42,363 nt of DNA from positions 1 to 42,363 of the forward strand of contig NZ_BAJW01000031.1 of the NCBI RefSeq assembly GCF_000613905.1, read 5' to 3'. The notes beneath the pieces were generated by a model. The model did not search any database. It saw nothing but the letters and a program-made list of their open reading frames with translations, and was not told where the DNA came from. How positions within the stretch are numbered: the stretch's first letter is position 1; each line of letters starts with the position of its first letter. The translations under genes were made by a program, and so were the position numbers. Positions 1-42,363 of this stretch are shown here, one piece after another. The DNA comes from Acetobacter persici JCM 25330 (GTDB taxonomy: Bacteria > Pseudomonadota > Alphaproteobacteria > Acetobacterales > Acetobacteraceae).

Positions 1-208
1 GGTTCTCCCGCACTTTTCGTGATGAGTATGATGAGTATCTTGTACTGAGGTTGGCATCCGTGCGCACTGGCACGCAGAACGCACTCATCGGAACCCTCTC
101 AACGGCTGCGACAATGAAATGCGCCATATCGTCAGCAGGAAGCCACGACTTCAGATCAGGAGGCAGAAGATACGGCTGAGACCGGTCAAACGGGATGAAG
201 CTGCTCAT
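1..208 (-). pseudogene. IS1182-type transposase N-terminal fragment
   Basis: Read on the minus strand from an ATG at 208, the sequence encodes MSSFIPFDRSQPYLLPPDLK followed by SWLPADDMAHFIVAAVERVP, the typical start of IS1182-family transposases (DUF772 N-terminal region) found in acetic acid bacteria. About 50 residues match what I know of the family. From roughly position 60 downwards the translation no longer resembles it, so the gene appears broken or rearranged there before it leaves the window. A 9-bp tandem duplication (gatgagtat at 21-29 and 30-38) lies in the diverged part. No catalytic DDE region is present, so this is a dead remnant or the edge of one. The family call rests on recognition, not on a search. 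Confidence 0.7.
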
Positions 209-637
209 CTCACCACCTTACAACCTAACTCCTTCACAGGGTACCCCAACCCGACAGGCTGCTAGGTTGATTTTAAAGGGAGTAAAGGGAGCCAGCCGTG
301 CAAACCAGCGGACACGTGGAGGGGTCGAAGAACCCTTGTTTGGTAAGGTTGTCTCATATTTTTCGAGTTTTGGCGTACTGATTGATTGTTTCTGCGATGG
401 CACCCGCAACTATTTTCATCATTATTCACTCATCATCGACCTGTGACGTAACGTCGATGAATCTTCCTCGAGTCAACAGAGATTGGGGAAGGCCCTTTTG
501 GGCCTGTAAAATGCTCATGATGTCCGAGTTAGAAATACCCTGTCGATCGAATGACGAGCCGCATGGTCGTTTTTCAACGGCTTGCGCACAAATAGCGGAT
601 ATGAGCGGCGAAAGACGGTGTTTATCGGTCTTTCATA
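209..637. other. Gene-poor spacer with IS-end-like sequence
   Basis: No convincing gene is seen. CAACCTA at 221-227 is repeated inverted as TAGGTTG at 263-269, a possible end of the IS1182-type remnant. At 318-338 the sequence ggaggggtcgaagaaccctt resembles the outer end of the IS5-type element at 28242-28264 and the two repeats at 988 and 1088. A 205-codon open frame covers 382-999, but its composition is unlike a normal protein and I do not call it. Confidence 0.4.
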
Positions 638-885
638 TTGATAACTATTCTCATTTTAAGCTGGGCAGGGTCGAGGTGGCTCGGCATGGGCGGAGACATC
701 TTCTGGATGTGCTCTTATGGAACCCTTGGAATCTTGACGACTTCCGACCCGCTTCTGAAAAACTATCTGGCGAACAGGTCGCGGTTTGTCTCCTCGGTCA
801 CCGGCATGGTTGGATGTCCGGCGCACGCGGAAGACATCGTGTAAGAGGCGTTTATACGCATGACATCGGATTTCAGGCAGGGTGT
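638..885 (+). pseudogene. Relic of an ECF (FecI-type) sigma factor
   Basis: In the frame that opens at 638, residues near 750-870 read LLKNYLANRSRFVSSVTGMV, then GCPAHAEDIV, a stop (TAA at 843-845), then EAFIRM. The AEDIVQEAF pattern is the hallmark of sigma-70 region 2 in ECF sigma factors. Here the glutamine codon appears to have become TAA, a CAA-to-TAA change. Downstream the frame decays with further stops, and no region 4 helix-turn-helix is recognisable. FecI-type sigma factors commonly sit next to TonB receptors, and a TonB receptor starts 1.5 kb downstream, which fits. The remnant is short, so the call is moderate; a chance similarity cannot be excluded. Confidence 0.45.
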
Positions 886-987
886 GGTCGGGTTCAGTCT
901 GATTGCCTAGCGGAAGGTTCGGTTATCTATTGTAGTTATGCAGAAGCCGACATGAAGAGAATATCTTCCCGCTTTGATCGTGCATCT

Positions 988-1088
988 GGAAGGTTCTAAA
1001 AACCCTCTTTTTCCACCAGTGTAAAAATCGTAACCCGTTGATATTGCTACTATTAGAGAAATCAAAATAGAGGTTTTTAGAGCCCTCC
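988..1088. repeat. 101-bp unit bounded by imperfect inverted repeats
   Basis: The left arm GGAAGGTTCTAAAAACCCTC (988-1007) and the reverse complement of the right arm at 1069-1088 match at 15 of the first 17 positions. Both arms resemble the outer end of the IS5-type element at 28242-28264. The unit has no coding capacity and could be a MITE-like derivative or two fused IS ends. I see no clear target-site duplication. Confidence 0.45.
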
Positions 1089-1356
1089 ACCTGATTAGCG
1101 TGGTCGAAGTGCTTCTTGAGGCCGGTGAGTTGTTCTTCCGTCTGATGCGTTCGAACCAGGTATCACTGGCGTCATCATTGACCTTGAGATCAAGCTAACC
1201 GTTCTGTCTGGCTTGAGGTAGGCCGCGGCAATCGTAAATGAGGAGAAAATTTCTTTTGGCCCTAAAAAGAAGCATTTCTTGCGGTGTGGAGGAATTATTG
1301 TGGTGAAATTGCAAGCGTTGGCAGAACAGGCATAGATAAAGTGAAAAGGGTAAGAA
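1089..1356 (+). other. Decayed stretch, unrecognised coding-like sequence
   Basis: Between about 1146 and 1333 one plus-strand frame reads FEPGITGVIIDLEIKLTVLS and then, after a TAG, AAAIVNEEKISFGPKKKHFL, ending with a stop just before the cupin gene. The composition looks protein-like, but there is an in-frame stop and no start, so this may be the 3' end of a dead gene. I do not recognise the family. Confidence 0.25.
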
Positions 1357-2040
1357 ATGGTAGATATGAAACGCGTTCTTGATCTCAAAGCTATGGTGGC
1401 TAAGGTCAATCTGGTGGCAGGAGAATATCTAACGGCGCGTTATAAACTACCCACAACGGATAGTGCCGCAATCTTGGAATTAGTAGCTCCTCTGGGTCAG
1501 GGGCAGGTTGAGCCGTTAGCTGAAGATGTCTTTGTGTTTGTCCTGAATGGACAGTTTTTCGTTAATGATGTGCTTCTTGAGAAAGGCAGCGGGTGCAAGA
1601 TTACGGCTGGAACAGCATTTGACTGGAAAGCGCACTCAGAGACCCATCTGTTTGTCATGAGTGTGCCAGAAACCGAAAAAATAGAGCAGGGAGTGGTGTT
1701 TCTTGATCCGCGTGCTCAGATGTCTCTGTCTTCACCTCCTCCTGTAGAGTATCTGACCGGGCCTGTTCCGACATGCCATAGCGCTCCTGCATGGCGTAGC
1801 TGTGGTGGTCAGTTCTATGGTGGTATCTGGGCCTCCACGCCATATTCCCGAAAAAAAGTTCCGTATGTGCATGATGAGTTCATGTATTTGCTTGAAGGAA
1901 GCGTAACGTTTGTTAGCTATTCAGGTGAAGAGCAGACCTTTAGGGCGGGAGATGCTTTTCTGATCTGCCGTGGTGCAAGCTGCTCATGGGATAATCAAGA
2001 GAACGTCAAGAAAATATACGTCATTTTTCGTCCATCATGA
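1357..2040 (+). CDS. Two-cupin (DUF861-type) protein
   Basis: A 227-residue protein with two cupin halves. The C-terminal half (about residues 150-225) matches the Cupin_3/DUF861 pattern, with PYVHDEFMYLLEGSVTFVSY giving the His/Glu metal-ligand strand and FRAGDAFLICRGASCSWD the second conserved strand. The N-terminal half (about 40-115) is a weaker copy of the same fold. DUF861 proteins often sit beside FAD amine oxidases and may be small-molecule binding or isomerase/hydrolase enzymes of amino-acid or ureide metabolism; the substrate is unknown here. The ATG is preceded by AAGGG six bases upstream. It stands alone, ahead of a hairpin and a TonB receptor, and points the same way as the HAD/MFS/oxidase genes, so a shared role is plausible but inferred. 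Confidence 0.8.
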   Translation: MVDMKRVLDLKAMVAKVNLVAGEYLTARYKLPTTDSAAILELVAPLGQGQVEPLAEDVFVFVLNGQFFVNDVLLEKGSGCKITAGTAFDWKAHSETHLFVMSVPETEKIEQGVVFLDPRAQMSLSSPPPVEYLTGPVPTCHSAPAWRSCGGQFYGGIWASTPYSRKKVPYVHDEFMYLLEGSVTFVSYSGEEQTFRAGDAFLICRGASCSWDNQENVKKIYVIFRPS

Positions 2041-2151
2041 TTTATGAGCGCTGTATGTATTGTGCCGTGAATAAGTTATTTTTTGGATTGTATTTGTAAT
2101 TTTGATCTGGTTATGAATTCATAACTCTTTCAGGCCTGAAGTGTCTGATAT

Positions 2152-2188
2152 AAAAATGATCTGGGAATAAGGTCTCCTGATCATTTTT
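2152..2188. terminator. Hairpin downstream of the cupin gene
   Basis: AAAAATGATC at 2152-2161 is exactly complementary to GATCATTTTT at 2179-2188 with a 17-base interval, ending in a T run. It lies 112 bases after the cupin stop and probably ends that transcript. Confidence 0.5.
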
Positions 2189-2425
2189 CGCTCCCTGAGC
2201 GTCATTTCTCTCATGCTGTCTGATGGATGCAACGGTAGCGCATCGCTTTCTGCGTCAGTCAGGCAGCTTGGGAGGAATTGATTTATTCCGGTATAAAAAT
2301 GATATGATGTTCTGTATCGTTTAGGAAAATGGGGTATTCCGCTGTCTGCTTCTGCTCATAATCATTTGGATATTGGCGCTGTCTCACGCTTTATCGCCCT
2401 TGTCGGGGCGCTCCGGAGGATAGGC
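2189..2425 (+). promoter_or_regulatory. Leader region upstream of the TonB receptor
   Basis: This AT-richer gap lies between the hairpin and the receptor start and must hold the receptor promoter. No clear operator was identified. GGAGG at 2414-2418 is placed as a Shine-Dalgarno for the ATG at 2426. Confidence 0.3.
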
Positions 2426-4965
2426 ATGGCAAACACTTACCCCTCTTTTATGGTGCGGAATGGTACATCATTCCTGTTATCCCGTGGTGTGGCGCGAGGG
2501 GGCATGTCCCGCTCTCTGGTTCTGCTGCTCTCAGTTTCCTCATTCACGGGTTTTGGCTCACTTTATTGTTCCGGAAACGGAATGGCGCATGCTGAATCCA
2601 GTCATTCTGCATTAGCTGCAAAACGTAGCGGTAAAGGGGTGCCTCGCAAAAATGTCCAGGTGGGCAAAAAAGAGGTAAAATCCGGCACCGTCGCAAAAAC
2701 GCCTCGGTCCGTGGTTTCATCCGGAACGGAAGAGGTGGGGGTGACGGGCCATGTCTCCATGCCGAATGGCGTGACAAACCGAACCCCCGGCGGGGGAATG
2801 ATGCCACCTCAGACGATTGCCAAGTCTCGTAGCGGCCTGACGCGGGATTATATTGCCAAGCAGAGCCCCACCAGTAATCCGGTAGCTCTTGTGGCCAGTC
2901 TTCCGGGCGTGGTGTACGCCGGGAATGATCCGCTTGGCACGAATGATGATCAGCAGGGTCTGACTGTGCGTGGTCTTAACCAGCAGGAAATTGGTTATCT
3001 GTTTGAGGGCATCCCGGCCGCGGCACCGGTTTACCTTCTACCTTATACGTCTGCTGCGGCTGATAACGAAAACATTCAGTCTCTGACGCTGACGCAGGGT
3101 TCTCCAGATACTCGCTCTCCCCTTTATAACGCAGTCGGCGGTGAGCTTTCTGAAACCATGCATGATCCTTCACATCATTTTGGTGGCCTGATTGATGCAT
3201 CTTACGGTTCCTTTAGTCTGCGGCGCCACTTTATCCGTGTGGACACAGGCGATCTTGGGAAGACCGGGGTTCGTGGCTTTTTGTCTTTCTCGCACCGTGA
3301 GGCAGATGAATGGCGCGGTGTCGGGGGAACACGGCGCTATCATATCGACATGAAGCTCGTGAAGGACTGGGGCGCAGACAATCATGCAGCTTTCATCATG
3401 AGTTATAATGATGCCAAGCAATACTACCTGCGCGCACCGACCAAGGCGCAGTGGAATCAGTATGGCGTCAATTTCAACTACAATGATACGTCCTGGGGAT
3501 CATCTCCTTCAAGCTACTATAAATATGAAGAAAACCGGATGAAGAAATTCATTCTGGGCGCACCTGTAAACCTAAAGTTCGACCATGGTCTTGCACTGGA
3601 TGTCACACCCTATTTCACGTATTCTTGGGGCTATGACAACGGGGGAAGCACTCTGAGTCGCGATGGCAGCTTCCTCGGTCCGAACCCCGCAGGCCCCTTG
3701 CAGGTTGGGGGCACGAACAGTTCCATCGTTGCTGCGTCAATAGACACCTACCGGCTGGCTTATTCCGGGATCAATGCCGCACTTTCTTGGACACACGGGC
3801 ATAATACGGTGACGGGCGGTGCATGGTATTCCTACTTTGATCAGTCAGAGCCGCAGAGCTATCAGCCGTCAACGCAGACGGCGGCGTGCCCAGTATGTGG
3901 GGCAACAATCCAATTCTCACGGCCAATGGGAGTGTGCTGCGGACCTATGATATTCATCTTGTCCAACAGACCAATGCCCTGTTTATCAATGATACGTACA
4001 AGACGCTGCACGATAAGCTGACGCTGACCGCAGGCTTCAAGGAAGTCATGGTCACGCGGTCTCAAACTAACCTTGTTCCTGGGGTAACGTATGCTACAGG
4101 GCAAAGTGTTGCAGAGCCGTTACCTCAGTTTATGGCCAGCTACAAGATTACGGCGCATGACCAGATTTATATCAATGGCACTGCATCTTTCCGTATGCCG
4201 GCCTCAATCATGACGTATGCGGACCGTTACAGCGTTTCTACTGGTGCGCTATCCTCCAGGCATGCAACCAATATCAAGCCTGAATTTGCGATTGGGGAAG
4301 AAATTGGCTACCGGCATACAGGTTTTGCCAATGTCTCTGTTGCTCTGTTTAACTATAACTTTACGCACAGACAGCTCAGCACCACGACATATCAGAATGG
4401 TTTGCCTATTTCTGAATCTATAGACGCGGGCGGTCAGACCATGCGCGGTGCGCAGATCGAGGTCGGGCTTCAGCGCTGGCACCATTTTAGTCCCTATGTG
4501 TCCGGGCAGTATGAACATGCCTCGATTGACAGCAATCTGCCGACAGTCGCCAGCGATGGCACGTCCGTGGCTCTGCCGACAAAAGGGAAAAGAGCGGTCA
4601 ACACTCCCGAATTCACAGCTGCCGTGGGCCTTAACTACGATGACGGGTCCATCTTTGGTGGGTTCAACATGAATTATATTGGCAAGCAGTATTCAACATT
4701 CATGAATGATGAATCCATTCCCAGCTATGAAACATTCAATGTGAATATCGGGTACCGGTTTAAAAACATGTGGCTCGCAAAGCATCCGCAGATTCAACTG
4801 AATCTGCTTAATATTGGTAATAGTGGCTATCTGTCCGGCACCAGCAGCATCAAAACCAATGCGCGCAGCATGGTAGTTGCCGGGCATAGTGTGGCAGGGT
4901 CTGCACCCCAGTATTATGTTGGCGGTGGATTTGCAGGTGTTCTTTCATTTTCAACAGGTTTTTAA
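2426..4965 (+). pseudogene. TonB-dependent outer-membrane receptor, frameshifted
   Basis: About 846 residues in two frames. The ATG at 2426 has GGAGG eight bases upstream, so it is preferred over a TTG at 2366. The order is: a signal peptide (SRSLVLLLSVSSFTGFGSLY region); a Ser/Lys-rich linker of about 80 residues; a plug domain with DQQGLTVRGLNQQEIGYLFE; then a 22-strand-type barrel, ending in FAGVLSFSTGF with the expected terminal aromatic. The reading frame breaks at about 3884-3886. Removing one base, upstream ...STQTAA joins to VPSMWGNNPILTANG, so a single base is missing. Without correction the first frame ends at 4021. The substrate is unknown; the adjacent HAD, MFS and amine oxidase genes suggest it served that pathway. 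Either genuine loss or a sequencing indel would explain the break. Confidence 0.85.
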
Positions 4966-4987
4966 AATACATTAAAGAGGACTTCAT

Positions 4988-5698
4988 ATGTCACGTTTTC
5001 CCAAAGCTCTGACCTTTGATGTGGTTGGTACTCTGATTGATTTTGAAAGCGGGATGATCAATACCCTGCAAAAATTATGCGGAGTTGCCATAGACCGGGA
5101 GGCTTTTCTGACGGCCTATCGGGAGATGCGCGCACGGGGGCAGACGCTTCCTTTCCCGCAGGATCTCAAGCCTATTTATCAGGAACTGGCGCCGCGTTTC
5201 GGTCTGCCAACGGATGAGGCGTATGCGGATGCGTTTGTCTATGCCGCCAAAGACTGGCCCGCGTTTGAAGATAGTGTGGAGGCCATGCAGCGTCTTGGCA
5301 GGCACTTCAAGCTGGTCGCCATGACCAATACGCAGCGATGGGCTTTCTCCGGGATGGAAAAGACGCTTGGTCTGCCTTTCCATGATTCAATTACGGTGGA
5401 TGATGCACTGTGTGAGAAGCCCGATGCCGCGTTTTTTGGGTTCGCGCGTGGCCGCCTGAGCCGCGATGGTATTCTTCAAGGTGACATTTTGCACGTTGCG
5501 CAAAGCCAGTACCACGATATCGGGATTGCGCGTAAACTTGGTTACACGGTGTGCTGGATTGAGCGCCGCAAGGCGATTGGCGGGTTTGGCGGCACCATTG
5601 CCGTCGAAAGTCTGACCAAGCCTGACTATCATTTTTCTACATTGAAGGAGTTGGCTGATCTTGCCGATGCAGGTGGTCTGAAAATGCTGTATTCCTGA
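4988..5698 (+). CDS. HAD-superfamily hydrolase (haloacid dehalogenase type II-like)
   Basis: A 236-residue cytoplasmic enzyme. The nucleophile motif FDVVGTLIDF lies at the N-terminus (Asp11), the Thr/Ser motif II appears as AMTNTQRW, and motif IV is HVAQSQYHDIGIARKLG, the form seen in the (S)-2-haloacid dehalogenase subgroup rather than the usual DD pair. Such proteins in amino-acid or opine gene clusters often have unproven substrates, so dehalogenation should not be assumed. The ATG is preceded by AGAGGA. It sits 22 bases after the receptor and 13 bases before the MFS gene, so it is probably cotranscribed with them. A second HAD of the same subgroup lies at 17571-18239, also near an FAD oxidase. 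Confidence 0.85.
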   Translation: MSRFPKALTFDVVGTLIDFESGMINTLQKLCGVAIDREAFLTAYREMRARGQTLPFPQDLKPIYQELAPRFGLPTDEAYADAFVYAAKDWPAFEDSVEAMQRLGRHFKLVAMTNTQRWAFSGMEKTLGLPFHDSITVDDALCEKPDAAFFGFARGRLSRDGILQGDILHVAQSQYHDIGIARKLGYTVCWIERRKAIGGFGGTIAVESLTKPDYHFSTLKELADLADAGGLKMLYS

Positions 5699-5711
5699 AA
5701 GGCCGTAAAAC

Positions 5712-7040
5712 ATGCAAGTCCGGACACTTGATGATGTCCCGGCATCAGCCTTCCATTTGCGCCTTGCTCTTGTTGCTGGGGGCGGACCGTTTTGCGATGG
5801 TTACATTCTAGGCGTTATTGGTGTTGTGCTTCCAATTCTGGTCTCCAGCTTTCATTTGAGTGCCAATGCAACCGGGCTTGTCGGGGCGGCCTCTCTGCTG
5901 GGGGTCTTTATTGGTGGCCTTGCCGGGGGGATGGCGTCTGACCGGTTTGGACGAAAAGTTCTCTACACCGTGAATATTTTCATGTTCACGGTCTTTTCTG
6001 CCGCACAGTATTTTTGTGCCAGTTTTACGGCATTGCTGGTCTGGCGGTTTCTGATCGGGATTGCCATTGGTGCGGATTATCCGATTGCCACGGCTTATGT
6101 GACGGAGTTCATGCCTCGGCGCTGGCGTGGTCCTGCTTTGAGCGGGCTTATTACCTTCTGGTGGCTGGGCTATGTGTGCAGCTTTGTTGCGGGGTATGCG
6201 CTGCTCTCGTTTTTCCCTGAAAACTGGCAACTTGTCATGGGTTCCAGCTTCGTCCCTTCGCTGGTTCTGCTACTGTGTCGGGCAGGGATGCCGGAATCTC
6301 CGCTCTGGCTGATGAGTGTTGGCCGGGTGACAGAGGCCCGGCATATTGTCGGTAATTTTCTGAAGGCCGATATTTCTTTTGAAGGGATGCAGCCTGCGGC
6401 ACCTGCCGGAGGCATCCGTCAGGTTGTGGGCAAGTTATGTGGTCCGCGTTATCGGGGAATGCTAATTTTTGTCAGTGCATTCTGGATTTTGCAAAGCGCT
6501 CCGGCTTTTTCAATCCATACGTTGCAGGCCCAGATTCTGGCGCAGATGCACATGAGTAACCCCATTCTGGCGGCCTGTGTGGTCACCTGTTTTACGTTTC
6601 TGGGGATCCTTCCGGTCACGTTCGGGTTGATCAATCTCATTGGACGCAGAACACTTCTGATCTGGTCCTTTGTTTTGGCGGCTCTTTCCCTGCTCTTTAT
6701 TGCCTTGTGGTCAGGTGAAGCGGGTTGGGCCGTGCTGGGCGCGTTTATTGTCTATTCGGCTGTGGAGGCTGCCGGTAGCGGTTTGCAGTTTGTCTATCCC
6801 AATGAGCTATTCCCCACAGAAATACGGGGCACCGCAGTCGGGTTTGCCTCGTCTGCCAGCAGGCTGGGGGCCGCTTTGGGTACGTTTCTTCTTCCTGTCG
6901 GGGTTGCTCATTTTGGTGTTCGGGCAACGTTGTTTGCAGCTTTTGGCCTTCTTGCTCTGGGGGCCTTCATATCCTGGCGCTGGGCTCCTGAAACAGCAGG
7001 GCTTAGTCTTTCCGAAGCCAGCCATATTACTCTTTCCTGA
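5712..7040 (+). CDS. Major facilitator superfamily transporter
   Basis: A 442-residue inner-membrane protein with about 12 hydrophobic segments. The MFS loop 2-3 signature reads GGMASDRFGRKVLYT (near residues 73-87). A second loop pattern FGLINLIGRRTLL occurs at the 8-9 position, and PNELFPTEIRGTAVGF near the end is the sugar/aromatic-acid porter type. It probably imports a small organic acid, sugar or amino compound used by the neighbouring enzymes; the substrate is not evident. The start at 5712 lies 13 bases after the HAD stop, and the oxidase starts 21 bases after its stop, so this is an operon. Confidence 0.9.
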   Translation: MQVRTLDDVPASAFHLRLALVAGGGPFCDGYILGVIGVVLPILVSSFHLSANATGLVGAASLLGVFIGGLAGGMASDRFGRKVLYTVNIFMFTVFSAAQYFCASFTALLVWRFLIGIAIGADYPIATAYVTEFMPRRWRGPALSGLITFWWLGYVCSFVAGYALLSFFPENWQLVMGSSFVPSLVLLLCRAGMPESPLWLMSVGRVTEARHIVGNFLKADISFEGMQPAAPAGGIRQVVGKLCGPRYRGMLIFVSAFWILQSAPAFSIHTLQAQILAQMHMSNPILAACVVTCFTFLGILPVTFGLINLIGRRTLLIWSFVLAALSLLFIALWSGEAGWAVLGAFIVYSAVEAAGSGLQFVYPNELFPTEIRGTAVGFASSASRLGAALGTFLLPVGVAHFGVRATLFAAFGLLALGAFISWRWAPETAGLSLSEASHITLS

Positions 7041-7061
7041 GATTGCACTGGGGAACATGTT

Positions 7062-8345
7062 ATGAAATTGACCTCCTACTGGCTAGAAACGGCCCCCTTG
7101 TTTACGGCCAGTCCCGCTGAGGCCATGCCCGGCACGGTGGATGCCGTGGTGGTCGGGGGTGGTTTTAGTGGTCTCTCTGCTGCATTGCGCCTGCGAGAGC
7201 TTGGGGCTTCTGTCGTTGTGCTTGAACGTGAACGCGTTGTTGGCGAGGCCTCCGGCCGTAATGGCGGGCATGTCAATAACGGGCTGGCTGGCAGTTTCTC
7301 TCTTGCTTGCAAGACGATGGGGGAAGAAAAGGCGACGTCGCTTTATAAGGTTTTCAACAAGGCGGTGGATACTGTTGAAGCGATTGTGCGCAACAATGCC
7401 ATTGAGTGCGACTTTGTGCGATGCGGCAAGCTGAAGGTTGGGAATTTACCGGCTCATCGTGCCGCGCTTCAGGCGGATCATGAACTGTTGCGCAAGGGCG
7501 CGGATCCGAATGTGCGGTTCATCAGTGACACCCAGATTCAGGATGAGCTGAGGTCGGACCTGTTCAATAGTGGCCTGATCTATCCTCATAGTGGGCGTAT
7601 GCATATGGGTCGTTTTGGGGTGGGGCTGGCACAGACTGTAATGAAGGCCGGGGGCCTGATTTTTGAACATACCCCCATGATAGCCATAAAGTCTGGGCAG
7701 GGATGTTTTGAGGTCAGCACGCCGCGGGGCAAGATTGTTGCCAAATCTGTGCTGATGGCAACGGGGACCAGTCGTCATGGTCCATCATGGTTTCGCCAGC
7801 GGATTATGCCCGTGGGGAGCTTTATTGTCGCCACTGAACCCATGGATGCCGCAACGCTGGAACAGGTAATGCCTGGTGGCCAGAATGTTGTGACCATGCA
7901 GAATATTCACAATTATTTCCGTGCGACGGTTGACCATAGACTGATCTTTGGTGGTCGGGCCAGTTTTTCCCGATCTCGCACCACAACCGATATTGTCAGC
8001 GGGCGCATGCTTCTTGCGGCCATGCGACGTACGTTGCCGGGGCTGCCCGATGTAAAAATCGAATATTGCTGGGGCGGTGATGTCGATATGACCGTTGATC
8101 GCCTCCCGCATGCAGGGCAGTGGAATGGTGTCTATTACACCATGGGCTACAGCGGGCACGGCACGCAGATGTCCGTTTACATGGGTCAGCGCATGGCGGA
8201 GGCTATGGCCGGTATGCCTGACACCAATCCACTTGCAGGCCGTTCATGGCCCAGAATTCCCTTTTATGGCTTGGCTTCCTACGCCCTGCCGGTTGTGGGG
8301 GCTTATTACCGCGCCAAGGATTACATCCAGAATCTCAATGCCTGA
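7062..8345 (+). CDS. FAD-dependent amine oxidase, PuuB/DAO family
   Basis: A 427-residue D-amino-acid-oxidase-fold protein. The dinucleotide-binding motif is VVVGGGFSGLSAALRLRELG (about residues 29-48), with ERERVVGEASGRNGGHVN next, where GRNGGH is typical of gamma-glutamylputrescine oxidase-like enzymes. Near the C-terminus GYSGHGTQMSVYMGQRMAEA is the second FAD-contact segment. The family oxidises a secondary or primary amine to an imine or aldehyde using O2 or a quinone. The context of aminotransferase, aldehyde dehydrogenase and succinate-semialdehyde-type dehydrogenase further along supports amine or polyamine catabolism. The exact substrate is unresolved. It is the last gene of the plus-strand operon and is followed by a strong hairpin. 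Confidence 0.85.
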   Translation: MKLTSYWLETAPLFTASPAEAMPGTVDAVVVGGGFSGLSAALRLRELGASVVVLERERVVGEASGRNGGHVNNGLAGSFSLACKTMGEEKATSLYKVFNKAVDTVEAIVRNNAIECDFVRCGKLKVGNLPAHRAALQADHELLRKGADPNVRFISDTQIQDELRSDLFNSGLIYPHSGRMHMGRFGVGLAQTVMKAGGLIFEHTPMIAIKSGQGCFEVSTPRGKIVAKSVLMATGTSRHGPSWFRQRIMPVGSFIVATEPMDAATLEQVMPGGQNVVTMQNIHNYFRATVDHRLIFGGRASFSRSRTTTDIVSGRMLLAAMRRTLPGLPDVKIEYCWGGDVDMTVDRLPHAGQWNGVYYTMGYSGHGTQMSVYMGQRMAEAMAGMPDTNPLAGRSWPRIPFYGLASYALPVVGAYYRAKDYIQNLNA

Positions 8346-8351
8346 AGATTT

Positions 8352-8388
8352 GTCTCCGGTCAGCTTCACAGTGAAACTGACCGGAGAC
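8352..8388. terminator. Strong bidirectional hairpin terminator
   Basis: The left arm gtctccggtcagcttca and right arm tgaaactgaccggagac pair over 17 positions with one mismatch and a three-base loop. It lies between the convergent ends of the PuuB-like oxidase and the GhrA-like gene, so it can serve both transcripts. Confidence 0.8.
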
Positions 8389-8400
8389 GATGCAATTACG

Positions 8401-9330
8401 CTAATATCCTTTTGAGCGATCCACCTTGGACGGAAAGTCTCTCTCGCCAGCAAGATAGCGTTGCACAGTATCCAACAGCACACGGCCCGCCGTTTCCGTC
8501 TGGCTGCTGCTGGCAATGTGCGGGGTTATAAGGATACGCGGATCGTCCCATAACGGACTGTCAGTGGGCAGGGGTTCCGGGTCTGTAACATCCAGAATGG
8601 CCGCGCTGATCTGCCCGCTTTCCAGCATTTCCAGCAGATCGGGCACTACCAGATGTGCGCCGCGTGCAGCGTTGATGATCTGTGCGCCTTTTGGGAGTTT
8701 TTCAAACAGGCTGGTATTGAGTATGCCGTGCGTGGCTTCTGTCAGAGGCAGCAGGCATACAAGAATGTCCGTTGTTGCCAGAAACGCATCAAGCTCTTCC
8801 GGTCCGGCATGACATGTGACATCAGGCACGGTGTGCCGTGAGCGCGACCAGCCGCTACAGTTAAACCCGTTGAGGGCCAGAGCCTGTGCGACCGGGGCGC
8901 CGAGTGTGCCCATGCCCATAATCCCGACGCGCCGTTGCGTAGCAACCAGATTGGGCCGGGCCTTCCAGATGTGTTGTTTCTGCTGGGCAATGTAGGTCAG
9001 GCCATCACGGTGCAGGGTGAGCGTAGCCCACAGAACGTAGTCCACCATGCCTTCCGTCAGGCCGGGTTCTATCATGCGGATAATGGTCACATGTTCGGGA
9101 ATGGCGGACATGTCGAACTGATCCACGCCCGCGCCAACAGAGAAAATGACTTCAAGGTTGGGGAAACGTGTCAGCAGATCAGACGGAGGTTCCCAGACTG
9201 CTAAAAAGCGCACCTCTTTAGGATCACCTGTTTCCGGCCAGACATGGAATGCAAGGTCGGGCAGGGCGCTATTGAAAAGCGGTTTCCAGACTTCCGCCCG
9301 CTCCGGGGTGGATTTGAGCAGAAAAGACAT
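8401..9330 (-). CDS. ghrA: D-2-hydroxyacid dehydrogenase (glyoxylate/hydroxypyruvate reductase A type)
   Basis: A 309-residue NAD(P)-dependent enzyme. The nucleotide-binding loop is VGIMGMGTLGAPVAQAL (about 135-151), with the catalytic set Arg223 in NAARGAHLV, Glu252 in DPEPLPTDSPLW and His271 in TPHIASSS, as expected for the 2-hydroxyacid dehydrogenase family. Length and the short N-terminal region match GhrA, which reduces glyoxylate or hydroxypyruvate; the substrate in this organism is inferred. It is the last gene of the minus-strand block, 39 bases after the acetyltransferase. It could remove a glyoxylate or 2-oxo acid side product of opine or amine cleavage. The gene symbol is by similarity only. 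Confidence 0.8.
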   Translation of the reverse strand: MSFLLKSTPERAEVWKPLFNSALPDLAFHVWPETGDPKEVRFLAVWEPPSDLLTRFPNLEVIFSVGAGVDQFDMSAIPEHVTIIRMIEPGLTEGMVDYVLWATLTLHRDGLTYIAQQKQHIWKARPNLVATQRRVGIMGMGTLGAPVAQALALNGFNCSGWSRSRHTVPDVTCHAGPEELDAFLATTDILVCLLPLTEATHGILNTSLFEKLPKGAQIINAARGAHLVVPDLLEMLESGQISAAILDVTDPEPLPTDSPLWDDPRILITPHIASSSQTETAGRVLLDTVQRYLAGERDFPSKVDRSKGY

Positions 9331-9369
9331 GCGTGATCGTCCTACGGGAAAAGAAAGGAGTCTGGGCGT

Positions 9370-10254
9370 TCAGCCAAATGCCTGACTGCACAGGGCGAAA
9401 CAGGAGGGAGTGTCTGGTGTGCTGGCAGTGCTTTCTGTGGGTTCTGTTGTCATGGAGACAACAGAACCCACCCGCAGCAGGCCCCACTGGTCCAGCAGTG
9501 CGGCTACGGTTTCATCCTGTGGAATATCTGTCCGCAGAAATTGTCCCGCGCAGGTGCCGGCCCAGTAGGCCAGCATGGGCAGCGCAAAGACCGGATCTTG
9601 CGCAATAACCGGTCCCGCAACCTGTCCCCAGCCGAATTTTCTGCAGAATGAAAATCCGAGAATACCTTTTTCTGAATCGACCACAATCCCACGGCCCTCG
9701 TTCAACAGAAGTTCTATCAGCCTGAACGGTCCATTCTGAGGGTGGCATGGTCCATGGCGCAGATGGTGCTCATGTCCGCACTTCCCATAGGCGCATTCGA
9801 CAGCTTCAGGAAGAGGAATGAGCGGTACTGTAGAGACATTCCCCTGATGCTGCGCGATTACTCCGGTGGAATGGAAGCCGGTTTTTTCGTAAAGTGGGAC
9901 ACCGGTTGACGTCGCGTTCAGATGCAGCCTGTATCCGGGCAGGGCCTGTCGGGCCAGTGCCATGAGTTGCTTGCCGATACCATGTCCTTGCCATGCAGGG
10001 CTGACAATAATCATACCCAGACAGGCAGCTTGCAAACCCCACGCCCACCACAGGATTGTACCGATAACCGCGTCGTCAGGCGTGGTGGCCACCACGCCGT
10101 GACCAAGGCTGAACATCTGCTCCCAGTCTTCAAGCCGGTGGGGCCACGCAAGATCCTTGGAGAGTTGCCAGGCCTGAGCAAGATCATCAGCTTGCATAGG
10201 ACGGAACGAGATCTGCGTTTGCAGCACGGGGGAGAGGGATGCGCTCTGGGTCAA
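9370..10254 (-). CDS. GNAT-family N-acetyltransferase with C-terminal extension
   Basis: A 294-residue protein. The acetyl-CoA pyrophosphate-binding loop is SPAWQGHGIGKQLMALARQA (about residues 84-103), preceded by a beta strand with GMIIV. YEKTGFHSTG follows as the usual last GNAT strand. Residues 150-294 form a second domain typical of two-domain GNATs, without a clear second CoA loop. The start is a TTG that overlaps the stop of the upstream Lrp-type gene (TTGA), suggesting translational coupling; an ATG 19 codons later is an alternative. It may acetylate an amine intermediate or an antimetabolite. Function beyond acyl transfer is unknown. Confidence 0.75.
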   Translation of the reverse strand: MTQSASLSPVLQTQISFRPMQADDLAQAWQLSKDLAWPHRLEDWEQMFSLGHGVVATTPDDAVIGTILWWAWGLQAACLGMIIVSPAWQGHGIGKQLMALARQALPGYRLHLNATSTGVPLYEKTGFHSTGVIAQHQGNVSTVPLIPLPEAVECAYGKCGHEHHLRHGPCHPQNGPFRLIELLLNEGRGIVVDSEKGILGFSFCRKFGWGQVAGPVIAQDPVFALPMLAYWAGTCAGQFLRTDIPQDETVAALLDQWGLLRVGSVVSMTTEPTESTASTPDTPSCFALCSQAFG

Positions 10255-10748
10255 ATCTTCTGCTCCGGGAAAAAATCCTGAATAGGGAAAGACTCTTTTA
10301 CGATGGGTGATTTTATGACGATGTAACTGAAGTATTTTTCAATTCCGATGTTCAACTCTAGAAGGTTTTCCATGATAGTCTGGTAGTGTTCCACATCACG
10401 GGTCACGAACTTGACCAGATAGTCATAGCCACCGCTGATAAGATGGCACTCCACAACTGTATCAAGTTTGCTGATATGGCTTTCAAACCGTGCAAAATCA
10501 TGGCGGCGATGATCAGAGAGCGTTATTTCCGTAAAAACGGTAAGAATTGATGTTATTTTCCGAATATCAATTTGTGCGCCGTAACCGGTGATGTAGCCAG
10601 CAGCCTCCAGCCGTTTAACACGGATCAGGCAGGGGCTGGCAGAAAGGCCAACCCTGTTAGCAAGCTCAACATTGGTCAGGCGACCGTTGCGCTGCAACTG
10701 CGTGAGAATTTTCAGGTCAATCCTGTCGAGCTTCGGGGTGGGCTGCAT
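10251..10748 (-). CDS. Lrp/AsnC-family transcriptional regulator
   Basis: A 165-residue regulator. The winged helix-turn-helix lies at about residues 10-55 (LTNVELANRVGLSASPCLIR then VKRLEAAGYITGYGA), followed by the RAM ligand-binding domain with VECHLISGGYDYLVKF and the conserved DVEHYQ segment. Lrp/AsnC proteins respond to amino acids and usually control neighbouring uptake and catabolic genes, often through binding to several spaced sites. It is the only regulator inside the minus-strand block, so it is the best candidate to bind the divergent region at 22681-22922 or the promoter near 18240-18420. That is inference. Confidence 0.9.
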   Translation of the reverse strand: MQPTPKLDRIDLKILTQLQRNGRLTNVELANRVGLSASPCLIRVKRLEAAGYITGYGAQIDIRKITSILTVFTEITLSDHRRHDFARFESHISKLDTVVECHLISGGYDYLVKFVTRDVEHYQTIMENLLELNIGIEKYFSYIVIKSPIVKESFPIQDFFPEQKI

Positions 10749-10823
10749 GGCTAAGACTGTCTCCGGAACAGGATGAGGTGCCCCGAGGTGAGGCGAGAGA
10801 GAATATTGATCAGAATGTTCCGG

Positions 10824-12287
10824 TTATAAAACGTCAAGGCCGCCGAGGTGCAGACTTTTCATTTCCATGAATTCTTCCATGCCCGCATGGCCGCCTTCAC
10901 GGCCAAGCCCGGATTCCTTCACTCCGCCAAACGGCACGCTTTCCATGGAGATGGCGCCGGTATTGTGCCCGATCATTCCGAATTCCAGTGCTTCGCCAAC
11001 CCGCCACAGGCGGCGAATATCGTTGGTGAAAAAGTAGCTCGCCAGACCGAAGGGGGTATCGTTGGCAATGCGGACGGCTTCCTCTTCTGTCTTGAAACGG
11101 AAGAGGGGAAGTACCGGGCCAAATGTTTCCTCGGAGGCCACACGCATTTCGGTTGTCGCGCCTTCCAGCACAACGGGCCAAACAAAACGTCCTTCCGTGC
11201 GGAGCGGAGCACCAACATGGCGTGCCCCCTTAGCCAGTGCGTCTTCGACATGGGCACGTACCTTGGCAACAGCACCTTCATTGATCAGTGGCCCAATGGT
11301 GCTGCCCGGTTCCAGTCCTGCACCAACCTGGAGAGCATTTACTTTTTCCATGATGACAGGCAGGAGCCGATCCCATATCCCGTCCTGTACCAGCACACGG
11401 TTTGCACAGACACAGGTCTGGCCAGCATTGCGGAACTTGCTCTGCATGATGCCTTCGGCAGCGGCTTCCACATCAGCATCATTAAACACCAGAAAGGGCG
11501 CGTTCCCTCCCAGTTCCATACTGCATTTTTTGACAGTGGCCGCAGACTGTTCAAGCAGGATCTTGCCAACGCCTGTAGAGCCGGTGAAGGTCAGCTTGCG
11601 GACAATAGGGCTTTCGGTCAGCACTTTCCCGACGGCAGCGGGCCAGCCAGTTACAACGCTGAGCAACCCCGCAGGCAGGCCTGCACGCTCGGCAAGGGCT
11701 GCAAGGGCAAGGGCAGAAAATGGCGTGAGTTCAGAGGGTTTGATGACCATACTGCACCCTGCGGCGATTGCTGGCCCACATTTGCGGGTTATCATGGCCA
11801 GAGGGAAGTTCCATGGTGTAATGGCGGCAGTCACACCAATAGGCTGCTTGAGTACAAGTACGCGGCGGGCCGGGTCTGCTGTGGTCAGGATGCTGCCTTC
11901 GCTCCGCCGGGCTTCCTCGGCGTACCATTTCAGGAAGGAGGCGGCATAACGCACTTCGCCGCGCGCTTCTGCCAGAACCTTGCCCTGCTCGGCTGTCATG
12001 ATCCGGGCAAGGTCTTCCACATTGTCCAGAACAAGCTGATACCAGCTGTACAGAATGTCTGCCCGCTGGCTCCCTGTTTTGGTGCGCCAGGCTATCTGGG
12101 CAATGCGCGCGGCCTCTATCGCCGTTTGCGTGTCATCCGCTGTGCAGGCGGGTACGGAGCCGATGATGTCCCCATTGGCAGGATTATCGACATCAATTCT
12201 CTGACCGTCTGCCGCATCGCACCAGGTTCCGGCAATAAAGGCCTGCTGGCGGAAGAGCGTCGCATCATTCAGGGTGGGTTGGGTCAT
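10824..12287 (-). CDS. gabD: NAD(P)-dependent succinate-semialdehyde dehydrogenase-type enzyme
   Basis: A 487-residue aldehyde dehydrogenase. It shows the substrate/cofactor segment TPWNFPLAMITRKCGPAIAA (about 155-175), the NAD-binding FTGSTGVGKILLEQSA (around 235), the general base in SMELGGNAPF (about 260) and the catalytic cysteine in NAGQTCVCANRVLV (about 295). The overall pattern, including SMESVPFGGVKESGLGREGG near the end, matches GabD/succinate-semialdehyde dehydrogenases, the last step from GABA or putrescine to succinate. The start is backed by TAGGAG ten bases upstream. It lies 24 bases after the ATPase gene in the same direction. Related semialdehydes could be the real substrate. 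Confidence 0.85.
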   Translation of the reverse strand: MTQPTLNDATLFRQQAFIAGTWCDAADGQRIDVDNPANGDIIGSVPACTADDTQTAIEAARIAQIAWRTKTGSQRADILYSWYQLVLDNVEDLARIMTAEQGKVLAEARGEVRYAASFLKWYAEEARRSEGSILTTADPARRVLVLKQPIGVTAAITPWNFPLAMITRKCGPAIAAGCSMVIKPSELTPFSALALAALAERAGLPAGLLSVVTGWPAAVGKVLTESPIVRKLTFTGSTGVGKILLEQSAATVKKCSMELGGNAPFLVFNDADVEAAAEGIMQSKFRNAGQTCVCANRVLVQDGIWDRLLPVIMEKVNALQVGAGLEPGSTIGPLINEGAVAKVRAHVEDALAKGARHVGAPLRTEGRFVWPVVLEGATTEMRVASEETFGPVLPLFRFKTEEEAVRIANDTPFGLASYFFTNDIRRLWRVGEALEFGMIGHNTGAISMESVPFGGVKESGLGREGGHAGMEEFMEMKSLHLGGLDVL

Positions 12288-12311
12288 GCTTAGTCTCCTA
12301 AGTGCAAAGGG

Positions 12312-14113
12312 TCAGGACAGCTCTTGCGCTGTACGGTGGCAGGCGATGAATGCGCCGGAAGGCGCTTTCCACACAGGGGGAGGCGTGTTTGCGCAGGCTG
12401 CTATGGCAGAAGGGCAGCGTGGCATGTAACGGCAGCCATTTGTGGGGGCCGGCCCTGTTTTGTCTTGCTTCAGCCCGTGCTGTCGGAGGACGCCATCCAG
12501 CCAGTCCGCACGCATTTCTGGTACGGACGCTTCCAGCTTGCGCGTGTAGGGGTGATGAGGGGCAGTCTGCAGGGCTGTTATGGTGGAAAATTCTACACAG
12601 TGCCCCGCATACAGGACGGCAACATGGTCGCACACCGAGCGCAGGGCGTGCAGGTCATGTGTCACAAACAACCATGAAAGACCGAGTTCACGCTTGAGTT
12701 CCATCATCAGATCCAAAATGGCAGCCGCGACGACGGTATCCAGCGCCGCCGTTATTTCATCGCACAGTACAAGGCGAGGGCGGGCCGCCAGAGCGCGGGC
12801 CAGATTGACGCGCTGCTTCTGTCCGCCTGAAAGCTGGGTAGGCAGGCGGCTGGCCAAGGCGGCCGGCAGGCGCACCATGTCCAGAATATGCCGGATCGCG
12901 GCATCCGAAGCGTCTTTCCCGTAAAATGTCAGTACCTGCGCAGGGTGGCCTGCACGGTCATGGCGGGGTTCAGCACAAGGTCAGCGTTTTGCGCCACGAG
13001 TTGCAGATGCTGGCGCTGTTGCGGGGAGCGGTCGCCGATCTGTGGTGCGAGAGGCTCCCCTTCAAACATCATTCTGCCGGCAGACCATGGCTGGATGCCC
13101 GCGATGGCACGGATCAGCGTGCTTTTGCCGCAGCCGGATTCCCCGATAATGCCCATCGTCTCACCGGCCAGAACCGGCAGGCTGACCTGATCCAGAATGG
13201 TATGCACAGGCCGTCCATCCGGCGTCGTGCCGCCATAGCCCACCAGAAGATCACGTACATCCAGCAACGGAGCGGAGGTCGGGGCAGGATCATGGTTGCG
13301 TGTATGCGGCTCACTGGCCGCCACAAGCGTCTGTGTATAGGGTTGAGCAGGCGCGGTCAGGATCTGCCGGGCAGATCCTGCCTCCTGCACCGTACCGTTT
13401 TTCAGCACAACCGCGCGGTCTGCCATCTGGGCGACAATGGCCAGATCATGCGTAACATAGACGCCGGTAAATCCGCACTGGCGCATGGCAAGGCGAAAGG
13501 CTTCCAGCACCTCAATCTGGGTAGTGACATCCAGTGCCGTCGTGGGCTCATCAAAAATGACCACCTCCGGTTCCGTAATCAGCGCCATGGCCGCCATGAT
13601 CCGCTGGAGTTGCCCCCCCGAGCACTCATGCGGGTAGCGCGTGCCGATTGTGTGAGGAGAGGGTAGGGCCATCAGGTCAAACAGGGCTATGGCCTGTTCT
13701 ACAGCCGCCTTGCGGGGCATGATGTGGTGCACAAGTGCAGGCTCAATCACCTGTTCCATCAGCGGGAGAGCCGGGTTGAAGGCCGCTCCGGCATTCTGCG
13801 CGATATAGGCGATTGTCTTGCCACGGAAAGCGTGCAGTTCACGCGCGTTCATGGTCAGCACATCATGCCCGGCCACCCGCAGATTGCCCCCTGCAATGCG
13901 GCATCCCTGCCGGGCGTAGCCGGTCAGGGCAAGGGCGATGCTGGTCTTGCCGGAGCCGGACTCACCAATCAGGGCCAGCATTTCCCCCTCCGCTACGTCA
14001 AAACTGACATTGGTGACAATGGGGGTTTCCGGGCCGCGGCCTCGTCGGCCGGTCAGGCACAGGTTGTTGACCGAAATCAGGGCTGGGCGGGCGGCGGCAG
14101 GACGCTGGATCAT
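12312..14113 (-). pseudogene. Fused double ABC ATPase (DppD-DppF-like), frameshifted
   Basis: A fusion of two nucleotide-binding domains as found in peptide/opine importers. Domain 1 has Walker A IGESGSGKTSIALAL, signature ECSGGQLQRI and Walker B VVIFDEPTTALDV. Domain 2 has Walker A IGESGCGKSTLIRAI, signature LSGGQKQRVNLARAL and Walker B LVLCDEITAALD, ending with the CRYMPRCP cysteine motif of oligopeptide ATPases. The start is at 14113, overlapping the permease stop (ATGA). The frame breaks at about 12934-12937: TVQATLRR is followed by a stop, whereas one extra base gives VLTFYGKDASDAAIRHILDM and the rest of domain 2. A G missing from a GGG run would explain it. The break falls inside domain 2, so as written only half a transporter ATPase is made. 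Confidence 0.85.
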
Positions 14114-14907
14114 CGGCGTTGCCCTTTGCCATCCAGAGCAAGATTCAGACCTACAGTCAGGACAGCGATTGTCAGGGCCGGGGCAATAACGGCGGGCGCG
14201 CCATAGACCAGGCCCAGCAGATTTTCCCGCGTCAGGGAGCCAAGGTCCGTCTGTGGCGGCTGTAGCCCGACACCCAGAAAGCTCAGGTTGCTCAGCAGCC
14301 TGACGGCATAGATAAAGCGGAGGCCGACATCCGCCAGTACAGGGCCGGTCATGTTGGGCAGGATTTCGCGCAGGACCAGATAGCCTGTTTTTTCCCCGCG
14401 CATACGGGCAACCAGAATGAAATCCTTCCGCACAACCGAGAGAGCCAGCATACGGCTGGTTCGGTAGGAGCCAGGCATGTAGATGCACGCCATGGCCAGC
14501 ACCAGAACTGGCACGGACGAGCCAAACGTCGCGACAGCGACCAGCCCGCTGAGCAGAGATGGAATGGAGATAACGCCATCCATGAAACGGGAAAGCAGGG
14601 TATCCGTCAGGCCTTGTTTGAGAGCGGCCATCATGCCCAGAAACGTGCCTGCGCTACAGGCCAGCACAGTGGCGACGGCACAAAGCAGAACAGTGCTGCT
14701 GGTGCCAAATAGCAGGCGGGTCAGAACATCACGCCCCAGATAGTCTGTGCCCAGAAGATGTGCTGTGGATATGGGTGCAAAAACAGTGGAACTGACGACC
14801 TCGCCGGGCGTGCTGGGAGCAATGAAGGGGCCTATTACAGCGAGCAGGAGCCAGAACAGGGCCAGCAGGACAGGCATTTGCCGCAAGGGGGCGAGGCTGC
14901 GGGACAA
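14110..14907 (-). CDS. ABC importer permease (DppC-like)
   Basis: A 265-residue inner-membrane protein with about six hydrophobic segments. LLGTDYLGRDVLTRLLFG near residue 55 is the conserved DppC/OppC periplasmic segment. The cytoplasmic EAA-type loop, which contacts the ATPase, reads ARMRGEKTGYLVLREILPN (about 165-185). It starts at a TTG 14 bases after the end of the first permease, the only suitable start in this frame, and overlaps the ATPase gene by four bases. With its neighbours it forms a dipeptide/opine/nickel-type importer. Confidence 0.85.
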   Translation of the reverse strand: MSRSLAPLRQMPVLLALFWLLLAVIGPFIAPSTPGEVVSSTVFAPISTAHLLGTDYLGRDVLTRLLFGTSSTVLLCAVATVLACSAGTFLGMMAALKQGLTDTLLSRFMDGVISIPSLLSGLVAVATFGSSVPVLVLAMACIYMPGSYRTSRMLALSVVRKDFILVARMRGEKTGYLVLREILPNMTGPVLADVGLRFIYAVRLLSNLSFLGVGLQPPQTDLGSLTRENLLGLVYGAPAVIAPALTIAVLTVGLNLALDGKGQRR

Positions 14908-14920
14908 GGATGGGTCAGCA

Positions 14921-15877
14921 TCATGCGCGGGCCCTTTCCTGCGAGGAGAAGAGCGCTACGATATCGGCCAGTGTCGTGAGCAGCAGGTAAGCTGCGCAGA
15001 AGATAATCGCGCAGGTTTGCACCAGCGGAATATCGCGCGAGGCCACGCTATCCACCATCAGGCTGGCAATGCCGGGATAATGAAAGACAGATTCCACAAT
15101 CACCACGCCGCCCAGCAGGTAGGACAGGCTGAGAGCGATAACGTTGAAGAGCGGTGCAATCACATTTGGCAAGACGTGACGCAGGATGATGAATGCTGGC
15201 GAGACGCCCTTGAGCATTGCCATTTCCACCCAGGAAGAACTCAGCACGTTCACCATGACGGCGCGCGTCATGCGGGCCATCTGCCCGACAATCACGCAGC
15301 CCAGTGTTGCCACTGGCATGGAAAAGGCGGCTAGAAACGAGCCAATGGAATGAATATCACTGATGCTGGCCAGTGCGGGCAACAAGTGCAGTTGCACGGC
15401 AAAAACCAGCACGGCGAGTGTCGCGATCAGAAATTCAGGCACCGACACCACACACAGTGTGAGCAGGGAGATCGTTCGGTCAAACAGCGTATTGCGAAAA
15501 ATGGCGGAAAGCGTGCCAAGTAGCAGGGCGGCAGGCACGGCAAACAATGTGGTGATACCTGCCAGAAGCAGAGAATGCAGCAGCCGATCATGTACCATGT
15601 TCAGCACGGGCTGATGGCTGACGAGAGAAGTGCCGAAATCGCCACTCAGGAATCCGCCTGCCCAACCGGCAAAACGCACCAGAACAGGCTGATCCAGCCG
15701 CAGGCTGTGGCGCAGGGAGGCGATGGCATCGGGTGTGGCGGCTTGCCCGAGCAAGGCTTCCGCCACGTCTCCCGGCAAGGCAGAAGTAATGAAAAAGACC
15801 GAGACAACGACGAATACGAGCGAGACAAGGGAGGCCCCGAGCCTGCGGGCAATGGCCTTGCCCAGTTGCGCTGTCAT
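14921..15877 (-). CDS. ABC importer permease (DppB-like)
   Basis: A 318-residue membrane protein. The N-terminal SLVFVVVSVFFITSALPGDV is the characteristic first helix and LPGD turn of DppB/OppB permeases. The EAA-like loop AMLKGVSPAFIILRHVLPN lies at about residues 220-240, followed by YLLGGVVIVESVFHYPGIAS, also diagnostic. The start at 15877 overlaps the stop of the binding-protein gene by four bases, so the two are translationally coupled. It pairs with the DppC-like gene. Confidence 0.9.
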   Translation of the reverse strand: MTAQLGKAIARRLGASLVSLVFVVVSVFFITSALPGDVAEALLGQAATPDAIASLRHSLRLDQPVLVRFAGWAGGFLSGDFGTSLVSHQPVLNMVHDRLLHSLLLAGITTLFAVPAALLLGTLSAIFRNTLFDRTISLLTLCVVSVPEFLIATLAVLVFAVQLHLLPALASISDIHSIGSFLAAFSMPVATLGCVIVGQMARMTRAVMVNVLSSSWVEMAMLKGVSPAFIILRHVLPNVIAPLFNVIALSLSYLLGGVVIVESVFHYPGIASLMVDSVASRDIPLVQTCAIIFCAAYLLLTTLADIVALFSSQERARA

Positions 15878-17483
15878 GGCTGACCTCCGGCAGAACCCGT
15901 AGGCGTAGGGGCGTCATCAACCCAGATGCTGCGGGCAAAGTTGTAACCCATCAACTGGCCGCCCTGATGTGGATGCAGTCCCTTGATGCGTGTGTGGTAG
16001 CCATCCAGACTGGTGATGAAGGTCGGAATGCCTATTCCGGCATCGGTATGGATAAGCGTTTGCATATCATCATACAGGGCATGGCGTTTTGCCTCATTCG
16101 GCTCGCTCCGGCTGAGGGCTAGAAGCTCGTCAAATTGGGGGTTGTGCCAGTGTGATTCATTCCACGGCGCTGCAGAGGCAAAGCTGAGCGCAAAGGTCAT
16201 GTCAGCCGAGGCGCGGGGGTTGACGTTGCCAAACCCCATCGGGAAGCGCATCCAGGACTGGCTCCAGTAGCCGTCGGCTGGCATGCGTCGCACGTCCAGT
16301 TGAAGACCGATGCGGCGTGCATCATTCTGGAGAAGAACCGCCATTTCGACCGACCCGTTGGCAGCGGGAGAGCAGATGAGCGGTGGCAGGCTCTGGTTTA
16401 AAAACCCACTGCGTTTGAAAAGGAATTTGGCTTGGTCAGGATCATATTGGGTTTGAGGTAAATGCGCGTTGAAGTCCCGGTGTTCCGGGGGGAGGGGTTG
16501 GTCATTGCCCATGCGGCAAAAGCGAGATAGATAGAATCACGCATCTGATTGCGGTTAAACAGCAGCTTCATGGCGCGGATAAAATCTGGATTTTGCCCAG
16601 GCCCAACATCCTGCCGTATGGCAAGATTGGTGTAGGTGCCGGTTGGGCTTTCCATCACAGCAAGGCCACGTTCACGCACAAGGGCTACAAGGCGCGGGTC
16701 CACTGCTGCAATAATATCGACATCGCCTGAGAGCAAGGCGTTGTGCCGCGCCATGTCATCACTGATGGAAATCAGCTCCAGACTGTCCACCCACACGCCA
16801 CCGGGGTTCCAGAAATTTGTGTTGCGCAAGGCGAGAGATTGCACGCCGGCCTGAAAGGCCGCGCAGACAAAAGGACCTGTGCCATTGGCTTTATCAAATT
16901 GCGTTGTGCCATTACGGATAATGGCAAAATTTATCAGACCGAGAATAGAAGGGAATGCGATATTGGCCGCTTCCAGCTCAATGATGACGCGGAGTGGTCC
17001 ATCCTCACGTACAGAATGCATGGCCATGGCCTGATAATGCACTTGCGAGCCGACAGTTGGATCCTTGTGGCGGAGGATGGAATAGACAACATCGGCTGAA
17101 GTCAGGGGAGCGCCATCATGAAAACAGACGCCTTTGCGCAACTGGATATGCCATGTCTTGAAGTCTGTGCTTTCAAGCAGTTCTGCAAGAGCGGGACGGG
17201 GTGTCAGGGTTTCATCAAGCGTGACGAGCCCGTCGTAAAACATGTTGCCACGTATGTAATCCGTCGCCATGGACTGGCGCGCGGGGTCCAGCGTGTCACT
17301 CAGGGAGCCGGTTGTAGATGCTGCCCGGACATGCCCCCCCACGCGTGGAGTGGGGCCGGTCTGGCCGTAAACGGAAGCACTGGATGCTGCTGCAAACGCT
17401 GTGTGCGACCATGACCGCGCAGCACAAAAGCTGGCGGTGGCCAGCCGTGCGCCCTGTTTCATCATGTCACGTCGGTTCAGCAT
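15874..17483 (-). pseudogene. ABC importer substrate-binding protein (family 5), frameshifted
   Basis: An extracytoplasmic solute-binding protein of the DppA/OppA type, about 536 residues in two frames. The N-terminus LNRRDMMKQGARLATASFCA is a twin-arginine signal. The ATG at 17483 with GGAG eight bases upstream is preferred over the GTG at 17489. TDFKTWHIQLRKGVCFHDGA then LTSADVVYSI is the family signature. The frame breaks at about 16512-16514: IYLAFAA should continue MGNDQPLPPEHRDFN, one base being absent. As written, the first frame stops at 16398 and the protein would lack its C-terminal third. The ligand is unknown; the neighbouring dehydrogenase suggests an opine or amino-acid derivative. 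Confidence 0.85.
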
Positions 17484-17570
17484 CAACACGCTCCGGCTGG
17501 GGGTAAAGAGCGGGATTGGATGGGGAGGCGTGGGCGCCTAAACAGGCGTTATCCCCCCCGGGCGGAGGAC

Positions 17571-18239
17571 TTACAGGCCCAGAACGCCCGGCAGACCACC
17601 GATATCGGGAATTTCGGTGTAGCCGTAGTAGGGGGTTGAGGGTTCGTGCCCGCGGGCAACAAACACCTTTTTGCGAATACCCAGATCATGCGCGGTCATC
17701 AAGTCATACCGCAGGGAGGAAGAGACATGCAGAATGTCTTCCGGCCCGCAGCCGAGGGCATCCAGCATGTATTCAAAGGCCCGCATGTGCGGTTTGTAGG
17801 CCTGTGCGTCTTCCGCCGTAAATACCGCGTGGACGGGCGCTCCCAACTTGGCCACGTTGGAGTGGATCTGCGTGTTGGACGCATTGGAGAGGATGACCAG
17901 CGGGACTTCCTTGGCAACCTTGGCCAGACCTGCCGGCACATCATCCCACGGCCCCCAGGTCGGGACAGCTTCATAGAACTTGTTGGCAGTTTCCGGAGAG
18001 AAAGGAATGTTCCATTTCTTGCATGTGCGTTCCATCGCATTGAGCAGCACATAGCGGTAGGGCTGCCACGGCCCCAGCACTTCATCCAGCCGATAGGCTG
18101 CGAAGTCCTTGCAGAACTGCTCCATCCCTTCAGCAGGGATGGCATCTGCATACAGTTCCCGAGCCATGTCGCTCATCCGGAAGCGCGTCAGAGTGCCATA
18201 GCAGTCAAACGTTACGAATTTCGGCCTGAACGTCGTCAT
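17571..18239 (-). CDS. HAD-superfamily hydrolase (haloacid dehalogenase type II-like)
   Basis: A 222-residue enzyme. The nucleophile motif is FDCYGTLTRF (Asp12). Motif II is VILSNASN, the motif III lysine is in AYKPHMRAF, and the motif IV region reads HVSSSLRYDLMTAHDLGI, as in the type II haloacid dehalogenase subgroup. It ends with a Tyr-rich tail (STPYYGYTEIPDIGGLPGV). AGGAA precedes the ATG. It lies 183 bases after the FAD subunit gene and 87 bases before the binding protein. The pairing of this subgroup with an FAD oxidase occurs twice in this window (see 4988-5698), which suggests a linked role. The substrate is unknown and dehalogenation is not implied. Confidence 0.85.
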   Translation of the reverse strand: MTTFRPKFVTFDCYGTLTRFRMSDMARELYADAIPAEGMEQFCKDFAAYRLDEVLGPWQPYRYVLLNAMERTCKKWNIPFSPETANKFYEAVPTWGPWDDVPAGLAKVAKEVPLVILSNASNTQIHSNVAKLGAPVHAVFTAEDAQAYKPHMRAFEYMLDALGCGPEDILHVSSSLRYDLMTAHDLGIRKKVFVARGHEPSTPYYGYTEIPDIGGLPGVLGL

Positions 18240-18422
18240 GATGTTTCCTGTCCGCCTGAGTTAATGTTACGATATGACAACATGATTTATAAGGAGGTTG
18301 CTACCGCTTTTTTGCATTCTGCAGCAGAGAATTCTGTATCTTGAAAAAGGGACAACAGAATATGCCGTGTTGAAAATCTATTGCCTTTGCACGAAAAAAT
18401 AGGCTACCCGGCCCTTGGATAC
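18240..18422 (-). promoter_or_regulatory. Intergenic region, possible internal promoter
   Basis: This 183-bp AT-rich gap inside the minus-strand block is large enough for a promoter driving the HAD and ABC genes. ATGTT at 18264-18268 and AACAT at 18279-18283 form an imperfect inverted repeat that could bind a regulator. No firm promoter boxes are claimed. Confidence 0.3.
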
Positions 18423-19580
18423 TTATTGCGCAGCAGGGGCGGTAAACCGGGTAATGCTAAACGGCGCGAGGGGGATCTCTGTCTGTCCCGTTGCCAGAAG
18501 GTCTGCCATAGTGGCTCCTACACCCGGCCCAAGCTGGAACCCGTGCCCGCAAAAGCCAAAGGCATAATAAAGACCCGAAACGCGGCCACTGGGACCCATG
18601 ACAGGCAGATCGTCATTGGTATAGCCTTCAATGCCAGTCCAAGTGCGGATCACGCGCAGGCGGGCAAAATCAGGCAGGATACGTTCCAGATGCGGCATTT
18701 GGCGCACGGTATTCAGCGGGTCTAGTCGGGCGCGTTTGGCTACAAGGTCCACAGTGCCGCGGAGGCCGCCGCCAAAAACAATATTGCCGCGTTCCACCTG
18801 CCGGAGATACACGCCTTCTTCTTCAACCCATGACGCATACCCGATTACCGGGTGAATGCGGTAGGGTACAGGTTCTGTTACCCCCATTTGCGGGGCTTTG
18901 GGGGTTAGTGGCAGATCTTCACCAAACGCTGCGGCCATTTTCTGCCCCCAAGCGCCGCTTGAGATTTGTAGCAGAGGGGCAGTAAAACGCTGGCCTTTGG
19001 CCGTTTCCACCACAAAATCTTCAGATGTGCGAGTGATGTTGGTGACTTCCGCACCCTCTAGCACGGTGGCACCAACTCGCCGTGCCGCGCGACCAAAGGC
19101 GGGAGCTGCAAGACGGGGGTTGGCATGGCCATCAAGAGGAGAGAAGGACGCGCAGTCCACATCCGGGGAAAGCATGGGGAAACGCTCTATGGCCTTGCGT
19201 CCGCTGTAAAGCTCCAGTTCCAGACTGTAAGGTTTGCAGTCCCGCGCATACTGCTCCAACCGCGCGCTGTCCTGTTGCTTGAAGGCGACACGTACGTGCC
19301 CACTCGGCAGAAATTCGACGTCTTCTCCAATCAGTTCAGGTAACCGGCCCCAGATCGCACGGGAGCGGTTGGCAAGCGGCAGCTGTGGCAAAAAGCGCCC
19401 TTGGCGGCGGACATTGCCAAAATTAGTGCCAGATGCATATTGGCCCACAAGATCACGTTCAAGCAGAATAACCGAAAGCCCACGCTGGCGTGCAAAGAAA
19501 GCAGTCGCGGCTCCCATCAGGCCGCCGCCGACAATAATGACATCGGCCCGCGCGGTGGTGGGGGTAACAGGCTGGCTCAT
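18423..19580 (-). CDS. FAD-dependent dehydrogenase beta subunit (DAO family, HcnC/OoxB-like)
   Basis: A 385-residue flavoprotein. The FAD-binding motif VIIVGGGLMGAATAFFARQR lies at about residues 15-34, followed by ERDLVGQYASGTNFGNVRRQ, which carries the pattern seen in the beta subunits of opine oxidases, D-hydroxyproline dehydrogenases and HcnC. Near the end GFCGHGFQLGPGVGATMADL gives the second FAD contact. The start overlaps the alpha gene stop by four bases (ATGA), and the three genes gamma-alpha-beta are contiguous, as in known heterotrimers where this subunit holds the oxidation site. Substrate candidates are opines or cyclic imino acids; the sequence does not separate them. Confidence 0.85.
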   Translation of the reverse strand: MSQPVTPTTARADVIIVGGGLMGAATAFFARQRGLSVILLERDLVGQYASGTNFGNVRRQGRFLPQLPLANRSRAIWGRLPELIGEDVEFLPSGHVRVAFKQQDSARLEQYARDCKPYSLELELYSGRKAIERFPMLSPDVDCASFSPLDGHANPRLAAPAFGRAARRVGATVLEGAEVTNITRTSEDFVVETAKGQRFTAPLLQISSGAWGQKMAAAFGEDLPLTPKAPQMGVTEPVPYRIHPVIGYASWVEEEGVYLRQVERGNIVFGGGLRGTVDLVAKRARLDPLNTVRQMPHLERILPDFARLRVIRTWTGIEGYTNDDLPVMGPSGRVSGLYYAFGFCGHGFQLGPGVGATMADLLATGQTEIPLAPFSITRFTAPAAQ

Positions 19581-20959
19581 GTCATAATCCCCCGGATTTT
19601 GGCGGGTAGCGGTTTGATCGGGGCAGCGCTACGGATGCGCCCGGCCTCTTCAATAGGGATGTTACGGGCCGCAGCCAGAATTTCGGCTCCCGCCAGTCCG
19701 CACATGCGACCCTGGCACCGGCCCATGCCCACACGGACAAAAGCCTTAGCACGGTTTATTTCCGGCGCATCCAGCGGGCCTGCTGCGCGGCGAATGTCCC
19801 CCGCAGTCACGTTTTCACAGCGGCAGATCACGGTTTCATCCGGCAGATCAGCCGCATTTTTCCAGGGCCAGGGGAAACCTGTTTCCAGCCCGTGCCGGAA
19901 GGCATTCATGGGCTTGAGTGCGTCACGAAGCGCTCGACCTCTTTTGGGCCACAGGGCGGCCTAGGTCTGCAAGGCACCGCAAAGCAGCAAGCTCTCCGGC
20001 GCTTTCCGCAGCATCCGCACCCCGGATGCCTGCGCCGTCACCCGCCAGATAAATTCCTTTTTGTGAAGTTGCGCCATCCTCGTCCGTGACGGGCAACCAT
20101 TGGCGGGAGAGCGCATCAAATGCAAAATCACATTTTAGCAGGTCGGCAAGCTGTGTTTCCGATCGCAGGCCATATCCTATCCCCACAGCATCACCCTCAG
20201 TATGGCGAAGCTGCCCCCGGGCAGTGCGCCATGTGATGCCACGCACCCTCAGATCCGTGTCGTATTCCTGCTTTTCCACCCTAACTGGCGCGATGCTGCA
20301 TGGAGCGGCACGCCGGCTCGCAGCAGGTCGGCCATGTAACGTATGCCCTGCGTCAGTATGGCAGGGCGATGGCGCAGACCGCTCAGCCCCTTCATGCGTG
20401 TTTTGAAAGACGATGTATCCAGCACAGCACGTGGTTTGACGCCTGCGCGGAGATACTGCCAGGCAACCAAATAGAGCAGCGGCCCTGTTCCCATGAAGAT
20501 GGGTGCGGCTCCAATGGTGCAGGCCTGTGCCTTAAGCGCAATCTGGGCGCCTCCCAGCGTGAACACGCCCGGTAAGGTCCAGCCAGGGCAGGGCATGATG
20601 CGGTCCGTGGCTCCCGCAGCAATAATCATGGCGTCAAAGGGCAGGGCTTGAACGTGCTGATGATGCTCTGTCAGCAACTGGTTGCTGGAGACGCCCCACG
20701 CCAGCGTTTCAGGGCGGTAGTCTATATGCGGTAAAAGGGCTTCAAACGCAGTGTGCAGGGCTGTCGCGGAGCGTGCAGAGGCCCCGTACAGCTTGGACGC
20801 AGGGCGTGAGAAATTTTCTGGCTGCCTGCGGTAAATCTGGCCGCCCTGCTGGCGGTTTTCATCCAGCACAACGGGGCAAATGCCGGCCTGAGCGAGAGTT
20901 TGCGCGGCGCGTGTGCCCGCAGGCCCGGCACCCACAACAATGACTACTGGCTTGTCCAT
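19577..20959 (-). pseudogene. Dehydrogenase alpha subunit (HcnB/OoxA-like), two frameshifts
   Basis: A FAD/NAD(P)-binding protein of about 460 residues. It begins VVIVVGAGPAGTRAAQTLAQ and has a second nucleotide-binding region near GAAPIFMGTGPLLYLVA. The middle contains GIYLAGDGAGIRGADAAESA, the FAD site. The C-terminus has a BFD-like [2Fe-2S] domain with ICRCENV and GRCQGRMC. The frame changes twice: at about 20280, where LHAASRQ should continue into VEKQEYDTDLRVRGITW, and back at about 19935-19950, before GRALRDALKPMNAF. The shifts have opposite sign, so the ends share a frame but the roughly 110-residue middle does not. As written the subunit would be non-functional. It overlaps gamma by 16 bases and beta by four. 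Confidence 0.85.
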
Positions 20960-21243
20960 GGCACCTCTGCTGTCACAATACGCATGCCGGAAGAGACAGG
21001 GGTGGAGCAGGCGCGCAGTTCATTGCCATTTTCTGTCCACACACGGCAGTCCTGACAGGCTCCCATAAGGCAGAAGCCAGCTCTGGGTTTCTGATCGAAT
21101 TCATTCAGGCGGAGTTGGCTGCCTGCCAGGAGCAGGGCTGTCAGGAGCGTGTCTCCTTCAAGCGCGGTGACAGGCTGTCCGTCGACTGTAATGGTGATGT
21201 GTGGCCGCTCCGCTTCAGCCACACGCCGGAAAAGTCCCTTCAT
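20944..21243 (-). CDS. Small [2Fe-2S] dehydrogenase gamma subunit (HcnA-like)
   Basis: A 99-residue ferredoxin-like protein. The cysteines in GFCLMGACQDCRVW and a fourth in LRACST form the binding set of the small iron-sulfur subunit of heterotrimeric opine oxidase/D-hydroxyproline dehydrogenase/hydrogen-cyanide synthase complexes. Residues 15-45 (ITITVDGQPVTALEGDTLL) are the plant-ferredoxin-type beta-grasp start. AGGAGG lies ten bases before the ATG. It is the first gene of the three-subunit set and passes electrons between the flavin subunits, by family knowledge. Confidence 0.85.
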   Translation of the reverse strand: MKGLFRRVAEAERPHITITVDGQPVTALEGDTLLTALLLAGSQLRLNEFDQKPRAGFCLMGACQDCRVWTENGNELRACSTPVSSGMRIVTAEVPWTSQ

Positions 21244-21300
21244 GCGGGAATAACCTCCTGCCGTGTGCCCTGGCGGACATATGCGCCAGGGCAGAGTGCT

Positions 21301-22680
21301 TCAGGCAATCGCTGCGGCGATATCCTTGTCGTCCAGAAGTGCATTCAATACACTTTCGATACGGTCGCACAGAATGTCTGTTTCTTCCAGTGTCAGACAA
21401 AGTGGCGGGGCCAGCCCAATGATATCATCGCCAAACGCCCGGAACAGAACACCTTTTTCGTAGCCGATTTTGGCGACCTTTTTGGAGATGCCAAGAGAGG
21501 TCGCCGGTTTGGTTTTGGCGGCCTTGTCTGTCACCAGTTCGATGGCGCCCAGCATCCCGATTGAGCGTGCGTCCCCAACCAGAGGATGATCTTTCATTGC
21601 GGCAAGGCGCGTGGCCAGATGGTGTCCCGACTTCATGCCGTTGTCCAGCAGGCCGTTCTGATACAGATCCAGCACGGCAACGCCAATGGCGGCACTCACC
21701 GGATGCGCGCTGTAGGTCATACCATGCCCTACAGCAACGCCCGGCGGAGTGGCATCACGGATGGTGGCATACATGCCCTCACTCATGAACACGGCTCCCA
21801 TGGGGGCGTAGCCTGAGGTCAGACCTTTGGCGACTGTCATCATGTCCGGCACAACGCCTTCGTGCTCACAGGCAAACAGCGGTCCTGTGCGTCCAAAGCC
21901 CGTGATTACTTCATCGGTAACAAACAGGATATCCAGATCCCGGCAGGCATTGCGCATGGCTGTCAGCCAGCCTTTGGGGGGAATGGCAACGCCACCGGAC
22001 CCCTGAACCGGTTCGCAGAAGAAGGCCGCAACATGCTCAGGCCCGCCCAGTTCAGCCACCTTGTTGCGCAGGTCGACAACGGAGGCCGCAATAATGGCCG
22101 CTGCATCCGGCCCGTCAGGGTGGCGGTATGGGTCGGGGCTGGAAATATGGTGCTGCCATGCCAGCGGCACATCTGCATCGCGATGGAAGGCGGCAAGGGC
22201 CGTCAGCCCGGCACCCGTATAGGTGCTGCCGTGGTAGCCGCGTGCAAGGCCGATAACATGGCGTTTGCCCGGCGTGCCGCGTGCGTGCTGGTAAAAGCGG
22301 ATGAAGCGCAGGGCGCTGTCCACGGCATCAGACCCGCCCTGCGAGAAGAAGACGCGATTGAGATCACCTGGTGTGACGGCAGCAAGGCGAGAGGCGAGGG
22401 TGATGGCACTTTCGCTCGCAAAGCCAAAATAGCCGGTGGCATAAGGTAGGCGTGCCATCTGTTCTGTGGCGGCCTGCACAACGCTCTGCTGGCCGTAGCC
22501 AACGTTGACGCACCATAGACCAGCAAAGCCATCAAGCAGCGTGTTGCCATCAATATCCGTCAGCCATGCGCCCTTGCCGGACTGGAGAATGCGGGGGCCG
22601 TATTCTTCCTGATCACGCCATGATGAGACCGGATGGATGAGGTGAGCGCGATCAAGTGCGGCGAGTGTCTCTGGAGTCAT
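21301..22680 (-). CDS. Class III PLP aminotransferase (omega-amino acid/putrescine-pyruvate type)
   Basis: A 459-residue cytoplasmic enzyme. Fold-type I class III features are WLTDIDGNTLLDGFAGLWCV near residue 40, FFSQGGSDAVDSALRF near 118, the YHGSTYTGA glycine loop near 150, the pyridine-contact aspartate in FVTDEVITGFGRTG near 255, and the PLP-lysine in TVAKGLTSGYAPMGAV near 285. Length and motifs match omega-amino acid:pyruvate and putrescine/spermidine transaminases. It would convert an amine or amino acid to the aldehyde used by an aldehyde dehydrogenase, one of which is divergently encoded 242 bases away. It is the first gene of the minus-strand block. The exact amine is unresolved. 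Confidence 0.85.
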   Translation of the reverse strand: MTPETLAALDRAHLIHPVSSWRDQEEYGPRILQSGKGAWLTDIDGNTLLDGFAGLWCVNVGYGQQSVVQAATEQMARLPYATGYFGFASESAITLASRLAAVTPGDLNRVFFSQGGSDAVDSALRFIRFYQHARGTPGKRHVIGLARGYHGSTYTGAGLTALAAFHRDADVPLAWQHHISSPDPYRHPDGPDAAAIIAASVVDLRNKVAELGGPEHVAAFFCEPVQGSGGVAIPPKGWLTAMRNACRDLDILFVTDEVITGFGRTGPLFACEHEGVVPDMMTVAKGLTSGYAPMGAVFMSEGMYATIRDATPPGVAVGHGMTYSAHPVSAAIGVAVLDLYQNGLLDNGMKSGHHLATRLAAMKDHPLVGDARSIGMLGAIELVTDKAAKTKPATSLGISKKVAKIGYEKGVLFRAFGDDIIGLAPPLCLTLEETDILCDRIESVLNALLDDKDIAAAIA

Positions 22681-22922
22681 GACGTTTGAGGTCCGTTGTG
22701 TTGTTGCCCGTTGTTTTCCTATGCGGTTGGTGGGAAAAATATGGTGCCATAAGCCAAGGATGTGGAAGTGGATTGTGCTGTTCTGGGTCGCAGGTCAGTA
22801 AGAATGCGTTAAAGTGCCATAAGGCCCGTTTTAACGTTTGCATCAGGGTGCAGATCAAGGAAAATACGATACCGCAATGACCTGACAGATGTTTGTGCCA
22901 TAAGGGTGCAGGGGAAAAGAGC
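22681..22922. promoter_or_regulatory. Divergent promoter region with three GTGCCATAAG repeats
   Basis: The 242-bp region between the aminotransferase and aldehyde dehydrogenase starts must hold both promoters. It contains three exact copies of GTGCCATAAG, at 22744-22753, 22814-22823 and 22895-22904, all in the same direction, 70 and 81 bases apart. The last lies 19 bases before the aldehyde dehydrogenase GTG. They look like repeated operator sites, for example for the Lrp-type protein, which favours multiple spaced sites. The binder is inferred. Confidence 0.55.
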
Positions 22923-24401
22923 GTGACCGATCTCAGCTTTCGTCCAGAAGATATCACACTGCCTGCCGGGCATTTTCTGTCTGGAAAGATTGTTCCAGGA
23001 GGAAAGGATATTGCTGTCACCAGTCCTGGCCATGGTCGTATTCTGGGTTATGTGCCTGAGGCTGGCCCGGATCTGGTGAATGAGGCAGCACAAACTGCTG
23101 CCCGCGTGCAGCGCGAAAGCGGTTGGGCGACCTGCGCTCCGCGGGAGCGGGCACGGGTGCTGCGGCGCTGGGCCGACCTTGTTGAGCAGCACGGTATGGA
23201 ACTGGCCCGGCTTGAAACAGTGTGCTCTACGCGCCCCATTGTACAGACAGTCGGATGGGATATTCCATTCCTTGCTGAAGGGATAAGATTCTTTTCAGAA
23301 TATTGTGATAAGATTGGCGGAGATGTGGCCGCGACGTCTGCCAACCTTCTGGGGATGACAGTCTACGAGCCTTACGGCGTGACCGGCGCGATTGCTCCGT
23401 GGAACTTTCCGCTTGTCATGGCAAGTTGGAAGATTGTGCCCTCTCTTGCTGCCGGGAATGGAACAGTTCTCAAACCTTCTGAAATGACACCGTTTTCTGC
23501 CGTCCGGCTGGCTGAGCTTGCGGTGGAAGCCGGGCTGCCTGCGGGGCTGTTCAATGTGGTGCAGGGTACGGGACTGGCAACGGGGGAGGTTCTCTGCCGT
23601 CATCCGAATATTGGCAAGCTGAGCTTTACCGGCTCTACGCGCACGGGTATTGCCGTCATGAAAGCGGCGGCAGAAAGCGGGCCTAAGCCTGTAACATTGG
23701 AACTGGGGGGCAAAAGCCCGCAGCTGGTGTTTGATGATATTTCTTCCGTCGATGAGGTTGCAGACCGCATTTTCCGGGCCTTTACTGGTAATGCCGGACA
23801 AGTGTGTGTGACAGGCTCACGCCTGATCGTGCAGCGGGGCGTAGCAAAACTATTGATCAAGGCTCTCGTGGCCAAGTGCAGTCAGGTTGCGGCTCATGCT
23901 CCGTGGGAAGCGGTCGCTAGCTATTCGCCCATCATTTCGGAACCGCAGGCCCATCGTATCCTGAATCTTGTTGAAAGCAGTGTGCAGGCCGGTGCCCAAA
24001 CCCTTGCGCCCTGCCTACGCATGAACAGTGAGGAAGGCGGCATTTTCCTTTCGCCGGGTATCCTGATGGTGACGGATACATACTCACCCGTGTGGCAGGA
24101 AGAGGTGTTTGGCCCCGTTCTGGCTGTGCAGATTTTTGATGAGGATGATGAGGCTTTTGCTCTGGCCGAGCATCCGGTTTACGGGCTGGCTGCGGGGGTT
24201 CATACCGCCAGCATGTCCAGAGCCATGCGAGCCATTCGTACGCTCAAGGCAGGTACGGTCTGGGTCAATCGTTATGGTCGGTCGTCAGACTTTGTAATTC
24301 CGACTGGCGGGTTTGGAGGGTCAGGCATTGGCAAGGATTTAGGGCGGCAAGCTTTCGAGACCAATCTGCGACTTAAAAGCGTGTTGATGGCAGCGGAGTA
24401 A
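22923..24401 (+). CDS. Aldehyde dehydrogenase (PuuC/AldA-like)
   Basis: About 492 residues from a GTG at 22923 with a purine-rich site (aggggaaaagagc) upstream; an earlier TTG at 22893 is less likely because it falls inside the third operator-like repeat. It shows IAPWNFPLVMASWKIVPSLA (about 148), the Rossmann FTGSTRTGIAVM (about 222), the general base in LELGGKSPQLVF (about 248) and the catalytic cysteine in NAGQVCVTGSRLIV (about 283). EEVFGPVLAV is also present. It oxidises an aldehyde, likely from the aminotransferase or amine oxidase, to an acid with NAD(P). It is the first gene of a plus-strand operon with the M20 hydrolase eight bases on. PuuC-like is the best fit; the substrate is unresolved. 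Confidence 0.85.
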   Translation: MTDLSFRPEDITLPAGHFLSGKIVPGGKDIAVTSPGHGRILGYVPEAGPDLVNEAAQTAARVQRESGWATCAPRERARVLRRWADLVEQHGMELARLETVCSTRPIVQTVGWDIPFLAEGIRFFSEYCDKIGGDVAATSANLLGMTVYEPYGVTGAIAPWNFPLVMASWKIVPSLAAGNGTVLKPSEMTPFSAVRLAELAVEAGLPAGLFNVVQGTGLATGEVLCRHPNIGKLSFTGSTRTGIAVMKAAAESGPKPVTLELGGKSPQLVFDDISSVDEVADRIFRAFTGNAGQVCVTGSRLIVQRGVAKLLIKALVAKCSQVAAHAPWEAVASYSPIISEPQAHRILNLVESSVQAGAQTLAPCLRMNSEEGGIFLSPGILMVTDTYSPVWQEEVFGPVLAVQIFDEDDEAFALAEHPVYGLAAGVHTASMSRAMRAIRTLKAGTVWVNRYGRSSDFVIPTGGFGGSGIGKDLGRQAFETNLRLKSVLMAAE

Positions 24402-24408
24402 GCAGACA

Positions 24409-25578
24409 ATGCAGCCACAATTTCCTGATGTAGCATTTCTGACAGAGTTGAGACGAGACCTGCATACGCATCCGGAACTCCGGTTTGAGGAGAAGAGGAC
24501 AGCCTCCCTCGTGGGGGAGCATCTCCGCAGGCTAGGGTATGAGCCTCATACAGGCCTGGCCAGAACAGGTGTGGTGGCAACGCTGGACACAGGCAGCCCC
24601 GGTCCCGCCATCATGCTGCGTGCAGATATGGATGCCTTGCCCATCAGCGAAACAGGCAAGGCTCCGTGGGCCTCTCGTGCAGAAGGGGTTATGCATGCCT
24701 GTGGGCATGATGGGCATACCGTCATGCTGCTTGGTGCTGCGGCCGCTCTGGCTTCAGACCCGCCCTCATACGGAAAGATCCATTTCGTGTTTCAGCCCGG
24801 TGAAGAGGGAGGGGCTGGCGCACAGGTCATGATCGATGAAGGCCTGTTCAGACTTTTTCCGACGGATTACTGTTTTGGGTTGCACAACTGGCCGGCCCTG
24901 CCGGCTGGGCAACTGGCCGTACGCTCCGGGCCAATTATGGCGGGCGGGTGGCGTTTTGTTATCGAGATTATAGGAAAAGGCTCTCACGCGGCTCAGCCGC
25001 ATCTGGGGCGGGACCCTCTGACGGTCGGTGCGGCCGTGGTGCAGGAGGCTCAGATGCTGGTCGCGCGGCGCACCGATCCGATTATTCCAGCCGTTGTGTC
25101 TTTCTGTATTTTTGATGCTGGCACAACGGATAACATCCTGCCTGAGAGAGCGCGACTGGCCGGTACCCTGCGCGCTCTGGCACCCAGTGTTCTGGACGAT
25201 CTCAAGGATGGACTTCAGCATCTCTGTGATGGGCTGGCCGTGGCGCATGGCGTGACGATTTCAGTTCGCTTTCACCAGCCTTATCCGGTTACAGTCAATG
25301 AGGATATGGCCACTCGTCTTGCAGGGAAAGCCATGCAGGCGCTGGAGGCGGCAGAAGGCGGTCCAGCTCCAGACTTGAACATTGCGCCCAGTCTGGCCTC
25401 GGAAGATTTTGGTTTCATGCTTCGGCAGAAGCCTGGCGCATATGCCATGATAGGCAATGGATCCTCTTCCAAGCTCCATTCTCCTGACTATGATTTTAAT
25501 GATGATGTCATTCAGCGTGGTGTCCGATACTGGCACACGCTTGCCCACATCTGTGCAGCATCGGCGGCTGCGGGCTGA
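24409..25578 (+). CDS. M20-family amidohydrolase (HipO/AmhX-type)
   Basis: A 389-residue zinc hydrolase of the M20D group. Metal-site motifs are LRADMDALPI (about 72-81), HACGHDGHTVM (about 101), FQPGEEGGAGAQVM (about 131) and, near the C-terminus, SLASEDFGFML. A dimerisation domain with GKGSHAAQPHLGRDPL (about 190) is present. The family cleaves N-acyl or N-carbamoyl amino acids such as hippurate, N-acetylamino acids or amidated auxins. Here it probably releases an amino acid or acid from an N-acylated intermediate. Note the GNAT acetyltransferase in the opposite block, which could make such a compound. No signal peptide is seen. Confidence 0.85.
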   Translation: MQPQFPDVAFLTELRRDLHTHPELRFEEKRTASLVGEHLRRLGYEPHTGLARTGVVATLDTGSPGPAIMLRADMDALPISETGKAPWASRAEGVMHACGHDGHTVMLLGAAAALASDPPSYGKIHFVFQPGEEGGAGAQVMIDEGLFRLFPTDYCFGLHNWPALPAGQLAVRSGPIMAGGWRFVIEIIGKGSHAAQPHLGRDPLTVGAAVVQEAQMLVARRTDPIIPAVVSFCIFDAGTTDNILPERARLAGTLRALAPSVLDDLKDGLQHLCDGLAVAHGVTISVRFHQPYPVTVNEDMATRLAGKAMQALEAAEGGPAPDLNIAPSLASEDFGFMLRQKPGAYAMIGNGSSSKLHSPDYDFNDDVIQRGVRYWHTLAHICAASAAAG

Positions 25579-25625
25579 TTGAAACACACACTCTCCAGAT
25601 TCTGGCAGATAAGGATACAACGTGC

Positions 25626-26693
25626 ATGAAAACTTATGATATTGCTGTCATTCCGGGTGATGGAATTGGCGTGGAAGTTATGCCCGAAGCTCTGCGTGTG
25701 CTGGAGCGTGTGGCTGATGTCTGTGGCTTTGGCCTGAAATTTCGAAATTATGACTGGAATTGTGAAACATGGCTGCGTACCGGCCAGATGATGCCGGATG
25801 ACGGCATTGACCAGCTTTCACAAAGTGATTCCATTCTGCTGGGTGCTGTCGGTTTTCCGTCTGTACCAGATCATATTTCGCTGTGGGGACTACTCATTCC
25901 CATTCGGCGGGAATTTCATCAGTACGTCAATCTGCGGCCTGTCCGACTTTTGCCCGGCATTCCATGTCCATTAGCTAATAAAAAGCCCGGTGATATCGAT
26001 TTTTGGATTGTGCGGGAAAACTGTGAGGGCGAGTATTCTCAGGTTGGTGGCGTGTTTGGTGAAGGCACTCCATCCGAAGGTGCCATGCAGACTGCCGTAT
26101 TTACCCGGTACGGAACGGACAGAATTCTCCGTTATGCGTTTGAGTATGCGCGCAAGCTGGGGCGACCGCATGTGACATCCGCAACCAAATCCAATGGCCT
26201 CTTCCACTCCATGCCTTACTGGGATTCCCGTTTTGCGGCGATAGGGAAGGACTATCCCGATGTCAGCATGGACCAGTATCACATTGATATTCTCGCAGCC
26301 CGCTTTGTCATGTCTCCAGAACGGTTTGACGTGGTGGTAGGGAGCAACCTTTTTGGGGATATTCTCTCAGACCTCGGCCCCGGTATTACGGGCACCATTG
26401 CGGTGGCTCCGTCAGCCAATATCAACCCCGAGCGAAAATATCCCTCTATGTTCGAGCCGGTTCATGGGTCTGCACCTGATATCGCCGGACGCTTCATCGC
26501 CAACCCCGTTGGGCAGATCTGGGCTGCAGCCATGATGCTGGAGCATCTGGGTGAGCCGGAAGCCGCCAGCCTTGTGATGAAGGCGATTGAAAAGGCGCTG
26601 GAAGACCCGATGACGCCACGCACGCCAGATATGGGCGGCACGGCTGGAACACGTGAATTGGGGAGCGCCATCACCGATAATATTGTCCCCTAA
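25626..26693 (+). CDS. ttuC: Tartrate/D-malate-type dehydrogenase (isocitrate/isopropylmalate family)
   Basis: A 355-residue beta-decarboxylating dehydrogenase. The N-terminus YDIAVIPGDGIGVEVMPEAL is the family nucleotide region. LLIPIRREFHQYVNLRPVRL holds the substrate-binding arginines, SATKSNGLFHSMPYWD the catalytic lysine region, and VVGSNLFGDILSDLGPGITG the Mg-binding aspartates. MFEPVHGSAPDIAG is the cofactor loop. LWGLLIPIRREFHQY is characteristic of tartrate dehydrogenase/decarboxylase and D-malate dehydrogenase rather than LeuB. AAGGA precedes the ATG. It ends the ALDH-M20-TtuC operon and probably oxidises a 2-hydroxydicarboxylate. The symbol is by similarity. Confidence 0.8.
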   Translation: MKTYDIAVIPGDGIGVEVMPEALRVLERVADVCGFGLKFRNYDWNCETWLRTGQMMPDDGIDQLSQSDSILLGAVGFPSVPDHISLWGLLIPIRREFHQYVNLRPVRLLPGIPCPLANKKPGDIDFWIVRENCEGEYSQVGGVFGEGTPSEGAMQTAVFTRYGTDRILRYAFEYARKLGRPHVTSATKSNGLFHSMPYWDSRFAAIGKDYPDVSMDQYHIDILAARFVMSPERFDVVVGSNLFGDILSDLGPGITGTIAVAPSANINPERKYPSMFEPVHGSAPDIAGRFIANPVGQIWAAAMMLEHLGEPEAASLVMKAIEKALEDPMTPRTPDMGGTAGTRELGSAITDNIVP

Positions 26694-26711
26694 GAGCATT
26701 TTCCTGCTCTT
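26692..26711 (+). terminator. Short hairpin at the end of the ttuC operon
   Basis: AAGAGCA (26692-26698) and TGCTCTT (26705-26711) pair around a six-base loop, starting within the TAA stop codon. There is no strong T run after it, so termination is probable, not certain. Confidence 0.45.
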
Positions 26712-26794
26712 CAATGGCTCCGGTTTGGATGGGTGTAGATAGTGGGCAGTGGAAACAGATTTTGGATCTGACGTTCTTTCTTTCACCTACGGCG

Positions 26795-27441
26795 TGTCGT
26801 CAGTTAAGGGCTGAGCGTGTGCTGTGAGGGTTGTACTTTCCTGCTGTCTGTGGCTGACTGTTTTCCCGGCTTTGAGGGAGACAGACAGATGCGGCGCTAC
26901 GGTTTACGAGACGATCAGTGGGAGCGGATAAAAGACCTTCTTCCGAGTCGGGAGGGGCATGTTGGCGGCACGGCCGCGGATAACCGTCTGTTCGTGGAAG
27001 CCGTGCTGTATCGCTATCGCTATCGCGCAGGCATCCCGTGGCGTGACCTTCCTGCCCGCTTCGGGGACTGGAAAAACGTGCACCGGCGCCTGCGCCGCTG
27101 GTGTGAAAGTGGTGTCATCGAAAGGATATTTCGTTATCTGGCTGCGGATCATGACAATGAATACATGATGATTGACAGCACCATTGTCCGGGCGCATCAG
27201 CATAGTGCCGGAGCGCTCAAAAAAGGGGCACGGATCAGGCCATCGGACGATCCCGAGGCGGACTGACCACAAAGATCCATGCCATCTGCGATGCCCTGAG
27301 CAATCCGGTGGAGATCGACATCACGCCGGGACAGGATGCGGATATCAACAGGGCGGAACCGATGCTCGAAAACATCGATCCGGATGCCTTCCTCGCAGCC
27401 GTGCAGTTCGCCACAATCATCATCCTGCTTAACTGACGACA
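26795..27441 (+). mobile_element. IS5-family (IS427-group) element with internal deletion
   Basis: The ends carry matching inverted repeats: TGTCGTCAGTTAAG at 26795-26808, and its reverse complement CTTAACTGACGACA at 27428-27441. Orf A starts at 26889 (MRRYGLRDDQWERIKDLLPS) and contains the first DDE aspartate in MMIDSTIVRAHQHSAGAL. A run of six A and four G at 27219-27228 is the expected minus-one slippage site: shifting gives KKRGTDQAIGRSRGGLTTKI and orf B. Orf B then jumps from IDPDAFLA directly to AVQFATIIILLN and stops at 27436. In complete relatives about 70 residues, with the second Asp and the Glu, lie between. So the transposase is dead, probably through deletion between short repeats. 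Confidence 0.8.
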
Positions 27442-27450
27442 TCGAATAAC

Positions 27451-27473
27451 TGTCAGGTGCGAGACGTCATTGG
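27451..27473. repeat. Solo terminal repeat resembling the IS481 element at 40873
   Basis: TGTCAGGTGCGAGACGTCAT continuing TGG differs from the 24-bp inverted repeat of the IS481 element (40873-40896) by one missing base and one substitution. It lies exactly where the IS5-type transposase reading is cut off, and its mate is not seen nearby. It is probably the scar of an older related insertion that truncated the IS5-type gene and was later partly deleted. Only nine bases separate it from the IS427-type element. Confidence 0.6.
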
Positions 27474-28264
27474 CGGCGGCATCTGTCGTCTTCCATTTGC
27501 GGATCAGCCGGAATTTCCGATCGATGGAGATGTGCGACTTGTAACAAAAAAACGGGATGGCCAGATCCGTTGCGGGCATACTCCCGTCTTCCTGTCGCTT
27601 CGCTTTCGTGAATTTCAGGGTCCATCGCGCATGACGATCTTTATAGGACAGCTTTGCCGGTTTATCCTGCCAGTCCTGTGGGATCCGTCCTTCCCGCAGA
27701 TCAGTCTTTTCATCGCTGGTATTGCGCTGCTTCGGAGCCGCTACCAGCGTGGCATCCAGGATTTGGCCTGACATCGGCAGATAACCACCGTTACGCAGGG
27801 TCGCATCAAAGCGGTTGAACAAAATATCAATTGCTCCCGCCTGTGTCAGACGTTCCCTGAACAGCCAGATGGTTTTGGCATCAGGCACACGGTCCGACAG
27901 CCCCAGACCAAGAAAGCGCATGAAGGACAGGCGGTCGTTGATCAGGTATTCTGTCCGTTCGTCGGACAGAGTGTTCAGCGTCTGGATGACCAGGATTTTG
28001 AACATCAGCACCGGATCAAACGGCGGACGACCGTCTTTACTGCCGTCTGCATAGGCCAGCGCTTTATCCAGATCAGGACGAAATATTTCGAAATTCACAG
28101 TCCGGGAAAAGGCTTCGAGCTGATCACCAAGCCCGCTCAAACGAGAAAGCCGCTCTTCAGCATCAAAGAAACCGGGCTGTTTCATATCGTCATTCCTCTA
28201 ACCAGAACCGGAAAAATGGAATCACAGCGCAGGCCTCAATACCAAGGGGTTTTTCGAACCCTCC
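27474..28264 (-). mobile_element. Truncated IS5-family element, 5' part only
   Basis: Read on the minus strand from the ATG at 28185, MKQPGFFDAEERLSRLSGLG begins a typical IS5-type transposase. FDPVLMFKILVIQTLNTLSD and SGQILDATLVAAPKQRNT contain family motifs, including the first catalytic Asp in LDATLV. The true sequence ends around RKWKTTDAAAND, about 235 residues in, where it meets the IS481-like repeat. Frames continuing to 27235 merely read through the other IS backwards. The outer end at 28242-28264 (reading inward ggagggttcgaaaaacccct) is the 5' inverted repeat. The partner end and the rest of the catalytic core are gone. Confidence 0.85.
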
Positions 28265-28419
28265 AATTTATACCCTTCCCGGGTCAGTTCTCGGTGAAAA
28301 TCAACAAACAACCCATAAAAACAAGTAACCATCATATCTTTCGTCCCAAAATGGCGGTAAAAGATATTATTTATGTCAGATTTTCTGCTATTGTCCGGAG
28401 GAGAGATGCGCTATCTTGA
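28265..28419 (+). promoter_or_regulatory. Leader of the MarR-type gene
   Basis: A 155-bp AT-rich gap between the IS5 end and the regulator. It must hold the regulator's promoter. CCGGAGGAG at about 28395-28403 is a strong ribosome site, but it lies 17 or more bases before the first ATG. No TTCGAA repeat like that at 33693-33762 is present, so autoregulation through that motif is not supported. Confidence 0.35.
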
Positions 28420-29019
28420 ATGAAAATAAGCACGGGAATGAGCGTTGTCATGACAAGAAAATTACCGGGATCATCACGTAAAGCGCCTGTCCAGAACAAT
28501 ACTGTTGGAAGCGACAAACTTTATATTGTTTCTTCTTCGCATCTGGCTTCGCCCGGTTATGAAGACGTCAGTGCTTTTGAGTTTGCGTTGACAGTTATCA
28601 ATAACGCGTTCCAGCGCTGGATGACCCGGGCGAGCGCCGTAGCTGGCCTGCCGGAATTATCTGCGCTGGATATTTTGGTGCTGCATAGTATCAACCATCG
28701 GGATCGTGAGAAGAGTATCGCAGATCTCATGTTTACCCTTAATCTTTCTGAGCGGCATTACTTGAATTACGCCATGAAGAAGCTTGATGATCTGGGGCTA
28801 ATCACCCGTCATCGCAGGGGTAAGGAAGCATATCTTAAAGTAACCCCAAAAGGGAGCGATTATTGCGCTGAATATGCACGTGTGCGGTCAGCATGTCTGC
28901 TGGATTTGTTGCCTGCCGATCTAGAACCAGGAGGGGTTGCGTTGGGTGAAGTGGCGCGCGCCATGCGTGTCTTAACCGGGTTCTATGAACAAGCTGCACG
29001 GTCTGCTTCTTCTCTTTGA
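28420..29019 (+). CDS. MarR-family transcriptional regulator
   Basis: A 199-residue protein with a variable N-terminal extension of about 50 residues, then a winged helix-turn-helix: LPELSALDILVLHSINHRDR, FTLNLSERHYLNYAMKKLDD, then LGLITRHRRGKEAYLKVTPK as the wing. This is the MarR order, with dimerisation helices at both ends. Starts at 28420 or 28438 are both possible. Its 3' end overlaps the 3' end of the carrier-like gene on the opposite strand by 37 bases, tying it physically to the pxp operon. It probably controls the divergent pxp/receptor promoters, as is usual for MarR proteins sensing small acids; that is inference. Confidence 0.8.
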   Translation: MKISTGMSVVMTRKLPGSSRKAPVQNNTVGSDKLYIVSSSHLASPGYEDVSAFEFALTVINNAFQRWMTRASAVAGLPELSALDILVLHSINHRDREKSIADLMFTLNLSERHYLNYAMKKLDDLGLITRHRRGKEAYLKVTPKGSDYCAEYARVRSACLLDLLPADLEPGGVALGEVARAMRVLTGFYEQAARSASSL

Positions 29020-29414
29020 GATTCGTTGGCGGAGCTTAAAATGTGTCCTAAAAAGTCATGATACCCTACGATAATATTTGATGGGTGTGTAACCAGACAA
29101 AGTCTGCCCGTTTCGGGAGCGATAACCGGGAGCATCAGAAGGTCCACAGCAACAAAAGCGACAATGTCCCCGCGGTTTACGAGATCGCCATCCGTGATTC
29201 CGGTGCGTAGATGAAATATACCCATTTCCGGTGAAAGAAGCGGAATAGGAGCTGGTTGTGCGGCGGCGGGACGGGCAGGTGTGCTATCTGCCGCATTCTC
29301 TGGCAGGAGGCGAAGAAAAACCCTTTTTGATCCTGATTTTTCTTCAAACGTTTGCACACAATATTTTCGCATAAGTGCGACAAGTGTCCTAAGATCGTCT
29401 GGTGAGCGCATCAT
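28983..29414 (-). CDS. Biotin-carrier-like protein lacking the biotinylation lysine
   Basis: A 143-residue protein shaped like a BCCP: an N-terminal helix region (LRTLVALMRKYCVQTFEE), a Pro/Ala linker (about 42-58), then a biotinyl/lipoyl-type beta-barrel starting LLSPEMGIFHLR. At the place where a true carrier has E(A/V)MK, this one reads FVAVDLLMLPV: aligned on the shared G-D-x-V-x-x-G, the lysine is replaced by Leu92, and Glu and Met are also lost. It therefore cannot be biotinylated in the normal way. It overlaps the biotin carboxylase stop by four bases and is the last gene of the pxp operon. A structural or regulatory role, or a decaying duplicate, are both possible; the frame is intact, which argues against simple decay. 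Confidence 0.75.
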   Translation of the reverse strand: MMRSPDDLRTLVALMRKYCVQTFEEKSGSKRVFLRLLPENAADSTPARPAAAQPAPIPLLSPEMGIFHLRTGITDGDLVNRGDIVAFVAVDLLMLPVIAPETGRLCLVTHPSNIIVGYHDFLGHILSSANESQREEADRAACS

Positions 29415-30766
29415 GGGTTTTTCAGCTCCAAAAGGCGTTCAAGATAATGCACGTCTACCCCTCCCTTAATAAGATCCGGGTGATTCATCAGGCGAGCATG
29501 CAAGGGAATGGTTGTGCTGATGCCATCAATTCGGGTTTCTGACAGAGCCGCCCGCATGCGGGCAAAAGCATCCTCTCTATTGTGCCCGTGCACGATAATC
29601 TTGGCGATGAGGGAATCATAATGCGCTGGCACGCGATAATTATCGTAAAGATGTGTGTCCACTCTTACGCCCGGACCACCGGGAGGGGTCCATTGACTTA
29701 CAACTCCTGGAGAGGGAGCAAAACTATCCGGATTTTCCGCCGTAATACGGCATTCGATCGCATGTCCGTCAGTCCGGATATCCGTCTGAGTGAAGGGAAG
29801 GGGCTGTCCCATGGAAACACGAATCTGGGTTTCAACAATATCTATCCCGGTTGTCATTTCTGTTACCGGATGTTCGACCTGAAGTCGTGTGTTCATTTCG
29901 ATGAAAAAGAAGCTTCCATTTTCATAAAGAAACTCGAATGTACCAGCACCAACATATCCCATATTCCGACAGGCAGCGGCACAACGCTCTCCGAGTTGAG
30001 TAATGACACTGGGGGAGATGTCAGGTGCAGGAGCTTCTTCAAGGAGTTTCTGGTGACGGCGCTGTACTGAGCAGTCACGTGCACCGAGCCAGACAGCATT
30101 TCCGTATGTATCTGCTATAATTTGTATTTCAATATGGCGTGGATGGCACAAAAAATGTTCCATATAGACGGCTGGATTGCCGAACGCGCGTCGTGCTTCT
30201 TCCCGAGCACCCTCGACAGCCACATCAAGGGCTGCGGGTTCGGAAACAACGCGCATCCCACGTCCCCCACCTCCTGCGGCTGCTTTGATAATGACGGGGT
30301 ATCCTATCTGAGCCGCGATGGTCTCAACCTCACTCCGATTTTCTGGAAGCGCACCTTCTGTTCCGGGCAGGCAGGGTACGCCCGAGCGTGTCATGTGGCG
30401 CCTTGCTGCGATCTTGTCCCCCATTTCTCTCATGACCGAGGGGGCCGGACCGATGAAGACAAGGCCGGCGTCAGTAACAGCTTCAGCGAAGTTCGCATTT
30501 TCAGATAGAAAGCCGTAACCCGGATGGATCGCGTCTGCCCCCAGGAGTTTTGCAGCACGCAGAATACGTGAACTATCAAGATAGCTCGCAGACGCTGGAG
30601 CTGGTCCGATACAGACAGAGCGCGCCATAAGCCTCAGATGTGCGAGATTGGCGTCTGCTTCTGAATAAATGCCCAAAGCTTCAAGTCCGAGCAGACGACA
30701 TGCTCGGGCAATGCGTAGGGCAATTTCTCCGCGATTAGCGATCAGGACGCGTCGGAATTCAGGCAT
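29411..30766 (-). CDS. accC: Biotin carboxylase subunit (AccC-like)
   Basis: About 451 residues from the ATG at 30766 (PEFRRVLIANRGEIALRIAR); an in-frame ATG four codons earlier is possible. The ATP-grasp glycine loop is IIKAAAGGGGRGMRVVSEP, the carboxylation-site residues lie in FIEMNTRLQVEHPVTEMTTG, and PGYGFLSENANFAEA and RDCSVQRRHQKLLEEAPAP are also diagnostic. It carboxylates the biotin on a carrier protein using ATP and bicarbonate. The gene lies between the true carrier protein and the carrier-like gene, with overlaps, inside the 5-oxoprolinase operon rather than with fatty-acid genes. So it is probably a pathway-specific paralogue. Confidence 0.9.
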   Translation of the reverse strand: MPEFRRVLIANRGEIALRIARACRLLGLEALGIYSEADANLAHLRLMARSVCIGPAPASASYLDSSRILRAAKLLGADAIHPGYGFLSENANFAEAVTDAGLVFIGPAPSVMREMGDKIAARRHMTRSGVPCLPGTEGALPENRSEVETIAAQIGYPVIIKAAAGGGGRGMRVVSEPAALDVAVEGAREEARRAFGNPAVYMEHFLCHPRHIEIQIIADTYGNAVWLGARDCSVQRRHQKLLEEAPAPDISPSVITQLGERCAAACRNMGYVGAGTFEFLYENGSFFFIEMNTRLQVEHPVTEMTTGIDIVETQIRVSMGQPLPFTQTDIRTDGHAIECRITAENPDSFAPSPGVVSQWTPPGGPGVRVDTHLYDNYRVPAHYDSLIAKIIVHGHNREDAFARMRAALSETRIDGISTTIPLHARLMNHPDLIKGGVDVHYLERLLELKNP

Positions 30767-31178
30767 CAAGCGTCTCAATCATAAAAAGAGGTGTGCCCGG
30801 CTCCACGCTCTGACCGTCTGCCTGAAGTATAGAGAGGATACGGCATGGAAAGTCTGCATCAATCCGCGAGAGTGTTTTCATTACCTCCAGAATGTAGAGT
30901 GTTTCTCCAGCCTTCACAGTGTCGCCCGGCTGTACAAAGGGTGGTTCATCTGGGGAGGGAGCAGTATAAAACTGACCATGCATTGTTGCTGTGATCGTAT
31001 GTTGAGCATTCCCAGATTCAGAAGCAGGCGTAACGACCTCAGGTTTCTGTGCGTGAGGAGAGTGAGCATCATTGGTCAGATGGATGATAGTATTGCCCTC
31101 TTCAAAATGAAGCTCTGCAAGACCTAATGTACGCATCTGCTCCATGAGAGATTCAAGTTTTGAGAAATCTGTTGTCAT
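30759..31178 (-). CDS. accB: Biotin carboxyl carrier protein
   Basis: A 139-residue protein. The biotinylation motif is YILEVMKTLSRI, with Lys101 as the attachment site. It is preceded by FVQPGDTVKAGETL and followed by LQADGQSVEPGTPLFMIE, the second half of the barrel. The N-terminal helix (LESLMEQMRTLGLAELHFEE) and linker are of the AccB type, and EVMK is common in carriers near LamB/YcsF proteins. It overlaps pxpA by four bases and the carboxylase gene by several, so stoichiometric expression is likely. It should deliver carboxyl groups to a partner transferase, for which PxpC is the only candidate in the operon; that is inferred. Confidence 0.9.
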   Translation of the reverse strand: MTTDFSKLESLMEQMRTLGLAELHFEEGNTIIHLTNDAHSPHAQKPEVVTPASESGNAQHTITATMHGQFYTAPSPDEPPFVQPGDTVKAGETLYILEVMKTLSRIDADFPCRILSILQADGQSVEPGTPLFMIETLDA

Positions 31179-31954
31179 GAAGCATGACCCTGCTTAGCTG
31201 GCGCGCGGACAAGTATGCCCTCAGCTTCAAGTGTGTTCCGAAGGTGACGGGCGAGCGTAACCGCCTCAGCACTGTCACCGTGAACGCAGATTGTATCGAT
31301 TGTCGTAGCCAGAAGCCGTCCGTTCAGTGTTTCAATCGCGCCAGCATGAATCATACGCAATGCCCGCTCTGCCACAGCTTGGGGATCATGAAGGACCGCG
31401 CCGGGTTGGGCGCGTGGGAGCAGATGTCCATCTTCATCATAGCCACGATCGGCAAAAATTTCAGAACGGATGGTCATGCCACGGTTTCTTCCCAGCCGTT
31501 CCAACGCACTATGGGCGATGGCCACGACTGGCAGGGTGGGCTCGACGGCATACACTCCTTTAAGCACAGCCTGTGCAATCACAGGATCATGCTCTGTCAG
31601 ATTAGCGAGTGCTCCGTGGGCTTTAAGATATGTGATAGCATGACCACTATAGGTTGCCATCGCACAGGCCGCGCCTAACTGGTAGGCAACGATGCGCTCG
31701 ATTTCCAGAGGTGTCATCGGCAGGGGACGACGGCCAAACCCCCACAAATCCGGAAAGCCGGGATGCGCCCCGACCGCTACGTTATTTTCATGAGCAAGCG
31801 CAAAGGTTTTTGCCATGACCTGCGGGTCCCCTCCGTGGAAACCACAGGCCACATTTGCTGATGTCACGATGCCAAGCAATGCGGCATCATCACCAATGCT
31901 ATAATGACCAAAGCTTTCGCCAAGATCGGCATTAAGATCGATTGTTTTTGTCAT
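31175..31954 (-). CDS. pxpA: 5-oxoprolinase subunit A (LamB/YcsF family)
   Basis: A 259-residue protein. IDLNADLGESFGHYSIGDDA at the N-terminus and TSANVACGFHGGDPQVMAKT are the defining LamB/YcsF motifs, followed by VAVGAHPGFPDLWGFGRRPL and YLKAHGALAN. PxpA is the hydrolytic part of the PxpABC ATP-dependent 5-oxoprolinase that opens pyroglutamate to glutamate. It overlaps pxpC by four bases and the carrier gene by four. Length is normal for the family (about 250). Confidence 0.92.
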   Translation of the reverse strand: MTKTIDLNADLGESFGHYSIGDDAALLGIVTSANVACGFHGGDPQVMAKTFALAHENNVAVGAHPGFPDLWGFGRRPLPMTPLEIERIVAYQLGAACAMATYSGHAITYLKAHGALANLTEHDPVIAQAVLKGVYAVEPTLPVVAIAHSALERLGRNRGMTIRSEIFADRGYDEDGHLLPRAQPGAVLHDPQAVAERALRMIHAGAIETLNGRLLATTIDTICVHGDSAEAVTLARHLRNTLEAEGILVRAPAKQGHAS

Positions 31955-32931
31955 TTTTTCTGGTTCCAGGGGATAAGAGAGCCGCGCAGTTCAGAAAGCT
32001 TCATCATATTATCCTGAAATTGCCGGACTGCGTCCCGCTGCCGTTGCACCGCAGCATCTATATCAATCTCGTGAAAAAATACGGATGCGCCAATGGGTGC
32101 CTGTGCGAGAAGGCGGAGATCACTTTCGATCACGGTCGCAATCTTAGGATAACCGCCCATAGTGTTGGCATCAGCAAGCTGAATGATTGGTTGCCCTGAA
32201 GGGGGGATCTGCACAGTGCCGGGCATAATGCCGTGTGAAAACAACTCCCTGTCAGAAGCACGTCTGAGCGGGTCGCCTTCCAGACGATACCCTGCGCGGT
32301 TGGCTTGGGAAGTAATGCGCCATGGCTGGGAAAAAAAACGTGCCCTGCTTTCGGGCGTGAAGTCATGATATTCTGCCGCAGCCAGAGCATGCACAGTCAC
32401 AGATCCTCGCTCGGGAAGAAGTGGAGGGCAGGTTAGCCCATAACCACCAGTCGGCAGGGAGAGTGTGCGTGGGCCGCACGGTATATGGTCATTCCGTTGA
32501 AGCCCACGACCATGGTAGCCGCCAAGCGCGGCCTTGAGGTCGGTAGCCCGTGCGCCGAATACGATTGGCACATCCAGCCCACCTTCAAGGCAAATATAAA
32601 CTCGGCAGCCCTTTTCCAGAGCGCCGCATGTCAGGATCTGCCCTGCTTTCGCTGTGATTGCCCAATTGGCTGGTAGGGAAAGGTTGTCCAGAGATGCATT
32701 GCACTGCGCCCCGGTGATAGAGAAGCTCCTTTCTTCCAGAAAGCGTATTCGGAAAGGAAAGAAAGCGACTTCGATTCCTGCTGCATCAGCAGGATTGCCA
32801 AGGAGGACGTTTCCCAGGGCCAGTGCAGCGCGATCCATTGCGCCGCCGCAGGAAACGCCGAAGGCCATTGCCTGAGGACGCCCAAAATCCTGCACGGTAT
32901 TAAGAGCGGTGCTCGTAAGAATTTCTATCAT
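31951..32931 (-). CDS. pxpC: 5-oxoprolinase subunit C (KipA/AHS2, biotin-dependent carboxyltransferase family)
   Basis: A 326-residue protein. ALNTVQDFGRPQAMAFGVSC, then GGAMDRAALALGNVLLGNPA and AAGIEVAF, are the AHS2 opening. CRVYICLEGGLDVPIVFGAR and TSQANRAGYRLEGDPLRR are later signatures. AHS2 is also the C-terminal half of the allophanate-type domain of urea amidolyase and is named biotin-dependent carboxyltransferase. In PxpABC it works with PxpB to phosphorylate 5-oxoproline. Here it sits with a biotin carboxylase and carrier, so a carboxyl-transfer role deserves consideration. It overlaps pxpB and pxpA by four bases each. Confidence 0.92.
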   Translation of the reverse strand: MIEILTSTALNTVQDFGRPQAMAFGVSCGGAMDRAALALGNVLLGNPADAAGIEVAFFPFRIRFLEERSFSITGAQCNASLDNLSLPANWAITAKAGQILTCGALEKGCRVYICLEGGLDVPIVFGARATDLKAALGGYHGRGLQRNDHIPCGPRTLSLPTGGYGLTCPPLLPERGSVTVHALAAAEYHDFTPESRARFFSQPWRITSQANRAGYRLEGDPLRRASDRELFSHGIMPGTVQIPPSGQPIIQLADANTMGGYPKIATVIESDLRLLAQAPIGASVFFHEIDIDAAVQRQRDAVRQFQDNMMKLSELRGSLIPWNQKK

Positions 32932-33575
32932 CGGGCATTCACAAAGCGTACACGGTCCCCGATCTCGAGATAACAGGGTGGGTTTCTGTTATGATCGAAT
33001 AACGCAATATCGGTGTGTCCGAGTTGGTACCAACCTGACGGTGCGGTGCATGGCATAACCCCTGCATTGCCGCCACCAATAATGACGGAACCTTTCTCAA
33101 CCGCCATGCGCGGCACCTGACGGCGCGGAATGGCAAGCTGTGGGTCAAGGCCCGATAGATAGACAAAACCCGGCATAGCCCCTACGGCAGCGACCCGATA
33201 GGATGCGTTACTATGAAGAGAAATAATATCGGTAATCGTAAGATTGCAGTAATAAGCAATGGCTTTCAGATCTTCACTTGATTCCGAATCGTACGTGACA
33301 GGAATACTGATCATGCGTCCATCAGGTTCATCTGAAGAGGCCTGATACCATGCATCTTCCAGCCATATCCGGGCTTCACGATGATCATGCATCACGGAGT
33401 CAAACACCATCAAAAGGTTGTTCACGCCCGGAATAGCCTGCCTTACGCCTGTATGGCGAGCGAGAGCATGTGCGGCATTAATGACGCGCGCCTGAATACC
33501 GGCCTCGAATACAGTAGAAGAAGCGTCCAGCAGGAAGGCATTCTCTCCTGCGTAGCTGATTCGCATATTTGGCAC
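32928..33575 (-). CDS. pxpB: 5-oxoprolinase subunit B (KipI/AHS1 family)
   Basis: A 215-residue protein. The C-terminal region has VGAMPGFVYLSGLDPQLAIP, RRQVPRMAVEKGSVIIGGGN and SGWYQLGHTDIALFD, the core signature of AHS1/KipI proteins. VRQAIPGVNNLLMVFD is the conserved N-terminal strand pair. It pairs with PxpC in the ATP-dependent 5-oxoprolinase. The start is a GTG at 33575, with an in-frame ATG three codons on; no strong ribosome site is visible. First gene of the operon, divergent from the TonB receptor. Confidence 0.92.
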   Translation of the reverse strand: MPNMRISYAGENAFLLDASSTVFEAGIQARVINAAHALARHTGVRQAIPGVNNLLMVFDSVMHDHREARIWLEDAWYQASSDEPDGRMISIPVTYDSESSEDLKAIAYYCNLTITDIISLHSNASYRVAAVGAMPGFVYLSGLDPQLAIPRRQVPRMAVEKGSVIIGGGNAGVMPCTAPSGWYQLGHTDIALFDHNRNPPCYLEIGDRVRFVNAR

Positions 33576-33832
33576 GTTTCACTTTCAAGACGTTAGTACG
33601 GAAACAGCTTATCGAAACTCTGTTCAGTGTCTCGCCAACTGTCTTCATGTTGAAATTATACACGTCTATTTGCAAGGGAGAAACGCGCAAAATTCGAAAT
33701 TAAGCGAGTTTCTCATGTTTTCATTGATTACGTTTTCGAATCATGTGTAATTTCTATTCGAATCGAACACTATCGTGGCAGCGTCGCAATGCCTGAACCA
33801 CGCAGGCGGCAACAATCTGGGGGAAACGGAAC
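33576..33832. promoter_or_regulatory. Divergent pxpB / TonB receptor promoter region with phased TTCGAA sites
   Basis: This 257-bp region holds the promoters of both divergent units. Three TTCGAA palindromes, within A/T-rich flanks, lie at 33693-33698, 33735-33740 and 33757-33762. Their spacings, 42 and 22 bases, are close to four and two helical turns, so they would face the same side of the DNA. This is a plausible operator array for the MarR-type protein at 28420, but that pairing is inferred. Confidence 0.5.
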
Positions 33833-36646
33833 GTGTCTGACGCATATAGTCGGCCCAAACGCCGCAAACGTATTTCCATTCGTTCCTGGGGAACTTTTTC
33901 TGCAGCGCTGGCTGGACTGGCGACTTCCGGCGAGGTACATGCGGCAGACAAAACGACGACAACATCGGAAACATTGACGGTAGTCGGCTCTGCGCTGTCT
34001 CAGCGCAACAATGCCAGCGCCAACCCTGTTCAGACCATTACGTCCCGGCAAATACAGAGGACGGCTTCCACAACTATTGGCGAATATCTTCAGCGTTTAC
34101 CAAGCATTGGCTCTTCTGGTACAACCAATACCCAGACAAGTGGTGGATTGGGTATGTCCTGCACTGATATCCGTAATCTCGGTGCCAGCCGCGTACTTGT
34201 GCTGATTGATGGCAAACGACAGGTTCAGTCTGCCAGTTCCTCCCAGAGCTGTGTTGATTTGAATACAATCCCCGTTGATCTGGTGGATAGTATTGAAATT
34301 CTTAAAGATGGCGGCTCGGAGTTGTATGGAGCAGATGCGGTTTCCGGCGTTATCAATATCAAACTGAAGCATAATCTGACGACAGGAGGTTTCACCGTTC
34401 GGGGTGGAATCACGGATCAGGGAGACGGCCAGACTGGTAAAATCTCCGGTCACAAGGGCTTTAATTTTGATCAGGGGCGCGGCAATATCACGCTGTTTGG
34501 GTCCTATGAAACAATTAGTCCGATCATGCAGCGTAATCGGGCATGGGCACGAGACCCTCAGGTGACTAATCCTGTCAGCGGTAAGCCTGCCTATGGCTCA
34601 TCAATTTCCACAGCAACGCGCGTTATGGACCCGGCTGGGCGTTTTAATCTCGTGCAGTCTCCGAATGGTGATTTCACTCCGTTTTCATCCGCCGACAACT
34701 ATAATTATGGCCGTGATGGTAATTTGACGAATTATCTTCAGACAGCCACGCTTCATGGTCAGGCGCATTATGACGTGACGGACTGGTTCAAGCCTTATGC
34801 GTCGATTTTCTATTCTCACAAGACAACGCAGCAGACTCAGGCCCCTTCACCGGTGACTGGGAGTATTTATCCATCCACATTGCCGAGTAGCTTTATTCTG
34901 CCGTCCGGAAACCCTTACAATATGTGGGGGCAAGATGTGAATATGTATAAGCGCATGGATGCTTTTGGGGACCGTCAGTTCGGGCAGGCCAGTGACACAT
35001 GGCAGGTGAATGCTGGTGCAAAGGGGCATATTTTTGGCGGCTGGAATTATGATGCCTCTATGGCTTACGGAGCCAGCGATATGACCCTGCGGGCGCAGAA
35101 TGTTGTGAATTATAATCACATGATGCAGGAAATGGGTGTGCGCCAGCTTACGCCTGGCGACGCACATAGTGCAGTGGTTTATGATTCGTCAGTCTGTGCA
35201 GCATCCAGCGGCTGCGTGTTGCAAAACCCGTTTGCGCCATGGTCACAAAAGGCTGTTGATTACGCATCTGCGACCATTTCCAATCATACATCCTATCAGT
35301 TGCGTGATTTCAATTTTCGCGTGCATAATAACCATCTGGTGCATATGCCATACGCTCATGGTGGGGATGTGGGGCTGGCATTTGGTGTCGAGCACCGGAG
35401 TGAGCAACTCAGCTTCACACCTGATCCCTTGAGCAACGCTGGTGATATTGCTGCGGCAAACGGAAGTGCCTCAGCGACGGGTGGCGGCTTTAATACAACA
35501 GAAGTCTATGGTGAACTGAACGTTCCGTTCCTGCGTAATGCGTTTATGGCGAAAGATCTCTCTGTAGATGCACAAGGGCGGTGGTCGCGCTACAATACAT
35601 TTGGAAGTACGCAGATATGGAAAACAGGTATCAACTGGGCTCCTGTTGATGACATCCGCTTTCGGGCTACGCTAGGGACATCATTCCGGCAGCCTAATGT
35701 TTATGAACTTTATGGTGGCCGAACGTTATCCTACCAGTCAGCGCATGATCCCTGTGCGCAGGTATCGTCCTATGGTGCTCTGAGCGGGAATGTTGCAGCG
35801 AATTGTGCGCTGCAGGGGATCAATACGGCTAGCTTTGTGGATGCTAACGCGGGTAAAATTCCTACGATTTCAGGTGGCAACCCAAATTTGCAGCCGGAAA
35901 CAGGGCGTACATGGACGGTTGGAACCGTCATTACTCCCCGTTTTGCCCCTCATCTCAACGTTTCCGTAGAATACTGGCATTATACAATCAACCACACAAT
36001 CAGTGCGCTGTTGCCGCAATACGTGCTTGACGAGTGTTATACAGGCGCCGATCCATCCTATTGCAGCGACGTTTCCCAGCGTACGACAGGGAATCAGATC
36101 TCGACCGTGCAAACGCTTTATCAAAACCTCGGAACACTCCGAGAAGACGGTCTGGATTTTGATCTGAGTTATAATATTCATCTCTTCGGGAAAAACTACC
36201 TTTCTCTGTCAAATAATTATCAGCAGGTTTTTGGTTATAATCAGCAGAACGAGCCAAATGGAAAATTTTATAATTATACAGACCGTATGTTCAACCAGAC
36301 TGGTTCCGGTATCCCGCGTATTCGTGACTATGCGACCGCAACCTGGAGCCATGGTAATGTCGCTCTTACCTATATGATGAGTTACACGAGCGGCATGGTA
36401 TGGAACAACGGTACAACGGATCTGACAGCGAAAACTGCCGGACAATATCGCACGCCGGGCATATTTGCTCATGACCTGACCCTGACATACACACTGCCAC
36501 ACTGGACGATCGAGGTCGGCGTCAACAACCTGCTTGATAAAAAACCGCCTTTTGTTCTGGATTCCTATTTTAATACGGCAGCGGCTCTTTATGGTGAAGA
36601 AATGATGGGGCGCTATGTTTTTGTTCAGGTAGGCTCAGTCTTCTGA
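33833..36646 (+). CDS. TonB-dependent outer-membrane receptor
   Basis: A 937-residue intact receptor from a GTG with GGGGGAAACGGA upstream. The basic N-terminus is followed by a hydrophobic signal segment and an AxA cleavage site near GEVHAADK. The TonB-box-like region SETLTVVGSALSQ (about 43-55) precedes the plug, which has TIGEYLQRLPSIG, then NLGASRVLVLIDGKRQV, and VDSIEILKDGGSELYGADAV, then SGVINI. The barrel ends LYGEEMMGRYVFVQVGSVF with a terminal Phe. Two cysteine pairs in extracellular-loop-like segments (YDSSVCAASSGCVLQN; VLDECYTGADPSYCSDV) may form disulfides. It is the first gene of a plus-strand unit with DUF969, DUF979 and DUF2891, and probably brings their substrate across the outer membrane. 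Confidence 0.9.
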   Translation: MSDAYSRPKRRKRISIRSWGTFSAALAGLATSGEVHAADKTTTTSETLTVVGSALSQRNNASANPVQTITSRQIQRTASTTIGEYLQRLPSIGSSGTTNTQTSGGLGMSCTDIRNLGASRVLVLIDGKRQVQSASSSQSCVDLNTIPVDLVDSIEILKDGGSELYGADAVSGVINIKLKHNLTTGGFTVRGGITDQGDGQTGKISGHKGFNFDQGRGNITLFGSYETISPIMQRNRAWARDPQVTNPVSGKPAYGSSISTATRVMDPAGRFNLVQSPNGDFTPFSSADNYNYGRDGNLTNYLQTATLHGQAHYDVTDWFKPYASIFYSHKTTQQTQAPSPVTGSIYPSTLPSSFILPSGNPYNMWGQDVNMYKRMDAFGDRQFGQASDTWQVNAGAKGHIFGGWNYDASMAYGASDMTLRAQNVVNYNHMMQEMGVRQLTPGDAHSAVVYDSSVCAASSGCVLQNPFAPWSQKAVDYASATISNHTSYQLRDFNFRVHNNHLVHMPYAHGGDVGLAFGVEHRSEQLSFTPDPLSNAGDIAAANGSASATGGGFNTTEVYGELNVPFLRNAFMAKDLSVDAQGRWSRYNTFGSTQIWKTGINWAPVDDIRFRATLGTSFRQPNVYELYGGRTLSYQSAHDPCAQVSSYGALSGNVAANCALQGINTASFVDANAGKIPTISGGNPNLQPETGRTWTVGTVITPRFAPHLNVSVEYWHYTINHTISALLPQYVLDECYTGADPSYCSDVSQRTTGNQISTVQTLYQNLGTLREDGLDFDLSYNIHLFGKNYLSLSNNYQQVFGYNQQNEPNGKFYNYTDRMFNQTGSGIPRIRDYATATWSHGNVALTYMMSYTSGMVWNNGTTDLTAKTAGQYRTPGIFAHDLTLTYTLPHWTIEVGVNNLLDKKPPFVLDSYFNTAAALYGEEMMGRYVFVQVGSVF

Positions 36647-36694
36647 GCTTCTGGACGTTCTCTTCGGACATTAGATAAAAGGAAAACGGGCATT

Positions 36695-37372
36695 ATGGTT
36701 GATCACGGTTCCTGGATGACACTGCTGGGTCTTGGAGTGATCATCGGCGGCGTGATCTTACGCATGAATATCCTGTTTGTCGTGGTGGCGAGTTCACTGA
36801 TAACGCCGCTTCTAGCTGGTAAAACACCCTATGAGGCAGTTGCGATGCTAGGGCATTATGCAACCTCAGCCCGCTATATCAGCGTTATGTGGACAATTCT
36901 TCCGCTTATCGGAGTGTTGGAATGGGCGGGTCTTGCGGATGCTGCCCGGGGTCTGGTCTCCCGCCTGACCCTTAAGACGCCGGGGCATGTTTTACAGGGA
37001 TATTTTATTCTACGTCAGATTTCCGCGGCGTTAGGACTGACGTCTCTCGGAGGGCAGGTTCAGATGGTGCGACCACTGATTGCTCCAATGGCAGAGGAGG
37101 CCGGACGGCATATAACAAACGGGACCCTGACGGAAGAAGAGAGAGAGCGGTTGCGCGCTGCGGCGGCCGCTACGGACAATGTTGCTGGCTTTTTCGGCGA
37201 GGATATTTTTCTGGCTGTCGCCTCAATTCTGCTGATGCAGGCCGTGCTTGAGGCAAATAATGTTCAGGTCTTGCCCTGGCAGCTTTCTGTTTGGGCTATC
37301 CCGTCAGCAGCCATGGCTCTGGCTGTTTCATGGCTATGTTTCCGAAAGATTGATCGTAGTCTGAGGCGCTGA
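36695..37372 (+). CDS. DUF969 family membrane protein
   Basis: A 225-residue inner-membrane protein with several hydrophobic helices. LGLGVIIGGVILRMNILFVV opens it, and LPLIGVLEWAGLADAARGLV and then ISAALGLTSLGGQVQMVRPL, followed by IAPMAEEAG, are the DUF969 motifs. DUF969 and DUF979 proteins nearly always occur as a pair and are often next to pyroglutamyl-peptidase or 5-oxoprolinase genes, so a two-component 5-oxoproline or related permease is suspected in the family. AAAGGA precedes the ATG. It lies four bases before the DUF979 gene. Confidence 0.85.
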   Translation: MVDHGSWMTLLGLGVIIGGVILRMNILFVVVASSLITPLLAGKTPYEAVAMLGHYATSARYISVMWTILPLIGVLEWAGLADAARGLVSRLTLKTPGHVLQGYFILRQISAALGLTSLGGQVQMVRPLIAPMAEEAGRHITNGTLTEEERERLRAAAAATDNVAGFFGEDIFLAVASILLMQAVLEANNVQVLPWQLSVWAIPSAAMALAVSWLCFRKIDRSLRR

Positions 37373-37376
37373 CAGC

Positions 37377-38369
37377 ATGATAGGGATGGAAATAATCTAT
37401 GCGGCGCTGGGGCTGTTCTTTTTTTACACGGCATACAGCGCGCTTCGGCGTGGAGCAGGGCAGGGTGCTGCACTGGCTGGTTTTTGGGGACTGTACGGCC
37501 TGCACTTTATCGCCGGTTCAGTCTTTAATGATTTTTCTAACGGCCTGATCATTATTGGCATGACTTTTCTGGCGCTGTGCATGCGCAGCCGCTCCTTGAT
37601 GCCTACAGTTGTTGAGACGCTACCATTGAGCGGTTCCGTGCTTGCAGGAGGAGAAGATGGGGCGAAAAAGAGTATGGTGCGCCTTCTGCTGCCTTTGCTG
37701 GTTGTTCCACTTGTGGCGGTGCTCTTTGTTCTTGCCGCTCCATGGATGCACTGGCACGGACGTTCGTTAATTGACCCCAAGCGAGCTAACCAGATCGGTT
37801 ATGTACTGGCAACGTTGGCAGGCCTCGTGGTTGCATGGTGGCGATTGCGTCCTCCTGCCGGGCTTCCTTTTGCATCGGGAAGTGCTCTGGTCTGTCGGGT
37901 GGGCTGGCCACTGGTTCTGCCACAGATTCTGGCGACCCTTGGAGGCGTCTATATGGCTGCTGGCGTTAACCAACAGCTTGGGGTTTTACTGACAATCATT
38001 CTGCCACCCGGGAACGAGCTGGCGGCGGTGCTGGGATATACAACAGGCATGATGCTGGTGTCAGCGCTGGTTGGAAACGCTTTCGCAGCGTTCCCTATTC
38101 TTTTTGGTGCGCTGGGCCTACCGGTTCTTGTCCAGAGTTTTGGTCTGTCTCCGGCGCCTGTCGCTGCCATTGGCATGTTATGCGGTTTTAGTGGTACGCT
38201 TCTGACCCCCATGGCGGTCAATTTCAATATCGTTCCGGTTTCTCTGCTTGGGCTTCAGGATCGTTTTGCCGTGATCCGCGCTCAAATTCCGGCAGCATTT
38301 TTCGTGTTCGCAGGGAATACTTTGCTGCTTTATGTGCTCACATTCTTTGAAGGACATTCATCGCCATGA
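37377..38369 (+). CDS. DUF979 family membrane protein
   Basis: A 330-residue inner-membrane protein with about nine to ten hydrophobic segments. Recognised from GLYGLHFIAGSVFNDFSNGL, APWMHWHGRSLIDPKRANQI and GVNQQLGVLLTIILPPGNEL, the conserved DUF979 stretches, and the near-terminal CGFSGTLLTPMAVNFNIVPV. Paired with DUF969, from which it is separated by only four bases, and overlapping the DUF2891 gene by four bases, it is probably the second half of a transporter. The substrate is inferred from the adjacent 5-oxoprolinase operon. Confidence 0.87.
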   Translation: MIGMEIIYAALGLFFFYTAYSALRRGAGQGAALAGFWGLYGLHFIAGSVFNDFSNGLIIIGMTFLALCMRSRSLMPTVVETLPLSGSVLAGGEDGAKKSMVRLLLPLLVVPLVAVLFVLAAPWMHWHGRSLIDPKRANQIGYVLATLAGLVVAWWRLRPPAGLPFASGSALVCRVGWPLVLPQILATLGGVYMAAGVNQQLGVLLTIILPPGNELAAVLGYTTGMMLVSALVGNAFAAFPILFGALGLPVLVQSFGLSPAPVAAIGMLCGFSGTLLTPMAVNFNIVPVSLLGLQDRFAVIRAQIPAAFFVFAGNTLLLYVLTFFEGHSSP

Positions 38370-39367
38370 CGTTCGACCAAACGATGGCTGACCGTTTTGC
38401 ACGGATCGCACTGGGCCATGTTAGCCGTCCATTTCCTTATTTTCCTAGCCACTGCATACTGAATGAGGAAGATTGGCCATTACCGCAGGAGAGCCATCCT
38501 ATATTTTATGGCAGTTTTGACTGGCATTCCTGTGTTCATGGTTATTGGATGCTTGCAACCCTTATAAAAAGTTTTCCAGGTATTGAGGCGAAAGACGATA
38601 TTATCGCTTTGTTTCGCAAGAGTGTTACCACAAAAAATGTTGAGATTGAACAGTCTTATTTTGAAAATCCTTTGCGCCGTAGCTTCGAACGTCCCTACGG
38701 GTGGGGCTGGCTGCTTAAGCTCGTCACGGAACTCCATGCGCATCCTTATCTTTCCGAATTCGCGGATGTTCTAGCCCCATTGGCAGAAAAAATAGCAGTT
38801 CTTTATCGGGATTTTCTGCCATTGGCGGCCTATCCCATCCGCGTGGGTACGCATTTTAATAGTGCTTTCAGTCTGCGGCTTACACTTGATTATGCAGAGA
38901 CTTTTCAGGATGAAGAACTGGCTCGACTGGTACGTGATCGTGCCAATGACTGGTTTGGGAACGATGAAGCATGTCAGGCATGGGAACCGTGCGGAGATGA
39001 ATTCCTGTCACCCGCGTTGATGGAAGCCGCTTTAATGGCGCGAGTGCTGGATAGCACTGCATTTCAGGACTGGTTTGGTCGTTTTCTTCCGCTAATTATG
39101 GAGGGAAAACCCGTAACACTTTTCACACCCGCGATGGTCAGCACGCGTGCCGACGGCAAGATCGCGCATCTTGATGGGCTTAATCTCAGCCGTGTCTGGT
39201 GTTGGCGTGAGATTCTGGCTGCTCTTCGTCCTGATGAGGCTTTCAAGGCACTGATTGAACGGTCATGTAATGCACATCTTGATGCGAGTTTGCCGCATAT
39301 CGTTGGTGATTACATGGGTGAGCACTGGCTCGCTACATTTGCTGTACTGGCTCTTCGTGGCGCTTGA
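38366..39367 (+). CDS. DUF2891 family protein
   Basis: A 333-residue soluble protein. Conserved segments are HPIFYGSFDWHSCVHGYWML, FERPYGWGWLLKLVTELHAH and PIRVGTHFNSAFSLRLTLDY, then DGDEFLSP-like ACQAWEPCGDEFLSPALMEA and HLDGLNLSRVWCWREILAAL. The alpha-helical pattern with aromatic and acidic residues resembles an (alpha/alpha)-toroid fold, as in glycoside or uronate-processing enzymes, but function is unknown. ATGA overlap with the DUF979 gene shows tight coupling. Its presence in a pyroglutamate-type transport unit suggests an enzyme acting on the imported compound. Confidence 0.85.
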   Translation: MTFDQTMADRFARIALGHVSRPFPYFPSHCILNEEDWPLPQESHPIFYGSFDWHSCVHGYWMLATLIKSFPGIEAKDDIIALFRKSVTTKNVEIEQSYFENPLRRSFERPYGWGWLLKLVTELHAHPYLSEFADVLAPLAEKIAVLYRDFLPLAAYPIRVGTHFNSAFSLRLTLDYAETFQDEELARLVRDRANDWFGNDEACQAWEPCGDEFLSPALMEAALMARVLDSTAFQDWFGRFLPLIMEGKPVTLFTPAMVSTRADGKIAHLDGLNLSRVWCWREILAALRPDEAFKALIERSCNAHLDASLPHIVGDYMGEHWLATFAVLALRGA

Positions 39368-39758
39368 ATGGGAACGAACATAGAGCGATGAGAGAAAACG
39401 TCCTTGGGTGAATAATCGAGCAATTGGAAAAATTTCGATTGCTCCCACATCCAATGGACTACGGCGCGCGTCAGGTGAAATCTCAAAATAATATATTTAG
39501 GGTGTTTTTGGTAATTTTTATAATATGAAAATTATTTTCTTAAAATATAGAAATTAATTCTCATAAGAATCAACAGTCCATCCATTCTTAACACGTCTGA
39601 AAATTGGTGATGAAAAGCAACTCAGGATTGGAAACGGAAAACGATTTTTCCAGCGGTTGCTTTGCGTCATAACACATAGAGTTGCATGCAGCGCGACGCC
39701 AGCCGCTGTGAGAATATCCCTCCCAGCGGAGAGAAGTTCCTGTGCTGATAACATCATC
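39368..39758. other. Intergenic stretch with hairpin and an unassigned minus-strand tail
   Basis: GAGCAAT at 39418-39424 pairs with ATTGCTC at 39438-39444, a weak hairpin 50 bases after DUF2891 that may end the operon. Next is a very AT-rich segment (about 39480-39570). On the minus strand, 39758 to 39554 reads SAQELLSAGRDILTAAGVAL ending in GWTVDSYEN and a stop; it may be the 3' end of a gene cut by the IS66 insertion. It is not recognised. Confidence 0.35.
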
Positions 39759-40280
39759 GTAAGCATCCCGAGAGAGCCGCGAGCGTAATCAGGCTTCGAT
39801 GGTCTTATTGCTCTGGTGAAGGGTTTTCCAGTGCCATGGCAGGAGTTCATGGAGACGTAGATTTGGCATATCGTTGATACGGGCGAGGACATTTGCGAGC
39901 CATGCTTTGGGATCGACAAGGTTCAGACGGGCGGTGACGATCAGGGAATACATGGCAACAGTGCGTTCTCCGCCCCGGTCTGACCGGGCGAATAACTAGG
40001 GGCTTTTCTGCCGAGGGCTATCCCACCGAGCGCACGCTCTGCGGCGTTATTTGTGAGACAGATGCATCCATCATGTAGAAACCATGTGAACATGTCGGAC
40101 CGTCTGAGAAAATAGCTCATGGCCTGTGAAATGGGATTTTTTGACGACATGCATTGGCACGTGTCACGCATCTACATGAACAGGTCCTCTACTATGGGAG
40201 TACTTCTTTCCTGACGGACCACGAGCCGATGCTGGGCTGGGGTACCGTTTATCACACGTTCAGTCTCGAAGATGGCGTCG
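39759..40280 (-). pseudogene. IS66-family transposase (TnpC) 3' remnant
   Basis: The minus strand from about 40280 reads WIDAIFETERVINGTPAQHR, then LVVRQERSTPIVEDLFM, a TAG, then MRDTCQCMSSKNPISQAM, and FLHDGCICLTNNAAERALGG followed by IALGRKAP. A 1-base frameshift near 39990-40000 follows, after which LFARSDRGGERTVAMYSLIV and LRLHELLPWHW complete the IS66 TnpC C-terminus, with the stop at 39789. NNAAERAL carries the catalytic Glu region. GTAAGCATCCCG at 39759-39770 matches the usual IS66 terminal GTAAGC. The N-terminal two thirds are missing, replaced at about 40280 by Fic sequence. Stop and frameshift make it dead. Confidence 0.8.
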
Positions 40281-40281
40281 A

Positions 40282-40872
40282 TCCATCGCCCGGCGACTGG
40301 GTATGGATATTGGCGCGCTGGCGCCAGTGAATCGGGATGTCGAAGGCGTCGTGGAGATGATGTTGGATGCAACCCGGTATTACACTGAGCCTTTGATCGA
40401 AGAAAGCTGTTCGCCGGGCATGCGTTTTTGTTTCCGACTGGCAGGAACGGCATGGCAAGCATTCTGATGGGAGAGTGGCGTGAGACAGAACCGGCCCGAT
40501 GCAGGTTGTGTCTGGCCCTGTCGGACGGGAGAATGTCCATTATGAGGCGCCGGCCGACAGCAAGGTTCCCGCGGAGATGCAGGCCTTTCTCGACTGGTGC
40601 AATGCCGGGCAGGCACTGGACCCTGTGCTGAAGGCAGCCATCGCACATTTGTGGTTTATCACCATTCATTCGTTCGAGGACGGAAACGGGCGCATGGCCC
40701 GGGCCATCGGCGACCTCGTGCTTGCACGTTCGGAACAGACAGACCAGAGGTTCTACAGCCCGTCGACCCAGATCCGTCAGGAGAGAAAGGATTACTACGC
40801 AATCCTTGAGGCCACCCAGAAGGGGGATATGAACATCACGCCTTGGTTGCGCTGGTTTCTGGGGGCTCTAGC
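40282..40872 (+). pseudogene. Fic-domain protein remnant, truncated and frameshifted
   Basis: In three successive frames the plus strand gives SIARRLGMDIGALAPVNRDV then EGVVEMMLDATRYYTEPL, next FAGHAFLFPTGRNGMASILM, and last MQVVSGPVGRENVHYEAPAD. The Fic motif itself, HSFEDGNGRMARAIGDL, is complete at about 40669-40720, and the C-terminal ITPWLRWFLGAL follows. Fic proteins transfer AMP or similar groups to target proteins, and many belong to toxin-antitoxin pairs or are standalone regulators. The N-terminal part is replaced by an IS66 remnant at about 40280. Two frameshifts lie near 40405 and 40498. The 3' end is interrupted by the IS481 insertion at 40872. No function can be expected. Confidence 0.8.
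40867..40872. repeat. 6-bp target-site duplication of the IS481 element, left copy
   Basis: TCTAGC here is repeated exactly at 41955-41960, immediately outside the two inverted repeats, marking a transposition event into the Fic remnant. Confidence 0.85.
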
Positions 40873-41954
40873 TGTCAGGTTGTGAGACGTCATTGGGATG
40901 ATGTAGGGTGGGCGATACCGCGTTACGCTCCATGGTTTTCTTCCGTTTGCAGGGAGACCGACTGATGCTTCGGATCCATCCACAGGCACGCACGACACCG
41001 GCCGTCCGGGCTGACATAGCCCGCTCGTCAGAGCCGACGTCCGTTCTGGCCAGACGTTACGGGATCAGCGATGAGACGGTCCGCAAGTGGCGCAGGCGTG
41101 GTTCAGACGCCTGTCAGGACCGCAGCAGCCGTCCCGGGAGACTGGCCTGGAAAGCCTCGGAAGAGGAGCGTGCCATTGTCTGTCAGCTCCGGCGTTCTAC
41201 CTGTTTTGGCCTGGATGACCTGACCTTTGTCGTGCGGCATTTCCTGCCGCATCTGAAGCGCGACAATATCTGGCGTATTCTGAAAGCTACCGGATTGAGC
41301 AGGTTGCCTCCTGCTCCAAAAGTGGGACCTGTTCGTGGACAGGGAACGTTCCGGAACTACGATCCCGGTTATGTTCATATCGATGTGAAACATCTGCCAA
41401 AATTGCAGACAGCAGATGGAGACCGGCGGAAACGTTTTCTGTATGTGGCCATCGATCGATGTTCCCGTTCGGTACATCTGGCCGTCTATGACGCGGAAAA
41501 TTCTGACAATGCTGTCAATTTCCTCAAAGCCGTCAAATCGGCCTTTCCTTTCCGGATCACCCATATCCTGACCGATCGTGCTCCTGCTTTACAGCGGACG
41601 CCTTCGAAAAAGCCTGTCGTGACATGGGGATCGACCGACGCAGGACGAAAGCTTATTCGCCACAGACTAATGGTATGGTGGAACGCTTCAATGGCCGTGT
41701 GGCGACAGAGGTGCTGCAGGTTTGCGTCTCAAGCCATAAGGATCTAGAAATCCTGCTCAGGGGCTTCTGTTTCGCTTACAATCATCGCCCGCAGCACGTT
41801 CTGGGCGGCATAACGCCTGCCCAATGCTTCACGTCGTGGCTGGAAAAACATCCCACCTCCCGTAATGCCGACCACATCAAACCAGACAGTCGTGACATCA
41901 TGAAGCAGGTCGATGAAATCCTCTATTATGCCAATGACGTCTCACAACCTGACA
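40873..41954 (+). mobile_element. IS481-family element, 1082 bp
   Basis: It is bounded by a perfect 24-bp inverted repeat: 40873-40896 (tgtcaggttgtgagacgtca then ttgg) and 41931-41954. TCTAGC flanks both sides as a target duplication. It contains one IS481/integrase-type transposase gene, whose stop codon overlaps the right duplication. The perfect ends and intact duplication suggest a recent insertion relative to the other IS remnants here. Confidence 0.9.
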
Positions 41955-41959
41955 TCTAG
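40965..41959 (+). pseudogene. IS481-family transposase, 1-nt frameshift
   Basis: The ATG at 40965 follows AGGGAGA. An N-terminal helix-turn-helix (SSEPTSVLARRYGISDETVR then KWRRRG) is followed by the rve integrase core: GYVHIDVKHLPKLQ holds the first Asp and YVAIDRCSRSVHLAVYD the family strand. THILTDR is interrupted at about 41580, where CGTG-CTCC needs one more G to read RGSCFTADAFEKACRDMGID. The second frame then has RTKAYSPQTNGMVERFNGRV with the catalytic Glu, and ends GGITPAQCF to the stop at 41959. With one base restored the transposase would be complete, so this is a very recent lesion or a sequencing error. Confidence 0.88.
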
Positions 41960-41960
41960 C

Positions 41961-42004
41961 ACTACAGTTGCATTTTGTGTTGAGTTCTGAATCTATGGGT
42001 AACC
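41961..42004 (+). other. Short spacer, probable left end of the IS701-type element
   Basis: Forty-four bases between the IS481 target duplication and the IS701-type gene. ACAGTTGCATTTTGTGTTG is possibly the IS701 terminal repeat, but its mate lies outside the window. Confidence 0.3.
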
Positions 42005-42363
42005 ATGATTCAGGATATGATGAGTGACGGTGCGTCTGTTGAAGAGACGCTGGAATTATGGGCGCGCTCGCTTCGGTCCGCCAAGGATCGGATGGCGCCG
42101 CTGTTCACGCAGAAGCGTGTTGCGGCTTCTGCGTGTGCCTTCCTTGACGTTCTGATTGGCAATGAACCACGCAAGACGGGATGGATGCGAGCGGAAGCCG
42201 CAGGAGATCCCGGTCCATGGCGGCAGTAGGCGCTTCTGGGGCGCGGGCACTGGGATGCCGATGCCCTTCGTGACGTCGTCAGGGATTATGTGATTGAGCA
42301 TCTGGGCACTGAAGAGGGCGTGCTGGTCATTGATGAGACCGGTTTTCTGAAGAAGGGTCAGGT
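42005..42363 (+). pseudogene. IS701-family transposase, N-terminal part with an in-frame stop
   Basis: The frame begins MIQDMMSDGASVEETLELWA and includes RMAPLFTQKRVAASACAFLD and GWMRAEAAGDPGPWRQ, a TAG at 42227-42229, then [20 protein letters not shown] and [14 protein letters not shown] at the window edge. This is the IS701 transposase order, with the first catalytic Asp in VIDETGFLK. In relatives the codon after PWRQ is a second Gln, so CAG to TAG is the likely change. Same frame continues after the stop, so the gene is otherwise sound here. It runs off the window. Confidence 0.85.

Follow-up and report, generated by a model that had tools for sequence, protein, structure and literature searches.

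The window, a 42,363-nucleotide stretch of Acetobacter persici JCM 25330 (NZ_BAJW01000031.1), carries an eleven-gene island that we read, with a probability of about one half, as a unit for the uptake and catabolism of 5-oxoproline in which the ring-opening enzyme is biotin-dependent. The main new point of the analysis is a carrier-like protein (CAR) encoded in the pxp operon. Judged by its sequence, CAR is a full-length homologue of the biotin carboxyl carrier protein (BCCP) that has lost the biotinyl lysine and has a conserved signature of its own, like plant BADC. The original prediction of outer- and inner-membrane transport plus a biotin-dependent step on 5-oxoproline keeps its transporter link and its conserved biotin partnership, whereas its TonB route is weak.

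Gene organization and selection

The frames of all eleven genes are intact (Table 1). Pfam confirmed the expected domains except for CAR and the regulator; frames and domains bear out the predicted run of overlapping pxpB-pxpC-pxpA-BCCP-BC-CAR genes, in which LamB_YcsF, CT_A_B and CT_C_D subunits are encoded together, as well as the divergent, intact genes for a TonB receptor, DUF969, DUF979 and DUF2891. Overlaps of four bases join PxpB to PxpC, PxpC to PxpA, PxpA to BCCP and biotin carboxylase (BC) to CAR, and also DUF979 to DUF2891 on the plus strand. BCCP and BC overlap by 20 bases if BC begins at its listed TTG, and by fewer if an internal ATG is used. The regulator gene, convergent with CAR, overlaps it by 37 bases. 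A MarR-type gene had been proposed at this operon end; the overlap stands, but the family is HTH_27 (PF13463), with MarR_2 matched only below the cut-off. Relatives of the regulator lie beside pxp or DUF969/979 genes in loci L057, L082, L101, L213, L215, L217 and L224, and the divergent gap shares two conserved elements with its L101 counterpart. From this conserved divergent promoter region, the winged-helix protein probably controls both arms.

A contig of an uncultured Acetobacter (L101) carries the island again, without the TonB receptor, at protein identities of 58-86%. For the ten genes common to the window and L101/L213, dN/dS ranged from 0.044 to 0.214, with synonymous sites near saturation and, in the regulator pair, the L213 frame read slightly beyond its stop. 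On this sequence measure, all ten shared genes are under purifying selection. The recurrence of the gene set in L101 together with the low dN/dS indicates that the arrangement is more than chance. As to co-occurrence outside close strains, the prediction fails for the eleven-gene island as a whole, which was seen in full in the window alone and, minus the receptor, in L101/L213. It holds for the pxp-biotin-CAR unit and for the pairing of pxp with DUF969/979, each taken separately.

Table 1. Genes and conserved intergenic elements of the island
Feature	Positions	Strand	Evidence
PxpB (CT_C_D; carboxyltransferase subdomain C-D)	32928..33575	-	PF02682 196.3 bits; TIGR00370 157.7 bits, cut-off 145.55
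PxpC (CT_A_B; carboxyltransferase subdomain A-B)	31951..32931	-	PF02626 277.5 bits; NF045499 286.8 bits; 5dud 1.1e-70
PxpA (LamB_YcsF), proposed hydrolase	31175..31954	-	PF03746 308.4 bits; NF003814 349.4 bits, cut-off 226; PxpA tree
BCCP, biotinyl lysine K101 in EVMKT motif	30759..31178	-	PF00364 4.7e-14; K101 invariant in alignment
Biotin carboxylase (BC)	29411..30778	-	three Pfam BC domains
Carrier-like protein (CAR), BCCP homologue without biotinyl lysine, BADC-like	28983..29414	-	4hr7_B profile match; lysine count; model
Winged-helix regulator (HTH_27, MarR-like), convergent with CAR	28420..29019	+	PF13463 1.3e-16
Divergent intergenic region element, pxpB side	33644..33665	.	22 bases, 95% identical to L101 pxpB-DUF969 gap, E 1.2e-6
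Divergent intergenic region element, receptor side	33739..33769	.	31 bases, 90% identical to L101 gap, E 3e-7
TonB-dependent receptor, role here uncertain	33833..36646	+	PF00593 108.7 bits; PF07715 69.7 bits
DUF969, half of proposed 5-oxoproline importer	36695..37372	+	PF06149 215.6 bits; neighbourhood survey
DUF979, half of proposed 5-oxoproline importer	37377..38369	+	PF06166 236.1 bits; neighbourhood survey
DUF2891, helical protein	38366..39367	+	PF11199 415.1 bits; relative C. jejuni Cj0554, 8ieu/8iev

A BCCP homologue without the biotinyl lysine

In a profile search, CAR matched E. coli AccB (4hr7_B, 2.2e-20) over positions 3-135 of its 138 residues; Biotin_lipoyl was reached only below the cut-off (17.8 of 22.1 bits). 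The structure model (pLDDT 89.8) has the biotinyl-domain fold. The biotinyl lysine was found in none of 78 CARs (41 of the 78 make up alignment A3), and the signature of these proteins consists of P at +4 (77/78), L at +1 (68/78) and G at -1 (66/78). The L130 fused protein, which initially scored as CAR, was taken out of the CAR seeds by hand and was afterwards assigned to the BCCP class. The BCCPs have the lysine in 80/80, a count that leaves out 7 of the 87 BCCP-class frames (those of 75 bits or less), and K101 is invariant in alignment A4. The window BC keeps all 13 of the catalytic or ligand positions considered, and NCBIfam labels it as an acetyl-CoA carboxylase subunit. The urea carboxylase model TIGR02712 (cut-off 1303.85 bits) scores on separate proteins, with 470.5 bits for BC, 134.2 for PxpC and 25.2 for BCCP; no single fused protein in the window passes it.

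The window CAR is a divergent copy in which the thumb-like stretch is missing, and its dN/dS of 0.214 is the highest among the ten shared genes. Such faster evolution than that of the neighbours would fit a functionless, decaying BCCP duplicate. Against decay stand a dN/dS far below 1, the conserved signature and the retention of CAR in 75 of 80 loci (the best 80 of 430 confirmed candidates, chosen by likeness to the window PxpC), and we consider this explanation highly improbable.

Distribution of the biotin unit

The biotin unit extends well beyond this locus. BCCP, BC and CAR occur together in 64 of the best 80 of 430 loci, and the predicted partnership of pxp and biotin genes is to that extent conserved. 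A same-strand unit gene lies within 150 bp of CAR in 62 of the 75 CAR loci. Among the same 80, CAR is present wherever BC and BCCP both are, except in L116, whose contig ends just behind pxpC. Eleven of the 75 CAR loci, all from Enterobacterales, have no BC and BCCP within reach; a search of 10 such genomes gave a single stand-alone BC-sized frame in 9 and one or two long fused BC proteins in 10/10. These loci suggest that a dedicated BC is not needed for CAR and PxpBC to be retained. The class sample is less biased than the PxpC-nearest set; its 40 PxpC loci are part of the matches listed, with fused urea carboxylase-type frames skipped. It contained CAR in one locus (L092), BC and/or BCCP without CAR in 13, and neither in 26.

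Phylogeny of the Pxp subunits

PxpA and PxpB score above their NCBIfam cut-offs, whereas the window PxpC stays below the PxpC equivalog cut-off (286.8 vs 500 bits). The structure matched by PxpC, 5dud, is E. coli YbgK, and PxpB and PxpC both have PDB relatives in urea carboxylase (3va7/5i8i). In the careful tree (80 rows, taken from more available), PxpC of CAR units (42 rows, 99/97) joins plain PxpC of E. coli and other gammaproteobacteria (100/98) and does not fall in the urea carboxylase clade. A quick tree that lacked the E. coli and gammaproteobacterial plain PxpC rows had pointed the opposite way, to one common origin of biotin-linked PxpC, which was rejected once those rows were added. 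In the PxpA tree, from which L012 was omitted for its broken frame, window-type PxpA forms a clade of its own apart from the main clade. The genes around the nearest main-clade units encode an aminotransferase, RraA and an SDR in place of DUF969/979, and different clades may therefore act on different substrates.

Carboxylation within a pxp operon had appeared to be undescribed. No paper on it was found in the literature search, but PxpC-like proteins are already named 'biotin-dependent carboxyltransferase family protein' by NCBI, and PDB entry 9yx5 combines the mycobacterial biotin carboxylase AccA3 with chains that resemble PxpB and PxpC ('allophanate hydrolase subunits' 1 and 2). Unlike the separate BC of the island, AccA3 is a housekeeping subunit of the fused type, and no CAR-like chain of 9yx5 was among the structure-database matches.

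Proposed uptake genes

The DUF969 and DUF979 proteins, adjacent in the window, are proposed on the basis of gene context to be a 5-oxoproline transporter. We inspected 13 DUF979 loci, hand-picked from 35 genomes with a match to spread over families; pxp genes were neighbours in six, an OPLAH-type oxoprolinase in two and a pyroglutamyl peptidase in two, and none was seen in three. One of three unrelated 5-oxoproline enzymes thus accompanies the pair in 10/13. The accessible portion of PMC12795558 reports that a C. jejuni mutant of cj0552-4 (DUF969/979/2891) did not grow on 5-oxoproline as nitrogen source; the transporter role was suggested there, with a preliminary growth test. The 5-oxoproline role of DUF969/979/2891 is by this phenotype already known, and mutant and neighbourhoods together uphold the predicted link of the inner-membrane pair to 5-oxoproline. 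The three genes stand in the same order in C. jejuni; in the island, the trio is instead divergent from the pxp-biotin operon with a TonB receptor ahead. The idea that the trio regularly accompanies the biotin unit was rejected, since it was found only in L101 among the best 80 of 430 loci.

DUF2891 occurs in 23/150 Acetobacteraceae genomes, and DUF969/979 was found in one (L057) of the 20 DUF2891 neighbourhoods fetched besides that of the window, several of the contigs being short. Its fold matches the solved C. jejuni Cj0554 (43% identical) and, far below significance, GH76-like helical toroids. No function follows from these matches, and DUF2891 was dropped as an assignable enzyme.

The TonB receptor as an outer-membrane route fared poorly. 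It is absent at the sister locus L101, the window genome has 69 TonB receptor matches, and the nearest relatives in the genus lie on contigs other than those of pxp units. Relatives at 1e-100 or better occur in 20/49 genus genomes, its own included, and no pxp gene was seen in six of their neighbourhoods read by eye. A specific tie of this receptor to pxp is, with its absence in L101, not supported. Relatives of 59% identity are neighbours of proline racemase and, in the case of L247, of gamma-glutamyltranspeptidase. Different receptors are found directly beside pxp units in L215, L217, L218, L219 and L012 and at a distance of a few kb in L122, L150, L155, L157, L164 and L178, so that an outer-membrane partner recurs among acetic-acid bacteria.

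Discussion

In the scheme that we favor, DUF969/DUF979 would import 5-oxoproline across the inner membrane, as the neighbourhoods and the published mutant suggest. With BC and BCCP both intact, BC would use ATP to load a carboxyl group onto the biotin at K101 of BCCP. PxpB and PxpC may then carboxylate the lactam on N (or O) and so activate the ring, which PxpA would hydrolyze to N-carboxyglutamate, decaying to glutamate and CO2. CAR keeps an N-terminal element of the BC-binding type and could help to assemble BC-BCCP with PxpB/C, like plant BADC. DUF2891 and the TonB receptor are presumably accessories of unsettled role. The scheme would parallel urea carboxylase followed by allophanate hydrolase. 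Urea carboxylase/urea amidolyase shares with the island BC, BCCP, a carboxyltransferase homologous to PxpC/PxpB and the order of carboxylation then hydrolysis. The island differs by its separate subunits, by PxpA in place of the amidase-type allophanate hydrolase and by the extra CAR, and its PxpC has no specific phylogenetic link to urea carboxylase.

The island shares its three subunits and 5-oxoproline context with the PxpABC 5-oxoprolinases (E. coli ybgJKL, B. subtilis, C. glutamicum pxpTABC). E. coli pxpBCA, with whose PxpC that of the island groups, has no adjacent biotin genes, whereas in the island BC, BCCP and CAR are joined by overlapping frames. PxpABC could be an ATP-dependent 5-oxoprolinase of the E. 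coli/B. subtilis type that phosphorylates the lactam, BC, BCCP and CAR being a separate carboxylase that shares the operon. ATP hydrolysis by PxpBC is reported in the accessible portion of PMC8453981. It weighs against the biotin scheme, as do the E. coli operon lacking a biotin subunit, the 11 CAR loci with no BC and BCCP nearby, the NCBIfam label of BC, the gene contexts of the main-clade units and the single CAR in the class sample. The sister position of CAR-unit PxpC to the plain E. coli enzyme rather than to urea carboxylase counts for this and against the biotin scheme; plain pxp operons, free of biotin genes, are frequent (26/40 loci of the class sample) and need no other carboxyltransferase, and the 11 CAR loci without BC/BCCP in reach agree with it. 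However, the unit holds no second carboxyltransferase gene, PxpB and PxpC themselves have the carboxyltransferase fold, the overlaps and the joint retention in 64 of the best 80 of 430 loci argue for one complex, and 9yx5 shows a biotin carboxylase together with PxpB/C-like chains in a single structure entry. We regard a separate carboxylase as somewhat unlikely.

A biotin-dependent enzyme may also act on another lactam; candidates include a 4-substituted 5-oxoproline, a pyroglutamyl dipeptide and a cyclic imino-acid derivative, and DUF969/979 would then have been recruited for a relative of 5-oxoproline. Main-clade units with genes for a PLP aminotransferase, RraA, SDR, D-glycerate dehydrogenase, PEP carboxylase and a NAC-type regulator would suit a hydroxylated product, and the proline racemase and gamma-glutamyltranspeptidase beside the receptor relatives also favor such a substrate. 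None of those main-clade genes, however, adjoins the unit in the window, window-type PxpA is separate from the main clade, and DUF969/979 is elsewhere paired with three different 5-oxoproline enzymes. We consider another lactam distinctly unlikely.

Returning to the proposed biotin-dependent 5-oxoprolinase, plant BADC of the heteromeric acetyl-CoA carboxylase is likewise a full-length BCCP homologue without biotinylation motif, found beside BC and BCCP. BADC is part of the plastid acetyl-CoA carboxylase, whereas CAR is bacterial and genetically linked to pxpABC. The accessible portion of PMC11926652 calls BADC unique to the plant enzyme. We tentatively propose, as a possibility short of probable, that CAR is the bacterial counterpart of BADC, a never-biotinylated structural subunit of a widespread, uncharacterised class of biotin-dependent lactam-opening enzymes (BC-BCCP-CAR-PxpBC-PxpA), and that plain PxpBC and the enterobacterial PxpBC with CAR that lack a BC of their own may likewise use biotin by borrowing housekeeping BC and BCCP. 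A hint of such borrowing comes from the AccA3-PxpBC-like entry 9yx5.

If the preferred reading is right, a biotin-dependent route would be added to the breakdown of 5-oxoproline or a related lactam. The carboxyltransferase look of PxpB and PxpC would be explained, and the question of the PxpABC mechanism would become directly testable. Bacteria, too, would then have replaced a carrier by a dead copy with a structural role, a feature described as exclusive to plants.

Gene content of the island

The original prediction of an intact 5-oxoproline-type gene island was borne out, as its frames are whole and their domains were identified by Pfam. The gene predicted as MarR-type does encode a regulator, but its Pfam identity is winged-helix HTH_27. 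Relatives of this regulator adjoin pxp or DUF969/DUF979 genes at L057, L082, L101, L213, L215, L217 and L224, where L101 (the sister locus, on an uncultured Acetobacter contig) and L213 look like one contig. The transposase-type frames on either flank suggest that the island was mobile in the past.

Island genes and flanking frames in the window
Feature	Position	Strand	Family	Basis	Place
PxpB		-	CT_C_D	Pfam	island
PxpC		-	CT_A_B	Pfam	island
PxpA		-	LamB_YcsF	Pfam	island
BCCP		-	Biotin_lipoyl	Pfam	island
BC		-	biotin carboxylase	Pfam	island
CAR	28983-29414	-			island
Receptor		+	TonB receptor	Pfam	island
DUF969		+	DUF969	Pfam	island
DUF979		+	DUF979	Pfam	island
DUF2891		+	DUF2891	Pfam	island
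Transposase-type frame	26817-27266		IS4/5-type		left flank
Transposase-type frame	27235-28185		DUF772-type		left flank
Transposase-type frame	39941-40171		IS66-type		right flank

A carrier-like protein in the biotin unit

The carrier-like protein (CAR) of the window gives a Biotin_lipoyl match below the Pfam cut-off and no match to NCBIfam models. At the biotinyl lysine position of the CAR/BCCP alignment, Lys is found in 80/80 BCCPs and 0/78 CARs; a lysine-bearing CAR could in principle land in the BCCP class, which was assigned by the better of two profiles, but all 64 complete loci show one CAR and one BCCP each. CARs have their own pattern at this site, with a proline at +4 residues in 77 of the 78. 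A match between the CAR profile and E. coli AccB (4hr7_B, 2.2e-20) spans nearly the full length, including the N-terminal element. The AlphaFold2 model of the window CAR (pLDDT 89.8, pTM 0.59) predicts a helix-hairpin start and a biotinyl-type barrel, with 1bdo as the top Foldseek match (4.0e-05). No library names CAR as a separate family; the general NCBIfam BCCP model matches 31 of 41 CAR members (E up to 0.001), and public-record labels vary among BCCP subunit, biotin attachment protein, biotin/lipoyl-containing protein and hypothetical protein.

Of the proteins described so far, plant BADC is the closest analogue; this homologue of BCCP lacks the biotinylation motif, is reported to aid BC-BCCP assembly and is termed unique to the plant enzyme by its authors (PMC11926652). 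In searches of open-licence literature, neither a bacterial BADC-like protein nor a biotin-dependent PxpABC turned up in any paper; an earlier mention of either in Niehaus et al. 2017 is possible. Enterobacterial PxpBC and CAR without nearby BC or BCCP were seen at L112, L115, L117, L130, L131, L132, L139, L146, L149, L162 and L166.

Spread of the biotin unit

The predicted association of biotin genes with pxp extends beyond close strains, and the biotin unit is widespread. Among the best 80 of the 430 confirmed candidates of a scan by PxpC alignment, CAR is present in 75 loci and BCCP, BC and CAR together in 64. Eleven of these 80, all Enterobacterales by record title, carry CAR with neither BC nor BCCP nearby, and five have no CAR, the contig of one (L116) stopping just past pxpC. 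The commonest order in this set is BCCP-BC-PxpB-PxpC-CAR-PxpA. The window order, PxpB-C-A-BCCP-BC-CAR, also occurs in L101, Pseudomonas sp. R5(2019) (L102), a P. aeruginosa plasmid (L182) and four more genus genomes (L214-L217; the L215 CAR was read as a frame, and for L217 the order covers the genes other than CAR). The share of biotin units is smaller in the less biased class sample than among the 80 nearest loci: PxpC-type matches occur in 49/190 class genomes, and the 40 loci fetched include one with CAR, 13 that lack CAR but have BC and/or BCCP arranged differently, and 26 with neither. Another alphaproteobacterial arrangement, pxpA-BCCP-BC-pxpB-pxpC, has no CAR and a very divergent PxpB (L062, L064, L067, L068, L070, L072, L074, L075, L077, L078 and L084, in the last of which BC was not detected).

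The A. persici assembly has three biotin-carboxylase genes, namely the housekeeping AccC (contig C227), the window BC and BC2 (contig C233). The last lies in a second pxp-linked set (L012, G000:C233:65000-82000) comprising CAR2-BC2-BCCP2, an SDR gene and PxpB2-C2-A2. Its BCCP2 frame has an internal stop and PxpA2 is shortened to 184 residues; whole frames of both types are present in relatives from two genus genomes. Of the two pxp-biotin-CAR copies, only that of the window is intact.

Mechanism

The window BC retains 13/13 listed catalytic positions, and the window BCCP retains the biotinyl lysine. PxpC and PxpB are homologous to the urea carboxylase carboxyltransferase (PDB 3va7, 5i8i), and PDB 9yx5, which has sister entries on M. 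smegmatis carboxylase complexes, holds AccA3 with chains named allophanate hydrolase subunits 1 and 2 that match PxpB and PxpC. The simplest reading of these features is that PxpB/PxpC would transfer a carboxyl group onto the lactam, after which PxpA would act as a hydrolase. Two observations speak against carboxyl transfer. Enterobacterial CAR loci have no dedicated BC, and 9/10 of such genomes have a single stand-alone BC-sized frame, beside long fused BC proteins. In a midpoint-rooted tree, PxpC of CAR units groups (100/98) with that of E. coli, where the 5-oxoprolinase is plain, and not with urea carboxylase. A quick tree had the opposite placement, which was overturned once E. coli and gammaproteobacterial plain PxpC rows were added.

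The TonB receptor

A TonB receptor had been proposed as the outer-membrane partner. Other receptors do adjoin genus pxp units (L215, L217, L218, L219 and L012), but the sister locus L101 has none, and 69 receptor matches in the 3.70 Mb genome, fragments included, give a chance expectation of ~0.2 receptors in any 12 kb. The divergent gap shares two elements with the L101 pxpB-DUF969 gap (31 bases at 90% and 22 bases at 95%); this sets a conserved promoter region upstream of the receptor, which is collinear with DUF969/979/2891. Taken together, a role of the receptor with the pxp unit is possible. Relatives of the window receptor (59%) at L247 and L250 adjoin a proline racemase-family gene (the L250 racemase was scanned), and that of L247 is also near a gamma-glutamyltranspeptidase.

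Substrate

To our knowledge, no activity is known for DUF2891. DUF979 is present in 35/349 phylum genomes. 5-Oxoproline enzyme genes adjoin DUF979 in 10 of the 13 loci fetched (pxp genes in six, a fused hydantoinase A/B-type oxoprolinase in two, pyroglutamyl peptidase in two), and none was seen at the other three; DUF2891 adjoins DUF979 in 6/13. The C. jejuni genes cj0552-4 code, as in the window, for DUF969, DUF979 and DUF2891; their mutant is reported no longer to use 5-oxoproline as a nitrogen source (PMC12795558). The structure of the DUF2891 member Cj0554 has been solved (8ieu, 8iev; 43% identical). Hydantoinase/oxoprolinase-type genes lie directly 3' of the window-type units of the genus relatives L215 and L217 (~13160-16900; scanned: L215 13191-15311), and the window-order plasmid unit L182 has RraA, aminotransferase, MFS and OprD genes as neighbours.

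Instead of DUF969/979, main-clade units adjoin genes for an aminotransferase, RraA, an SDR and an amino-acid ABC transporter, and their PxpA forms a separate clade from the window-type PxpA. PLP aminotransferase, SDR, RraA, NAC and amino-acid ABC transporter genes at L181, L183, L184 and L185 suggest a different, perhaps hydroxylated lactam; L183 also has PEP carboxylase and D-glycerate dehydrogenase genes. The neighbours and the distinct PxpA clade make other lactams the likely substrates of main-clade units; for the window unit, the DUF979 neighbours and the C. jejuni phenotype make 5-oxoproline likely.
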